Assembly (NCBI RefSeq): GCF_000278135.1
Contig: NZ_JH725026.1
Coordinates: 1,012 to 65,011 of the forward strand
Origin: Candidatus Bartonella washoeensis Sb944nv
GTDB lineage: Bacteria; Pseudomonadota; Alphaproteobacteria; Rhizobiales; Rhizobiaceae
Direction: 5' to 3'
DNA length: 64,000 bases
This document shows, in pieces, positions 1-64,000 of the stretch. Position numbers and translations under genes: made by a program. Position 1 is the first letter of the stretch. Every line of letters starts with the position of its first letter. The notes under the pieces are model-generated. The model saw nothing but the letters and a program-made list of their open reading frames with translations. It made no database searches and was not told where the DNA came from.

Positions 1-350
1 TGCGTATAATCAAAGTAAAAGGTTTCACCAAAATCAGTTCTGCTAACAACAAGTTGCTGTGGTTTTGCTAAACCATTTTTTATATCTGTTAAGTGATAAT
101 AAACAATATCACCAGCAGGATTATCTTCAAAACTTGCCTTATAAATGCTAAAAATTTCCTCATAACCAATTTCTCCTCCTTTATAATTTTTTAAAAAACC
201 TTTATAAGAAATTGTAAACTGCAAGCCGAGAATTTCTTCAGCCTCTTTAATCCGTACATCGCTAACTGCATCCTCTGCAGTACCGAAATTTATGATATCA
301 CTATATTTATCCACTAATTGTGCAACATCAGTTAAAGTATAAGTCTTCAT
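1..350 (-). CDS. cdiI: SUKH/SMI1-KNR4-type immunity protein (CdiI), partial
   Basis: The frame is open from the ATG at 350 to the window edge, so about 116 residues are visible and the C-terminus is missing. The start has a good ribosome site (GGAGAA) and lies only 20 bases after the cdiA stop. The protein starts MKTYTLTDVAQLVDKY. It then shows the SUKH pattern: an acidic helix (KEAEEILGLQF), a Y-K-x-F-L-x-x-Y-x-G-G-E-I core and a later YFDY strand. SUKH proteins are known immunity partners of polymorphic toxins, often HNH nucleases, which fits the LHH nuclease end of the preceding cdiA. Expected role: binds and neutralises the CdiA-CT of siblings in the cytoplasm. The family call is from pattern recognition; the cognate pairing is inferred from position. 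Confidence 0.8.
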   Translation of the reverse strand, partial: MKTYTLTDVAQLVDKYSDIINFGTAEDAVSDVRIKEAEEILGLQFTISYKGFLKNYKGGEIGYEEIFSIYKASFEDNPAGDIVYYHLTDIKNGLAKPQQLVVSRTDFGETFYFDYT

Positions 351-370
351 AATTTGTTCTCCATAAATTG

Positions 371-3300
371 TTATTTTTTAGCTTCTATATTTTTCTTTTC
401 ATAACCTTTAGCACGTTCTTTCCAGTACTCCATCCTCCATCTATCGAAAATATCTCTATCAATAGCTGATCCCATTGTATTAGGATTAATATGAATAGCA
501 GCAGTATTTTTTTTATGAAACTTATTGGTAACCTCTGCTATGGGACCATCATGTGTTTGCAGCATATGATGCAATTCAATGGGTCTATTATCAGCATCAA
601 GAGGAGCTCTTCCTGTTTTCATCCTCTCAATATTTGTACCTTTTACTTCTTTGCCGTTTACTGTCCAAGTAACAATTTTGTTAGGATCGAACAGATCTTC
701 TCTCTGATAGACTTTGTTTTTCTGAGTAATTTTTTCTCCCTTGTTCGTTATTTCAAACTCAACCTCAATGGGATCTGTTGACCAGAATTTTCTTTCCTGC
801 CCAAAATATTGAGTTGCAACAACTTCATCGCTCATCTTTCCTAGCGATTGAGCAACTTCCTTTCCTGCTTTTGCAATGTTTTTTTCAGCCTTAACAGAAA
901 GTTTAGCAAGAGTTTTTTCGGTAAGCTTGCCAATAAGCTTCGCACCACCCTTAGCTACACCAGCACCTCCCGCCACTAGGGATGCTGCATCGGTTAATAA
1001 TTTTCCAAGTTCAAGTCCAGCATGAAACGATCCGCTAATTCCCGCTCTTTGATATTCCTCCTCTAGATAATTAATACGCTCTAGATAAGACTGCTTTATT
1101 GTTTCTGTAACATTTCCACTCGTCACTAACTCTTTAAGCGCTTCCAATGTCTCTATGGGATGGCGCACCATTTGCCAAAAATCTTTACCCGTATCGTATA
1201 ATGCAGCTGGTATACCAGCGATCACACCTATCGAAAAAAACGTATCTTGTTGATCACCAATCTCGAGCCATTTTTCGTTAACATCTCTTCGACACCACTT
1301 ATCAGAACATTCCTCTAACTCTTTCTTCTTCTGAGCTTGTTGAGCGCTGCTGAGGTAGTTGTTTTCCGCAGCATTTCCAGCGGCATCCGCGCCAGCATTG
1401 ACATCACCCCCAGCAAGGGCAGTGGCAAGGCCGCCAGCAGCCCGTGCAACATTAATGGTGTGTTCTCTAAAGTCCGCAAACTGAGCATCAATTCTTGCCG
1501 TGATGCGGGCTTGCTCTTCCGGAGTGGGTGTGCGACCGTTTAGATCCCCCATTTCCTCTTTCACAATGCCTTGCACCCACAATTGAAACTGGAGCATAGC
1601 TGTGGCTTCGCCCACAGCCCCGCCGATAGCACCGGCAGAACAAGCGCCGCTCGCAACAGCACCTTTTAAGCAGCCAAGACCAGCATGGGCAACGATTTGT
1701 GTGACCGTGTCTATTTTGCCTTCAGCCTTGGCGGTACCGATTTCTTCCGCCAATGATTTGCCAACCGTATCAGACAGGGCGATGCGCAGATTGGTAATAA
1801 AGTTTTTATCAAGAGAGCCGCCCTCAAGAGCCGTTTGCACGCCTGTGCTAATGGCGGCTTTGATCAGGTTCTTTTCCGCTTCACGGGCGATACGATCAAC
1901 AAAAGGAGCGGTTTTTGGCAAAGATTGTCCAACACCAGCCATTTCTGTTATTTGACTGGTCAGACCTGCTGTTAACATCGACGAAACAATGCTGAGAACA
2001 GTCTTGGAAGAGCCAAGCTCATGCAATGCCGCAGCAATATCACCACGATTATTGATAAGCGCCACAGCGCTTTTGTTAATCAGTGCTTGGACACCTGCCT
2101 GTATCGCCGCATTCATGGCTGTGCTCGAGCCAACCCCTAAAGCACCGGTAATAGCACCGGCAGCTGTGGAAGCTGCTCCGCCCGTGGCGGCTGTGACAGC
2201 CAATGCCACGAGAGCCGCACCGGCTTCTGTTAATCCTTGGGCTTTATAATTCCAGTCTTTAAACTCAGCTCGAACTGCTTGCCAATCCACTTGCTTGGAT
2301 AGTTCTGGATCATCACGCAATTGCTTAATCCATGACAATCCTGGAGAGTGTGACAATTGCTCAAGAGATTGGTCTAAATCACCGGTTGCCTCATATTCAA
2401 CAACAATGCCATTGCCCGCATCAATTTTCATGCCACCCTTAGCATCTATGGTCACATGCTCGATGGTCTCCTTAAGGTAACCTTTGTCGCTCTCACTCCA
2501 CCACACAAGGTTTTCGTTACGCTGATAAGTGTCCTTAAAATCTTGATCCTTGTTGGTGAAGAGCTGGACCTTCCCCTCATCTGACGCAAGATGCATCTGA
2601 CCACCACTTGAGAGCCCTGCCGCACCAAGGATGAGATCCCCTTTTTGCGCATGCATGGAGAGATCTTTGCTAAAATCCACCGTGCTTTTGTTTGTGGTGA
2701 CTTCATTTGATTGTTGACGAAACTTATTCTTTTGCTTCGATTTGTCGCCTTCTTTGCCCCTAAGATCCAAATCAGAACTGCTAAAGCTTTGCACCGAAGT
2801 CAGCGTGAGAGCACCACCACTGATGAGATTCCCATCGCCCTTTCCTTTAACCTTAGCCCCATCCATGGTGAGAGTGCCATTCGTAACAATGTTAAGATCA
2901 TCCCCACTGTTAACTTCACTCAAACGGTGCTCACGGCTTTGGGCGTTATAATGCCCTTTTTCCAATGTCTGCGCATGTTCACTCTCTAGCTCTAACGCGC
3001 TAAAGTTAGCAGAACCATCGACAATCATCGTCATTGGACCGTCGCTGGTGAATTCCCCACCCTCTGCACCAAGATCACCAAGGGAGTGAATGTTTAATTC
3101 ATGATCAGAGAGAATTTGTCCCTTCTGCACAGCCCGATCAGCAAAACCATATTCATTTGTCTCACGGATTTTTGCCGTGCTATTGACAATAGTATTACCC
3201 GTCATGGTAACCGTATCACCATGAATAACACCGGAAGAATTGGCTAAAAGACCCCCACTGGTGAGCTCTACAGCTCCGGTAGCATCCAAAAAACCACCGT

Positions 3301-6300
3301 TATTGAACAAAGTTTGTGTGGTCGTCACCTGCAGTGCAACCTCACTCAACACAGCACCGCTATTGGTCAGACGGTCCGCATTTAAGCTGATCCCATTCCC
3401 TTTCAAACGCGCACTGGCTAAATCCCCTTGCGATCCTTGTGCATTGTTTATCCCTTGTTCTGAAGAGGACGTTTGCGCTAAATAAACGTGGGGTACCAAG
3501 ACCTCTTGTCCGTCGACAAGGTGTATCTCAAGCCAGATCATATCCTTTTTGATCCCAGCAATCTGCTGAGGCGTTAAGGGCTTGCCTAGCTCTAATCCCA
3601 AAGGACCTTGCTGCTCCACAGCATTGTCGTAGAGCCTTTGCATTTGAGCGTTAGGATCTTCACCATCAAGAAGAGTGCGATTGCCCGTCAGTTCAAAGAT
3701 TTGCTCCCCGACCAGACGATATTCAAAATAAGCATCCCCCAACCTTTTGAACACTTGCTCAGGCTTATAATTGCCAATCTTTTTTAAGTAATAGTCCGAA
3801 CCTAAAAATTTACTTGGATTGATAAAATCTGGACGCGTCTCAATGAAAAACGGCACATCCGGTGATTGTGTACCTGCCAATTCTGTCTTAACAGAGCCAA
3901 GCCCATCTTGCGTTGGCAGCTGTATAGATTCTGGTGTTGGTGTTTTTGTGCTTGGTGCAAAAAGTGCTTTGTGCTCCGTCAAACCATTGATAATGCCGTC
4001 TAATCGATCATTGCTGATCAACGGTTTAAAGCCATCAACGTCGGTATTTTTAACGCCAGTCAAGCTTTTATTGCCAGAGCTTAAGCCAATTTGACCGGCT
4101 CCCTCACGCACCGCATGATTGTCTAGAATTTCTGTAACCTTGACATCAAGAGTGCCACCCGCTTCAATCGTGCCATAAACCGCATCATAGGTACGTGTGA
4201 TTTTATCGAAAAAGGTAGGACCATCCCATTCTGCATCTGCACCGTTTATACATGCTGGATTTGTGAGACTACATTGCTTATGTCTGTAGCGTGTTTCAGT
4301 TACAATCTTGGTTGTTTCGATTAAATCGCGCCCCTCATTGAGCAGCGTATCGCACTGCATCTCAATATTGCCATTGGCAGCAATCAAGCTATAGCTGTTA
4401 CGGATATCGCCAGCATGAACCGTGAGATGGCGCCCTGCCAAAATCTGTGCTGCGTTATTGGTAAAATGAGGCTGCTGACGAATGATCGCGGTGTCGATAT
4501 TTTTCTTTATCTTTTGGTGATCAACGTTGGTTTTTTCCCAATCCCCTCGCACGTAACTGTGACCAACCACCTTATCAGTCACTTCAACCCCACCTTCACG
4601 CATATTGGTGAGTGAAGAGACATCGAAGATCATATCACCGGAGACAGCTTCTAAAAGACCCGAACTGTTGATGACATGACCAGCCCGCTCTCCACTAAAC
4701 CCGTGAATGGTTAAATTGTCTTCAGCAATGACATCGCCATGCTGATTAAGAAAAGAGCCATCTAAGGAGAGTGTTGCGGATTTCTGAGCATAAATCAGTC
4801 CGCTATTGCTCATATCCCCCGTTACATTGAGTGCAACCCCATCATCACTCGAACCAATACTACCGGCATTGTCCAAAACATCCGCGGTTAAAACAAAAGC
4901 GCCACCACTTTTGATAACCCCACCTTGTGCATTGAAAACCAAAGCAACTTGCTCCAGCAACGGATCATGATTTGCTGCTACAAGTGTAAAACTGTCACTG
5001 GCTAAAAGCTGTCCAAAATTTGCTAAAGAACCAAGATCCGCATCAACAACACTGCCCACTATGGTGCCGTGATTGCTTAAAACACCATGGCTATTGAGAG
5101 TAAGTTCTCCGCCTTGTGCTTCTATAAGCCCAGCTTGGTTAAGAGTGCCTGCCTTCAATGCCACATCATAAGCAGCAACCTCGCTTGTCTCACCCAGCGT
5201 CAAGGTACCATCGGTTGAAAGCTCTATCCGCTTTTGCGAAACAATACGCCCTGTTTGGTTCAAAGTGTTTTGCGCACGCAAAGCAATAGTGCCATTGCTT
5301 GCTATCGTACCGCTATTGGTTATATCACCGTGGCTTTCGAGAGTAAGTTCCTCACCTTGCGCTTCTATAAGCCCAGCTTGGTTAAGAGTACCTGCCTTCA
5401 ATGCCACATCATAGCCGCCAACTTGGCTTGTCTCACCCAGCGTCAAGGTACCATCGGTTGAAAGCTCTATCCGCTTTTGCGAAACAATACGCCCTGTTTG
5501 GTTTAGAGTGTTTTGTGCACTTACAGTGATTGCACTATTGCTTGCAAGCATACCGCTATTGGTTAAATCACCATGGCTGGTCAGTTGAAGATCACCACTG
5601 TCGCTCTCAATATATCCAGCCTGATGAATACTGTCCGCAACAACATTGACTACTCCTTGCGTAGAGAGCAAACTGTCGATATTCTCAAAAGCGCCAACAT
5701 CTATCAGCAAGCCACCACGTGCTAAAATGTAAGCTGTCCCCTCATGGAGTGTGGCATCCTGTTGTTCCTGCAACGATGTGTCTTGTTGTCCTGTATCTGT
5801 TGTCTCTGCGCCTTTATTGGTTAAAGACGCTGCTACAAGCTTCATCTCGCCGGTAAGACTCTTCAAAACACCCGCTTCATTGAGCACATGCCCAGCACGT
5901 TCCCTCTTCAGCCCACCTATAGTCAAATTCTCTTCGGCAATAATCTCGCCATGTTTATTGCTCAGAGCACCATCTAAGGACAATGCCATAGATTTTTTGG
6001 CGTAAATCAGCCCGCTATTGTTGACATCTCCTGCCACATTGAGAGCAACGCTCTCACCACTAGAACCAAGGGCACCGGCATTGTCTAATTGTCCTACTGA
6101 CAAGACAAAAATGCCGCCACTTTGAAGTACCCCTTCGGATGTATTCTCAAGAAAGGCTTGTTGTGGATCGGCGCCTTTTTGTGCACTTACCATCAGATGC
6201 AAATCACCGGTTGCAATAAACATACCTTGATTTGTAAATGCACCAGCATGAGCATTGATGCTTTCACCACGCATTGTGCCGCTATTTATGACCCCATTAC

Positions 6301-8116
6301 GCACCTGAAAGGTTAATGCTCCTTCTTGTGCTTCCACAGTCCCCGCTTGGGTTAAAGCATCAGCACTCAAAACTAAGTCATGACCTAAAAGCATACTGTC
6401 TGTGCTGGTTATAAGCATGCCCCCGGCTGTCAACGCAGCCTTCTGCACACTGACAATCTCACCTTTGTGACTCAATGCACCATGAGCATTCAGTGTGATC
6501 TCTCCATTGGAAAAAACACTGCCTTCTTGAACAAGATCACCGCTATGAGCATAAAGGTCAATTTTTTGCTCTGCCACTAAGTCGGCACGCGATGATACCT
6601 CTGCTGCTTCCACCAAAAGAAAGCCGCCGGCGCTATAATGGCCTGCACCTACAGTAAGCGCATCATCGGCTTTTAGAACAATATTCCCCTTGGCACCAAT
6701 ATGGTTGTTTAAAGCGCTGATTTGGTTGGTGTCAATTATCAAATCGCCAAGAGAAGAGACCCCTGTTTGATCATTGTCTTGCATACGGCTTAGAACAATT
6801 TTTGCTGCTTGGATCTCTAAAAGATCACCAGCTGCTATCCGCCCATCCCCCGCCTCAAGCTTCGCTACCTGTAAATGCAAAGAACCCGTCGCTGACTGTT
6901 GACCATCACTCCCAATACCGCTTGCTAAAAGAGCATGAGACTGGAGCTTGATCACATCGGCGCGCACATTAACAGTACCGCTTGCCGCAACGCGAGCATG
7001 CTCAGCCAATTCAACATGCTTCAAAGCCTTCAGTTCAACCGCTTCTTCTGAAAAAAGCAGATCTTTCACATGCACACTGTCGTGATGAGAATGAGCCTTC
7101 ACTACTCCTTTGGCACGTGCTTTGGCAAGCACCAGCTTGCCATCACTTGTCAACCTCATGGCGCCTGCATTGGCAACCATGTTGCCAAGCATCTTAACGC
7201 CAGCGCCTTTATCATTGGCAAGCACGCGGATCTGCCCTGCATACATTCCACCAAACTCACTGGAATCAATCGCCAATTCCGGCTCTTTGCCATCAGAACC
7301 AAGAGAAGTTGCTTCCCGCTTGTGATAATTAAAATGATTATGACCAGCAACAACAGCCAATTCCCCTTTGACTTGAATGGGACCTGCCACACTGATCTTG
7401 CGCGAAATAAGATCAAAAATATCCACTGTGCGCCCATCAGCCCCACGAACACCTATGGTGATGTTGCCGCCTTCAACGCGTAAACCACTCAAAGCACCAT
7501 CGGATCCAATGATCGGCTGTCCGGTTGATAAAGTCACCCGTGGTGTATTGATAAAACCACAACCGTTACACGTGATCCCATTGGGATTGGCGATAATAAC
7601 ATCAGCCATATGCCCATGTACTTCGCTCACGCCTTCAAGACGCGAGCGATTGGCACTCACCACTTCATTAAGAATAACCTTTGCTGCACCGGTATTACGT
7701 AAATTGCCATTTCCAGGCACCAATCCCCCAAGCTGTGAACGCGAAACCTCCTGGGTCGAATTGTTCAAAATCACACCATGGATATCAACATTGAAATTGT
7801 CATATTTGTTATGAGAAAGACCTTGTCCATTGGGGCGAACAATATCAATCAGCGGCACACCATTGCCTACTGCTCCCACCGTTGGACGGAAAACAGAGCC
7901 AACCCCATCAGCTGCTTTAATCCCTTGAGACACTTGTGTAACAGGACTTTGCGCTCCAAGCGCTTGCGCTTGCAATAACAAAGGCTGAAAGGCCAAGCAA
8001 AAACTTAAAACTAGCGAAAGCCCCTTCTGTGCCCCTCGCTGCAAAAGTCCCATGGCGCGCCATCCTGATTTGCGTCCATATCCCAATTTATGCTTTTGAT
8101 CTCTCAATCCCCGCAT
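371..8116 (-). CDS. cdiA: CdiA/FhaB-type contact-dependent inhibition exoprotein with LHH nuclease tip
   Basis: A 2,581-residue TpsA exoprotein. The N-terminus is a long basic region followed by a hydrophobic stretch (about 31-52), an extended signal peptide. The two-partner secretion domain follows, with NPNGI starting at 177. Residues of about 340-1,200 are beta-helical FHA repeats. Then come a DUF637-like region rich in Ala/Gly (about 1,960-2,175) and a VENN-type boundary reading AENN at 2250-2253. The remaining 330 residues are the variable toxic tip, with a hydrophobic entry-like segment and a nuclease core with L2515-H2516-H2517, a later TGxxxE-less H-rich segment and NPNT. This matches the LHH family of HNH/Endo VII nucleases. 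It follows cdiB by about 90 bases and precedes a SUKH gene, the standard cdiBAI order. Nuclease activity is inferred from the family; the frame is intact. Confidence 0.93.
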   Translation of the reverse strand: MRGLRDQKHKLGYGRKSGWRAMGLLQRGAQKGLSLVLSFCLAFQPLLLQAQALGAQSPVTQVSQGIKAADGVGSVFRPTVGAVGNGVPLIDIVRPNGQGLSHNKYDNFNVDIHGVILNNSTQEVSRSQLGGLVPGNGNLRNTGAAKVILNEVVSANRSRLEGVSEVHGHMADVIIANPNGITCNGCGFINTPRVTLSTGQPIIGSDGALSGLRVEGGNITIGVRGADGRTVDIFDLISRKISVAGPIQVKGELAVVAGHNHFNYHKREATSLGSDGKEPELAIDSSEFGGMYAGQIRVLANDKGAGVKMLGNMVANAGAMRLTSDGKLVLAKARAKGVVKAHSHHDSVHVKDLLFSEEAVELKALKHVELAEHARVAASGTVNVRADVIKLQSHALLASGIGSDGQQSATGSLHLQVAKLEAGDGRIAAGDLLEIQAAKIVLSRMQDNDQTGVSSLGDLIIDTNQISALNNHIGAKGNIVLKADDALTVGAGHYSAGGFLLVEAAEVSSRADLVAEQKIDLYAHSGDLVQEGSVFSNGEITLNAHGALSHKGEIVSVQKAALTAGGMLITSTDSMLLGHDLVLSADALTQAGTVEAQEGALTFQVRNGVINSGTMRGESINAHAGAFTNQGMFIATGDLHLMVSAQKGADPQQAFLENTSEGVLQSGGIFVLSVGQLDNAGALGSSGESVALNVAGDVNNSGLIYAKKSMALSLDGALSNKHGEIIAEENLTIGGLKRERAGHVLNEAGVLKSLTGEMKLVAASLTNKGAETTDTGQQDTSLQEQQDATLHEGTAYILARGGLLIDVGAFENIDSLLSTQGVVNVVADSIHQAGYIESDSGDLQLTSHGDLTNSGMLASNSAITVSAQNTLNQTGRIVSQKRIELSTDGTLTLGETSQVGGYDVALKAGTLNQAGLIEAQGEELTLESHGDITNSGTIASNGTIALRAQNTLNQTGRIVSQKRIELSTDGTLTLGETSEVAAYDVALKAGTLNQAGLIEAQGGELTLNSHGVLSNHGTIVGSVVDADLGSLANFGQLLASDSFTLVAANHDPLLEQVALVFNAQGGVIKSGGAFVLTADVLDNAGSIGSSDDGVALNVTGDMSNSGLIYAQKSATLSLDGSFLNQHGDVIAEDNLTIHGFSGERAGHVINSSGLLEAVSGDMIFDVSSLTNMREGGVEVTDKVVGHSYVRGDWEKTNVDHQKIKKNIDTAIIRQQPHFTNNAAQILAGRHLTVHAGDIRNSYSLIAANGNIEMQCDTLLNEGRDLIETTKIVTETRYRHKQCSLTNPACINGADAEWDGPTFFDKITRTYDAVYGTIEAGGTLDVKVTEILDNHAVREGAGQIGLSSGNKSLTGVKNTDVDGFKPLISNDRLDGIINGLTEHKALFAPSTKTPTPESIQLPTQDGLGSVKTELAGTQSPDVPFFIETRPDFINPSKFLGSDYYLKKIGNYKPEQVFKRLGDAYFEYRLVGEQIFELTGNRTLLDGEDPNAQMQRLYDNAVEQQGPLGLELGKPLTPQQIAGIKKDMIWLEIHLVDGQEVLVPHVYLAQTSSSEQGINNAQGSQGDLASARLKGNGISLNADRLTNSGAVLSEVALQVTTTQTLFNNGGFLDATGAVELTSGGLLANSSGVIHGDTVTMTGNTIVNSTAKIRETNEYGFADRAVQKGQILSDHELNIHSLGDLGAEGGEFTSDGPMTMIVDGSANFSALELESEHAQTLEKGHYNAQSREHRLSEVNSGDDLNIVTNGTLTMDGAKVKGKGDGNLISGGALTLTSVQSFSSSDLDLRGKEGDKSKQKNKFRQQSNEVTTNKSTVDFSKDLSMHAQKGDLILGAAGLSSGGQMHLASDEGKVQLFTNKDQDFKDTYQRNENLVWWSESDKGYLKETIEHVTIDAKGGMKIDAGNGIVVEYEATGDLDQSLEQLSHSPGLSWIKQLRDDPELSKQVDWQAVRAEFKDWNYKAQGLTEAGAALVALAVTAATGGAASTAAGAITGALGVGSSTAMNAAIQAGVQALINKSAVALINNRGDIAAALHELGSSKTVLSIVSSMLTAGLTSQITEMAGVGQSLPKTAPFVDRIAREAEKNLIKAAISTGVQTALEGGSLDKNFITNLRIALSDTVGKSLAEEIGTAKAEGKIDTVTQIVAHAGLGCLKGAVASGACSAGAIGGAVGEATAMLQFQLWVQGIVKEEMGDLNGRTPTPEEQARITARIDAQFADFREHTINVARAAGGLATALAGGDVNAGADAAGNAAENNYLSSAQQAQKKKELEECSDKWCRRDVNEKWLEIGDQQDTFFSIGVIAGIPAALYDTGKDFWQMVRHPIETLEALKELVTSGNVTETIKQSYLERINYLEEEYQRAGISGSFHAGLELGKLLTDAASLVAGGAGVAKGGAKLIGKLTEKTLAKLSVKAEKNIAKAGKEVAQSLGKMSDEVVATQYFGQERKFWSTDPIEVEFEITNKGEKITQKNKVYQREDLFDPNKIVTWTVNGKEVKGTNIERMKTGRAPLDADNRPIELHHMLQTHDGPIAEVTNKFHKKNTAAIHINPNTMGSAIDRDIFDRWRMEYWKERAKGYEKKNIEAKK
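5096..5581 (-). repeat. Tandem 243-bp repeat inside cdiA (2 units)
   Basis: Units at 5096-5338 and 5339-5581 are offset by exactly 243 bases (81 codons). Long stretches are identical, for example the segment coding TLNQAGLIEAQG and the one coding GRIVSQKRIELSTDGTLTLG. They correspond to residues of about 846-926 and 927-1007. Because the period is a multiple of three, gain or loss of units keeps the frame. Confidence 0.9.
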
Positions 8117-8207
8117 CTTTTACTCCTCAAAAATCTTCTATCTCTTTGTAAAAAATGACCCTCAATGGGTATAAACAGCGAAGCGATATTTTTACCGCCT
8201 CTTTACC

Positions 8208-9971
8208 CTAAAACCTTAACAGAGCCCGCATTTGAAAAACCCCTGTTGCGTTGTCCTTCTCTCTTGGTGTCGATTGGATCAAAATATTTGAATAGGACAG
8301 ATCCATATCCAAAATCTCTCCAGTTGCATGAAAACCTAGAGTTGCCCCAACGAGGCTACCGCCAAAACTGTTTTTACTTGCATCATTGGCGGCGCTGCCT
8401 AAATCAAGCGCTACATAAGGGGCAAATTGTCTCATAAATTTACGTCCCCTTTGCGAAGAAAAACCCGGCAATAACAGCGACAATTCATTGCGCCAAAACA
8501 TGGCATTATTGCCATAATAAATCGCCTCACGCACCCCGCGCACAGATGAACTACCACCAAGCGACATTTGCTCTGAACTAAACAACGTATCGGGTGATAA
8601 TTGTCCTGAAAACAGCGTGTTATAGCGGAAATTAAACTGATGTAGAGAAAAGGGACGCACATAGCCTAGGGAAAAAGACAATTTAGAAAATTGCCCTTTG
8701 GGTGCATTTTTTGTTGAAGTTTCTTGAGCTTTATCATCATAAGCACCCAAAATTGCCAATCCCTTATGAAACCCTATATGAGCACTTAATTCTCCTCCCA
8801 GCCACTTGCGCGAATGATCAAGCTCAAAGGTGGCAATAGCAAGTTTACGACTGGTGACATCAACCTTGCTGCCCATAATAAAATTATCAGAATATTTCCA
8901 TGTTAACCGTCCTGTAAGCCATGTCTTCCCCTCTTGATCACGGTCGATAACCCGTGAAATCCATGGTGTAAGCGATAAAGACTTGCCCGATGTTAAAATG
9001 TCAGAAAATATTCCCTTAATACTCGAATGATATTGGCTCCATGTGCCATCAAAACCCGTTGTCCAAGTGCCATAGGGAAGAGAAAAAGAGCCCGTTACCG
9101 TACCACTATTGGGACGATTTTGGGAGAAGTGATATGGTCCACCATCCATGGAACGCTGATAGCTGAAGGACCATTGATCATTGGAACCTAACAGATCATC
9201 AAAAGAAAGGCTCACGCGCGTTTGGTAAAGTCCTGTCGCTTTAGCGCCAAGATTATCACTGGAAAAACTGAGAAGCCAAGGTTTTTGTTTTTCAATATGA
9301 ACATCGAGTATGGAACCACCCGAATTGCCACCAGCACCAAGATTTATGGTGGCTTGGCGTGAAAAAAGCCGATTGATTTGATCAAGACCTTGCTCTATCG
9401 AGCGTAGATTGACCGGTTTCCCAATAAGATTTGGAAAAGCCGTGATGATTTCTTCTTGAAATCTCCTCTCAACTTTATGCCCATCAAGGATAATATCTTC
9501 TATCACACCTTCAACGACAACAATCTTGAGATGACCGCCGCTTAAATCTTGCTCGGGTAAATAAGCCCGCACCGCAATATAGCCACGCTTCATATAAAGC
9601 TTAGTCACTGCTTTGAGCACTTTGTTGATTTCGGCAATACCAAGACACCGCCCTTCCCAAAGAGAAATGGCATCATGAAGGTCAGCGTGAGAAATTAACT
9701 GAGCGCCAACAAATTCAATGCTTTTGATCAGCAAACAGGTTTTTCCTGTTGAAGTACCATAGAGAGCTGTGGAGTCATCATCCGGCAAAGATATCCCAGG
9801 CATTTCTTTCCTACGGTGTAATTGCTGAAAACGTTGTTGTTGTGTTTGTTGTCGTTGGATGCTCTCTGATTGATTAATTGCTTTCTCACGAATGTTTTGT
9901 GCAAAAAGCGGTAAAGAAAAAAAGCACAAAAAAGCCGTGACAAGCACAAAAGAAAATGAAGAACAACGCAT
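8208..9971 (-). CDS. cdiB: CdiB/ShlB-type outer-membrane two-partner secretion transporter
   Basis: 587 residues, usual for TpsB proteins. A signal peptide (about 1-24, ending LPLFAQ) is followed by a Gln-rich stretch. Two POTRA domains come next (about 75-240, with the typical RGY-type segment MKRGYIAVRAYLPEQ and LKIVVVEG). The C-terminal part is a 16-strand barrel with a VRG motif in SSSVRGVREAIYYG, the conserved loop-6 signature, and it ends with an aromatic residue (LLRF). It secretes and presents the adjacent CdiA on the cell surface. The start codon overlaps the stop of the small upstream ORF by one base (TAATG), which implies translational coupling. Confidence 0.94.
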   Translation of the reverse strand: MRCSSFSFVLVTAFLCFFSLPLFAQNIREKAINQSESIQRQQTQQQRFQQLHRRKEMPGISLPDDDSTALYGTSTGKTCLLIKSIEFVGAQLISHADLHDAISLWEGRCLGIAEINKVLKAVTKLYMKRGYIAVRAYLPEQDLSGGHLKIVVVEGVIEDIILDGHKVERRFQEEIITAFPNLIGKPVNLRSIEQGLDQINRLFSRQATINLGAGGNSGGSILDVHIEKQKPWLLSFSSDNLGAKATGLYQTRVSLSFDDLLGSNDQWSFSYQRSMDGGPYHFSQNRPNSGTVTGSFSLPYGTWTTGFDGTWSQYHSSIKGIFSDILTSGKSLSLTPWISRVIDRDQEGKTWLTGRLTWKYSDNFIMGSKVDVTSRKLAIATFELDHSRKWLGGELSAHIGFHKGLAILGAYDDKAQETSTKNAPKGQFSKLSFSLGYVRPFSLHQFNFRYNTLFSGQLSPDTLFSSEQMSLGGSSSVRGVREAIYYGNNAMFWRNELSLLLPGFSSQRGRKFMRQFAPYVALDLGSAANDASKNSFGGSLVGATLGFHATGEILDMDLSYSNILIQSTPREKDNATGVFQMRALLRF

Positions 9972-10153
9972 TAATTTCTGCTCTCAAAATGAGAAGCAAA
10001 ACAAAACGCCTTATCATCTCCAAAAGGAAAATAACGAACCGCGTAACAATCTTTTAATTTTTTGATGAGAGCATTGTTTTTAGAACCGACGTAAAGAGCA
10101 TAAAACGCATTGACCGCACCATATATACCCGCTTTATTGGTTGCGTAAGTCAT
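9971..10153 (-). CDS. Small ORF translationally coupled to cdiB, unknown function
   Basis: A 60-residue frame starting MTYATNKAGIYGAVNAFYAL and ending HFESRN. I do not recognise the family; no signal peptide or clear membrane helix is visible. I chose the ATG at 10153 because it follows a poly-G ribosome site at the right distance; a GTG at 10168 would extend it by five residues through the G tract. Its stop overlaps the cdiB start (TAATG), so it is probably the first gene of the CDI operon or a translated leader. It could also be the remnant of a larger gene. Confidence 0.55.
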   Translation of the reverse strand: MTYATNKAGIYGAVNAFYALYVGSKNNALIKKLKDCYAVRYFPFGDDKAFCFASHFESRN

Positions 10154-10158
10154 AATAT

Positions 10159-10166
10159 CCCCCCCC
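10159..10166 (-). promoter_or_regulatory. G8 homopolymer acting as ribosome binding site
   Basis: Eight consecutive G on the minus strand lie five bases before the ATG at 10153. They form the only purine-rich Shine-Dalgarno candidate for the first ORF of the cdi operon. Homopolymeric G tracts of this length are prone to slippage. Confidence 0.6.
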
Positions 10167-10196
10167 ACTTCTGAAGATGCTCATTCACCTGTTAAA

Positions 10197-10237
10197 GTGT
10201 AATCTTATACACTGCGCACTCTTTATCCGAGGCGCAG
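10197..10237. promoter_or_regulatory. Probable cdi operon promoter/operator region with dyads
   Basis: Two inverted repeats are visible upstream of the cdi operon. GTGTA-N6-TACAC (10197-10212) contains TATAAG on the minus strand, a possible -10 box. CTGCGC-N14-GCGCAG spans 10212-10237. No regulator can be named, and the promoter assignment is tentative. Confidence 0.35.
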
Positions 10238-10351
10238 CATATAAAGCTATTTTGAGAATAAAGAAAGACTTTAATGCACAGAATATACCAAATTTATTGG
10301 AACTGTTACATATTAGAAACAATAAGAAGCTATCCATTTTTACTATAATCT

Positions 10352-11063
10352 GATAAGAAAAACCATCACAACTATCGTCTATTTACGACAGAAGCAAAAA
10401 AGCAAGTTCGTGATGGTATTACTGATGCGGAGTTAAATAAATTACAGTCTGCTTATCTTGATAAGAACATAATTAAAGAAGATATCTTTTATTATGTTTA
10501 CGGGCTTTTGCATTTGGAAGATTATCGTGCGCGTTATGCTGATAAACTCTCTAAAGAGCTCCCTCGCATCCCTTGCGTAAAGAGTGCTGAGAATTTTTGG
10601 ATATTTGTTACTGCGGAACGTGAATTGGGCAATTTGCACGTCAATTATGAAACTGTAGAGCCTTATCCTGTTACCTTTAAAAAAGGTAATCCTAAACTTA
10701 CAGATATCTCTAATCCTGAGAAATTCTATTATGTTACAGAAATGAAATTTGCTGGGAATAGTAAGAAAAAAGATAAATCTACTGTTATTTACAACCGTAA
10801 TATCACAATGACAGATATACCTAAGGAAGCTTATAACTATATCGTCAATGGTAAACCCGCTCTTGAATGGGTTATGGGGCGTCAATGTGTAAAGACTGAT
10901 AAAAAGAGTGGCATTGTTAATGATGCCAATTGCTATGCTGTTGAAACTATTGGCAACCCTGCTTATCCATTGGAATTGTTTCAAAGGGTTTATTACCGTA
11001 AGTTTAGAAATAATGAAGATTGTTAAGAACCTCCCAAAATTGGAAATAAGAGAAACTGAATAG
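10352..11063 (+). pseudogene. C-terminal remnant of a Type ISP restriction-modification enzyme, frameshifted
   Basis: The frame is open from about 10,349 with no proper start. It reads IFYYVYGLLHLEDYRARYAD, KELPRIP, GKPALEWVMGRQCVKTDK and SGIVNDANCYA. These are hallmarks of the C-terminal specificity region of Type ISP (LlaBIII-like) or related N6-methylase/helicase restriction enzymes. After LELFQRV the frame runs into nonsense and a stop at 11026. The +1 frame continues the family pattern (ITVSLEIMKIVKNLP) to TAG at 11061-11063, so one extra T in the GGGTTTATT stretch near 10988 broke it. The methylase and helicase domains are absent. The gene is dead. Confidence 0.85.
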
Positions 11064-11897
11064 ACTTAAGAAAGCATGCTCACATTTCACATGATGGATA
11101 TGCACATCTTACAAGGGGTATAGACATATAACTGTAATCTATACCTCTCTTGTTAAGTTGATTATGTACAATCTTAAAAGGAACCATTTACCATGCGCTA
11201 TTCTAAAAAAGAGGCTTTGCACCTTTAACACACTCATTTGGATTGCTTTAAGACTTTTAAGAAACCCCATCTTAAACAGAATGAGATTTTTTACATTGCC
11301 TTTAAAAGCTTAACTCGCAATCTAAAATGATAGCATTATACTTTTCAAAAACTCTCTTTAAAGAGAATTGTGAATACTTATATTACTTTACGCTTTTAAT
11401 TCCCTAATTTTTGAAAAAAATATAAACACCCCCCTACAAAACATATATTACATGTTGTATTTATAGGGTGCATTTAATATAGGTTGTTTACATTAGAGAC
11501 CCTTAATAAACAAAATTCACAAAAAAATTAAAATTCATTTAGTAAAAAAACTGATAGGTTATAAAGATAAAAATACGCATTATGAGAGCGTTTTTAAATA
11601 TCATAAATGTTATAGATTCAAAACATAACGTAATCGTTTTATAAAGCCTATAATATAGATTTAAAATCATATAAATATAAAAGAATAAATTGATAAGAAT
11701 AAGATATTATCTATACATAATGTATTAAAAAATATCAAAAAAATAAAATAATAATTGATAATAAATACGTATTTTATTATATAAATGATCAAGTACTGAA
11801 AACACTTAAACATCAAGCGGGTAGATTACGAAACAATCTTTCCCATATCAAAAAACTGACTATCTTTTATGCTGTGATTAGCATATATGGAAATTTT
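11064..11897. other. AT-rich intergenic region, no intact gene
   Basis: No convincing ORF is present. A short frame at about 11,270-11,330 (LKQNEIFYIAFKSLTRNLK) and a tiny one at 11,192 look like debris. The stretch 11,380-11,800 is very AT-rich. Confidence 0.6.
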
Positions 11898-11980
11898 GTC
11901 GGGTGTGGTCATGCTATACAAAACCCTATGGGGAAGGCGTGCCGACGGACTTGATGCCGTGTTTTCAACACCCGGCGCCT
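11898..11980 (+). ncRNA. Candidate structured RNA A (phage-type, possibly C4-like)
   Basis: A GC-rich island in AT-rich surroundings. CGGGTGT (11900-11906) pairs with ACACCCG (11968-11974) to close the element. Inside lie CCC-TATG-GGG (11924-11933) and ACGG/CCGT (11945-11948 with 11957-11960). It ends about 45 bases before the beta-helix-repeat gene at 12027. The shape and phage context recall C4 antisense RNA of P1-like phages, but I could not test this. Confidence 0.4.
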
Positions 11981-12026
11981 TTATAGGTTGTCAATTGAAA
12001 ACAATATTAACATCAAGGTTTTAATT

Positions 12027-12702
12027 ATGAAAAATACAGTAAAAAACACCCCCGTTATCTCTTCCATTGCAAATAAAACCGCCCCTGTTAATCAACAAGA
12101 GCCTGCAAAAATACGAATTTACCAATGAAAGATTCACTTTTGATGGTCTTACTTTACACCGTATACGTGCTCTAAGAGATTTTGATGATGTTAAGGCGGG
12201 GGACCTCGATGGTTTTATTCAATATGAAAGTAACTTATCCCATGATGGCAATTGCTGGGTCTATGATAATGCCGCGGTTCTTTTCAATGCAACTGTTTAT
12301 GAAAATGCTAAAATCTATAATGATGCGAAAATCTTTAGAGGTGCCAAGGTATATGGCAATGCTATCGTTAATGGCAAGGCATTGGTTTTTGATACAACCG
12401 CTCATATTTATAATAATGCAAAAATTCATGATAACGCTAGGGTTTGTGGGCATGTTTATGGTAATGCCCATGTTTTTTGTAATGCCTGGATTAAGGATTA
12501 TGCAAGTATCTATGGGAATGCCAAGGTTTCTGGCTCGGCTCGTGTTGGTTGCTTTGTAAGGATTTATGATCATGCCCATGTCTATGGCAAATCAAATATT
12601 GATCATCATGTGCAAATTTATGGCAATGCTGTTGTGAATAGCCGTGCAAAAATTCGTGATGATATTTGTGGTAATAACCAGTCACTAAAAGACGCTGCTT
12701 AA
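12027..12702 (+). pseudogene. Phage beta-helix-repeat protein, copy A, frameshifted in a poly-A run
   Basis: The true start seems to be the ATG at 12027 (MKNTVKNTPVISSIANK) with AAGG upstream. This frame stops at 12126. The rest of the family sequence (QKYEFTNERFTFDGLTLHRI onward) continues in the +1 frame to 12702. The switch falls at A5, 12107-12111. The body has the family head (KYEF, LHRIRALRDF, GFI, LSHDGNCWVY) and then about 14 hexapeptide-like repeats (YxNAxV/I), which should fold as a left-handed beta helix. The function of this widespread prophage family is unknown. It could still be expressed by slippage or an internal TTG start at 12067. Confidence 0.75.
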
Positions 12703-12711
12703 ATAACGCGT

Positions 12712-12736
12712 GGGCGCCGCGGGGGCGCCCTTTTTT
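12712..12736 (+). terminator. Rho-independent terminator after copy A
   Basis: GGGCGCC (12712-12718) pairs with GGCGCCC (12724-12730), followed by T6 (12731-12736). Very strong intrinsic terminator. Confidence 0.93.
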
Positions 12737-12783
12737 AAACATCTCATTTAAAAATTTAAATCTCTTTATAAAGAAATTGTGCT

Positions 12784-12960
12784 ATGCAAAAGAAGTTTGC
12801 ACTCACAAATGAAACGCGTGTATTTGGTAATCATACCCTTTATCGCATCCAAGCATTAAAAGATTTTGCTGATATCAAAGCAGGTACCTTAGGCGGCTTT
12901 ATTGAAAAGGAAGATAACCTCTCTCATAAAACAATAAACAACCGATTTTATCAAACGTAA
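12784..12960 (+). CDS. Truncated phage beta-helix-repeat protein, copy B
   Basis: 58 residues. It starts MQKKFALTNETRVFGNHTLY and carries the whole family head through GGFIEKEDNLSHK. Where copies A and C read GNCWV and enter the repeats, this copy reads TINNRFYQT and stops. All hexapeptide repeats are lost, so it is probably a degraded gene or a non-functional stub. Confidence 0.6.
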   Translation: MQKKFALTNETRVFGNHTLYRIQALKDFADIKAGTLGGFIEKEDNLSHKTINNRFYQT

Positions 12961-13399
12961 GGCTTTAAAAACTGTTATAAACATCAGTTTCAAACGTTTA
13001 AACGTGCATTTAGAAAATGCTTTCATAAGCGTATTTTCATTAATTTTATGTTTTTATCATGTGATAACAATCCAATCTTTAAAACAAGATGTGATCTTTA
13101 AACGTATGTTATCGATAATTCCAAACAATTAAATTTTAAAACAATGTAATTTGTGCTGTGATAAAAACGTATCATAAATTTATAAACTGTTATGAATGAT
13201 ATCTGCTTTTCATTTTATTTGAATGCTCCCATACGTTATAATATTCGCATCATGATTTGCTTTTTATGATCTGTTTATAGATAGCAATTGTTTATAAAAA
13301 ATAGTCAAATAAATCATGCATAAAAATGTGGATTCTTATAAAATAATTCCACTCAACTCATTGATTTTATTGTATTTTTTAGTATTATATCTTATATAA
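12961..13399. other. AT-rich intergenic region with a 12-bp palindrome
   Basis: No gene seen. A perfect palindrome, ACGTTTAAACGT, lies at 12994-13005, and several related TTTAAACGT-like words follow. Confidence 0.5.
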
Positions 13400-13460
13400 C
13401 CGACACAAGGTGGGCAAATGTTCCTCTGTGGCGAAAAACATCTTGGCGATCTCGTGTCGG
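13400..13460 (+). ncRNA. Candidate structured RNA B upstream of the toxin-antitoxin pair
   Basis: CCGACAC (13400-13406) pairs perfectly with GTGTCGG (13454-13460). The interior contains ATGTT/AACAT and CAAG/CTTG pairings. Like element A it is a compact GC-rich block of 60-85 bases in AT-rich DNA within the phage remnant. No ORF explains it. The strand is assumed from the neighbouring genes. Confidence 0.4.
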
Positions 13461-13534
13461 TCCTCCCGTCTTTATTGTGATATAATGACGCGACATCCTA
13501 AAGCCTTTCCGTGATACAAAAATTATAAACTAAC

Positions 13535-13563
13535 TTGACATTACACATCATGTGCACTATAGT
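13535..13563 (+). promoter_or_regulatory. Toxin-antitoxin promoter with embedded operator
   Basis: TTGACA (13535-13540), a 17-base spacer and TATAGT (13558-13563) form a near-consensus sigma-70 promoter. The spacer contains the dyad CACAT-C-ATGTG (13544-13554), well placed for autorepression by the antitoxin. The predicted start point is at or next to the ATG at 13570. Confidence 0.75.
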
Positions 13564-13569
13564 ACTCAG

Positions 13570-13881
13570 ATGGTAACGATAATAAAAACAACAGATGAAT
13601 TCGATGAATGGTTAGAAAAGCTTAAAGACAGAAAAGCTGCCAATATAATTCTTACAAGACTTCATAGAATTCGTTCAGGGCTTTTGGGTGATGCGAAGTT
13701 TTTTAATGGTATAGGTGAATTGCGTATCCACTATGGTGCTGGATATCGAGTTTATTTCACAAAAAAAGGCAATAAAATCATTATATTGCTTTGTGGTGGT
13801 GACAAATCCACACAATCCAAAGATATTCAAAAAGCCTTATCTCTTTTGGAGGACCTTAAAAATGAAATTGAAAACCTTTAA
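13570..13881 (+). CDS. HigB/RelE-type toxin (phage Gp49-like addiction killer)
   Basis: 103 residues starting MVTIIKTTDEFDEWLEKLKD, with the family pattern RLHRIRSGLLGDAKFFNGIGELRIHYGAGYRVYF and LLCGGDKSTQSKDI. This is the RelE-fold killer family (Gp49-like, TIGR02683 type), which is expected to cleave mRNA at the ribosome. An upstream GTG (13552) is rejected as start because it lies inside the promoter; the ATG at 13570 would be leaderless or nearly so. The frame overlaps the antitoxin by 20 bases, with the toxin first. Confidence 0.88.
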   Translation: MVTIIKTTDEFDEWLEKLKDRKAANIILTRLHRIRSGLLGDAKFFNGIGELRIHYGAGYRVYFTKKGNKIIILLCGGDKSTQSKDIQKALSLLEDLKNEIENL

Positions 13882-14143
13882 TTTTGAAAAACACCTCACA
13901 ACACCAGAATCTCAAGAAATCTTTTTAAATGAAGCCTTCAAAACTGGTGATGCTGCACATATAGCTGATGCCCTTGGGATCGTTGCTAGAGCCCAAAATA
14001 TGAGTGCTTTAGCAAAAAAAACGAACCGTGAACGCAGCGGTTTATATCGCTCCTTAAGCAAGACTGGTGACCCTAGACTTTCTACTTTAGTCGCTGTGCT
14101 CTCTGCTCTTAATCTGCAATTAAGCGTACAATCTTCTTCTTGA
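13862..14143 (+). CDS. Antitoxin of the HigB/RelE-type pair (HTH addiction antidote)
   Basis: 93 residues, MKLKTFNFEKHLTTPESQEI..., with a helix-turn-helix region (ADALGIVARAQNMSALAKKT, then LYRSLSKTGDPRLSTLVAVL). This matches the DNA-binding antidote family that partners Gp49-like toxins (TIGR02684 type). GGAGG lies 8 bases before the ATG, inside the toxin gene. It probably binds the dyad in the promoter. It ends immediately before a convergent phage fragment. Confidence 0.88.
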   Translation: MKLKTFNFEKHLTTPESQEIFLNEAFKTGDAAHIADALGIVARAQNMSALAKKTNRERSGLYRSLSKTGDPRLSTLVAVLSALNLQLSVQSSS

Positions 14144-14415
14144 TCAGTGATTAGTCACAAACTCAACAATCACCGTTGCCTGACCAGAAGCGACCTGTTT
14201 ATCTAATTTTGCATAAAGAGTAAGCTCTTCATCATAAGGGACAAATTCTTTCTGATTGCTTATCGTGAGAGATTTTATGCCCTGTGTCCCAATATCTGCT
14301 TCACTAAAGTCTTGCACTTCAGTAGTGCTACCAAACTTTAACTTAGCTCCTGTAAAAGCTGTCTTAACGTACACTTTAATCGAAGTAATCAGTGCTGCGC
14401 AAGGCAAGGTTCCTA
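14144..14415 (-). pseudogene. C-terminal fragment of an unidentified phage protein
   Basis: The minus strand reads GTLPCAALITSIKVYVKTAF, then GAKLKFGSTTEVQDFSEADIG, and ends VIVEFVTNH. The upstream part of the frame runs antisense through a beta-helix-repeat fragment, so the true 5' end was lost at a junction near 14,415-14,421. The composition suggests a phage structural (tail or decoration) protein, but I do not recognise the family firmly. Confidence 0.55.
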
Positions 14416-14421
14416 TAGAGC

Positions 14422-14598
14422 AACTGTTGGGTTTATGATGATGCCATGGTTTTTGGCTATGCAAAAGTTTGTTATTTTGCAAATAGTTATGAAAATGCAA
14501 GTGTTCATTGTAATGCAGAAGTGTATGGTAACGCAATGATTTACGGAGCTTCAGAGGTTCGCGGAAACAGTATTATCACAACCGGCGAGAGGCGATAA
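14422..14598 (+). pseudogene. C-terminal fragment of a phage beta-helix-repeat protein, copy D
   Basis: Starts abruptly at NCWVYDDAMVFGYAKV, the start of the repeat section in the family, and carries seven or so YxNA-type repeats. It ends SIITTGERR. The head domain (KYEF... LSH) is missing because the preceding DNA belongs to an opposite-strand phage gene. No start codon or ribosome site is present. Confidence 0.7.
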
Positions 14599-14601
14599 AT
14601 C

Positions 14602-14985
14602 ATGGAAAAGAAATACGAGTTTACTGATGAAAAAATTGAAGTGGATGGTCGTACTCTGTACCGCATTCGTGCATTGAGAGACTTTGGAGATGTAAATGCG
14701 GGTGATTTGGGTGGTTTTATAGATCATGAGGGCAAATTAAGTCATAAAGGCAATTGTTGGGTTGGAGATCTTGCTGCTGTTTATGAGAATACGCAAGTTT
14801 ATGATGATGCCAACATTTTCGGCGCAGCACATGTTTACGGAGATGCATGTATTTATGGCAGTGCAAGAGTTTACAATAATGCCGAAATTTATGACAAGGC
14901 GCGTATTTGTGGCAATGCACAAATTTACAAACATGCGTTTGTAGGCGGCAATCACATCATGTCAACTGGAGAAAAAACCAGATGA
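14602..14985 (+). CDS. Phage beta-helix-repeat protein, copy C (short but intact)
   Basis: 127 residues from the ATG at 14602 (GAGAGG upstream). The head reads MEKKYEFTDEKIEVDGRTLY, RIRALRDFGDVNAGDLGGFI, then GNCWVGDLAAVYENTQVYDD and about nine hexapeptide-like repeats (VYGDACIYGSARVYNNAEIY). It ends TGEKTR. The repeats predict a small left-handed beta helix. It begins three bases after fragment D. The family is common in prophages; its function is unknown. Confidence 0.75.
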   Translation: MEKKYEFTDEKIEVDGRTLYRIRALRDFGDVNAGDLGGFIDHEGKLSHKGNCWVGDLAAVYENTQVYDDANIFGAAHVYGDACIYGSARVYNNAEIYDKARICGNAQIYKHAFVGGNHIMSTGEKTR

Positions 14986-15051
14986 AAAATACGCATTACT
15001 AATCTTATAGTATCTCTATAAGCCGTTTCTAAACACACAAACAATCCTTTT

Positions 15052-15085
15052 AACACAAGCGTGATTCACGCCACGGGTGAATTGC
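15052..15085 (+). repeat. 34-bp leader repeat, copy 1 (before bet)
   Basis: Matches 16087-16120 at 31 of 34 bases. It contains the perfect dyad GCGTGA-T-TCACGC and, overlapping it, ATTCAC-N7-GTGAAT. It lies just upstream of the bet ribosome site, a plausible operator or RNA hairpin. Confidence 0.8.
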
Positions 15086-15105
15086 GCGCAATGGAGGAAA
15101 TCAAG

Positions 15106-16010
15106 ATGACAAATTCCACCTTAACAAGAATGGCTAGTAAATACGGGTTCTCACATGAAGAATTTCGAAAAACAATTATCAAAACTTGTATTGGTTGCAA
15201 CTTTTCTGATGAAGAGTTCGCTGCTTTTCTTTCTGTTGCCAACACTTATGGACTTAATCCTCTAACAAAAGAAATTTATGTATTTCCTAAAAAAGGCGGT
15301 GACATGATCCCTGTTGTTTCTATCGACGGTTGGATAAAGATTATCAAATCAAATCCTGACTTTGATGGCATGACCTTTCAAGATCAACTCGATAAGGATG
15401 GTAATCTCATTGCTATCAAATGTGCTATTCGTTTGAAAAACATTAAAGACCCGATAGAGGTTACTGAATATTTAGAAGAATGTAAGCAAGAAAAAGTGAA
15501 CCTTGGAGCAAATATCCAGCACGCATGCTACGTCACAAAGCTACAATACAATGTGCTCGCTATGCTTTCAGGTTTTCAGGAATTTATGAAGAAGATGAAG
15601 CAGCACATATCAATGAGATAAGCCATAACACGCAAGAGCAAATGGTATCTCATGACATGATTATACAAATCAGACAATTAATAGAACAAACCCAAACTGA
15701 AGAAGCAAACGTTCTCTCTTTTGTTCAAGTTAAAAACCTCACAGACATGTCTCATAAGCAAGCACAAAGAGTTTTGGAGGTATTGGAAAAAAAGCAAAAC
15801 ATTCAAAGAGAAAACGCACAACAATCCTTACCATCACAAGAGAAAACAGATGTTTCGATACAAATAGACAGATTATATCAAATTTTCTTAGACAAAAAAC
15901 GCATTGCAATCACCTGTTTTGAGGCTGATGTATGCATGTGTCATAGAGGAAGAATAGTAAACGCTCTTACAAAATTACAAGATTGGAAATACGAAATTCA
16001 GCACCTCTAA
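15106..16010 (+). pseudogene. bet: Phage Bet/RecT-family single-strand annealing protein, frameshifted
   Basis: The start is ATG at 15106 (MTNSTLTRMASKYGFSHEEF) with GGAGG upstream. The first frame carries the Bet core: CIGCNFSDEEFAAFLSVANT, YGLNPLTKEIYVFPKKGG, VSIDGWIKII and EVTEYLEECK. After K-V-N (about 15,500) it becomes nonsense and stops at 15621. The other frame supplies the continuation (PWSKYPARMLRHKATIQCAR, FRFSGIYEEDEA) and runs to 16010. A single-base deletion near 15,499-15,503 therefore splits the gene. The C-terminal part adds a helical RecT-like tail and a 90-residue extension I do not recognise. Confidence 0.87.
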
Positions 16011-16086
16011 AAAATGGACCAGAAAATTTATTAAAACGTGAGATGTTTTCTTAACCCCTCCCAATTCCTCCCTCTCTAAAATTTTC

Positions 16087-16120
16087 AACACAAGCGCGAT
16101 TCACGCCACGCGTAAATTGC
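16087..16120 (+). repeat. 34-bp leader repeat, copy 2 (before small phage gene)
   Basis: Second copy of the element at 15052-15085, with three substitutions. The dyad is slightly degraded (GCGCGA-T-TCACGC). It sits 24 bases before the ATG at 16144. Confidence 0.8.
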
Positions 16121-16143
16121 ATCTGAATGTAAGGAGAAAAGAT

Positions 16144-16362
16144 ATGGCACCTCGCCCTGCTACCATCACGCAACCAGCTATTGCTCGCGCTTTAAGAGAA
16201 GCAAAAAAACAAAGATGCGAATTAATAGAAATTAAGCCTACGGGCGAGCTCCTTATTTATCTCAAATCAGATATTCCAATACCAAATTCAATAGCGCATC
16301 CAGACAAATTATTCGATTTGTCAAAGAATGAATACTACGAAGATGCGCTCTCTAAGATGTGA
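16144..16362 (+). CDS. Small conserved prophage protein preceding integrase
   Basis: 72 residues: MAPRPATITQPAIARALREA, then KKQRCELIEIKPTGELLIYL and a hydrophilic tail. AAGGAG precedes the ATG at 16144, so a longer TTG form from 16117 is unlikely. Proteins of this layout (RPATxTQ...AxRAxxxA...EIxPxG) often lie immediately before tyrosine integrases in alphaproteobacterial prophages. A role as a recombination directionality factor is possible but unproven. Its stop is 7 bases before the integrase ATG. Confidence 0.7.
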   Translation: MAPRPATITQPAIARALREAKKQRCELIEIKPTGELLIYLKSDIPIPNSIAHPDKLFDLSKNEYYEDALSKM

Positions 16363-16369
16363 AATTGCT

Positions 16370-17413
16370 ATGCCTAAACCACGCCCCCCTCATCTTGTTA
16401 AACAAATTACCCAACATGGCAAAATTGTATGGTATGTACGCATTGGTCATGGGAAACGTATTAGAGTGCGTGGAACCTATGGAACGCAAGAGTTTGTTGA
16501 CAACTACAAAAGTGCGCTTGCCGAATTACAAGGGATCATCCCTCCTAAACCTAAAGCAGGAAAATTTGTTGAAGGTTCGTTTGCATGGCTACTTAAACAG
16601 TATTTTAACAGCGTTCATTGGTATAATCTGGCTAAAAGTACGAAAAGACAAAGAGAACTCATCCTTATGAAGGTATGTGATACCATAGGAAACATCCCTT
16701 ATAGAGAAATAAAGAAATCCCATATTACAGCGGGTGTTGAACGCCGCAAAGAAACGCCAACAGCTGCTCACAATTTTCTAAAAGCCCTTAATGGTCTTTT
16801 TAATTGGGCAATTGACCAAGGTCTTTTGGAAAGTAATCCAACAGTAGGAGTAAGAAGACCAACTTACAACAACAAAGATGGATTTGCTGTTTGGACAGAA
16901 GAAGATGTTGAAAAATATTATCAAAAATGGGCTATCAGAACACATGAACGCGTCTGGATTGATGTTCTTCTGTATACAGGCTTGCGTCGTGGTGATGCTG
17001 TCCGCATTGGTTGGAAAGATGTGAAAGATAATATCATTCATCTCAAAACAGAGAAAAGCAAATTTCAAACAGATGTTTTTCTGCCTATTTTACCAGAACT
17101 AGCAGAAACTCTGAAAATTGGTCCTATTGGAAATGAAACATTCATTTGCGGGAAAAACGGAAATAAGCTCGTTAAAGAAAGTTTTGGCAATCTATTTCGT
17201 GAAGCATGTAATGCAGCTGGAATAAAAAAATCGGCACACGGCTTAAGAAAATTAGCAGCAACGCGCGCTGCTAACTCAGGTGCAACGGTGTCACAACTCA
17301 AAGCAATTTTTGGTTGGACAGAAGATAAAATGGCATCTCTGTATACAAAGAGCGCAGACCGTAAAAGGCTAGCTCTTGAAGCTATAAAAAAGCTCCAAAA
17401 AAATGAGGGATAG
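16370..17413 (+). CDS. Phage tyrosine recombinase (integrase)
   Basis: 347 residues from the ATG at 16370, chosen because it follows the preceding stop and starts MPKPRPPHLVKQI. An in-frame ATG at 16328 would overlap that gene. The N-terminal half is the arm/core-binding SAM-like region. The catalytic domain shows R206 (TGLRRGDAVR), H290 and R293 (HGLRKLAATRAA), GW in the box before the nucleophile, and Y325 (MASLYTK). All signature residues are present, so it should be active. It catalyses integration and excision; the neighbouring tRNA-Arg is the likely target. Confidence 0.93.
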   Translation: MPKPRPPHLVKQITQHGKIVWYVRIGHGKRIRVRGTYGTQEFVDNYKSALAELQGIIPPKPKAGKFVEGSFAWLLKQYFNSVHWYNLAKSTKRQRELILMKVCDTIGNIPYREIKKSHITAGVERRKETPTAAHNFLKALNGLFNWAIDQGLLESNPTVGVRRPTYNNKDGFAVWTEEDVEKYYQKWAIRTHERVWIDVLLYTGLRRGDAVRIGWKDVKDNIIHLKTEKSKFQTDVFLPILPELAETLKIGPIGNETFICGKNGNKLVKESFGNLFREACNAAGIKKSAHGLRKLAATRAANSGATVSQLKAIFGWTEDKMASLYTKSADRKRLALEAIKKLQKNEG

Positions 17414-17489
17414 ACAAGAAAAAAATTAAAAGAATCAATGGAATCAAAATTCCTGAACTTTTATATAACCTATTGATTTTACTTAAACA

Positions 17490-17566
<77 letters not shown>

Positions 17567-17603
17567 AACTGATCATTTTCTCATTCAAAACAGCACACTT
17601 AAT

Positions 17604-17909
17604 TCAATGCGTCCAAGGCTGCTGCCTATCATTGCGAAAATTATCAGAATAAGAAACTGTACGCCGAATCGATCTATGTGTTTTTTCTACACGATAAGGA
17701 ATAGCATTCCTACATGCGAAAGCAACTGCCTCTTCCTTCCTATTAAACCGGATTCTTACCTGATTATTCATATCCGACGTTGCCGTATACCCCATAAGAG
17801 GCTCAAGCATTTTTGCTTGTTTAGGCTCATACTGCAGAATCCAAAAACCAGTATTCCGCTTACCTGACTGCATAGCTGTCTTCGCAGGACTATAAATACG
17901 TGCGATCAT
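17604..17909 (-). CDS. NADH dehydrogenase accessory subunit, NDUFS4-like
   Basis: 101 residues, MIARIYSPAKTAMQSGKRNT, then WILQYEPKQAKMLEPLMGYT and FNRKEEAVAFACRNAIPYRV. This is the ETC complex I conserved-region family (NDUFS4, 18-kDa subunit), an alphaproteobacterial trait. It is a peripheral-arm accessory subunit that helps stabilise complex I at the cytoplasmic side of the membrane. The gene stands alone between two tRNA genes. Length and motifs fit the family well. Confidence 0.9.
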   Translation of the reverse strand: MIARIYSPAKTAMQSGKRNTGFWILQYEPKQAKMLEPLMGYTATSDMNNQVRIRFNRKEEAVAFACRNAIPYRVEKTHRSIRRTVSYSDNFRNDRQQPWTH

Positions 17910-17998
17910 GGTTCTTTTCCTTCAGACTACACAACGCTTGAATGATAATTTCTCGTCACACGCACCCAATTGGGTTACCTTCTACATATAACCAAAGA

Positions 17999-18075
17999 TG
18001 GTCGGAGCGATAGGATTCGAACCTACGACCCCCTGATCCCAAATCAGGTGCGCTACCAGGCTGCGCTACGCTCCG
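17999..18075 (-). tRNA. tRNA-Pro (UGG)
   Basis: 77 bases with encoded CCA. The acceptor CGGAGCG pairs with CGCTCCG. The anticodon stem CTGAT/ATCAG encloses TTTGGGA with anticodon TGG. T-loop GGTTCGAATCC is present. Confidence 0.95.
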
Positions 18076-18904
18076 CCATTTTGATTTAGTTGACATATAT
18101 TTCCTAAAATTTTCACAACAGAAGTGCAAGAGAAAAAGACATTTTTTTTCAATTTTGTTGCATTTCTTTACAAGAAAGAGCTTTTTTAAATTTTTTCCGC
18201 TCAGCAACAAATTAATTGATAGAAACAAAAAATAATCTTCTTCAAAAAGGAAAATCCAATCCAAATAAACAAACAACCAACTTCTAGATAAAAATTCGCG
18301 ATTGCTCACATTGCATCGAGAGAACTTAAATGATATAAGGCAACATTTAGTCGATATAATTTTAGCAACAAAAATGGCTTAATCATCACGAAAGATTCCC
18401 CAGTAGTAAAGCGCAAAAATCCCCACTTTACTCATATAAAATCCAGCATAATTATAAGGAAAACTGTTCATCCCCTGCTCCTGCACTCGCTCAATCGCTC
18501 TTTATTTTTTTAAATTCTACACTCTCCTACAAATGCAATGAAGCAATTAAAAACGTTTTCACACTCAAGTTAAAAAGTTTCATTATAAAAAAACAAAAAG
18601 GGAATCTCTTCTCCCGAGAATCGCTCTAAAGTACTTGATAAGATTTTACAAAATATGGAAAGAGCACAATGTCATAAGCTGAAAAGCTCACAGTCATTCG
18701 AACAATAATATTATGCACATAAAAAAAGGGAAAAATTTTAGTATACAAAAAAAGCAAATGAAAATATTGTATTTTGTTCATCCTCTAACAAGTATGGCAA
18801 AAGCAGAAAACTTAAATAACATCATTTCTATCCACACACTGAACCGATAACAGAGCAAAAGTGCTTTCTATTGAAAAATTCTGAACCATGCTAGAAAGCA
18901 TTTT
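18076..18904. other. Intergenic region, no gene seen
   Basis: 829 bases without a supportable ORF. The only structure noted is an AGTAAAG/CTTTACT stem (18405-18411 with 18426-18432). A promoter for the tRNA-Pro transcript must lie at its left end. Confidence 0.55.
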
Positions 18905-19594
18905 TTAGTAGCTTTGCATGTTAAGAACTTCACCAATGACAGCACGCGTTATTTTACTTTTCCTTTGTAATGCCAACCGATCAACAGAATCAATTACACT
19001 CTTCAAAGAAAATAAAGAACGCTCACAACGATTTACAAGATAATGAATAGTATCCGGATGAACGATAATCTGCCTATCAGAAAAAAGTTTAAAAGCGACA
19101 GCTGTTAACAATGCATCATCAGGCTGATTAATCGCAACTAACATAACCGAATTAAGACGACTCTTTAGATCATTTAATTTTAAATTCCATGCTGAAGGTA
19201 CTGTACGTGCAGTTATCAACAAAGTAGATTGACGCTTATCAAGGTTTGCTTGCTTAACGCTGTTAATGAAGTGGAAAAGTCCTGTCTCACTAATTTCACC
19301 TGCATCAATATCCTCAATTACAAATGATCTACCTGAAGAAGCAACAGCAACAGCCTGATCAATTTCATTGCGATGAAGTCTTAAAGCATCAGCTTTCTGC
19401 GCCCATACACTAGAAAAGTGGGTTTTTCCAGATCCTTCTTTTCCAACCAAAACCGCAATAGGTAAGATCCAATTAGGCCAATGATCAATAAGCTGAAAAG
19501 CCATACGATTGCTTTCCGTAACCACCAAATCATCAAATTGGAAAATCGGATTATAAGAAAAATTTAAAGGCAATTGTGTTTCACGTGCATTCAT
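18905..19594 (-). CDS. hdaA: DnaA regulatory inactivator-like protein (HdaA)
   Basis: 229 residues starting MNARETQLPLNFSYNPIFQF. The start is chosen at 19594, where ATGA overlaps the stop of the upstream permease; the longer open frame has an implausible Cys/Phe-rich extension. It has a DnaA-like AAA+ fold: Walker A GKEGSGKTH, Walker B-like VIEDIDAG and a sensor region (RTVPSAWNLKLNDLKSRLNS). It lacks the DNA-binding domain of DnaA. Hda proteins promote hydrolysis of DnaA-bound ATP with the sliding clamp; QLPLNF near the N-terminus resembles the clamp-binding motif. Confidence 0.88.
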   Translation of the reverse strand: MNARETQLPLNFSYNPIFQFDDLVVTESNRMAFQLIDHWPNWILPIAVLVGKEGSGKTHFSSVWAQKADALRLHRNEIDQAVAVASSGRSFVIEDIDAGEISETGLFHFINSVKQANLDKRQSTLLITARTVPSAWNLKLNDLKSRLNSVMLVAINQPDDALLTAVAFKLFSDRQIIVHPDTIHYLVNRCERSLFSLKSVIDSVDRLALQRKSKITRAVIGEVLNMQSY

Positions 19595-20805
19595 TCTAGC
19601 GGCTCCGAATTTCCACTTCGCGAATACATCTGAGAACGAAGATAAGTATGAAGAGCAAAACGAACCAGAACACCAACAGCCGCTGCCGCAGGAACAGCAA
19701 CAAGCATACCAGTGAAACCAAAGAGTGAAGAAAAAGCAAAAAGTGCAAACATCAACCACACTGGATGTAGCCCCACTGATGAACCTACAAGTTTTGGTTG
19801 AAGAATATAGCCTTCAATAAATTGACCAATTAAAAAGATAACCATAACAACAACGATCCAACCCCAATTATTGGGATAAAATTGAACCCATGCAATGCCA
19901 ACAGAGAGTACAAAACCACTCATTGTGCCAATATAAGGAATAAAGCTGATAAGGCCAATAAACATACCAATTAAAAGACCAAAATTGAGTCCTGTTATGG
20001 TCAAACCAATAGCATAATACCCTCCCAATATTAAACAAGCTGTTCCTTGCCCTCGAACAAAGCCGGCGATAGCTCTATCCATTTCATGAAAAATACTGCG
20101 AACAGTTTCAAGATGATCTCGTGGTATCAACGAATCAACTGCCGTAACCATACGTGGCCAATCTAACAACATGTAAAACGCCACCACTGGAGCTACAACA
20201 AATAAGCTGATAATATTAACAATAGATTTTCCTGACTTCAAAAGCGAATTCAAGAGAGATGTAATAAAATCGGAACTTTTTCCTAAAAGCCCTTTAATAT
20301 TGCTCTGTAATTCATTTGGATCACTACCAAAATAGCGCCTTACCCATTCAAAATCATGTTCAACAAAAAAAGTTTGAATACGATTAATATAAATGGGTAA
20401 ACCATTACTCATAAATTGCTGTATTTGCCAACTGATAATAGGAATCAAAATTATTAAAGAAGCGACAAAAATAACAATGATAAATAAAGTAATCAGGATA
20501 GTGCCAAAAACACGACGAATACCGAATTTTTCCAGCAATTGAACAACCGGATTAAGAAAGTAAGCCAATACAATCCCTGCCACAAAAGGAAGCAAAACTG
20601 ATCCAAAAACAAACATAAAAAGAATGAAAAAAAACAATGCACCGAGCCAGAAAAAAATTTGCTTTTTCATATTGTTCGGTAATGGCACTTGAGCATAAGC
20701 AGGCACATAAGCCGCCGTATAATGACCACCCGCCCCACCCTCACTAATTTTCTTTTTCATTAGCGGTAAAGCAGAATTATCTTGATTATCTGATATCTTA
20801 GTCAT
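19591..20805 (-). CDS. AI-2E family transporter (PerM-type membrane protein)
   Basis: 404 residues from the ATG at 20805 (AAGGA upstream); the open frame extends 18 codons further without a good site. Seven or eight hydrophobic segments are visible, with the family pattern of two N-terminal helix pairs, a soluble middle region (about 130-200) and a C-terminal block containing GLNFGLLIGMFIGLISFIPY and the late VGLHPVWLMFALFAF. Members are inner-membrane transporters of uncertain substrate; the AI-2 exporter name does not fit all of them. The gene is coupled to hdaA by a 4-base overlap, an arrangement common in Rhizobiales. Confidence 0.85.
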   Translation of the reverse strand: MTKISDNQDNSALPLMKKKISEGGAGGHYTAAYVPAYAQVPLPNNMKKQIFFWLGALFFFILFMFVFGSVLLPFVAGIVLAYFLNPVVQLLEKFGIRRVFGTILITLFIIVIFVASLIILIPIISWQIQQFMSNGLPIYINRIQTFFVEHDFEWVRRYFGSDPNELQSNIKGLLGKSSDFITSLLNSLLKSGKSIVNIISLFVVAPVVAFYMLLDWPRMVTAVDSLIPRDHLETVRSIFHEMDRAIAGFVRGQGTACLILGGYYAIGLTITGLNFGLLIGMFIGLISFIPYIGTMSGFVLSVGIAWVQFYPNNWGWIVVVMVIFLIGQFIEGYILQPKLVGSSVGLHPVWLMFALFAFSSLFGFTGMLVAVPAAAAVGVLVRFALHTYLRSQMYSRSGNSEPLE

Positions 20806-20968
20806 AAATATCCTTAAAAAATCCTCACAAAGATTATAAATTTCTTCGACATGGGTCAAGCAAAGTCAATTATTTCTTAAATGCTAAACTTCAATAACCT
20901 CTTGCAGAGATGACTCTATCATGGCATTGCATAACATCAAAACCTGATTTTCCATAAGGAAAGCTCCA

Positions 20969-22060
20969 ATGAGCAAACAAAATCTAATAAATAAAAAATC
21001 CAACTGTGGACTTACCTACGCAAAAGCCGGCGTAAATATCGACATGGGTAATGCCATGATAGAGAAAATCAAGCCCTATATACGCTCAACAAAACGAAGA
21101 GGCACAGATGCAGAAATTGGCGGTTTTGGCGGACTATTTGATTTAAAAGCAGCAGGATTTAAAGACCCTATCCTTGTAGCGGCTAATGATGGAGTAGGTA
21201 CAAAATTAAAAATTGCCATTGAAGTCGGTATCCATAACACTGTTGGTATTGATCTCGTAGCCATGTGCGTTAATGATTTACTCGTACAAGGAGCTGAACC
21301 TCTCTTTTTTCTCGATTATTTTGCAACTGGGAAACTTGACCCTGAACAAGGTGCCGCAATCGTTTCTGGTATTGCAGCAGGGTGTCGGCAAGCAGGTGCA
21401 GCCCTGATTGGAGGAGAAACTGCAGAAATGCCTGATATGTATGCGAAAGACGATTATGACTTAGCAGGATTTGCTGTAGGAGCTACTGAACGTAGCACAT
21501 TACTCCCTTCAAAAGATCTTACAGAAGGCGACATTATTTTAGGACTTAGCTCATCTGGAGTTCATTCCAATGGCTTTTCTCTTGTTAGAAGAATCGTCCA
21601 ACAAAGTGATCTAAAATGGAATGATCCTGCCCCTTTTAATTCGACAATTAGTCTCGGCACAGCACTTCTTACACCGACACGCATTTATGTAAAATCTCTC
21701 CTGCCCATCATCCGAAATTACGAAGGAATAAAAGCCCTTGCTCATATCACAGGTGGGGGTTTCCCTGAAAATATTCCGCGTGTACTTCCCTCCTCTCTTT
21801 GCGCTGAACTTAATCTTTCTGCCATTGATGTTCCATCAGTCTTTTCATGGATTGCCAAACAAGGTAGAATAGAAGAAATAGAAATGTTACGAACATTTAA
21901 TTGTGGTATTGGTATGGTTATTATCGTAGCGCAAAACGCGGTTGAAACAATTAAAAAAGCACTTGAAATGCAAGGTGAAACCGTTACTATGCTCGGCATT
22001 TTAACAAAACGCCAAGATCAAAATAAAGGAATTATCTATAGAGGTCTACTTCATTTATGA
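20969..22060 (+). CDS. purM: Phosphoribosylformylglycinamidine cyclo-ligase
   Basis: 363 residues, the usual size for AIR synthetase. It converts FGAM to aminoimidazole ribonucleotide with ATP (fifth step of purine synthesis). Motifs: [71 protein letters not shown] and the late [21 protein letters not shown] lies before the ATG. Its end overlaps purN by four bases (ATGA), so the two are co-translated. Confidence 0.97.
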
Positions 22061-22668
22061 AAAAACAAATCGTTGTTTTTATTTCTGGCAACGGATCCAA
22101 TATGGTTGCCCTCGCTAAAGCAAGCAAACAGGAAGGATATCCTGCTGAAATTGTCGCAGTTATTTGTGATAATCCTCATGCTGCCGGAATCGAAAAAGCA
22201 CGTAACAATAATTTGCCTATTCACGTTGTTGATCGTAAAGATTACCCAAATAAAGAAGCACATGAACAATCTATCTTCACGATTTTAGCTAAATATCAAC
22301 CAGATCTGATCTGCTTTGCTGGCTATATGCGCCTTATCTCACCGCATTTCGTGAAACTTTATGAAGGGCGAATTTTGAACATTCACCCTTCTCTTTTACC
22401 TTCATTTAAAGGTTTAAATACGCATGAAAGAGTTTTACAAGCAGGCGTTAAAATTACTGGTTGTACTGTTCACCTTGTTACAAACGACATGGATGCAGGA
22501 AAAATTCTCGCTCAAGCTGCTGTTCCAGTATGTCCGAATGATACCACTGATATTTTAGCGCAGAGAGTCCTTAAGGCTGAACATAAACTGTATCCGGAAG
22601 CCTTAAAAATATTTATTGAAAAAAACAACAAAATGATGGATGCTCAACAGCAACTTTTATCTTTCTGA
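22057..22668 (+). CDS. purN: Phosphoribosylglycinamide formyltransferase
   Basis: 203 residues. Transfers formyl from 10-formyl-THF to GAR (third purine step). Substrate motif GNGSNM near the N-terminus; the catalytic triad segment is [13 protein letters not shown] (Asn and His) with the Asp in [20 protein letters not shown] and NDMDAG. Starts within the purM stop codon. Followed by a weak stem (22718-22739). Confidence 0.96.
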
Positions 22669-22717
22669 TTATACCAACCTGCACGCTCCAATGTTACCGT
22701 TAATTTATTCCTCACCT

Positions 22718-22745
22718 CTTACATTTTTAAAACTGTAAGAATTTT
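22718..22745 (+). terminator. Weak terminator-like hairpin after purN
   Basis: CTTACA (22718-22723) pairs with TGTAAG (22734-22739) around a 10-base loop, followed by AATTTT. The stem is short and AT-rich, so this is a low-confidence call. Confidence 0.4.
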
Positions 22746-22923
22746 GATGAGATAGAATCTAATATTTTATGAATATTTTTGTGCACAATCTGTGCAGGAG
22801 GTTTCTTTAAATTTCTAATTGTAAGTATCTAAATTAATTTTTAAGTAATTTTTTTCTAAGAAATATTACAATTATACTGTCAAAATATTCTGGATTTTCA
22901 TCTAAAAACACAATTTCTCTCTT

Positions 22924-25467
22924 TCATTGTGCAAGTGTTTCTTTAACTGCTAGAGTTAACTGTTTAAGTGTAAATGGCTTAGATAAAAAACTAAAAACAG
23001 CATCTTGTGGAAGATTTTTAGTAAAAGCATCTTTCGCATAGCCAGAAACAAAAATAAATTTGATATCAGGATATTTTTTACGCGACTCTTTGAGCAAAGT
23101 CGGGCCATCCATTTCTGGCATTACAACATCGGAAACAATGATATCAACAGCACCCTTATTTTCTTCAAGAATAGAAAGCGCTTCCACTCCACTTGCTGCT
23201 TCCAAAACAGTATATCCTCTCATTTGGAGTGCTCTTACCCCACCCATTCTGACAGAATCTTCATCTTCAACCAATAAAACAGTCGCAGATCCTGTTAAAT
23301 CTGTATTTTTTTCCTGCTCTTCCACTTTTTCATTCCGCTGGGAAATTTCACCGTAAATATCAGGAATATAACGGGGAAGAAAAATATGAAATGTTGCTCC
23401 TTCGCCTTCTCGGCTATCACAGTAAATATAACCACCTGTCTGTTTAATAATTCCATAAACCATTGATAAACCAAGCCCGGTTCCTTTTCCAACTTCTTTT
23501 GTTGTAAAAAATGGTTCAAATATTTTTTCTTGTATAGCAGCTGATATACCAGTTCCTGTATCCGAAATGGTCAACTGCACATACTCACCAATTGCAAAAC
23601 CAACATGATCAAATTCAGCACTCTGTTGTTTTGTAATATTGTTTGTTGCAATCGTGACAATACCTCCATCTGGCATGGCATCACGTGCATTAATAACCAA
23701 ATTCATAATAACACGCTGGAAAGATGCTTGATCGACTTTAACACTCCACAAATCTCTTCCATGAATAATTTTCAACTGAATATTATTACCTAAAAGAGGT
23801 ACAATAAGATTGCGCATATCTGATAAAAATTCTGTAAAATCAATTTTTTCAGGTCGCAGCGTTTGCTTTCTAGAAAAAGCCAATAATTGCTGCACAAGAG
23901 CAGCCGCACGATTAGCATTGTTCTTAATATTGATAAGATCAGCATGAGCTGGATCAGAACTGCGATACGTATTTAAAAGAAGATCACAAGACATCAAAAT
24001 TGCTGTTAAAACGTTATTAAAATCATGCGCAATACCACCAGCCAATTGCCCAACAGCTTGCATCTTCTGATTTTGTATCATTTTATCTTCAAGCGTTTTT
24101 TGTTCTGTTATTTCTATGACAGACACAATTACCAAATCTCGTAATGCATCACCATAATATGGTGTTACAGGCATAACATGGAGACGCACATGGCGTTCCT
24201 GATTCTTTTCTAAAACTGTCTCTATCAAAATTGAATAATTTTTATTTAACGTAATTTTCTGAAATGCACGCTCTAGCTGTTCATGATCACGGCGAGATAT
24301 AACATCATAAAGTCTAATATTTTTACGCGTACAACCCATTAATGATGAAAAAGAATCATTTATGTAAACCAGTTGTCCTTTCTGATCTACCACTGCTATT
24401 GCAAAAGGACTTGCATCAAAATACTCTACCAATAGACTTGGGAATTTTGATTGATAATCGTCCTCTTCTTTTTGTATCTGCTGTGGCATCATCACAATAC
24501 GATAAATTGCTTCATCTTCTAAGAAAGAAGAAGCACACATAAAGCAATTGAATTTTTTATTGTTACTAGTCTCTGAATTTAAATATAATGAAAACGTATA
24601 AGGCGTAGAATAACCTAAGCTTTGATGTTTATTGTTTTGCAAACAAATATCACTCCATGCGTTATTGGTTTCAACGCCATCAAATAGCTTATCAAAATTA
24701 TATTGACCAACAGTAAAATTCGCTAAATCAATTGAAAACCACTCAGCAAAAACTGCATTTGCATAAAGAATCGTCCCTTGTGTATTAACAGAAAAAAAAC
24801 CAACAGGAGCCTGATCTAAGTGATTGATTGCTTCTTGAAGATTCGAGAAAAAAGCCTCACGAAACTCCTGCAAATGCGAAATATCGGTAATACGCCAAAA
24901 TAAAAGCCTTTTTTCCCCCTTTTTTATTGGCTGAACAGAAATATTGTACCAAACAGAATTTTTCTCGGGAGAATGGGAAAAAATTGGCCGTTCTATCCTA
25001 AATTCTTCCTGCGCTGCAAGATTATTACATGCAGCAACTTTTAAGCGATATGAAAGCGCACCAGCTCCTGGAAGATCAGCAATCACCGCATAACAAGAGG
25101 ACTCACGCTTATAGGTAAAAATTTTTCGATAATTTTGATTAGAATAATAAACAAAACCGGACAGATCAGATATTATAATTACATCATCCATACTATTAAA
25201 AATGCTGAGATCAAAATCTCGATACAACGGCGTTGCATTATATCTCAAAACCCCCATCCCTATCAAAAACAATGCAGCAACACCTATAACTGCTAATGCT
25301 AAAAAAGAAACCAACATAGCCTTTTGAAAATAGCTATGTGGATTAAAAAAACCTAAAACACCTACAATGACTAGAAAAATGATAACAAAAACAATAGTAA
25401 AAATCATGCCCCCACAGTGAATAGAAGTAGACGATGATTTTTCACTATTCTCAAAACCCTTACCCAT
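22924..25467 (-). CDS. cckA: Cell-cycle hybrid histidine kinase CckA
   Basis: 847 residues. Two transmembrane helices near the N-terminus (about 22-41 and 50-73) precede PAS-type sensor domains (to about 460). The HisKA domain has GGIAHDFNNVLTAI with the phospho-acceptor His. A HATPase domain follows (NLVINARDAMPDGG, DTGTGISAAIQEKIFEPFFT, GTGLGLSMVYGIIKQTGG). The C-terminal receiver has DIIVSDVVMPEMDGP and the Lys in FLSKPF. In Alphaproteobacteria CckA phosphorylates ChpT and thence CtrA, the essential cell-cycle regulator. Domain order and length match CckA orthologues. Confidence 0.92.
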   Translation of the reverse strand: MGKGFENSEKSSSTSIHCGGMIFTIVFVIIFLVIVGVLGFFNPHSYFQKAMLVSFLALAVIGVAALFLIGMGVLRYNATPLYRDFDLSIFNSMDDVIIISDLSGFVYYSNQNYRKIFTYKRESSCYAVIADLPGAGALSYRLKVAACNNLAAQEEFRIERPIFSHSPEKNSVWYNISVQPIKKGEKRLLFWRITDISHLQEFREAFFSNLQEAINHLDQAPVGFFSVNTQGTILYANAVFAEWFSIDLANFTVGQYNFDKLFDGVETNNAWSDICLQNNKHQSLGYSTPYTFSLYLNSETSNNKKFNCFMCASSFLEDEAIYRIVMMPQQIQKEEDDYQSKFPSLLVEYFDASPFAIAVVDQKGQLVYINDSFSSLMGCTRKNIRLYDVISRRDHEQLERAFQKITLNKNYSILIETVLEKNQERHVRLHVMPVTPYYGDALRDLVIVSVIEITEQKTLEDKMIQNQKMQAVGQLAGGIAHDFNNVLTAILMSCDLLLNTYRSSDPAHADLINIKNNANRAAALVQQLLAFSRKQTLRPEKIDFTEFLSDMRNLIVPLLGNNIQLKIIHGRDLWSVKVDQASFQRVIMNLVINARDAMPDGGIVTIATNNITKQQSAEFDHVGFAIGEYVQLTISDTGTGISAAIQEKIFEPFFTTKEVGKGTGLGLSMVYGIIKQTGGYIYCDSREGEGATFHIFLPRYIPDIYGEISQRNEKVEEQEKNTDLTGSATVLLVEDEDSVRMGGVRALQMRGYTVLEAASGVEALSILEENKGAVDIIVSDVVMPEMDGPTLLKESRKKYPDIKFIFVSGYAKDAFTKNLPQDAVFSFLSKPFTLKQLTLAVKETLAQ

Positions 25468-25677
25468 TTCTCTTTGCCTCGATTATGGTCATTTCTGATA
25501 CACTAAATTACCTCCATAATCGTTTTTTATGAAGTATACACCATGATAATATCTACCCAATAAAAATCACTCAATATCTAAAAGATCATCTTTCATATTA
25601 TAAGCCAACCTTTTAAAGTATGTTTACAAACTTATATTATATTTACAAACTTATATAACATAAATCGGAGAAGCACC

Positions 25678-26220
25678 ATGCATGTGTGGTTATCAAGCCA
25701 AATAGGTACATCCGCAGCAAACATAACCATAAGCCTTGTGCTTTTCATAATGATAGCTACAACTATTACTGCAATCATTACGTTTTTACGCCGTTTAAAG
25801 ACAAGAGGATTCAACACACATAGAAAAAAACATCCGCCGCGATTGACCATATGCGATACAATTGCTATCGACCGTACGCGACGTCTTATGCTGATACGTC
25901 GTGATAATACAGAACACCTTATTCTTATCGGCGGGCTAAAAGATATTGTTATAGAATCAAATATTATAGATAAACGTATCACACACAAAAGCGCTGATAA
26001 ACAAAAGCAGGATACACAACAAGCATTAACAATACCAAAGACAAACTCAAATCCTAATCTTATAGAAAAAATACCTTGTCCCGTCAGTGAAATAGAGCAT
26101 CCCCAAGACAATATTTCTAAGCCTTTGAATCAATATTTGGAAGATTCAGCAATCACCGCTGAAATTGAAGGACGACAAGAACCATCCTTATTTATTCCTG
26201 CCCAAAAAAAAGTAAAATAA
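25678..26220 (+). CDS. FliO-domain membrane protein
   Basis: 180 residues. One transmembrane helix (about 12-38, ISLVLFIMIATTITAIITFL) is followed by a small beta domain, RLTICDTIAIDRTRRLMLIR then EHLILIGGLKDIVIESNI. That is the FliO pattern (ligand of the flagellar export apparatus). The C-terminal tail is hydrophilic and low in complexity. No other flagellar gene is nearby, so this is an orphan; some rhizobial genomes carry such FliO-like proteins outside flagellar clusters. GGAGA precedes the ATG. It converges with dksA. Confidence 0.72.
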   Translation: MHVWLSSQIGTSAANITISLVLFIMIATTITAIITFLRRLKTRGFNTHRKKHPPRLTICDTIAIDRTRRLMLIRRDNTEHLILIGGLKDIVIESNIIDKRITHKSADKQKQDTQQALTIPKTNSNPNLIEKIPCPVSEIEHPQDNISKPLNQYLEDSAITAEIEGRQEPSLFIPAQKKVK

Positions 26221-26268
26221 GCAATTCTAGCTGCGAGTATTTCATTTACTTATCATTACAATCGATTT

Positions 26269-26685
26269 TCAATCGTCACGATACACTCTTTCTCTTCGCT
26301 CATGGCGTTCCTGTGCCTCCAACGACAAAACTGCAATTGGTCGAGCCTCAAGACGCTTTATACTAATAGGCTCGCCAGTTTCCTCACAAAACCCATAAGT
26401 ACCATTATCAATGCGCTCCAAAGCTGCATCTATCTTTGAAATAAGCTTTCTCTGACGATCACGAGCACGCAATTCGATTGTACGATCAGTTTCGCAAGAT
26501 GCTCTATCAGTCAAATCGGGCTGAACAGCATTCTCCTCCTGCAAATTTTCCAAAGTCTCACGGGCTTCTCTTAATATATCATTTTTCCAAGAAACCAACT
26601 TTGCACGAAAATATGCCTTTTGCCGCTCATTCATAAAAGGCTCATCTTCACTAGGACGATATTGACCATCAACCTTTTCGCTCAT
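26269..26685 (-). CDS. dksA: DksA-family RNA polymerase-binding protein
   Basis: 138 residues from the ATG at 26685 with AGGAGGT upstream. The longer open frame (to 26823) lacks a site. Coiled-coil region (about 25-85) with ERQKAYFRAKLVSWKNDILR, then the acidic tip region DLTDRASCETDRTIELRARD, and the DksA signature RIDNGTYGFCEETGEPISIK RLEARP split over about 90-115. The usual four-Cys zinc knuckle is reduced: only one Cys (GFCEE) remains, so zinc binding is doubtful. DksA binds the secondary channel of RNA polymerase and works with ppGpp. Confidence 0.92.
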   Translation of the reverse strand: MSEKVDGQYRPSEDEPFMNERQKAYFRAKLVSWKNDILREARETLENLQEENAVQPDLTDRASCETDRTIELRARDRQRKLISKIDAALERIDNGTYGFCEETGEPISIKRLEARPIAVLSLEAQERHERRERVYRDD

Positions 26686-27015
26686 GCCATAAACCTCCAC
26701 ATATGGTATGTGCGGTCTATATATTGTGCAAAACTGATCAACACAAGAGTAAAATGCTTTTTTATAATAACATACCAATATGTTTAAAGCCATTATGTTG
26801 AGATCATCGCCATCTTCCCACATAGCATGTACTATATTGTGATAATTATGAACGGTGTATCCCTATAATAATATAGCCATTCTAGTTATGCCTACAAGCA
26901 AGTTTACAAAAAACACAACCATTCAGAGCGATACGAAATAAGCTTATTCGATTATTGAGCAAAAACTTAAACACACCCACAAAAAATTAGTCAGATTAGA
27001 AAGAAACAAAAACAT

Positions 27016-27549
27016 TTACAAAGGCAGAGTACGATATCCACGATTTAAATATATCAAAGCCTCTTTTTCTTTATTACAATTTATTGCAACTACTTCACCA
27101 ATTAAAACGTAATGGGTTGCATGTTCATGCCAACAAATCAAACGACAGTCAAGTGATGCTAAAGCATCAGAAAGACTAGGTGCACCCGTCTGCAAAGTAC
27201 TCCATTGAGCTCTATCAAAACATTCATTTTGTGCGAAATTGCAACGCCTAGAAAAAATATCCGCTAATGAACGATGTTTTCCTGCCAAACTATTAACACA
27301 AAAATTTCCATTTTCCATAAACAGATTATTCTTCAAATTATGGCGCCTTAAACAAACAAGGAGTGTTGGAGGATCATCTGATAAGGAACAACACGCTGAA
27401 ACCGTTACTCCACGCTTTCCCTTAACGCCATTTGTTGTCACAATATGCACAGCTCCTGCAAAATGACTCATAGTGTCTCGATATTCTTGCGGAGAAACAG
27501 GAAAAATATCTTGAGACTTCGGCATTAAATGTGTTGTATGATTTGGCAT
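27016..27549 (-). CDS. Flavin reductase-like domain protein (RutF/HpaC type)
   Basis: 177 residues from the ATG at 27549; a GTG three codons upstream (27558) is an alternative. No strong ribosome site is visible for either. The FMN-binding flavin reductase fold is shown by YRDTMSHFAGAVHIVTTNG, GVTVSACCSLSDDPPTLLVC, FCVNSLAGKHRSLADIFS and the His-containing LICWHEHATHYVLIGEVVAI. It would supply reduced FMN/FAD to a monooxygenase, but no partner is adjacent. Divergent from rpe. Confidence 0.85.
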   Translation of the reverse strand: MPNHTTHLMPKSQDIFPVSPQEYRDTMSHFAGAVHIVTTNGVKGKRGVTVSACCSLSDDPPTLLVCLRRHNLKNNLFMENGNFCVNSLAGKHRSLADIFSRRCNFAQNECFDRAQWSTLQTGAPSLSDALASLDCRLICWHEHATHYVLIGEVVAINCNKEKEALIYLNRGYRTLPL

Positions 27550-27694
27550 ATTTTTCACTTATAAAGCTTTTAAAATTTTAAAAAACATTTCAATAAAAGA
27601 TCTATGATACATGGTTATTCTTTTACATTATAATGTAAATGTTATTTTAACACACAGAACTACATGCTAAAAAGAGCCAACCAAGGAGATCTTA

Positions 27695-28369
27695 ATGCCT
27701 CGTTCTCACCTCATCTCACCTTCACTTTTAGCTTCTGACTTTTCCAAACTTGGTCAAGAAGTATTAGATGTTGTTGATTCTGGGGCAGACTGGCTCCATC
27801 TTGATATTATGGATGGCCACTTTGTTCCTAATATCACGTTTGGACCCGATGTCGTCAAGGCACTACGACCATTAACCAAAGCAATATTCGACGTTCATTT
27901 GATGATCGCACCTGTAGATCCTTATCTTGAAGCCTTCGCAAAAGCAGGTTCAGATATTATAACTATTCATGCAGAATCGGGTCCTCATATTCACCGTTCA
28001 CTACAAATTATCAAGGCAATGGGGAAAAAAGCTGGAATTTCAATCAATCCAGCGACACCAGAACATGTGCTTGAATATTTGCTTGATCAATTAGATCTTA
28101 TCCTGATCATGACAGTTAATCCTGGTTTTGGTGGGCAAAATTTCATTCCAGAAATGCAAGATAAAATCAAACGCGTTAAAAGTATGATTGCTCATCGACC
28201 TATTGATCTTGAAGTTGATGGTGGTATCACTGTTGATACAATCGGAATAGCTGCAAAAGCTGGTGCAAATGTATTTGTCGCAGGTTCTGCGATTTATAAA
28301 GATGGAAACAAAGAACTTTACAAAACACGTATTCATGCATTGCGCCAAGCTGCAACCCTCTCACAATAA
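27695..28369 (+). CDS. rpe: Ribulose-phosphate 3-epimerase
   Basis: 224 residues, TIM barrel. Interconverts ribulose-5-P and xylulose-5-P in the pentose phosphate pathway. Motifs: ISPSLLASDF, DWLHLDIMDGHFVPNITFGP (metal-binding His and Asp), FDVHLMI, MTVNPGFGGQNFIPEM and DLEVDGGI, with AGANVFVAGSAIY for phosphate. AAGGAG precedes the ATG. purB starts 9 bases after its stop, so they form one transcription unit. Confidence 0.97.
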   Translation: MPRSHLISPSLLASDFSKLGQEVLDVVDSGADWLHLDIMDGHFVPNITFGPDVVKALRPLTKAIFDVHLMIAPVDPYLEAFAKAGSDIITIHAESGPHIHRSLQIIKAMGKKAGISINPATPEHVLEYLLDQLDLILIMTVNPGFGGQNFIPEMQDKIKRVKSMIAHRPIDLEVDGGITVDTIGIAAKAGANVFVAGSAIYKDGNKELYKTRIHALRQAATLSQ

Positions 28370-28378
28370 GGAAAAATT

Positions 28379-29680
28379 ATGATCGACCGTTATTCCCGCT
28401 CTGAAATGGTAACAATTTGGTCACCAAAAACAAAATATCGTATTTGGTTTGAAATTGAAGCACATGCCTGTGATGCACTCGCTCAATTAGGTATTATTCC
28501 CAAAGAAGCAGCAAAAGTTATTTGGGAAAAAGGGAAAGCTGCCGAATTTGATATAAATCGCATTAATGAGATTGAGGCAATTACCAAGCATGATGTTATA
28601 GCGTTTCTAACTCACTTAGCTGAATTTATTGGACCAGAAGCTCGTTTTATCCACCAAGGTATGACATCATCAGATGTTTTAGATACAACGCTTAACATTC
28701 AACTAATGCGTGCGAGTGATATTTTGCTAAAAGATATCGACCAACTTCTTGAAGCATTAAAAAAACGCGCTTTTGAACATAAAGAAACGATCACTATTGG
28801 GCGTAGTCACGGTATTCATGCAGAACCGACAACATTTGGAATCAAATTCGCTCTTGCATATGCTGAGTTTTCTCGTTGTCGTAAACGCCTTGTCGCAGCA
28901 CGTGAAGAAATTTCTACTTGTGCTATCTCAGGAGCTATAGGAACATTTGCTAATATTGATCCGCGCGTTGAAGAACATGTAGCAAAAGCATTGGGGATGC
29001 GTGCTGAACCCGTTTCCACCCAAGTTATACCACGTGATCGTCACGCTATGTTTTTTGCAACGCTCGGCGTTATTGCTTCATCCATTGAAAGACTAGCTAT
29101 AGAAATACGCCATCTGCAACGAACAGAAGTACTTGAAGCAGAAGAGCATTTCTCACCTGGACAAAAGGGGTCATCTGCTATGCCCCACAAACGCAACCCA
29201 GTTTTAACAGAAAATTTAACTGGATTAGCGCGTATGGTGCGTACATTTGCAATACCTGCTATGGAAAATGTAGCTCTTTGGCATGAACGTGATATTTCTC
29301 ATTCATCTGTTGAACGGTATATTGGCCCTGATGCAACCATTACACTTGATTTTGCTCTTGCTCGACTGACATCCGTAATTGAAAATTTAATTGTATACCC
29401 AGAGAATATGCAAAAAAATCTCAATAAGTTTCGTGGTCTTGTTCATTCACAGCGGGTACTTTTAGCGCTCACGCAAGCTGGCATCAGTCGGGAAGATTCT
29501 TATCGTATTGTACAACGAAATGCGATGAAGGTTTGGGAACAAGGAAAAGATTTTTTAGAAGAATTACTCAATGATAAAGATGTTACAAAAGTATTAAGTG
29601 AGGAAGAACTTCGTGAAAAATTTGACCTTTCTTACCATACAAAACATATCAACACGATTTTTAAACGCGTCTTTGGATAA
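28379..29680 (+). CDS. purB: Adenylosuccinate lyase
   Basis: 433 residues. Cleaves SAICAR to AICAR and adenylosuccinate to AMP. Shows the fumarase/aspartase superfamily regions: MTSSDVLDTTLNIQL, TIGRSHGIHAEPTTFG with the catalytic His, and the signature GSSAMPHKRNPV with the catalytic Ser loop. AGGA upstream. Transcribed with rpe. Confidence 0.97.
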   Translation: MIDRYSRSEMVTIWSPKTKYRIWFEIEAHACDALAQLGIIPKEAAKVIWEKGKAAEFDINRINEIEAITKHDVIAFLTHLAEFIGPEARFIHQGMTSSDVLDTTLNIQLMRASDILLKDIDQLLEALKKRAFEHKETITIGRSHGIHAEPTTFGIKFALAYAEFSRCRKRLVAAREEISTCAISGAIGTFANIDPRVEEHVAKALGMRAEPVSTQVIPRDRHAMFFATLGVIASSIERLAIEIRHLQRTEVLEAEEHFSPGQKGSSAMPHKRNPVLTENLTGLARMVRTFAIPAMENVALWHERDISHSSVERYIGPDATITLDFALARLTSVIENLIVYPENMQKNLNKFRGLVHSQRVLLALTQAGISREDSYRIVQRNAMKVWEQGKDFLEELLNDKDVTKVLSEEELREKFDLSYHTKHINTIFKRVFG

Positions 29681-29760
29681 TGATAAAAATTGCATACAAA
29701 GAATAAATATTTTGCTTTCTGCCTATGAGGCAAAACCCATTATAATGAAGGAAACAATTC

Positions 29761-30309
29761 ATGAAAGCAAATCAACTCGATATTCTTATTGTTCCCGGCT
29801 ACAAAGGCTCAGGTCCTGATCATTGGCAAACACGTTGGGAACAAAAATTGTCTACAGCTCGTCGTGTTAAACAAACCGATTGGTCAAAACCTGTTTGTAA
29901 CGAATGGGTTAATGAGGTTAAGGTTGCCATTGCACAAGCCCAAAAACCTGTTGTTATTATTGCCCATTCACTAGGAGTTCCAACAGCTGTTCATGCAACT
30001 CTGCAGAATGCAGAAAAAGTTTGTGGTGCTTTCTTTGTTGCGCCCCCAGATGTAGCCAATGAAAAAATACGTCCCAAACACTTAAAAACATTTGGACCAT
30101 ACCGCCGCGAAAAATTGCCTTTCCCCTCAGTAGTCATAGCCAGCCGCAATGATGAATTTTGCCAATTCTCGGTAGCAGAAAGTCTTGCCAATGATTGGGG
30201 AGCATTTTTTGTTGATGCTGGACAGTCTGGCCATATCAATGTAGAATCGGGCCATGGTCCTTGGCCTGAAGGGCTTATGGTTCTCTCCCATTTTCTTGCA
30301 AAAATTTAA
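29761..30309 (+). CDS. RBBP9/YdeN-family serine hydrolase
   Basis: 182 residues, small alpha/beta hydrolase. The N-terminus ILIVPGYKGSGPDHWQTRWE and the nucleophile elbow AHSLGVP (Ser) are typical, with Asp in SRNDEFCQ and His in GQSGHINVESGHGPWPEG. GAAGGAA lies before the ATG. Natural substrates are unknown; family members are small cytoplasmic esterases. It sits between purB and purC with its own short gaps, possibly in the same unit. Confidence 0.88.
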   Translation: MKANQLDILIVPGYKGSGPDHWQTRWEQKLSTARRVKQTDWSKPVCNEWVNEVKVAIAQAQKPVVIIAHSLGVPTAVHATLQNAEKVCGAFFVAPPDVANEKIRPKHLKTFGPYRREKLPFPSVVIASRNDEFCQFSVAESLANDWGAFFVDAGQSGHINVESGHGPWPEGLMVLSHFLAKI

Positions 30310-30479
30310 TTTATGAGATAGCCTTTCTCACATTGTCTAGGTACTAAATTCCTTATTGATAAAATCTATATGATAAAAATTGTAAGAAGCACCATAGCAG
30401 TCATTGAGAATTTCTACCAACTAGGATAGTATTGCCCATCAATGCTATTTAAAACCTCTCAGAGAAATAGAGAATTACA

Positions 30480-31244
30480 ATGAATCGTCGCCACCGTATT
30501 TATGAAGGCAAGGCCAAAATTTTATATGAAGGACCTGAACCAGGCACCTATATTCAATTTTTTAAAGATGACGCAACTGCTTTTAATGCAAAAAAACATG
30601 AAATTATCGACGGAAAAGGGGTTTTAAATAACCGTATTTCAGAACATATCTTTAGCCATCTTGGCCGTTTGGGCATCCCAACACACTTTATCAGGCGTAT
30701 AAATATGCGCGAACAGCTCATTAAAGCGGTTGAAATAATTCCATTGGAAGTTGTTGTTCGTAATGTTGCTGCTGGGTCTCTTTCTAAACGTTTGGGGTTG
30801 GAAGAAGGAACGGCTCTTTCGCAACCTATCATTGAATTTTATTATAAAAACGATTCTCTTGATGACCCAATGGTAACTGAAGAACATATCACTGCTTTTG
30901 GCTGGGCTGTCCCACAAGAAATAGAAGACATTATGCAACTTTCAATTCGTATTAATGATTTTCTTTCTGGACTTTTTGCAGGTGTTAATATTCAATTAAT
31001 TGATTTTAAAATGGAATTCGGCCGTTTATGGGAAGATGAAGCGATGCGCATTGTTCTTGCTGATGAGATATCGCCTGATTCTGCTCGTTTGTGGGATATG
31101 CAAACACGAGAGAAAATGGATAAAGACCGTTTTCGGCGTGATATGGGAGGGCTTATTAACGCTTATCAAGAAGTCGCAAAACGTCTTGGTATCATTAATG
31201 AAAATGAATCTCCACGACCAAGTGGTCCAGTCTTAGTAAAATAA
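30480..31244 (+). CDS. purC: SAICAR synthetase
   Basis: 254 residues, usual bacterial size. Joins aspartate to CAIR with ATP (purine step seven). Motifs: [56 protein letters not shown] and the second signature LIDFKMEFG with [13 protein letters not shown]. First of a purC-S-Q-L run. A perfect stem-loop follows at 31251. Confidence 0.97.
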
Positions 31245-31250
31245 AAAATA

Positions 31251-31269
31251 AGGTGACATTATGTCACCT
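31251..31269 (+). promoter_or_regulatory. Perfect 9-bp-arm palindrome between purC and purS
   Basis: AGGTGACAT-T-ATGTCACCT begins 6 bases after the purC stop. It is preceded by an A-rich stretch (AAAATAAAAAATA) and followed by CCCTTTAAT, so on the plus strand it lacks a terminator T-run. On the minus strand it would be followed by TATTTTTTATTTT and could stop antisense transcription. It may also be an mRNA-stabilising hairpin or a repressor site. Confidence 0.6.
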
Positions 31270-31331
31270 CCCTTTAATATCGTAATTACACCTCTTCAAA
31301 AAGTGGTACTGCTAAAAACAGGAAATAAAAA

Positions 31332-31571
31332 ATGAAAGCACGCGTTACAGTTACTCTCAAAAGCAGTGTTCTTGATCCGCAAGGAGAAGCGATTGTCAAT
31401 GCTTTAAAGAGTTTAGCTTTCAAAGGCATTCACTCTATTCGCCAAGGGAAAGTTTTTGATGTTGTGCTTGATGATCAGCCTGCTGAAACAGCAAAGCAAA
31501 ACCTCGAAAAAATGTGTGAACAGTTGCTCGCAAATACTGTCATTGAAAATTACACTATAGAACTTCTTTAA
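31332..31571 (+). CDS. purS: Phosphoribosylformylglycinamidine synthase subunit PurS
   Basis: 79 residues. Small subunit that bridges PurL and PurQ in the FGAM synthase complex, the arrangement of Gram-positives and Alphaproteobacteria. MKARVTVTLKSSVLDPQGEA, ALKSLAFKGIHSIRQGKVFD and the end VIENYTIELL are typical. AGGAAA precedes the ATG. purQ starts 12 bases after its stop. Confidence 0.95.
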   Translation: MKARVTVTLKSSVLDPQGEAIVNALKSLAFKGIHSIRQGKVFDVVLDDQPAETAKQNLEKMCEQLLANTVIENYTIELL

Positions 31572-31583
31572 GTGGAACTCTCC

Positions 31584-32252
31584 ATGAAAACTGCCATCAT
31601 TCAATTACCTGGATTAAATCGCGATCGGGACATGGTTGCAGCATTACACCACATCACGGGAGTGAAACCATTAACAATTTGGCAAACAGAATCAACAATT
31701 CCAGATGTAGATGTCATTGTTATTCCTGGTGGTTTTTCTTATGGTGACTACTTAAGATGTGGCGCTATTGGTGCACGAACACCCGTTTTTCAAGCTATCC
31801 GTGAAAAAGCACAAAAAGGTATTACAATAATAGGCATATGTAATGGATTTCAAATTTTATTGGAATCTGGATTATTACCTGGTGCCTTAATGCGTAATGC
31901 TTCATTAAAATTTGTCTGTCGTGAAGTAAAACTTGAAATCGTAAACGCTAACACTAAATTTTCTCGATATTATTCCAAAGGACAAATCATTCGTTGTCCT
32001 GTTGCTCATCACGATGGAAACTACTTTGTTGACAGTGAGACATTAGAACAAATGGAAGACAATGAACAAATTGTTTTCCGTTATGCAGAAAATACAAATC
32101 CTAATGGTTCAATCAATGATATTGCTGGTATTATCAATAAAGCTGGTAATATTCTTGGTATGATGCCTCATCCTGAAAATTTTATTGAAATAGCACATGG
32201 TGGTACTGATGGCCGTTTACTCTTCCAAAGTGCTTTAGAATTGACAAATTAA
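31584..32252 (+). CDS. purQ: Phosphoribosylformylglycinamidine synthase, glutaminase subunit
   Basis: 222 residues from the ATG at 31584 ([17 protein letters not shown]); a GTG directly after the purS stop would add four residues but has no site. Class I glutamine amidotransferase: [15 protein letters not shown], nucleophile C86 in [17 protein letters not shown], and His/Glu in MMPHPENF. It supplies ammonia to PurL. Confidence 0.96.
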
Positions 32253-32529
32253 TGATCATAAACAAAAGCTATTCTGTTTTTTAGCAAATTTTATCAACTA
32301 CTTATTCCAAGCATACTAGAATATATGAAGTGAATAATCTTACTAAAAAAATTCTTTATCTAAAAGAACACATTATTTCGAATATCAAAAACAAATTTTT
32401 TTCTTCAAGCTTAAAGAACAAGCGGATAAAATTAAGGCTTAGAGTTCATTAATGGTCTCGTCATAAAACAACTGAACTGAAAAGCTGTATCAGAAGTAAC
32501 AAAAAGCTAAATTTTGATTATTTTAATGG

Positions 32530-34752
32530 ATGAAAAAACGCATGAATCTTTGCAATAATATTGTCATAACACCAGAATTAGTTGCACGTCATGGTCTAAA
32601 AGCTAACGAGTATCAGCATATTTTGAAACTCATTGGTAGAACACCAACATTTACCGAGCTTGGAATTTTCTCTGCAATGTGGAATGAACATTGTTCTTAT
32701 AAATCATCTAAAAAATGGCTAAGAACTCTCCCAACAAAAAGCAAATATGTCATTCAAGGTCCTGGTGAAAATGCTGGTGTTGTTGATATTGGTGAAGGTC
32801 AATGTGTAGTTTTTAAAATGGAAAGCCATAACCATCCCTCTTACATCGAACCTTATCAAGGTGCAGCAACAGGCGTTGGTGGCATTTTGCGGGATGTTTT
32901 TACCATGGGCGCTCGTCCTGTTGCGGCCATGAATGCATTGCGATTTGGTTCTCCTAATCATCCTCGAACACGCCATCTTGTTTCTGGCGTCGTTTCCGGA
33001 ATCGGTGGCTATGGAAATTCTTTTGGTGTTCCAACTGTTGGAGGAGAAGTCAATTTTGATAAGCGCTATAATGGTAATATTCTTGTCAACGCTTTTGCCG
33101 CTGGGATTGCAAAAACAGACTCTCTTTTTTACTCCAAAGCACAAGGAGTAGGACTTCCTGTTGTTTATTTGGGAGCAAAAACAGGGCGTGATGGTGTTGG
33201 AGGAGCAACAATGGCTTCTGCCGAGTTTGATGATTCAATCAATGAAAAACGTCCAACCGTTCAAGTGGGGGATCCTTTCACCGAAAAATGTCTTCTTGAA
33301 GCTTGTTTAGAACTGATGAAATTAGAAGCTGTCATTGCCATTCAAGATATGGGTGCTGCAGGGTTAACATCCTCTGCTGTTGAAATGGGAGCAAAAGGAA
33401 ATCTAGGTATAGAGCTTAATCTCGATAAAGTTCCTGTTCGTGAAGAAAACATGACAGCCTACGAAATGATGCTCTCTGAAAGCCAAGAGCGTATGCTGAT
33501 GATTCTTAAACCAGAAATGGAACAAAAAGCAGCTGAAATTTTTCATAAATGGGGACTTCATTTCTCCATTATTGGAAAAACAACAGACGATTTACGTTTC
33601 CGGGTCTTCCATCAAGGAGAAGAAGTCGTCAACCTTCCAATCAAAGAACTCGGTGATGAAGCACCGGTTTATGATCGTCCGTGGAATGAGCCTACCCCCA
33701 AACCTATCCTTAAAGTGGAAGAAGTCAAAAAAGTTGAAAATCTTGCCAATGTACTCCTAAGATTATTAAATTCTGCCAATCAAAGTTCACGGCGTTGGGT
33801 TTATGAGCAATATGATACACTTATCCAAGGAAATACGCTTGTTCGCCCAGGAAGTGATGCAGGAGTCATCCGTGTAAGCAATAACGACAAACGTGCCCTT
33901 GCCTTTTCTTCTGATGTAACGCCTCGCTATTGTGAAGCTGACCCTTATGAAGGAGGAAAACAAGCCGTTGCAGAATGCTGGCGCAACATTAGTACAACAG
34001 GCGCAATACCACTGGCAGCTACAGATAACCTCAATTTTGGTAATCCTGAAAAACCTGAAATTATGGGGCAATTGGTTTTTGCCATTAAAGGAATAGGTGA
34101 AGCTTGTAAAGTTCTCGACTTTCCTATCGTTTCAGGGAATGTTTCTCTTTATAATGAAACCAATGGAGAAGCAATTCCTCCTAGCCCCACGATTGCTGGT
34201 GTTGGACTTCTTGACGATTGGTCTAAAATGACAACAATCAATGGTATGCAAAATGGAGACAGTATTGTTTTGGTTGGACCTTGCGGCTCACATTTAGGAC
34301 AATCAATTTATGCAAGGGACATTTTAAATATTGATGCTGGTGCACCACCTCACGTCGATTTACAACTTGAAAAAAAGCATGGTCAATTTGTTCGAAATGT
34401 TATTCATCGCGGTTTTATTCATGCCGCGCATGATCTTTCTGATGGAGGATTAGCTATTGCACTTGCAGAAATGGTCATTAAAGCAGGTAAAGGGATCAAA
34501 GCCAAATTAAGCAACAAATCACCAGAGCACGCAGAACTTTTTGGAGAAGACCAAGGACGTTATCTTTTAGCAGTCAAACCTGAAGCGCTCAATAGCCTTA
34601 AAGAACAGGCAAAAAAAAGCGTAGTTTCTTTAATAGAGCTTGGTATAGTTACAGGTACTTCACTTGATATAGATGGCATATTAAAACTTTCCGTAGATGA
34701 GCTCACACAAGCCTATGAAAGCTGGTTTCCCAAATTCATGGGCGAAGAATAA
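32530..34752 (+). CDS. purL: Phosphoribosylformylglycinamidine synthase, synthetase subunit
   Basis: 740 residues, the short PurL type used with PurS and PurQ. ATP-dependent amidation of FGAR. Motifs: [53 protein letters not shown], and the second half repeat ([53 protein letters not shown]). Two start candidates, 32530 and 32542, are indistinguishable. A 277-base AT-rich gap separates it from purQ, so it may have its own promoter. Confidence 0.97.
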
Positions 34753-34820
34753 AGAATTTTTGTTTTTCGTGACTATAATTGCTACTCTTATAAAAAATTA
34801 ACAAACAGAGGAGAATAATC

Positions 34821-35060
34821 ATGGCAATGCGTGCCAGTGCAATTGAAGCACTTATTCGCGAAGGCATTCCCGATGCAACTGTTATAATCCGTGATCTCGC
34901 TGGAGATGGGGAACACTATGCTGCAGAAGTTATTTCCGAAAGCTTTCGCGGTAAAAGCCGTGTTCAGCAACACAAAATGGTCTATGATGCTCTCAAAGGC
35001 AATATGGGAAACGAACTTCACGCTCTAGCACTGCAGACAAGTACACCCAAAATAATTTAA
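34821..35060 (+). CDS. BolA-family protein
   Basis: 79 residues, MAMRASAIEALIREGIPDAT, then DGEHYAAEVISESFRGKSRV QQH over 30-52 and a C-terminal HALAL. These are BolA-fold features with the invariant His in the ligand loop. The adjacent gene encodes a monothiol glutaredoxin, the known partner of BolA proteins in [2Fe-2S] cluster binding and iron sensing. GAGGAG precedes the ATG. Closer to the BolA2/IbaG short type than to E. coli BolA. Confidence 0.92.
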   Translation: MAMRASAIEALIREGIPDATVIIRDLAGDGEHYAAEVISESFRGKSRVQQHKMVYDALKGNMGNELHALALQTSTPKII

Positions 35061-35154
35061 AAATTTCTTCTTGCATTCATTCGCGCAATACGATTAGAAA
35101 ATAATAAGAGCGTAAATGCACACTTCCAAAAATTTGCACTATTGAGGAATAGAG

Positions 35155-35487
35155 ATGACTAATGTTCATAATTTTATTGACAACGAAATTAAAACAAATG
35201 ACGTCATTTTATTCATGAAAGGAACACCTGACGCTCCACAATGTGGATTTTCTGGCCAGGTCGTTCAAATTCTTGATTATTTAGGGTTAAATTATAAAGG
35301 AATTAATATCTTAACTTCTAATGAATTGCGTCAAGGAATCAAAGACTACTCAAATTGGCCAACAATTCCTCAACTCTATATTAAAGGTGAATTTGTTGGC
35401 GGCTGTGATATTGTTAAAGAAATGTTTCAAAATAATGAATTGCAAGAACTGCTAAAGGAAAAAGGCATTCCTTGCAATAAATCGTAG
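35155..35487 (+). CDS. grxD: Monothiol glutaredoxin, Grx4/GrxD type
   Basis: 110 residues. Active site CGFS at C30 in [16 protein letters not shown], and the GSH-binding [20 protein letters not shown]. This class binds a bridging [2Fe-2S] cluster with glutathione and, together with BolA, acts in iron-sulphur delivery. GAGGAA precedes the ATG. Probably one operon with the preceding bolA gene. Confidence 0.95.
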
Positions 35488-35555
35488 ATATCTTTCATTG
35501 TATTCAGCTTCTTATAAAGCCGTGTTCAGTCGAAACTTTTATTTAAAGGATTCAT

Positions 35556-36809
35556 ATGCCATATTCAGTCGACGAACAGAAGCACAGCGATGCGATTAGA
35601 AAAAAAATTGGCTATAAAGAATTTGTTATTCTCATTGCTTCACTCATGGCCATCAATTCTATAGCTGTTGATATTATGCTACCAGCTATGCCTAACATCT
35701 TAAACAGTTTAAATGTTATCAATGAAAATGATCAACATTATATCATTTCTAGTTATCTTATCAGCTATGGCATCACACAGATATTTTTTGGTCCAATAAG
35801 CGATCGTTATGGGCGACGTAAACTTATTCTTATTGGTCTTGCTTTTTATTCATTTACAGCGATTGGCTGTGCGTTTGTATCCAATTTCTCTCTCTTGCTT
35901 ATTTTGCGTATCCTGCAAGGAATGGGAGGAGCTGCTATGCGTGTGCTCACGGTTTCCATTGTACGTGATCTCTATAGTGGTCGAAAAATGGCAGAAGTGA
36001 TGTCTATCGTGATGATGGTTTTCCTTATTGCACCGATGATTGGACCAGCAACAGGACAGATCATTTTACTGTTTGGAAACTGGCAATTTATTTTCATATT
36101 CATGGCAATTATTGGTTTTGGACTGATGCTTTGGATTCAATTACGCTTGCCTGAAACTCTTTATGCACAACGTTCTCTTTCCTTTTCTTCAGTCAAACAT
36201 AATTTATGGATTGTGATAACCAATCGCATAACACTTTGCTATACACTAGCCACTTCCATTATTTTAGGTTGTATCTTTACCGCCGTTAATACATCACAAC
36301 AAACATATGAAGGGATTTATAATCTAGGACTTTGGTTTCCTATTGCCTTCGCAGTTGGTGCTGCATTTCAAGCACTATCATCATTCTTTAACTCTCAACT
36401 GGTTGGACGCCTTGGAATGCGGCGTATCGCTCACACAATGCTTTTACTCTTTTGTATCACTTCATGTATATGGTTTGTTGGCTCCCTCTTAACAGATGGT
36501 ATTCTTCCTTTTGCTTTTTACATGCTGTTATTCTGTATACTCATGTTTGCCTGCGGTGGTATTATGGCAAACTTCAATACACTTGCTCTTGAACCTGTAG
36601 GAGAAATAGCTGGAACGGCGTCATCTATATCTGGTTTTTTGCAAACATCTATTGGCACAGGTCTCAGTTTTTTTATTGCACAACAATTTAATGAAACAAC
36701 TATTCCTAATTCAGCAGGATTTTTCTTTCTTAGTCTCATTGCCATATTGCTTGTCTTATGGGCTGAAAGTGGACATCTTTTTAGGCAATATCATAATAAA
36801 ACTGAATAA
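35556..36809 (+). CDS. MFS multidrug exporter, Bcr/CflA type
   Basis: 417 residues with 12 predicted membrane helices. The Bcr/CflA hallmarks are VDIMLPAMPNI in helix 1, the loop GPISDRYGRRKLILIG, RILQGMGGAAMRVLTVSIVR D across helix 4-5 and APMIGPATGQIILLFGNWQF in helix 5. It exports drugs or metabolites by proton antiport; substrate not inferable. AAAGGA precedes the ATG. Last gene of the rightward series. Confidence 0.92.
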   Translation: MPYSVDEQKHSDAIRKKIGYKEFVILIASLMAINSIAVDIMLPAMPNILNSLNVINENDQHYIISSYLISYGITQIFFGPISDRYGRRKLILIGLAFYSFTAIGCAFVSNFSLLLILRILQGMGGAAMRVLTVSIVRDLYSGRKMAEVMSIVMMVFLIAPMIGPATGQIILLFGNWQFIFIFMAIIGFGLMLWIQLRLPETLYAQRSLSFSSVKHNLWIVITNRITLCYTLATSIILGCIFTAVNTSQQTYEGIYNLGLWFPIAFAVGAAFQALSSFFNSQLVGRLGMRRIAHTMLLLFCITSCIWFVGSLLTDGILPFAFYMLLFCILMFACGGIMANFNTLALEPVGEIAGTASSISGFLQTSIGTGLSFFIAQQFNETTIPNSAGFFFLSLIAILLVLWAESGHLFRQYHNKTE

Positions 36810-37776
36810 ACATAACTTTAAAAACGGTTGAAATATCTCTATAGGGCTACAGCAAAACCAAACCACATAGGGTTTCTTTTTCACGCTTTTATAATTAAAT
36901 TCTGTGTAGCTAATTCCCAACCCAGAGGGCGATTGAAACATAGATCAAAAATATATCAAAGAAAAAGATTTCTTATCCAATAGCGAGAAGAGACCTCTAA
37001 AGTAGTTGTTTCTATTGAAAATAGCTTTTGATAAAGTAGTGTTCTCTAAAAAGGTGTTCATTATCATTCTGCAGTATTTTCTTATTCGTGCGGAAAAAAA
37101 GACAAAGATATAATTTTGCTTTCTCTCCCCTTCTCGTCATCCATATGAACATAACTTTATTAGCAATACCTTGTGTATTTGTGTCCCCTTTAACAAGCTA
37201 AGGAGCTTAAATCATAGCACTCCACTTCTCTACAATGGGAAGAAAACATAAAGACAGGGCTTTAAGGAATATCCACCACAGCAAAACTCTTCCTCATAAA
37301 TCTTCTCTGCTTCCTCTCCATGTCTCTATTTCATGCCGACCTCTCCTCTCTAAACTTGGCACAAAAAAGAGCTAGGACCAATGGTGGTATCAATCCCCAT
37401 AAGCTTCTCCATCATAAACTATACTTTTTGGTAAGCTCTTGAAAACAGACGAAAGATCCCCTTCTGATACAAAGATATAAAGTTAGGAATACTAGATTCA
37501 CTTGCCTGAAGATAAGGGGAAGCTTTCACCACTTTAAAACACTCTAAACGCTTTCAACAAAACGATGAGAATGGTTTTAATTCCTCATACGTATTGCAGA
37601 AATTTATCCTCAGAAGGAGAAATCTTTTACAAATCCGTATACTTATTTTTTATACTGCTCCATGATAGCACATCCGTTCTTTACAGAGGCAATGATCTCA
37701 CCACTCCACCTTTTATTTCAAATGTTACTAAAGGGTACACAACCTAAGAATTAAATATGCTATACAATTCAATTAG
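36810..37776. other. Intergenic region, 967 bases, probably decayed DNA
   Basis: No supportable gene on either strand. Base composition is less AT-rich than in the gap after parC, and broken short frames occur on the minus strand (for example around 37,350-37,560), which suggests an old gene that I cannot identify. Confidence 0.5.
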
Positions 37777-40026
37777 TTAATTGTTAAATTTTCCTGATTT
37801 TGGAAATCCCCTTGGAACTAAACGCCCTACCCCAGCACGCGTTCCCATCCACTCAATGAGATCATCAGCTTGGCGATTAAAACTCCTTTCAGCTGTATCT
37901 TGCCAAGTTAATCCCTCTGATAAATTAAAGGTTTTGGCATCAACAACACCACCCTCTTTATAACGTTGTAAACGAACACCTTTACCACGACTCATTTCTG
38001 GTATTTGTTCAATAGAAAAAATCAGCATTTTGCGATTTTCGCCAACCACTGAAACATGATCACCGTTTACCGGAACACAAAGTTTTACTTTATCAGGAAA
38101 CTTTACATTCATAACTTGCTTTCCTTTTCGTGTATTGGCAATGACTTCGGCTGCAGGAACAATAAAACCATTGCCATAAGACGAAATTAAAAGCAGTTTT
38201 TCCTGTGCATTATGCACAAAGGCAGTAAGGATATTATGCTCATCATCCATATCGACTAAAATACGAATTGGTTCGCCATGCCCTCGCCCTCCTGGCAAAC
38301 TATTTGCACTAATAGAAAAAAACTTTCCACCGGTACTTATCACTGTAATCTTATCTGTAGTGAACGCCGGAAATGCTAACTTTAAGCAATCACCTTCTTT
38401 GAAAGAAAGCGCTTTGTAATCACTCAAATGCCCCTTCAAAGCGCGCATCCATCCCTTTTCAGAAATAACAATAGTTACCGGCTCTTTTTCGATCATTGCC
38501 TGATGAATATCGTCAATGTCATGTCTTGGCGCTTCTTCAAATGTTGTACGCCTTTTCCCTAAGAGAGTTTCAGGACCAAAAATTTTACGAACTCTTATGA
38601 TTTCCTCGGAAATCATTTTCCATTGCTTTGTACTCGAAGCTAATAAATTTTGCAGTTTTTCTTTTTCAGCCTTTAGAGCCTCAAATTCCTTACGAATTTC
38701 AAATTCTTCAAGCTTACGGAGAGAACGCAACCGCATATTAAGAATAGCTTCAGCTTGATTTTCTGTTAATTCAAAACGATCGATCAATTCCTTTTTGGGC
38801 TCATCCTCTTCACGTATAATTTGGATCACCTCATCAAGATTTAAATATGCGATAAGATAGCCATGGAGAATTTCTAATCGACGATCAATTTCATTAAGAC
38901 GATAATGAGAGCGTCGAATAAGGACTTGTTGACGATGCTCAAGCCATTGCTGCAAGCTTTCGCGCAAAGAAAGAACATTTGGCACTTTTCCTAAAGACAA
39001 AACATTCAGATTCAAAGGAAATCTTACTTCAAAATCCGTTAATTTAAAAAGAGACTCCATGAGAAGTTCAGGATCAACTGTACGATTTTTAGGAACCAAT
39101 ACAATGCGGATATCTTCTGCCGATTCATCACGAATGTCCTCAAGCATTGGTAGCCGCCTTGCAAGAAGTAACTCTGCTGTTTTCTCAATAAGACGTGACT
39201 TTTGAACTTGATAGGGAATTTCAGTAACAATAATCACATAAGAACCACGGCTACCAATTTCTTGATGCCAACGTGAACGCAACCGAAAGAACCCACGCCC
39301 TATACGATAAGATTCCTCAATACTTTTTTTAGGCTCGACCAAAATACCGCCTGTTGGAAAATCAGGCCCAAGCACAAACTGATTTAATTCCTCATCATTT
39401 GCATCAGGATAAGCAATCAAATGCAACGCCGCATCACATAATTCAGCAGCATTATGCGGTGGAATAGACGTTGCCATACCAACAGCAATACCTGATGAAC
39501 CATTCGCTAAAAGATTAGGAAAAGCTCCTGGTAAAACAACCGGCTCTTCATCTTCTTCATTATAGGTTAAACGAAAATCAATGGCATTTTCATTAATCCC
39601 CTCAAGCAGCAACGCCGCTACTTCAGTCATGCGTGCTTCCGTATAACGCATAGCAGCAGCATTATCACCATCAATATTACCAAAATTACCTTGCCCATCA
39701 ACCAATGGATAACGAACAGCAAAACTTTGAGCCAAGCGCACTAATGCATCATAAATAGAGGCATCACCATGAGGATGAAACTTTCCCATCACATCACCAA
39801 CAATCCGTGCACATTTAGCATAGGACTGTTCAGGATTAAGTTTAAGCAAGCGCATTGCATGAACAATACGCCGATGCACAGGTTTCAATCCATCACGTAC
39901 ATCAGGCAACGCACGGTGCGTAATGGTAGAAAGAGCGTATGCCAAATAGCGTTCTTGTAAAGCAGAACGTAATTCTATTGGCTCAATATGTTCTTTATCA
40001 AAAGGTAAAATCATTTTATCAGGCAT
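37777..40026 (-). CDS. parC: DNA topoisomerase IV subunit A
   Basis: 749 residues from the ATG at 40026 ([12 protein letters not shown]); an upstream TTG (40050) with GGGGAG and an ATG at 40014 are alternatives. The breakage-reunion domain shows [20 protein letters not shown], then [20 protein letters not shown] and the active-site Tyr in [12 protein letters not shown]. The C-terminal part has degenerate beta-pinwheel blades, consistent with ParC rather than GyrA (no clear GQRGG GyrA box). With ParE it decatenates daughter chromosomes. The quinolone-determining region reads [15 protein letters not shown]. Confidence 0.94.
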
Positions 40027-40050
40027 AATATTAGAATAAAAACTCCCCAA

Positions 40051-40772
40051 ATAACGAGCAATTATTCTATAAGATTTATTAAACGTAATATTTTATAAGT
40101 CGAATATTTTTATTAAAAATCGAATATATAAAAATAAGCATTACAATTTAAACATGAATGAAAAATTATAGCAATTTGAAAAATTCATGTGCGTGCTTTA
40201 CATTCCATCTCAAGCGACATACAGGAATGCATACCTTAAAATAGAAGTCTTTTTTTAAAAAATAATAAAAATATTGTATTTAAGAAATTAATATAAAAAA
40301 TGTTAGAAAGTAAAAAATATCTTATATTAAATTTATTGATTGCCATTTTATGATATAAAAAAATTTAAAAATATATTTTATCAATTTAAAATTTATAAAT
40401 TAAAAATCTTATAAATATTTACATATATTAAATTGAAAATTGTAAAAATTATAAATAAAATAATTTTAAATATAATATAATTAATAAATTCAATAAAATA
40501 TATAATTAATGAAATAAATAATATATATTTGATAAATAATTATATATAAATTATTATTATAAATCTCAGACCATCGTACAATAAAATATTCAATAAAAAT
40601 AAATTTTTATTATAAATTACAGATATTTATAAATTCTTTTACGATATTAAAGATTTTAAACAAAGCATATATCTGAATTCATTATAAATAATACATACAT
40701 TCATGGCATTTAAAGGTATAAAAATTTATCATACGTAGAAAAAATGACACTACTCTCCAACCACAATCAAGT
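40051..40772. other. Extremely AT-rich gene-free segment
   Basis: No ORF. From 40381 to 40560 only 8 of 180 bases are G or C (counted by eye). It lies after the aspS stop and before parC, both on the minus strand, and must contain the parC promoter. Confidence 0.8.
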
Positions 40773-42566
40773 TTATGAACCTTTTTGAACAGCAGGAGCA
40801 ATTCGGATCCCTAAATCACGTAATTGTGCAGCAGAAACATCAGATGGAGCACTCATCAAAAGATCAAGCGCTTGCTGATTCATAGGAAACAAAGCAACCT
40901 CACGTAAATTTTTTACGCCTTGCAAAAGCATAATAATACGGTCAACACCCGCTGCCATACCACCATGCGGTGGAGCTCCATAATGAAATGCCCGATAAAG
41001 ACCACCAAAACGATCTTCAACCACTTCTTTAGAAAGACCAGCAAGATTAAAAACTTTAAGCATCATTTCTGGTGAATGATTACGGATTCCACCTGATGCA
41101 ATCTCATAGCCATTACAAACAAGATCGTACTGAAAAGCTTTAAGAGTAAGAAGATCTTGGCACTCAAGAGCATTTTCTCCTCCTTGAGGCATAGAAAAAG
41201 GATTATGTGCAAAATCAATCTTTTTTTCATCTTCATTCCATTCAAAAAATGGAAAATCAACAATCCACGCTAAAGAGAAACACTCCCGATCGACCAGATC
41301 TAATTCTTCCCCTACCCTCGTGCGCGCTGCCCCGGCAAAAGATGCAAATTTCTTTGGGTCTCCTGCAACAAAAAAACAGGCATCACCACTTTCAAGTCCA
41401 AGCTGTGTACGAAGTGCTTCACTCCTTTCCTCGCCAATGTTTTTAGCGATAGGTCCTGCTCCTTCAAACTTTCCCTGCTCTTTACGCCAAAAAATATAAC
41501 CAAGCCCTGGTTGTCCCTGACCTTGTGCCCATACATTCATACGATCACAAAAAGCACGGCTTCCACCCGTTTTAGCCGGAATAGCCCATACTTGCGCATT
41601 TTTATCATTAACCAAAATTTGAGAAAAAACTTTAAAACCAGAATCATAAAAATGCTGAGAAACATCTTCCATAATGATTGGGTTACGCAAATCAGGCTTA
41701 TCAGAACCATATTTCTGCATTGCTTCATCGTAGGAAATACGAGGAAAGCTTCGTGTTACAGGCTTTCCATTGGCAAATTCTTCAAAAAGAGAACGTATAA
41801 TGGGTTCCATTGTTGCTAAAACATCTTCCTGCTCAACAAAACTCATTTCAACATCTAATTGATAAAATTCACCTGGTAAACGATCTGCCCGCGGATCTTC
41901 ATCTCTAAAACATGGAGCGATTTGAAAATAACGATCAAAACCTGACATCATCAACAACTGTTTGTATTGTTGAGGTGCTTGCGGCAATGCATAAAACTTT
42001 CCTTGATGAATACGACTTGGAACTAAAAAATCGCGAGCGCCTTCTGGGGATGACGCAGTTAAAAGTGGTGTCGTAAATTCCGTAAAACCATTATCCTGCA
42101 TAGAGCGCCTGATAGCAGTAATAATTTCAGTGCGACGCATTATATTTTTGTGCATAGTTTCACGACGTAAATCAAGAAAACGATACTTTAATCGAATATC
42201 TTCTGGATAATCAGGTTCACCAAAAACAGGGAGAGGAAGTTCATCAGATTTTGAAAGAATTTCCACCTCTTGCGCAAAAATTTCAATCTCTCCTGTTGGA
42301 AGAGATGTGTTAATCACTTCATCAGAACGTGCACACACTTCCCCATCTACGCGAATGACCCATTCAGAACGCACCTTCTCGATAATTTCAAAAGCCGGTG
42401 AATCTGGATTAGCAACGATTTGCGTGATTCCAAAATGATCCCGCAAGTCTACAAAGAGAATTCCGCCATGATCTCGAACACGATGAACCCATCCCGAAAG
42501 ACGAACCTGTGTTCCTACATCGCATTTACGAAGAGCCGCGCAATTATGACTGCGATAACGGTGCAT
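40773..42566 (-). CDS. aspS: Aspartyl-tRNA synthetase (probably non-discriminating)
   Basis: 597 residues, class II synthetase of bacterial type. N-terminal OB fold ([25 protein letters not shown] region), motif 1-2 ([17 protein letters not shown] [40 protein letters not shown]), the GAD insertion and motif 3 ([20 protein letters not shown]). Charges tRNA-Asp. Alphaproteobacterial AspRS commonly also charges tRNA-Asn; that property is not visible here. Confidence 0.96.
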
Positions 42567-42704
42567 AGTTTTTTTTGCCTTTGATTATAAAGTTTCAGAT
42601 GCGTTACAAATGCTTTTTAGCAACCATTTGTCAAGATGTGACGACAAAGACACAAAAAAAAGTCAATAAAAGACAAATTTAATTTATCTGGCTATAATAA
42701 TAAA

Positions 42705-43859
42705 ATGATGAAACTTATTACTCAAACAAAAGATCTTGAAACTGCACTTGCTGCTTTACGTACGTCTGATTTTGTAACAGTAGACACAGAATTCATCCGC
42801 GAAACAACTTTTTGGCCTCAACTCTGTTTAATTCAGCTTGCATCACCAGATACTACAATGCTCATTGATCCAATAGCACCAGATATTGATCTAAAACCAT
42901 TTTTTGACCTCATGGCAGATAAAAAAATTGTTAAAGTTTTTCACGCTGCACGCCAAGATATCGAAACTATCTATCATCTTGGAGGTATCGTTCCTTATCC
43001 CCTTTTCGATACGCAAATAGCAGGATCAATCTGCGGATTTGGTGATTCTATCTCCTACGATCAAATTGTACAACGCTGCACGGGTCATCACATTGATAAA
43101 TCATCCCGTTTTACAGACTGGAGCTGTCGCCCTCTTTCCGAAAAACAACTACTCTATGCACTTGCCGATGTAACCTATCTAAGAGACATTTACCTCTTAT
43201 TAAAAAAGCAGTTAGAAAAAAACAAACGTACGCACTGGATGGATGATGAAATAGCGATTCTATTAAATCCCAAAACCTATGATATGCCTGAAGATGAGGC
43301 ATGGAAAAAAGTAAAAGGCAAAGTGAAAAAACTGCGTGAGCTTGCCATATTACAAAAAATAGCAGCTTGGCGTGAACGCGAAGCACGAAAACACAATGTT
43401 CCACGCCGTCATATTATGAAAGATGAACACCTTATTGAGATCGCAATCCAACAACCCACAGATGAATCTGCTTTGAACCGTTTGCGCAATCTTAACAAAA
43501 ACTGGAATAAACTCTCAATCGCACAGACATTAATTCAAGCTATCCACGAGGGCTTCGAAGTCGATCTTGCTACTTTACCCCCCCTTCCTAAACATAATCC
43601 ACCCAATGATGCAACAACTGCTGTAATCGATCTTCTTAAAGTACTCTTAAAACTCGTTGCGAACGAAAATGGCATTGCACCTAAAATCATTGCAACTTCC
43701 AACGATTTAGAAAAAATCGCAAATGGATGTGTCAAGAAAAATATTCCTGCTATGAATGGTTGGCGCTATGAAATATTTGGTCAAAAAGCTGAAGAAATGT
43801 TAAAAAGTAAAATAGGTTTTTATTTCAGCAATGGAAAAATAAACATCAAAGAGCTTTAA
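42705..43859 (+). CDS. rnd: Ribonuclease D
   Basis: 384 residues. DEDD exonuclease: VDTEF with D27 and E29, KVFHAARQDIETIY, and the third motif in LLYALADVTYLRDIYLLLKK (Y-x3-D). An HRDC domain follows (about 210-290, REREARKHNVPRRHIMKDEH). It trims 3' ends of tRNA precursors. Two adjacent ATG codons are possible starts. A broken copy of part of its HRDC region lies 960 bases downstream. Confidence 0.94.
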   Translation: MMKLITQTKDLETALAALRTSDFVTVDTEFIRETTFWPQLCLIQLASPDTTMLIDPIAPDIDLKPFFDLMADKKIVKVFHAARQDIETIYHLGGIVPYPLFDTQIAGSICGFGDSISYDQIVQRCTGHHIDKSSRFTDWSCRPLSEKQLLYALADVTYLRDIYLLLKKQLEKNKRTHWMDDEIAILLNPKTYDMPEDEAWKKVKGKVKKLRELAILQKIAAWREREARKHNVPRRHIMKDEHLIEIAIQQPTDESALNRLRNLNKNWNKLSIAQTLIQAIHEGFEVDLATLPPLPKHNPPNDATTAVIDLLKVLLKLVANENGIAPKIIATSNDLEKIANGCVKKNIPAMNGWRYEIFGQKAEEMLKSKIGFYFSNGKINIKEL

Positions 43860-44299
43860 TTTATAAAGGAAATTTCAACTATTTGTATTCTAATTACTGA
43901 CACAATAAAATATTATAAGGAGGATTATCCATTTTTGTTTAATACAAATTAATACAAAATTGCGTAAAATTCAAAACAGAAAAATTTTGCAACCTGATCT
44001 GTAAGGTCAATTAATTGTATTAAAAAAAACCTTGAGCATACGCATTGCAGAAAAATTGTTATGCTATTTATCTTTTCATATTCATTGTAAGAAAATGCGC
44101 TTCATAGCTAATACAAATGTGGTAAAAGAAATATGCTAAAATCTAAAAGTTTAATATTTGATCAATAGTCGTTTGAGAACCACTTCTGAATCTTAGTCAA
44201 AGCCAATCAGATACCAACCTTAATATAGAAGAAAAATTTAGAAAAAATAGAAAGCTTTCAATTCTAAAATATAAATAGAAAAAACTTTTTATAACAATG

Positions 44300-44425
44300 G
44301 TTTGGCATATTACAAAAAAGAGCAGTTTAGCTTGAATACAAAGTAGGAAGGTATAATGCCTTTACATCGTCATATCATGAAAGATGAAGCCTTTATCAAA
44401 ATGCAGCCCAATAACCGAAAAATGA
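44300..44425 (+). pseudogene. Degraded partial duplicate of rnd (HRDC region)
   Basis: From CATATTACAAAAAA at 44306 the sequence aligns with rnd from 43346 over more than 80 bases with one 1-base indel, including the block TCATAT.ATGAAAGATGAA (HIMKDE). Stops interrupt the frame. The rest of the 43,860-44,502 gap is AT-rich and holds no gene; it may be more of the same duplicate decayed beyond recognition. Confidence 0.8.
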
Positions 44426-44502
44426 ATTTGCATAGCAGCAAAATACGCAAATAAGCATATCATAATATAGGAATGAACTCCTATAACTTAATAAGGGAAG
44501 AA

Positions 44503-46014
44503 TCAGAAAGTTTCAAAAGCAAGAGGCAGTTTTATTATTTTTGACAATTTCTTCAAACGTCCGAGGGGACGTTCTCCTAATAAATCAGCGTAACGTCTTG
44601 GGATGTATAATACAATATGATCTGTTTTTTTATGCCACGTTAAGTGAGGTAAAATTCCTGCAGTAGAAGCGCTAAAAAGATTAGCGATACGCATAGTTTC
44701 ACCAAGAATACGTGCTTTCTCAATTATATTTTTGGTTGCTAATTGAAAAATGGGGAGAGACTCTTCTTCAATAAGTGCTCCAGTATTGCGAAAAAAAACA
44801 GCGAGCGCAGCATAAAGGCGCCCTTCATGAGAAATCCCCGAATAAGATCCTAATGCTATCTGATTCGCCGCTTCATTACCTCGATAATCTGGATGTATAC
44901 GCCAACCAATATCTGCCAGAAGACAAGCAGCTTTACGGTAACGATATTCACATTCAGTTTCCGAAATACCAAAAGCTTCAAAGGCATTAGACGTGAAATC
45001 AATGAGTTCTTCTGCCTGCTTTGGTGACCGCGCCCGTAGGATAGCCATTTCAGTGCATGCCGCAATTAAAGGATCTGAACGACGAATCTCTTGCGGCAGT
45101 CGTGAATAAAGAAAACCCTCACGGACTCCAGCCCCAGAAAAGATTATCTTTTCAAATCCCATAGACTGAATAAGCTCAATAAGAACAATTGCCCCATAAG
45201 ACAAAAGTTGACGACGATTCTGAGAAATAGATGAAATCCCTTGCATATTATCAATACTGCCACTTACTACAAGACGCAAAAACTCTTCCATCTCAGCGGC
45301 ATCAACTTCGTAGCCATGCATAACAGGGAGTTGATAATGTTTGGTTGCCATATGGAGTTTTGCCAAATTACGCCATGTTCCTCCTACTGCATAAAAACAA
45401 CGCGCCATACCTTTATAAACGATAGCAGATTTACAAAACTGCTCATGGACAATTTTTGCAGCCATAGCAATATCATTATTTGACATATACTGTAACCGTA
45501 AACTACCTAACGACAGAGTTATCCCTTTACCTACATCAAAATCATCAACATCAATAAGTTCGAGACTTCCACCCCCAAGATCACCAGAAATACCCTTTGG
45601 CTGATAAAAAGTAGAAATAACCCCATAGGCTGAATAAACAGCCTCTTCACCTCCCGAAAGAAGGTTTATTTTATTTTGTAAGACATTCTCAGCGTTTTGA
45701 ATAAATGCTAACCCATTTTTTGCTTCTCGCGCTGCTGCTGTTGCTAAAGTGTAGACCTCATCTGCACCAATTTGTCGACAAAGGGCACGAAACCGTTTCA
45801 GTGTTCGCAATGCCATGTCTATTGATTTTTCTTCTAAAAATCCAGTTTTTGCTACACCTTGACCAAGACCACAGAGAATCTTTTCATTAAATAAAACCGT
45901 TGGTGAACGAACAAGACCTTCATAAACAACAAGCCGAACAGAATTTGAGCCAATATCAATAACAGCAACAGGCTTACACCCTTTTAGCCGACCCTGAGCA
46001 TTTATATATGTCAT
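44503..46014 (-). CDS. ppx: Exopolyphosphatase (Ppx/GppA family)
   Basis: 503 residues. Actin-like ATPase fold: AVIDIGSNSVRLVVYEG, LATAAAREAKNG, the nucleotide-binding GDLGGGSLELIDV and YAVGGTWRNLAKLH; a helical C-terminal HD-like part follows. Hydrolyses polyphosphate (or pppGpp). Begins 6 bases after the ppk stop, so polyphosphate synthesis and breakdown are co-transcribed. Confidence 0.94.
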   Translation of the reverse strand: MTYINAQGRLKGCKPVAVIDIGSNSVRLVVYEGLVRSPTVLFNEKILCGLGQGVAKTGFLEEKSIDMALRTLKRFRALCRQIGADEVYTLATAAAREAKNGLAFIQNAENVLQNKINLLSGGEEAVYSAYGVISTFYQPKGISGDLGGGSLELIDVDDFDVGKGITLSLGSLRLQYMSNNDIAMAAKIVHEQFCKSAIVYKGMARCFYAVGGTWRNLAKLHMATKHYQLPVMHGYEVDAAEMEEFLRLVVSGSIDNMQGISSISQNRRQLLSYGAIVLIELIQSMGFEKIIFSGAGVREGFLYSRLPQEIRRSDPLIAACTEMAILRARSPKQAEELIDFTSNAFEAFGISETECEYRYRKAACLLADIGWRIHPDYRGNEAANQIALGSYSGISHEGRLYAALAVFFRNTGALIEEESLPIFQLATKNIIEKARILGETMRIANLFSASTAGILPHLTWHKKTDHIVLYIPRRYADLLGERPLGRLKKLSKIIKLPLAFETF

Positions 46015-46020
46015 AGGATT

Positions 46021-48198
46021 TCAGTCTTCACGCACTTCAGCACGCCGCCTATGCAACGCAACCAAATGTGAAGCGGAAGGCCCAAAAGATTTTTTCCACC
46101 CCAAAAGACCTGCATTGCTCATAAAATACTCCTGCGCATTAAATGGACTCTCACCTCTTTGCGGTGTTATATGTTTTGATGTTCCATCACTTAGTATATC
46201 AAAGCTTTGTTGATTATCAATAATATTAGCCAACATAACTTGTAAAAGAATCTGCTGACGAACAGTTTTATTAAAAACTGGAACTAATATTTCAACACGA
46301 TGGTCAAGGTTACGAGGCATCATATCAGCAGATCCCAAATAAACAAGCGCATCTTCACTCGGTAAATCTCTTCCATTACCAAAACAAAAGATACGGCTAT
46401 GTTCCAGAAAACGCCCTACAATTGATTTGACACGAATATTATCCGAGATCCCTGGAACACCAGGGCGCAAACAACATATACCGCGCACGACCAGATCGAT
46501 CTGCACCCCTACTTGACTGGCACAGTATAAAGCATCAATAATTTCAGGATCAACCAATGCATTAACTTTCATCCAAATAGCAGCAACCCGCCCCTGTTGC
46601 GCATTGGTAATTTCTCCTTTGATATGCTTAAGAATACAACTGCGTAATGTTAAAGGCGAAAAAGCAATCTTCATTGCTTCATTTGGGCGCGTATATTCAG
46701 CGATATAATCGAACAATAATGCAACATCATGGCCTATATCATCATCAGTGGTAAAGAAAGAAAGATCAGTATAAACTTTAGCATTAATGGGATGATAATT
46801 TCCAGTTCCAAGATGAACATAAGAACGGTAGCGTTTTCCTTCACGCCTCACAACGAGTGACATCTTAGCATGTGTTTTTAATTCAATAAAACCAAAAACA
46901 ACTTGAACGCCAGCACGTTCAAGATCACGCGCCCAACGAATATTAGCTTCCTCATCAAAACGTGCTTTAAGTTCTACCAAAGCGGTTACCGACTTACCCT
47001 GTTCAGCAGCATCAATCAAAGCTCTAACAATTGGGCTATCATTCGATGTACGATAAAGAGTTTGTTTGATTTCAACAACATTAGGATCGCTAGCAGCCTG
47101 ACATAAAAATTGTACAACAACATCAAATGATTCATAAGGATGATGAATGACAACATCATTTTCACGAATAGCGGCAAAACAATCACCATTATGCTTACGA
47201 ATACATTCAGGGAAACGAGGATTATAAGGAATAAATTTTAAGTCATCGCGCGGAATAGAAACAATCTCTGAGACCATATTAAGCGCTAAAAATCCATCGA
47301 GAACATTTATACAAGCATCAGGGACAGCAAGACCATTCATTATAAATTGACATAAATTCTCTGGCATTTTTGCATCAAATTCAATTCGAATAACCTGCCC
47401 CCGACGACGCCTTTTAAGCGCAGTTTCAAAAAAATGAACAAGATCTTCAGCTTCTTCTACTTCAATATCACTATTACGAATCACCCTAAATGTACCAATT
47501 CCCTCAACTTCATAATCAGGAAATACATGATTGATAAAAAAACTAATAACATCCTCAGACGCAATAAAACGAAAATTCTTGCCCTCTCGAGGAAGGAGAA
47601 TAAAACGTCTCAAAGCAGTTGGGATAGGCAACAACACTATGCGTGAATGTTGACCAGCACATTGAGAAAATTGAAGAGCAAGTGAAAGCCCTAAATTAGG
47701 AATAAATGGAAAAGAGCAAATATGATCAACAGACAAAGGTTTTAAAATAGGAAAAATCGTATCAAGAAAATATTTTTCGAGCCATGATTTTTCAATTTCC
47801 AAAAGCTCATTAGGATAAATAATTTCAATATCATTCTGTTTTAATTCATGACGTAAAACACTCAATTCTCGCAATTGATTAACCTGCAAATGCGCAGTCT
47901 CAGCTAACACAAAATCGAGTTGCTCCTGCGGAGTGCGCCCATCTGCACTACACGCTGTAACTTTGGCACGAATCTGCGCAGCAAGGCCGGCAACACGAAC
48001 CATAAAAAACTCATCAAGATTTGTTGCTGAAATCGAAAGAAATTGTAGCCTTTCTAATAAAGGATGCTTCGGATTAGCAGCCTCCATCAATACACGATTA
48101 TTAAATTGTAGCCATGAAAATTCTCGGTTAATAAACCGCGCCGGATTTTGCATGGTTATATCCGACATAAAAATCTGATCCGCCACCCTCTGTTCCAT
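46021..48198 (-). CDS. ppk: Polyphosphate kinase 1
   Basis: 725 residues. Makes polyphosphate from ATP. N-domain motif [20 protein letters not shown], then [40 protein letters not shown] and the phospho-acceptor His in [20 protein letters not shown]; second His segment in the C-terminal domain ([19 protein letters not shown]). The start at 48198 has GGAAGA upstream; a second ATG at 48168 is possible. Confidence 0.96.
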
Positions 48199-48475
48199 AT
48201 ATTCTAGCTAATCTTCCTTTATATTTTCAAAAATCCTTATGATTCAATATCTCACATAACACTTTACGATATGTTACCGTAAGCATAACATATCAATGAC
48301 CCGCTTTTTTCATGGAATTTATATTGAATATTTTAAAACACTTAGAGCCATCCCTATACGCAAATTGTCTCAAAAAGCACCTTGCATTATTATAAGCTTT
48401 ATTACAAACTAATGCATATAGAATAGACGGTTCCAATCATGTCTAATCAGGCAATTTATCTGGAGTTTTTACATC

Positions 48476-48721
48476 ATGGCTGATCACAATATTCCCCATT
48501 TCCAAAATGACCTCGGATGTAAAATAATCGAAATTGGTGTAAAAGAATTTATGTGTGTAGGTGCAACACAACCCTTCGACCATCCCCACATCTTTATCGA
48601 TATGGGATCAGCTGATGAGAAAATTTGCCCTTATTGTTCAACACTTTATCGCTATAATCCCTCTTTAGCGTACAATCAAACAAAGCCAACAGGATGTCTC
48701 TATCATCCAAACAATTTATAA
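48476..48721 (+). CDS. zf-CHCC domain protein (NDUFS6-like)
   Basis: 81 residues. Zinc-ligand pattern: FMCVGATQPFDHPHIFIDMG, then KICPYCSTLYRY and GCLYHP, giving Cys, His, Cys and Cys. This small family is related to the zinc-binding 13-kDa subunit of complex I and is conserved in Alphaproteobacteria. Whether it joins complex I here is not shown. Confidence 0.85.
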   Translation: MADHNIPHFQNDLGCKIIEIGVKEFMCVGATQPFDHPHIFIDMGSADEKICPYCSTLYRYNPSLAYNQTKPTGCLYHPNNL

Positions 48722-48746
48722 TGCATTCTCTGCTTTTCAATACGAA

Positions 48747-50024
48747 ATGACCAATAAACAATCGCCAATCATCGTCGGAGCTGGTATTGCTGGTTTAAGC
48801 TCCGCTTTAGCGCTCGCCTATAAAGGAATTGCAAGCACCATTATCGAAAAGTGTCAACAGCTAGAGAATGTAGGCGCTGGTATCCAACTCACTCCAAATG
48901 CAACACGTATTTTTGCTCGTTGGGGAATTCTTAGCAAACTAACCGAACTGGGTACAACTCCACAATTTCTTCAGTTAAAAGATGGAATATCTTTAAAAAC
49001 GCTTTTGCACGCTGATCTTATTAATTTATCAGAAAAAAATTGGCAGGCTCCTTATATTACGATTCATCGAGCCGACTTACAAAAAGTTTTACAAAACGCT
49101 GTTATTGAAAATCCTCTTATCAAATACAAAAAAGGTGAAGCTGTTGTCTCGTCTACCCAAATAAAAACCCGCAGTATTAAACTCAAAACAATAAAAACCG
49201 ATGCACCAACCGAAACAGAACAACAGCAATTTTATTCAACCCCTCTCCTTATCGTATGCGATGGAGTTTGGTCAACATTAAGGCAATTGGCTCCTTTTCA
49301 TGAAAAAGCAGAGTTTAGTGGCTTTATTGCTTGGCGTGCAACAACAGAACTTGAAAATCTTCCTAAAAGTTTTTGTTCTTTATTACGAAATATAAAAACA
49401 ATTACTGCTTGGATGGGGCCCAAAAATCATCTTGTTGTCTATCCGATTCAATCATCAGAAAAAGTTTTTAATTTTGTAGCTATTACGCATGGAGAAAATT
49501 CAGAAAAAGGATGGGCTCAGAAAGGAAACAAAGAAAAGCTTAAATCTTTCTTTAAAGATTGGAATCTCCAAATCTTGCAAATCTTTGACTATATTGATGA
49601 ATGGAACTATTGGCCGCTCTTTGAAATGAAACACAACCGTTTTTTAGGCTTAGAACGACAAGTGTTTGTTGGTGATTGTGCACATGCCGCCTTGCCTTTT
49701 GCAGCGCAAGGTTCCGCTATGGCAATAGAAGACGCAGCTACATTAGCAGAAGCGCTTTCTACGAAAGATCTTTCATTGATAAAAGCCCTTTCACTTTATG
49801 AAAAAATACGAAAGCCCCGCATTGCAGCGGTAAAAAAACGCGGAGATTTTAACAGAATAGCTTATCATGCAACTGGTCCGATTGCAATTGCACGTAATCT
49901 CATTATGAAAATTCGTACTCCAGAAAGTATTATGTCTAGCCTTGATTGGCTTTATATGTATGATACTATGAACATAACAAAAAATGAAATAAAGAAATAT
50001 ATGGTCAAAACTTATAAAATTTAA
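48747..50024 (+). CDS. FAD-dependent aromatic monooxygenase (UbiH/salicylate hydroxylase-like)
   Basis: 425 residues. FAD dinucleotide motif PIIVGAGIAGLSSALALAYK, the middle DG motif (LLIVCDGVWSTLRQL) and the GD motif FVGDCAHAALPFAAQGSAMA IEDA near residue 310. This is the class A flavoprotein hydroxylase layout. The annotation salicylate hydroxylase is common for such proteins but the substrate is unknown; a role in ubiquinone ring hydroxylation is equally possible. It follows the zf-CHCC gene by 25 bases and is probably co-transcribed. Confidence 0.86.
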   Translation: MTNKQSPIIVGAGIAGLSSALALAYKGIASTIIEKCQQLENVGAGIQLTPNATRIFARWGILSKLTELGTTPQFLQLKDGISLKTLLHADLINLSEKNWQAPYITIHRADLQKVLQNAVIENPLIKYKKGEAVVSSTQIKTRSIKLKTIKTDAPTETEQQQFYSTPLLIVCDGVWSTLRQLAPFHEKAEFSGFIAWRATTELENLPKSFCSLLRNIKTITAWMGPKNHLVVYPIQSSEKVFNFVAITHGENSEKGWAQKGNKEKLKSFFKDWNLQILQIFDYIDEWNYWPLFEMKHNRFLGLERQVFVGDCAHAALPFAAQGSAMAIEDAATLAEALSTKDLSLIKALSLYEKIRKPRIAAVKKRGDFNRIAYHATGPIAIARNLIMKIRTPESIMSSLDWLYMYDTMNITKNEIKKYMVKTYKI

Positions 50025-50217
50025 AAACCTCAACTTGTTTTGAACACTATAAATGAAATGGGCTATTTTTTGAATATTATAGATTAGAAATTCATTATAA
50101 CCTATCTAAAAAAAAGAAAAATTTTAAAAAATACAATCTGATTCAACGGCAAAATTTCAATTCCCAATAAAAATAATGATGCAACTCAAAATAAGCCACC
50201 ATCTCACAATTGCTGAT

Positions 50218-53200
50218 TTAAGTTAATTCCACATCGACAATACCATGAATCGATTTCATAGCACTTACCACGCGTGAATTTATTTTATATCGCTTTGGAA
50301 GCGTAATTTCCACTTCCCGCAATCCTTCCTCTTGAATCAAAATAAGCCCTACCTCTCCAGTCCCACTAGGATTTAGATTCTGTTCAATTTGTGGAAGCAT
50401 ATCAACAGTTTTTATAAAGAGGCGCATCATTTTATGATTCTGTAACGCTTCCTTTTCTAAAGATTGGACTGTCTCAAGTCGTAAACTAACCCCTTCAGAA
50501 CGATTTTCTGCACTCACCATAACAATAAAGGACTTTCCGGGCTCTAGCATATCTTCATAAGTCAAAAGCCCTTCGGAAAATAGAACTGCTTCATACTGTC
50601 CACTCGTATCAGAAAATTGAATAATTCCCATTTTCTTACCAGATTTTGTTTTGCGAATTTGTTTTGCTACAACAGTTCCAGCAAGCCTAGCAGCAGTTGC
50701 TCCTCTCTTAACAGCATTGGAAAAATTAATCCAAGTCTGAATGCGTTTTTTAGCAAGAACAGCTTGATACTCATCTAAAGGATGGGCAGAAAAATAAAAA
50801 CCTATAACTTGAAATTCCCGATACAGTTTTTCAGCTGGTAACCACGGAGCTGTATGCGATAGAAGTAAAGGCTCTTTTAGCCCATCCGTCATTCCAAATA
50901 TATCAGTCTGACCACTAGAATTGTTATCGAGAATACGCAGTGCACGCGCATGAAGAGTTCCAAGGCTCGCCAATAAAACCTCACGTGCAATATTAAAACA
51001 ATCAAAAGCGCCAGCACAAATCAAACTTTCCATCGCACGCTTATTAACAATACGAGGATCAACACGTTCACAAAAATCTTCCAGATCCTTAAAAATTTTA
51101 TTTCCACGACAAGATACGATGTGATCAACGACTGCTTCCCCCACACCTTTAATGGCAGCAAGAGAATAATAAATGCAATTTTCACCAACTTCAAAAACGC
51201 GGTGTGATGTTTGCACCGAAGGCGCAATAACCTTAATACCCAGTCTTAACGCTTCACGTCGGAAGTCATTTAACTTATCCGTATTCGTCATATCATATGT
51301 CATGGAAGCAGCTAAAAACTCAACGGGATGATGTGCCTTCATATAAGCTGTTTGATAAGAGACAATTGCATAAGCAGCAGCGTGCGATTTATTAAAACCG
51401 TAATCTGCAAATTTTGCTAAAAGATCAAAAATAATATCAGCCTGATCTTTATCGATACCACCCGCAACAGCCCCACTCACAAAACGCGTACGCTGTTGTT
51501 GCATTTCTTTATGAATCTTTTTGCCCATAGCTCTACGCAATAAATCCGCTTCCCCAAGCGAATAACCAGCAAGCTCTTGCGCAATTTGCATTACTTGTTC
51601 TTGATAAACAATAACACCTTGTGTTTCTTTAACCAGATGATCTATTTTAGGATGAATAGAGGCAATTTCTTCTTCCCCATGTTTGCGTGCATTATACGTT
51701 GGGATATTCTCCATCGGACCAGGGCGATAAAGTGCAACAAGTGCAATAATATCTTCAATGCGATCTGGCTTCATCCCAATCAGCGCCTTACGCATACCAG
51801 AACTTTCAACTTGGAATACACCAACCGTTTCACCACGCGCCATCATGGCATAAGTCATTTCATCATCAAGAGGGATATGTGATAAATCTATTTTTATACC
51901 CTTTCTTACAACAAAATCCGCAGCCATTTTCAAAATAGTAAGCGTTTTTAATCCAAGAAAATCAAACTTCACCAACCCAGCCTGTTCAACACACTTCATG
52001 TTAAATTGCGTGACTGGCATATCAGAACGCGGATCACGATACATTGGAACAAGCTCTGATAAGGGACGGTCACCAATAACAATCCCTGCAGCATGGGTGG
52101 AAGCATGACGGTAAAGCCCCTCAAGCTGCAGTGCAATATCCAACATGCGCCCAACAACAGGATCTTTTTTCTTTTCTTCCTTAAATTTTTGTTCATCCCT
52201 GATAGCATCAGCTAATTCAACCTGACTACCAGGCGTAGCAGGAATTAATTTTGTAAGATAATCCACTTGACGATAAGGCATTTCTAAAACACGCCCAACA
52301 TCACGCAACACTGCACGTGCTTGCAATTTACCAAAGGTAATAATTTGGGCTACTTGATCACGTCCATATTTTTTTTGAACATAACGAATAACCTCCTCGC
52401 GCCGTTCTTGACAAAAATCAATATCAAAATCTGGCATAGAAACACGATCTGGGTTGAGAAAACGCTCAAACAAAAGAGAAAAACGCAATGGATCAACGTC
52501 GGTAATAGTCAACGCATAAGCAACAAGTGAACCAGCACCAGAACCACGTCCCGGTCCAACAGGAATATCATGAGCTTTCGCCCACTTTATAAAATCTGAA
52601 ACAATAAGAAAATAGCCTGAAAAATGCATACGGGTAATAACTGAAATTTCATAATCAAGGCGCTGCTCATAATCTTCTATAGAATAACCTGTCGCTAAAC
52701 CAATTGTTTCAATTCGCATTTTTAAACCAGATTTAGCCTGATTTAACAATTCATTATCTTCTGATTCTAAAGTAGAAGTTGAAGTGACAGATTGCTCTAT
52801 AAAACGAGGCAAAATCGGTTTTCGAATTGGTGTAGCAGTATGACAGCGTAGCGCAATTTCAACACTATTTTCCAAAGCTTCTGGAAGATCAGAAAACAAT
52901 ACAACCATTTCATCTTGTGATTTTAAATAATGATCCGGCGTCACACGTTTACGCTCTGGATTAGAAACGATTTGTCCTTCTGCAACTGCCATCAGTGCAT
53001 CATGAGCTTCATATCCTTGCCTATCTAGAAAAAAAGCTTCATTCGTTGCAACGAGAGGAATATCATGTGCATAAGCCAATTCAACAAGCATAGCCTCTAC
53101 TTTTCGATCATAAGAGCCATGCCGTTGTAATTCGACATAAAGACGATCATCAAAAATTTTTTTCAAATAAGTTAAACGTTCAATAGCGCGTGCTTTTTTA

Positions 53201-53712
53201 TCTTCTGCCAAAGCCAAATTAACAGGACCACCTCTGCCACCAGTCAAAGCGATCAATCCTTCACTGTGCGACAATAACCAATCTGCTTTAATATGAGGAG
53301 GTTCAGTATCACGCTTATCAAGATAAGCACGACTAACCAATCGCACCAAATGCGCATAACCACTCTCGCTAGCAGCCAGCAATACAATAGAGCAAAGATC
53401 AGAAGGATGGCGCCATTTAACTAAACGCGGATGATGATTTTCATCATCAAAATCGATCGTGAGCTGACAACCAATAATAGGTTGAATACCATGAGCAAAA
53501 CAATATTGAGAAAATTCCAAAGCACCAAACAAATTATTCGTGTCTGTAATAGCTACTGCTGGCATATCATCAGAAATGGCGTGCTGAATAATTTTTTGAA
53601 TTTTCAAAGCCCCTTCAAGCAATGAATAAGCTGAATGCACCCTTAAATGAATAAAGCGAGGGAAGGATTTTATACCGTCTCGTGTTTTGCTTTTATCTTC
53701 TAACACTCTCAC
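50218..53712 (-). CDS. dnaE: DNA polymerase III alpha subunit
   Basis: 1,164 residues. The PHP domain (FIHLRVHSAYSLLEGALKIQ, AITDTNNLFGALEFS) is followed by the C-family polymerase core with PGRGSGAGSLVAYALTITDV DPLRF, MPDFDIDFCQERREEVI and KFDFLGLKTLTI, then helix-hairpin-helix and OB domains. The start is GTG at 53712. Replicative polymerase acting with clamp and proofreading subunits. No second dnaE is in the window. Confidence 0.97.
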   Translation of the reverse strand: MRVLEDKSKTRDGIKSFPRFIHLRVHSAYSLLEGALKIQKIIQHAISDDMPAVAITDTNNLFGALEFSQYCFAHGIQPIIGCQLTIDFDDENHHPRLVKWRHPSDLCSIVLLAASESGYAHLVRLVSRAYLDKRDTEPPHIKADWLLSHSEGLIALTGGRGGPVNLALAEDKKARAIERLTYLKKIFDDRLYVELQRHGSYDRKVEAMLVELAYAHDIPLVATNEAFFLDRQGYEAHDALMAVAEGQIVSNPERKRVTPDHYLKSQDEMVVLFSDLPEALENSVEIALRCHTATPIRKPILPRFIEQSVTSTSTLESEDNELLNQAKSGLKMRIETIGLATGYSIEDYEQRLDYEISVITRMHFSGYFLIVSDFIKWAKAHDIPVGPGRGSGAGSLVAYALTITDVDPLRFSLLFERFLNPDRVSMPDFDIDFCQERREEVIRYVQKKYGRDQVAQIITFGKLQARAVLRDVGRVLEMPYRQVDYLTKLIPATPGSQVELADAIRDEQKFKEEKKKDPVVGRMLDIALQLEGLYRHASTHAAGIVIGDRPLSELVPMYRDPRSDMPVTQFNMKCVEQAGLVKFDFLGLKTLTILKMAADFVVRKGIKIDLSHIPLDDEMTYAMMARGETVGVFQVESSGMRKALIGMKPDRIEDIIALVALYRPGPMENIPTYNARKHGEEEIASIHPKIDHLVKETQGVIVYQEQVMQIAQELAGYSLGEADLLRRAMGKKIHKEMQQQRTRFVSGAVAGGIDKDQADIIFDLLAKFADYGFNKSHAAAYAIVSYQTAYMKAHHPVEFLAASMTYDMTNTDKLNDFRREALRLGIKVIAPSVQTSHRVFEVGENCIYYSLAAIKGVGEAVVDHIVSCRGNKIFKDLEDFCERVDPRIVNKRAMESLICAGAFDCFNIAREVLLASLGTLHARALRILDNNSSGQTDIFGMTDGLKEPLLLSHTAPWLPAEKLYREFQVIGFYFSAHPLDEYQAVLAKKRIQTWINFSNAVKRGATAARLAGTVVAKQIRKTKSGKKMGIIQFSDTSGQYEAVLFSEGLLTYEDMLEPGKSFIVMVSAENRSEGVSLRLETVQSLEKEALQNHKMMRLFIKTVDMLPQIEQNLNPSGTGEVGLILIQEEGLREVEITLPKRYKINSRVVSAMKSIHGIVDVELT

Positions 53713-53919
53713 AATTTCCCATCACAAAATAAATCCCAGATTACAAACTTATTATCTGTCTGGTAATAGATGGCATTTTAATCCATCATGTTAAAAATTT
53801 ATAACTTTAAAACTCTTGTATACCCAGAAAACATTCTAAATTTATTTATACTTCACCTTATAAAGTGCCATCAGAAAAAACGCCTGTAGAGATAAAAAAC
53901 AAACTCTCAAAAACAAAAG

Positions 53920-53953
53920 ACAGCGTATCATAATAAACAGCGTATCATAATAA
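53920..53953. repeat. Two tandem 17-bp units in the dnaE-recG gap
   Basis: ACAGCGTATCATAATAA occurs at 53920-53936 and again at 53937-53953, identical. Nothing else is seen in the 409-base divergent gap (53,713-54,121), which should hold the dnaE and recG promoters. Confidence 0.85.
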
Positions 53954-54121
53954 TATGAGTTTTTTTTTGTAATGTTTAGATTATATTGCTTCTTTAAATA
54001 TTCGTTTTTCGTCTTAAAACTCAAAGTGTAAATAAAGCCGGCTTCTTCTTCTATGATTTATCCCCAAAAAGCTCTTTTAAAACACTAGAAAAAAACAAAA
54101 GAGCAAGCTACAAATTTCCTT

Positions 54122-56230
54122 ATGCGTCCCAGCCTTATTAGTCCTCTTTTTAACTCTATTCATACCATTTCGGGAATCAGCCCCAAAGTATGTACTTTAC
54201 TATCGAAAGTCTTGAACGTTCATTCTATACAACGTGACCCTACGCTTATTGATCTTCTCCGATTGATGCCCCACTCCGTTATAGACCGCAGAATGCGACC
54301 TGATATTGCTTTCGCCCCGAAAGGGGTTACCGTTACTCTTGAAATTATTATCGATCAGCATCAACCACCACCAACTGGCCGTAACCGTCTCCCTTATCGC
54401 GTTATCGCTCATGATCAAACCGGAATAATCAATTTAGTATTTTTTCATGCCCAACCTTCTTGGCTAAAAAAACAGCTCCAGAAAGGAAAAAAGGTTATTG
54501 TATCGGGTAAAGTTGAACGGTTTAATGGTCAACTGTCAATGATTCATCCAGATCATATTGCACCAAGCGAGCAACTAAATCAGATTCCATTAATTGAACC
54601 TATATACCCCTCTACCGCCGGATTATCAGTAAAAACGCTGAGACATGCAATAAAAAATTCCCTCGAACATATTCCTTTGTTGCCAGAATGGATAGAGGAA
54701 AGCGTCAAAAAGCAGCAAAACTTTTCTTCTTTCTCCGTTGCACTACACCGCATCCATTCTCCCATAGATCCCGATGATTTATCCTTACAAAGTACAGCAC
54801 GCAGACGTCTTGCTTATGATGAGTTACTCGCTTGTCAATTGGCTCTTGGTCTCGTGCGTTTGAAAACCAAATCTCTTGTCGGAACCTCTCGCCCTTCAAA
54901 TGGCACCTATACTGCAAAACTACTGAAAGCCTTGCCCTTCCAGCTAACAAAAGGACAAAGCGAAGCAATAAAAGATATTGAAAAAGATTTAGCATCACCC
55001 GAGCCCATGTTAAGGCTTCTCCAAGGCGATGTGGGAGCAGGAAAAACCGTTGTTGCACTGATGGCAAGTGCACAGATTGCTGAAAATTCTGGACAATCAG
55101 CTTTAATGGCACCAACAGAAGTTCTCGCTAGGCAACACTTTGCTACAATCGCTCCTCTTGCCGAAAAAATCGGTTTACAAGCAGCTCTTTTAACTGGACG
55201 AGAAAAAGGAAAATTGCGCACAAATATTCTGAACGATATTCTATCAGGAAAAATCTCTATCATCATTGGTACGCACGCTCTCATACAACAAAGCGTTACA
55301 TACAATAATCTTGCATTAGCCATTATTGATGAGCAGCATCGTTTTGGAGTACATCAACGCCTTGCTCTTACAGCAAAAGGCTATAAACCTGACATGCTCG
55401 TAATGACCGCTACCCCTATTCCACGCACGCTGGTACTAACAGCTTTTGGTGATATGGATGTCTCTAAAATTACAGAAAAACCAATTGGACGACAGCCAAT
55501 TACTACCGCAACAATTCCTTTAAAACGGATCAATGAACTGATAGAACGTATTACATCTGCATTAGAAAAAGGAGAAAAACTTTATTGGATTTGTCCTCTT
55601 GTCGAAGAATCAACAACTCTTGAACTCACTTCAATTGAAAGCCGCTTTGCTATTCTCCATCAACGATTTGGCTCCTGTGTTGGTATGATCCATGGAAAAA
55701 TGTCTACAGATGAAAAAGAGGCAACAATGGCATCTTTTAAATGTGGAGATATACGCATTTTAGTTGCAACGACGGTTATTGAAGTAGGAGTCGATATTCC
55801 TGACGCTTCAATTATTGTTATAGAACATGCAGAACATTTTGGTCTTTCACAATTGCACCAATTGCGTGGCCGTGTTGGACGAGGAGAAAAAAAATCCTCC
55901 TGTATTTTACTGTACAAAGATCCACTTACAAAAATGGCCGCAGAACGCCTTAATATTATACGCAATACAGAAGATGGCTTTAAAATTGCTGAAGAAGACT
56001 GGCGTTTACGAGGAGAAGGTGAGCTTTTAGGAACACGACAATCAGGTATGCCTGAATTCCATATAGCAAACCTTGCAGCACATAGCGATCTTCTGTTAAT
56101 GGCAAGAAGAGATGCACGTTTATTTTTGCAACGTGATGCCAATCTTTCCTCAGAACGAGGACAAGCTTTACGCTTGCTGCTTTACCTTTTTGAGCGTGAC
56201 GATGCTACTCGGCTCTTACGCGCAGGCTAA
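54122..56230 (+). CDS. recG: ATP-dependent DNA helicase RecG
   Basis: 702 residues. N-terminal wedge/OB domain (TGRNRLPYRVIAHDQTGIIN LVFF), then helicase motifs: LLQGDVGAGKTVVALMASAQ (Walker A), MAPTEVLARQHF, IIDEQHRFGVHQR (DEQH box), MTATPIPRTL, VEVGVDIPDASIIVIEHAE and QLRGRVGRGEKKSSCILLY. Remodels stalled forks and Holliday junctions. Divergent from dnaE. Confidence 0.97.
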   Translation: MRPSLISPLFNSIHTISGISPKVCTLLSKVLNVHSIQRDPTLIDLLRLMPHSVIDRRMRPDIAFAPKGVTVTLEIIIDQHQPPPTGRNRLPYRVIAHDQTGIINLVFFHAQPSWLKKQLQKGKKVIVSGKVERFNGQLSMIHPDHIAPSEQLNQIPLIEPIYPSTAGLSVKTLRHAIKNSLEHIPLLPEWIEESVKKQQNFSSFSVALHRIHSPIDPDDLSLQSTARRRLAYDELLACQLALGLVRLKTKSLVGTSRPSNGTYTAKLLKALPFQLTKGQSEAIKDIEKDLASPEPMLRLLQGDVGAGKTVVALMASAQIAENSGQSALMAPTEVLARQHFATIAPLAEKIGLQAALLTGREKGKLRTNILNDILSGKISIIIGTHALIQQSVTYNNLALAIIDEQHRFGVHQRLALTAKGYKPDMLVMTATPIPRTLVLTAFGDMDVSKITEKPIGRQPITTATIPLKRINELIERITSALEKGEKLYWICPLVEESTTLELTSIESRFAILHQRFGSCVGMIHGKMSTDEKEATMASFKCGDIRILVATTVIEVGVDIPDASIIVIEHAEHFGLSQLHQLRGRVGRGEKKSSCILLYKDPLTKMAAERLNIIRNTEDGFKIAEEDWRLRGEGELLGTRQSGMPEFHIANLAAHSDLLLMARRDARLFLQRDANLSSERGQALRLLLYLFERDDATRLLRAG

Positions 56231-56335
56231 CCGTTTAAAAAAAAGAGAAGCATTTATATAATTTGTTGCAAACGATTTTTTATAATTTGTACATTTAATC
56301 ATCTTTCACACACTCAAAAGATAAAAAATTATTTT

Positions 56336-58159
56336 TTACTCAACCGTTACCGATTTCGCCAAATTACGTGGTTGATCAACATCTGTTCCCAATAAAACAG
56401 CTGTATGGTATGCGATTAATTGAATGGGTAAAGCATAAATAATAGGGGCAATAAATTCTGGAACATCTGGCAAAATAATAGTCGAAAATGTATTAAGGCA
56501 AGCTGCTTCTGCTCCTCTTCTATCTGTTATCAAGATAATACGACCATTGCGTGCAGCCACTTCTTGCATATTAGAAGAAGTTTTTTCAAACCACTTATCA
56601 TAGGGTGCAACAACAATAATGGGGATTGTCTCATCAACCAGCGCAATCGGTCCATGTTTTAACTCACCCGCAGCATAACCTTCAGCATGAATATAAGAAA
56701 GCTCCTTCAATTTGAGTGCGCCCTCCAAAGCAATTGGATAAGAAGTACCACGTCCAAGATAAAGAACCCCTTTTACGTTCACCAGATCACGACAAATAGT
56801 TTCAATTCTATCCTCTAGCTTTAAAACCTCATTTAAAATCCGTGGCACTTCTGCCAATTGTCGAACCAACTGCTGCTCTGTCTTCTCTAATAAGCATCCA
56901 CGTTGCTTAGCTGCACCAAGCGCCATTGAAGCAAGAGTTGATAACTGACATGTAAAAGCTTTTGTTGAAGCCACACCAATTTCTGGACCAGCTAATGTTG
57001 GTAAAACAAAATCAGCTTCCCTTGCCATTGTTGATTGCTCGACATTGACAATTGTCGCTGTTTTCACACCACGTTCCCCACAATAACGTAAAGATGCCAA
57101 TGTATCAGCTGTTTCACCAGATTGAGAAACAAATATTGGTAATACATCAGGTGTTATAGGCGGCTCACGATAACGAAATTCTGAAGCCACATCATTATCA
57201 ACACTTAAACCAGCAAAATTCTCAAACCAATAGCGTGCAACTAAAGTTGAATAATAAGCCGTTCCACAGCTTGCAAAGAGTAATCGGTTAATATTTTTCC
57301 AATCAATAAAATCTTCAAATAAGCGAACTGTATAATTCCCAAGATCAAGATAACGTGCCAAATTATGAGAAATAACGTCAGGTTGCTCAAACATTTCCTT
57401 GTGCATAAAATGGCGGTGATTTCCTTTAGAAACTAATAAATTTTCATCAAACAATGTTGTAATAGGACGTTCTACTGGCTGATTATCTACATTATAAATC
57501 TTTACTCCCTCACGCGTGAGAACAGCCAAATCTCCATCTTCCATATAGCAGATACGGTCTGTAAATGAAGCTAAAGCAATTGCATCTGACCCTACAAAAA
57601 ATTCATCTTTTCCATACCCAATCACCAAAGGTGGACCAGAACGAACAGCAATCATAAGGTTATCTTCACCTTCAAAAATAAGAGCAAGAGCAAAAGTACC
57701 CTGCAATCTTTTCCAACTCGTGCGAGTTGCTTCATGCGGAGAAAGACCGCTTTTTAGTGCGTGCGTAATTAAATGAGCAACAACCTCCGTATCAGTCTCT
57801 GTTTCAAAAATATAACCGTCCTCAATGAGTTCTTTTCGTAATTCTAAAAAATTTTCGATAATACCATTATGAACAACGGCAATCCGCTCAGTTAAATGAG
57901 GATGAGCATTCCGCTCTATAGCAACTCCATGTGTAGCCCAGCGTGTATGGCCAATTCCCAGATTACCTTCCAAAGGTGTTATCTTTAACTTTTCTTCTAA
58001 ATGAATGAGCTTACCTTCAGCTCGAATACGATGAAGTCGCCCCTTATACACCGTTGCTAAACCAGATGAATCATATCCTCTATATTCAAGGCGCTTCAAA
58101 CCATCAACCAAATAGGATGCAACAGGTCTATTTCCAAGAATTCCGATAATTCCGCACAT
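56336..58159 (-). CDS. glmS: Glutamine-fructose-6-phosphate aminotransferase
   Basis: 607 residues from ATG at 58159, which places the nucleophile Cys at position 2 (MCGIIGILGNRP); the open frame extends upstream without function. Glutaminase domain (GHTRWATHG, HNGIIEN) and two SIS isomerase domains (FASCGTAYYST, SQSGETADTLASLRY, LGRGTSYPIALEGALKLKEL SY) ending KSVTVE. Makes glucosamine-6-phosphate. No glmS ribozyme leader is expected or seen. Next to glmU, the later pathway enzyme. Confidence 0.97.
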   Translation of the reverse strand: MCGIIGILGNRPVASYLVDGLKRLEYRGYDSSGLATVYKGRLHRIRAEGKLIHLEEKLKITPLEGNLGIGHTRWATHGVAIERNAHPHLTERIAVVHNGIIENFLELRKELIEDGYIFETETDTEVVAHLITHALKSGLSPHEATRTSWKRLQGTFALALIFEGEDNLMIAVRSGPPLVIGYGKDEFFVGSDAIALASFTDRICYMEDGDLAVLTREGVKIYNVDNQPVERPITTLFDENLLVSKGNHRHFMHKEMFEQPDVISHNLARYLDLGNYTVRLFEDFIDWKNINRLLFASCGTAYYSTLVARYWFENFAGLSVDNDVASEFRYREPPITPDVLPIFVSQSGETADTLASLRYCGERGVKTATIVNVEQSTMAREADFVLPTLAGPEIGVASTKAFTCQLSTLASMALGAAKQRGCLLEKTEQQLVRQLAEVPRILNEVLKLEDRIETICRDLVNVKGVLYLGRGTSYPIALEGALKLKELSYIHAEGYAAGELKHGPIALVDETIPIIVVAPYDKWFEKTSSNMQEVAARNGRIILITDRRGAEAACLNTFSTIILPDVPEFIAPIIYALPIQLIAYHTAVLLGTDVDQPRNLAKSVTVE

Positions 58160-58331
58160 TAAAACGCTCCAATTCACATCCAAGATTTATAATGATCCGA
58201 TAAAATAACCCAACTTCCCTTATTAAAAACTCTAAAAGATCATATACACCGAATATGGTAGGTAATATCTAAGAACAAGTCTCTGCCCAATTACCAACCC
58301 CTCCTATAACCAAGCAAAAGATTTAGCAAAA

Positions 58332-59681
58332 TCATTTCTTTTGTTTATTTATCGACAAACGTGCGCGCAATTTTGCTGCACAATTCTCTTTTATCACCTG
58401 TCGTGCTCGCCCAAAAGCTATACTATTTATAGGCACATTTTCGGTGATAACACTTCCTGAAGCCACATAAGAACCTTTTCCAATAATCAATGGAGCAATA
58501 AGAGCTGAATTAGAACCAATAAAGGTGTGATCACCAATCACTGTTTTATATTTGTGAAATCCATCATAATTGCAAGTAATAGTACCAGCGCCGATATTGC
58601 TACGTGCACCAATTTCCGCATCGCCAATATAACTTAAATGATTAATTTTGGAGAATTCCGCTACTTTTGCTTGTTTAATTTCACAAAAGTTTCCAACCTT
58701 TACTGATCGCGCTAATTCTGTTCCAGGACGCAAGCGTGCATAAGGCCCAATTTGCGCATCCGTACCAACAATAGCTCCTTCCAAGTAACTAAATGCATGG
58801 ATAACTGCACCAGATTGCACCTTTACCCCTAACCCAAAATAAACATTTGGCTCGATCACTACCCCTGATTCAATCTCTGTATCATAAGAAAAATAAACAC
58901 TTTCTGGTTTAAGTATTGTAACACCAGATAACATGAAATCACGTGCTTTACGCTTTTGCCATAAAGAGTCAGCTTCAAAAAGCTCAAAGCAGTTATTAAT
59001 TCCTACAATATTATCAAAAGGCACTTCAACGACTCGAACATCTAATCCTTCATGCGATGCAATAGAAACAATATCTGTGAGATAATACTCTTGTTTCGAA
59101 TTGTTCTTATCAACTTTCTCTAAAAGAGAAAGCGCATGTTTTCCATTAAGAGCGAATATCCCACCATTACAAAAACAGATCTTTTTTTCTTCATCGCTAG
59201 CATCTTTTTCTTCTACAATCGCGATAATTTTACCATTTTTCTCAAGCAGACGTCCATAACCCGTTGGATCTGGAGCATGAAAACCAGCAACAACAACATC
59301 TGCCCCTTCAGCGAGCTGTGCACGAACACGCAACAATGAATCTTGCTCAATCAAAGGAGTGTCACCCAAAACAATAAGAACATCATCAAAGCCTTCTTGC
59401 AAAGCTAAGCGAGCAGACAAAACAGCATGCGCAGTCCCCAAACGCTCTTTTTGTTCAAAAATCATCACATTTTTTACAAATGATTCAACAACTTTAGCAA
59501 CTTCTTTAGCACCAGATCCTACAACGACTGCTAATTGTGAAGAATCCAGCAATTTCATTTGTTTTACCACATGGCATATAATTGGTAACCCAGCTATTTT
59601 ATGAAGTACCTTGGGAAGAGACGATTTCATACGCGTCCCTTCACCTGCAGCAAGAACAATAGAAAGACAATTTCTAACCAT
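58332..59681 (-). CDS. glmU: Bifunctional GlcNAc-1-P uridyltransferase / GlcN-1-P acetyltransferase
   Basis: 449 residues from ATG at 59681. The uridyltransferase N-domain has [22 protein letters not shown] and the C-domain is a hexapeptide left-handed beta helix with the acetyltransferase loop [20 protein letters not shown]. Produces UDP-GlcNAc for peptidoglycan and LPS. A TTG 12 bases upstream is an alternative start. ccdA ends 14 bases before the start. Confidence 0.97.
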
Positions 59682-59695
59682 AAAAGCACACAAAA

Positions 59696-60484
59696 TTAAC
59701 GAGAAAAACCAAAGAAGTTTGTAACATCATGCCAACGAATAGCTTCAACATTACTCAATAAAGGAAAATTTTCTAAAAGCCAAAATGAAAGATCCTGCAT
59801 AGAACCCGTCAAAAACAAAACACCTGTAATAATTAGAAAAATACCAATAATCCTTTCAATTTTTCCCAAATGAACACGAAAAATTCCTAAAAATCTCATA
59901 AAGCTGCTCGAAAATAGAGCTGCTAACACAAAAGGCACTCCGAGACCTAACGCATAAATTGCTAAAAGAAGTGCTCCTTCACCGACAGTTTCTTTTGTTC
60001 CAGCAAGTGTTATAATAGGTCCCAAAATTGGACCAATACACGGTGTCCAACCGAATGCAAAAGCTAAACCAATAATATAAGCCCCTAAAGGTCCAGCAGG
60101 GATTTTGCGCATCTGAAACCGCACTTCACGAAATAAAAAACCAATTTTAAAAATACCTAAAAAATTTAAACCAAAAATGATAATGATAATTCCAGCAGCA
60201 ATCGCAAACCAATCACGATAAGAACCGATGAACTTGCCAAGTGTACTCGCACTAGCACCTAAAGCAACAAAAACAGTTGTAAAACCAAATACAAAAGAAA
60301 TGACAGAAAATAAAAGTGCTAAGCGTACAAGCGCTTTTCCCTTCCATTTTTCTGAAAGAAAATCATCAATACCAACACCTGCCATATAGCATAAATAGGG
60401 AGGAACCAACGGCAAAACACACGGCGATAAAAAAGACAATGCACCAGCAAAAAACACACTAAATGCAGAAAACTCTAAAACCAA
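59696..60484 (-). CDS. ccdA: Cytochrome c biogenesis protein CcdA
   Basis: 262 residues, six membrane helices. The two redox Cys are in [20 protein letters not shown] (helix 1) and [18 protein letters not shown] (helix 4). Transfers electrons from cytoplasmic thioredoxin to periplasmic thioredoxin-like proteins for cytochrome c maturation. The apparent start is TTG at 60484, as no ATG lies before helix 1; a start at another non-ATG codon cannot be excluded. Confidence 0.92.
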
Positions 60485-60530
60485 AATCTTATATCCACTT
60501 TTAATTACAGTTTATATTCATAAATAATCG

Positions 60531-61499
60531 TCAATCCATTGAATCATCAACTCTCTGTATATTTTTCATATCTGCTATCACACTCACATCTTCATCATGA
60601 CCAGAAACGACGGAAAAAAACCTTTGGTAAATCTGATCTTTATTTTTAGCAATCGCAATATAATCACCCTCAACTAATACCAGTGAAACATAAGCACCAA
60701 CAGTTTCATAAATGATATCACCAGAATCGTTGGTAATAGACCAACTTGTATCTGCTAATGCTTCGCCTCCTTCCTGACGTACCAACTTTAAGACGATTTG
60801 AGCTGCTTGATGTTCAAGACTTACTTCAGTAATTTTACCTGCATCCACCTGTATGTCTGAACGAACAATCGCATTAATGGAACCATATTGGGAAGCAACA
60901 TGATAGTGACCCGCTTTCAAACGCACAATAGACCGTGGTTTAACATTTGACAAAATCACACCCGTATCATCATTTTCTTTTGCATCCTCATATATCGTAA
61001 AACGGAGTTCTTTTTCGTTGATTGTACCGTTAAGCAGTGTAGCATTTAAAATAACACCACCAGCATCAAGAGTAAAATTTTTGGTAAGACGCTGTCCATT
61101 TTCTAAATTTACACGTTGCACCACACTTGCATGACCAAATGAGACATGAACAAGATAGCTCCCCGGATCTAAATCAAAACGCGCACTTCCTCCCTCAAAC
61201 GTGGCAATTAATGGTAATTTGTTATCAGCCCCCAGGATGGGTGCATAAATCCGCCATACAAGCCCTTTCATAATCTCTTCGCTGTTTTTTGTAAGTCGAG
61301 CATGCAGTATTAGCTCGGTCTGAGAAACGAAATTTTCTTTTTCAGGATTTTGAGATTTTAAAATAAAACTTGTTGGTTGTTTTTGTTTATGATTTCGCCC
61401 CTCCACCCCCTCAGAAAAAGCATAACCGCTCCAAATCAAAGAGATGAATGTCACGCATAACCATAAGGATCGATACAATATTTTTTTTAAAATGCCCAT
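60531..61499 (-). CDS. Conserved secreted protein of unknown function
   Basis: 322 residues from ATG at 61499 (MGILKKILYRSLWLCVTFIS), with a signal peptide that ends near SGYAFSEG. The mature part looks all-beta with two or three repeated carboxypeptidase-regulatory-like units (FDLDPGSYLVHVSFGHASVV QR; LKAGHYHVASQYGSINAIVR; LVEGDYIAIAKN), each a G-x-Y-x-V turn. I do not know a function; it is probably periplasmic. A TTG further upstream (61541) is a less likely start. Confidence 0.75.
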   Translation of the reverse strand: MGILKKILYRSLWLCVTFISLIWSGYAFSEGVEGRNHKQKQPTSFILKSQNPEKENFVSQTELILHARLTKNSEEIMKGLVWRIYAPILGADNKLPLIATFEGGSARFDLDPGSYLVHVSFGHASVVQRVNLENGQRLTKNFTLDAGGVILNATLLNGTINEKELRFTIYEDAKENDDTGVILSNVKPRSIVRLKAGHYHVASQYGSINAIVRSDIQVDAGKITEVSLEHQAAQIVLKLVRQEGGEALADTSWSITNDSGDIIYETVGAYVSLVLVEGDYIAIAKNKDQIYQRFFSVVSGHDEDVSVIADMKNIQRVDDSMD

Positions 61500-61560
61500 T
61501 TTTGCATTGTTGACTAAAGTAATAATCTTTTCAAGAAGCAATATTATAAAGTTACCATTT

Positions 61561-61884
61561 CTAAATTGAAAAACTCACACCGCACCCACACGATGAAACA
61601 GCATTTGGATTACGAATCTGGAAAGACTGCCCCATAAGATCGTCAATAAAATCAATTTCAGCCCCTTCCATAAAGGGGAGAGATACTGAATCAATCAATA
61701 CAATTGCCCCATCTTTTTTGAGGATCAGATCATCCTCTCTACTTTCAGAAACCAAATCGTATTTATAAGAAAAACCAGAGCACCCACCGCCTTCAACGGA
61801 AATGCGTAAACCTATTTTATCGGGTTTATCCAAAAGTATCTGTGCAATTCGCTTTGCAGCAACATTTGAAATATTCACACTCAT
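61561..61884 (-). CDS. A-type iron-sulphur carrier (ErpA/IscA/SufA family)
   Basis: 107 residues. The three conserved Cys are C35 (EGGGCSGFSY) and C99 and C101 (SSCGCGVSFSI). Receives or delivers Fe-S clusters to apoproteins. No isc or suf genes are adjacent, which favours an ErpA-like role, but sequence alone does not separate the subtypes. Divergent from dgt. Confidence 0.92.
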   Translation of the reverse strand: MSVNISNVAAKRIAQILLDKPDKIGLRISVEGGGCSGFSYKYDLVSESREDDLILKKDGAIVLIDSVSLPFMEGAEIDFIDDLMGQSFQIRNPNAVSSCGCGVSFSI

Positions 61885-61971
61885 TTTTCATATATCCTTG
61901 CATTACATTGTCAAGAAAGAGTATCCCCAATAAATAGAGGTTTATGAACAATAAACCAATCTAAATTTACG

Positions 61972-63195
61972 ATGAGAATAGACAGCTTACAAATGGATAT
62001 AAGCAATATAAATTACAATTACCAATCTCGAGCAATATATAGCGCTAACCCACAAAAAAGCCGTGGCAGGCTTTTCCAAGAAACTGTGAGTACCACACGG
62101 TCACCTTTTCAACGAGATAGAGATCGTATTATTCATTCTAATGCATTTCGACGTCTTAAACATAAAACTCAAGTGTTTATTGCTGATGAAAGTGATCATT
62201 ACCGTACACGACTGACACACTCGATAGAGGTTTCTCAAATTGCAAGGACATTAGCCCGCGCACTATGTCTTGATGAAGATCTTGCCGAAGCCATTGCCCT
62301 TGTTCACGACTTTGGGCATACGCCTTTTGGCCACGCAGGAGAAGATGCCCTCAACGAAGCAATGGCACATTATGGCGGCTTTGATCATAATGCACAAGCG
62401 TTACGCATTGTTACGAAACTGGAACAGCGCTATCCAAATTTTGATGGACTTAACCTTACTTGGGAAACACTCGAAGGACTTGTGAAGCATAACGGGCCCC
62501 TTTTAGGTCCTTATGCTAAGAGTAAAGATGTTCCTATCGATATTTTGCATTATAATGGAAAGCAAGATCTTGAGCTTGGATGCTTTCCTGGACTAGAAGC
62601 ACAATGTGCCGCTATTTCTGATGATATTGCTTATAATGCTCATGATATTGATGATGGTTTACGTTCACACTTTTTAATGATTGATCAATTCGAAAACATT
62701 CCACTAACCGCATCATTATTAAAAGATATAAAACAAGACTATCCACAACTCGATAAAACTAGACGTGGCTACGAATTAGTGCGTAGACAAATAACAACCA
62801 TGGTTGAAGATGTTATTAAACAATCACAAGAAAACTTGACACGCATTAAACCAACAAGCATAAATGATGTTCATCAAGCAGGACAAACCATTGTTACCTT
62901 TTCGCCAACAATGACCGTTCATGAAAAAGAATTGAAGGATTTTCTCTTTAAAAATCTTTATTATCATGATCAAGTTCTTAATCGCCGTAATAAAGCAAAA
63001 TGCATTGTACAAAAATTATTCGACTATTATTATCAGAATCCTGATGTAATGCCTGAAAGTTGGCACAGCAAAACAGCACACTTAACAGATCAAGAGTTAG
63101 CACGTCTCATTGCTGACTTTCTATCAGGTATGACCGATCACTATGCTTTACGTGAATATCACCGTTTATTTGACCATACAGATAATTTCGTTTAA
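61972..63195 (+). CDS. dgt: Deoxyguanosinetriphosphate triphosphohydrolase-like protein
   Basis: 407 residues. HD-domain hydrolase: [36 protein letters not shown], metal-binding [16 protein letters not shown] and [15 protein letters not shown]. Converts dGTP to deoxyguanosine and triphosphate, or other dNTPs in the Dgt-like group. The start may be the ATG at 61972 or one eight codons later. argS begins 30 bases after its stop. Confidence 0.93.
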
Positions 63196-63225
63196 CTGAT
63201 TGCGAACACACTATGGAAGTTAAAT

Positions 63226-64000
63226 ATGAATGTCTTTAAAAACTTCGAGAAAAAAATTAAAAAATTAATTGAATTATCTGATATAAAAGGAAAAAATGGG
63301 GAAGATTTAGATTTATCAAAACTCACCGTTGATCCCCCGCGCGATTCTTCACATGGGCATTTATCAACCAATGCTGCTATGGTGCTTGCCAAATCTGTTG
63401 GGCTTAATCCACGTACACTTGCAGAAAAGATCATAGAACTTCTCAGAAATGATTCCTCTATCGACAGTATTAATGTTGCCGGCCCTGGATTTATTAACGT
63501 CAAGCTTACAAAATCATTTTGGCAAGATGCAATAAAAACGATGCTTGAAACAGGCATATCTTACGGCCGTATTCCAATGGGACAGAAAAAACGCATTAAT
63601 GTTGAATATGTATCAGCAAATCCGACAGGTCCAATGCATGTAGGACACTGCCGTGGTGCTGTTGTTGGCGATGTTCTCTCCAATTTGCTACAATTTGTTG
63701 GCTACAGCATTACAAAAGAATATTACATCAATGATGCCGGGAAACAAATCGAAATACTTGCCCACTCCGTATTGTTGCGTTATCGTGAAGCTCTTGGACA
63801 AAAAATTAATGAAATTCCAGAAGGACTCTATCCTGGGGAATATTTGATACCATTGGGGCAAACGCTTGCTCAAGAATTTGGCGACCAATTACTCACTATG
63901 GATAAAGATGAAGCTTTATCTATCGTGAAAGATCGTGCAATTGATGCAATGATGTCAATGATCCGCGAAGATTTGGCTGCCCTTAATATTTATCATGATA
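63226..64000 (+). CDS. argS: Arginyl-tRNA synthetase, 5' part
   Basis: The frame is open from the ATG at 63226 to the window end, about 258 residues of the usual 585. N-terminal additional domain ([25 protein letters not shown]), GPGFINVKL, and the class I signature [20 protein letters not shown] with HVGH, then [15 protein letters not shown]. Charges tRNA-Arg. Adjacent to dgt, the usual Rhizobiales order. Confidence 0.95.

Follow-up and report, generated by a model that had tools for sequence, protein, structure and literature searches.

A cdiBAI locus with a predicted LHH nuclease tip, a SUKH immunity gene and an orphan toxin-immunity array in Bartonella

The left end of the window, a 64,000-nucleotide stretch of the Candidatus Bartonella washoeensis Sb944nv genome (bases 1012-65011 of contig C5, in an assembly of 1.97 Mb and 11 contigs), carries genes that, judged from their sequence, very probably constitute a contact-dependent inhibition (CDI) system with a predicted toxin tip, a SUKH antidote and an array of spare modules. 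The initial annotation had proposed a cdiBAI locus with an LHH nuclease tip and a SUKH immunity gene, and this proposal is supported by the domains, the gene order, the predicted fold and a genus-wide comparison. The presence of a complete-looking CDI system with an immunity array in Bartonella, a genus best known for effectors aimed at the host, suggests contact-based competition between strains that have a host or vector in common. The locus also gives a clear view of tip shuffling in a known, contact-killing kind of system.

Organization of the locus

The ORF listing of the window places the small ORF, cdiB, cdiA and the SUKH gene one after the other on the minus strand (Table 1), an order that had been claimed at the outset and is borne out by the Pfam domains. 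Both cdiA and cdiB have reading frames that are open from end to end. CdiB matches ShlB (264 bits), POTRA_2 (83 bits) and POTRA_3 (48.6 bits). Besides the domains listed in Table 1, CdiA has a TIGR01731 match (53.4 bits) and haemagglutinin repeats that score barely above the cut-off for Fil_haemagg_2 (22.5 bits, cut-off 22) and below it for Fil_haemagg (20.8 bits, cut-off 21.5). A Pfam search for LHH and SUKH, advised in the initial annotation, returned both above the curated cut-offs, the cut left ORF matching SUKH_6 (44.6 bits, cut-off 27), SUKH_5 (38.3 bits) and SMI1_KNR4 (30.6 bits), all above their cut-offs. GC content is 0.30-0.36 in the DNA of the LHH end and the SUKH gene (windows 1-800), as against 0.44-0.51 over 1201-8000.

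Table 1. Features of the cdiBAI locus at the left end of the window.
Feature	Position	Strand	Remarks
Small ORF	9971..10153	minus	60 aa from ATG; upstream of cdiB
cdiB, predicted outer-membrane two-partner transporter	8208..9971	minus	587 aa; ShlB, POTRA_2, POTRA_3
cdiA	371..8116	minus	2581 aa
CdiA TPS secretion domain	7130..7879	minus	residues 80-329; Pfam 165.8 bits
CdiA DUF637	1619..2107	minus	residues 2004-2166; Pfam 103.3 bits
CdiA PT-VENN pre-toxin domain	1349..1465	minus	residues 2218-2256; 26.2 bits, cut-off 20.3
CdiA AENN motif	1358..1369	minus	residues 2250-2253; likely processing point; first exchange junction
CdiA putative cytoplasm-entry domain	917..1357	minus	residues 2254-2400; varies independently of stalk and LHH
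CdiA linker and predicted LHH nuclease region	374..916	minus	residues 2401-2581
CdiA LHH domain (PF14411)	407..637	minus	residues 2494-2570; 79.3 bits, cut-off 23.3
SUKH immunity gene (cdiI), cut	3..350	minus	first 116 residues; open at window edge

The small ORF had been read as 65 aa from a GTG (9971-10168). Its frame holds, but the ATG at 10153 is the likelier start; it is preceded by a G-rich, ribosome-site-like stretch that is kept in the 6 loci aligned. Frames of 59-60 aa with an ATG start occur in 6 of 12 loci searched, the window locus among them. As to the other six, L069, L070 and L074 stop short of the region, L089 and L090 are a distant pair, and L077, where about 200 bases upstream of cdiB are present, has a DNA match to the small-ORF region and no protein match. 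No Pfam match was obtained for the small ORF, and its dN/dS between two sequence groups is uninformative, the groups differing in length by one codon and having been compared without realignment.

Left edge and copies of the immunity gene

The immunity gene is indeed cut at the window edge, as initially reported, and the cause is an assembly gap of 100 N (C5:912-1011) in which the 3' part of the gene is lost. Because the window edge is the end of this run of N, extension to the left leaves the window copy incomplete; it does lead to a near-identical intact SUKH copy just past the gap. There, the last ~109 residues of a second LHH tip are followed by an intact 157-aa SUKH gene (C5:88-561) and, at the contig end, by the start only of a third SUKH gene. 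The window part and the intact copy are 98% identical over the 116 residues, and the intact copy matches SUKH_6 with 57.2 bits. Its predicted structure (pLDDT 91.4) has its best PDB fold match in Bacillus subtilis YobK (2prv; E 1.4e-8, TM 0.77), followed by 2icg and 3d5p, the last titled as a member of the SMI1/KNR4 family. The SUKH fold on which the initial annotation had staked its reading of the left ORF is therefore found in the structure model of the intact neighbour copy. A comparison of the cut ORF with PDB sequences gave nothing significant (one match at E 0.47).

The two module copies flanking the gap share an identical 568-bp block and diverge at both its ends, so that the exact order of the array is untrustworthy. 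The block was not accepted as proof of a recent duplication: it borders the gap and may be an effect of repeat assembly, although each copy has its own flanks. As far as the assembled sequence goes, the locus reads as a cdiBAI followed by an orphan toxin-immunity array.

In the whole genome, a profile search located LHH matches at two positions of C5 and at four of contig C3, six in all, nine SUKH_6 matches, eight of them above the cut-off, and three ShlB matches. On C3, LHH tips and SUKH genes are arrayed along with one further class of tip, and several of the frames there are broken.

The predicted LHH nuclease and selection on the locus

The initial annotation had assigned some 330 residues to the toxin; the predicted nuclease takes up only the last ~90-180 of them. 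N2495, E2528, H2534 and H2542 are invariant in all 32 tips that were chosen for an aligned LHH (L2515-H2517), the LHH itself being the selection criterion, whereas W2560 is nearly invariant and W2565 invariant in 12 aligned sequences. The model of the LHH region has a mean pLDDT of 71.9, with residues 1-28 below 50, and yielded no match to PDB folds at E <= 0.001; against PDB sequences the region gave nothing significant (one match at E 0.44). Because the model is middling and has no PDB match, the predicted HNH fold rests on the Pfam match and the motif.

Median dN/dS is 0.10 for the stalk (26 sequences), 0.26 for class 2 LHH (13) and 0.43 for class 1 LHH (25). These values bear on the possibility that CdiA is a filamentous-haemagglutinin adhesin for host cells, in which the LHH tip and the SUKH gene would be passengers without a present role in competition. 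The available part of PMC3083372 raises the possibility that the filamentous haemagglutinin of Bartonella is an adhesin, and the genome holds two more TPS loci (C1 and C4), a distant two-partner pair with CdiB 36-38% identical; for the C1 protein, Pfam gave TPS and haemagglutinin repeats and no PT-VENN, DUF637 or toxin domain. By contrast, the window protein has DUF637, PT-VENN, the LHH motif residues and a coupled SUKH gene, and the LHH median dN/dS lies below 1, so that a mere adhesin is unlikely. A dual role, as adhesin and in CDI, is possible.

Mosaic structure of the CdiA tips

Of 71 Bartonella genomes, 30 have LHH matches, 29 of them above the cut-off, and 25 have the cdiA stalk region. 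The comparison across the genus took in 35 regions picked from these two sets of hits, besides the C5 and C3 loci of the present genome. Frames carrying the stalk end through AENN number 48, and 42 of these, in 28 loci, have tips of at least 240 residues; the six shorter ones were dropped from the identity profile. An aligned LHH motif is present in 32 of the 42 long tips; the ends of the remaining ten read as 2 cut LHH tips and 8 PD-(D/E)XK-like tips.

Mean identity to the window CdiA (41 tips, 20-residue bins) is 90% at AENN, 46% around residue 2280, 54-61% over 2320-2400, 28% around 2420 and 40-63% from 2460 onward, the stalk means being lowered because some tips begin inside the stalk. The drop past AENN that the initial annotation had anticipated is thus present, but it is followed by a recovery and a second drop. 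Junctions can be located between tips of the same genome. Two tips of genome G067 (L074, 11397 and 4094) are 99% identical in the stalk, 34% in the entry domain and 86% in the LHH, which marks a junction after AENN. In genome G022, one pair (L071, 10556 and 13358) is 98% identical in the entry domain, 22% in the linker and 57% in the LHH, a junction at the entry/linker border, and another (L072, 12793 and 15594) is 100% identical in the linker and 73% in the LHH, with a junction inside the nuclease from about DLFDPN. From these three within-genome junctions it follows that AENN is the outermost of several exchange points. As a boundary it stands, since identity falls after it, but it is not the sole toxin border that had been predicted. 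Tips conserved beyond AENN next to differing immunity genes, regarded at the outset as evidence against the proposal, exist in part: the L071 pair is 98-100% identical across AENN and the full length of the entry domain and has first SUKH genes of different classes. The CDI reading is unharmed by this pair. The nested exchange junctions are described in this analysis, and the tip appears to be made up of an entry domain (about 2254-2400) and an LHH nuclease (2401-2581) that reassort.

A more detailed reading, for which arguments on either side seem evenly balanced, is that Bartonella would diversify its tips mostly within one nuclease fold by means of nested anchors, namely the AENN block, the entry/linker border near 2395 and a DLFDPN-to-GTN block in the nuclease. 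Entry specificity, linker and nuclease-immunity specificity would, on the same balance, be exchanged separately, the smallest cassette being the nuclease end plus the SUKH gene, and tandem DUF6990 proteins would neutralise the second, PD-(D/E)XK-like class of tips.

Coupling of toxin and antidote

At least one SUKH gene follows the LHH in 38 of 43 LHH regions collected from 19 genomes, after exclusion of LHH frames whose match started beyond query position 40 or stopped short of 170 and of SUKH matches of at most 100 residues, and with counts restricted to loci in the genome table. The five regions without a SUKH gene under this rule are partly cut loci or frame breaks. Of 25 modules with a class 1 LHH, 23 have a class 1 SUKH, and all 13 modules with a class 2 LHH have a SUKH of another class; the two modules that break the pairing both lie in loci with broken- or fused-looking SUKH frames.

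Of the SUKH genes downstream, the first diverges in step with the LHH; the second does not. With permutation counts that are not formal probabilities, because the modules are related by descent and transfer, LHH distance correlates with the distance of the first SUKH (Mantel r 0.503, n = 38, 0 of 2000 permutations) and hardly with that of the second (r 0.059, n = 20, 374 of 2000), weakly with that of the entry domain (r 0.217, n = 31, 16 of 2000), and the entry domain has no clear correlation with the first SUKH (r 0.118, n = 30, 176 of 2000). The stalk, too, is correlated, at r 0.317 for the toxin (n = 28, 5 of 2000) and r 0.263 for the entry domain (n = 28, 0 of 2000), so that part of the correlations is due to shared ancestry. 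Modules lacking the second part, or with either part of at most 100 residues, were left out of each correlation, hence the n of 20 to 38, and SUKH frames over 230 aa were trimmed to 165.

Such a pattern argues against the view that the downstream SUKH genes form a general polyimmunity cluster whose first member is not the cognate antidote of the tip. Up to five SUKH genes stand behind one LHH, and among homogeneous polyimmunity loci those made of tandem SUKH genes are the most frequent according to the available text of PMC3482391, but with the second SUKH failing to follow the LHH in 20 modules we consider that view quite improbable.

Other genera account for 42 of a set of 70 loci; the next ORF was sought in 25 of these and found in 23, and in 9 of 10 tested by Pfam the ORF after the LHH was a SUKH gene. 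The tenth, from Pseudomonas, had no Pfam match, and possibly the wrong ORF was taken, because the LHH frame ended far downstream.

A stand-alone mini-LHH ORF of ~115 aa is represented in 16 of 71 genomes, including this one, by relatives at least 63% identical over 93 residues or more, and in two of the 16 the ORF has an internal stop. The motif is intact in only 1 of 12 aligned copies from 11 genomes, and the median dN/dS is 0.52; for the SUKH gene that follows (7 sequences) it is 0.28. Loss of the motif together with these values suggests an antidote retained beside a dead toxin. In the ~270-bp spacer behind the mini-LHH, inspection by eye at four loci revealed no coding remnant. A wholesale decay, with CdiA working as a stick and the tip array as a graveyard of recombination remnants, would fit the stops, frame breaks and fragments of many arrays and the motif loss in 11 of the 12 mini-LHH copies, but is very improbable, given the fully open cdiA and cdiB of the window, the intact LHH motif and the median dN/dS values under 1 for the stalk, the LHH and the SUKH genes behind the mini-LHH.

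Relation to known systems

The initial annotation had called LHH/SUKH an established pairing, and Tox-LHH with Imm-SUKH in type V systems is in fact tabulated in the available text of PMC3482391, which lists T5SS among the export routes of such pairs and describes SUKH polyimmunity arrays. Orphan cdiA-CT/cdiI modules behind cdiBAI and B. henselae cdi genes on a genomic island appear in the part of PMC4927057 at hand. Because these components have been described, at least in those portions of the sources, the kind of system is already known. Filamentous haemagglutinin genes differ by presence and absence in Bartonella (PMC3610622), a source in whose available text "CdiA" and "contact-dependent" have 0 occurrences. 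Searches of an open-access library found no paper that joins Bartonella with SMI1 and filamentous hemagglutinin and none on DUF6990; judged from titles and the starts of abstracts, apparently none of the papers listed was on a Bartonella SUKH protein.

With the cdiBAI loci of proteobacteria, as far as PMC4927057 and PMC11630599 present them in their available parts, the locus shares CdiB, a CdiA with TPS, DUF637 and PT-VENN, the adjacent immunity gene, the two-part tip and the orphan modules behind the locus. It differs by the small ORF ahead of cdiB, by a motif that is AENN or AANN in nearly all tips examined instead of VENN, and by only two toxin kinds among 42 long tips in 28 loci, a count from a biased sample, the loci having been picked by their LHH or stalk hits. 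Like the Tox-LHH/Imm-SUKH pairs of Zhang et al. (2012; PMC3482391), the Bartonella modules combine the residues N, LHH, E, H, H and W with SUKH immunity and SUKH arrays, and T5SS is one of the export routes of those pairs; Bartonella is unnamed in the first 300,000 characters of that text, and the nested junctions are reported here.

A further relative is the LXG toxin-antitoxin pair YobL/YobK of B. subtilis, to which the best structural match of the SUKH copy belongs. That pair goes with LXG/type VII export in a Gram-positive bacterium, whereas Bartonella would use two-partner secretion. The LHH and SUKH_6 profiles both match in B. subtilis, and YobL itself presumably contains an LHH domain. 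YobL is described as a DNase in B. subtilis in the available text of PMC8321402 and showed RNase activity when expressed in E. coli according to that of PMC6562991. DNA is favoured as the most likely substrate of the predicted LHH nuclease.

Proposed mechanism

In the established CDI scheme, as given in the available part of PMC11630599, contact triggers release of the tip at the VENN motif, passage into the cytoplasm by the entry domain, and toxicity unless an immunity protein neutralises the toxin. The window holds the parts of this scheme in its sequence, the immunity gene being incomplete. CdiB would pass CdiA out across the outer membrane, and the stalk of CdiA would touch a neighbour cell, where the C-terminal part may be freed at or near AENN. 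By analogy with PMC11630599, the domain at 2254-2400 would take the tip through the inner membrane, after which the LHH nuclease (HNH/EndoVII-type) would cleave nucleic acid. In kin cells, the SUKH protein of the adjoining gene would bind and block the nuclease. Spare LHH/SUKH modules may act as a reservoir that recombines into cdiA and gives new tip-immunity pairs, and several SUKH genes may be retained for broader immunity. As the array offers many natural toxin-immunity pairs within one fold, toxin-immunity specificity becomes testable.

Genomic context and PD-(D/E)XK-like tips

Phage-type genes and an integrase adjoining tRNA-Arg lie to the right of the locus, which may therefore sit on a mobile island. 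No attachment repeat in the form of another tRNA-Arg end was found when a 25-base pattern was searched for with at most 2 mismatches allowed.

In 11 pairs, a PD-(D/E)XK-like frame stands 3-15 nt ahead of a DUF6990-type protein. The PD-(D/E)XK-like part is the end of a stalk-bearing frame in six pairs (L071, L072, L074, L077, L081 and L098) and a separate frame in five (L008, L070, L078, L087 and L099). The putative assignment to this toxin class rests on the visible motif, the Pfam matches all being below the cut-off. DUF6990 could be the corresponding immunity protein and is a candidate new immunity family; if the link is true, a family of unknown function gains a role. Of 26 DUF6990-type frames of at least 400 aa, the other 15 have no PD-(D/E)XK-like frame directly upstream. 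Scans of seven neighbour proteins out of the 11 showed four DUF6990 stretches in each. The family was detected in 36 of the 71 Bartonella genomes; in a sample of 297 genomes from the order it turned up in 2, one of the two being the genome analysed here.

Nuclease and immunity candidates beyond the CDI locus

A PD-(D/E)XK-like frame, in which the motif R-x-D...[ED]-x-KTG can be read, is paired with a large protein at a Bartonella locus on contig C3 of the source genome (L008) and at ten further loci (L070, L071, L072, L074, L077, L078, L081, L087, L098 and L099). The large protein begins 3-15 nt after the frame in these 11 pairs, in six of which the frame carrying the end of the CdiA stalk itself ends as PD-(D/E)XK-like. 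Each of the seven large proteins scanned contains four DUF6990 stretches, and DUF6990 is a candidate for a new immunity family.

Locus L008 also encodes a stand-alone LHH protein with orthologues in other Bartonella genomes. The 12 aligned copies are of comparable length, the LHH motif is degenerate in 11 of them and a SUKH start was located 234-271 nt downstream of 10.

Coordinates of the features described
Feature	Locus or window	Contig
PD-(D/E)XK-like frame and large protein	L008:5715-8291	C3:71714-74290
Stand-alone LHH protein, ~115 aa	L008:5275-5622	C3:71274-71621
60-aa ORF preceding cdiB	window 9971-10153
Type ISP C-terminal fragment, RecT, addiction-module antidote protein, phage integrase	window 10508-17566

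Contigs C1 (L089) and C4 (L090) each carry a copy of a large two-partner secretion gene pair distinct from that of the CDI locus. Pfam scanning of the C1 large protein identified a TPS domain and haemagglutinin repeats and found no toxin tip.

Surroundings of the CDI locus

Alignment of the small ORF preceding cdiB revealed a conserved ATG and frame in all six loci, including that of the window; a Pfam search of this ORF found no domain. The genes listed above for window 10508-17566, where a tRNA-Arg adjoins the phage integrase, likely constitute a mobile island beside the CDI locus.
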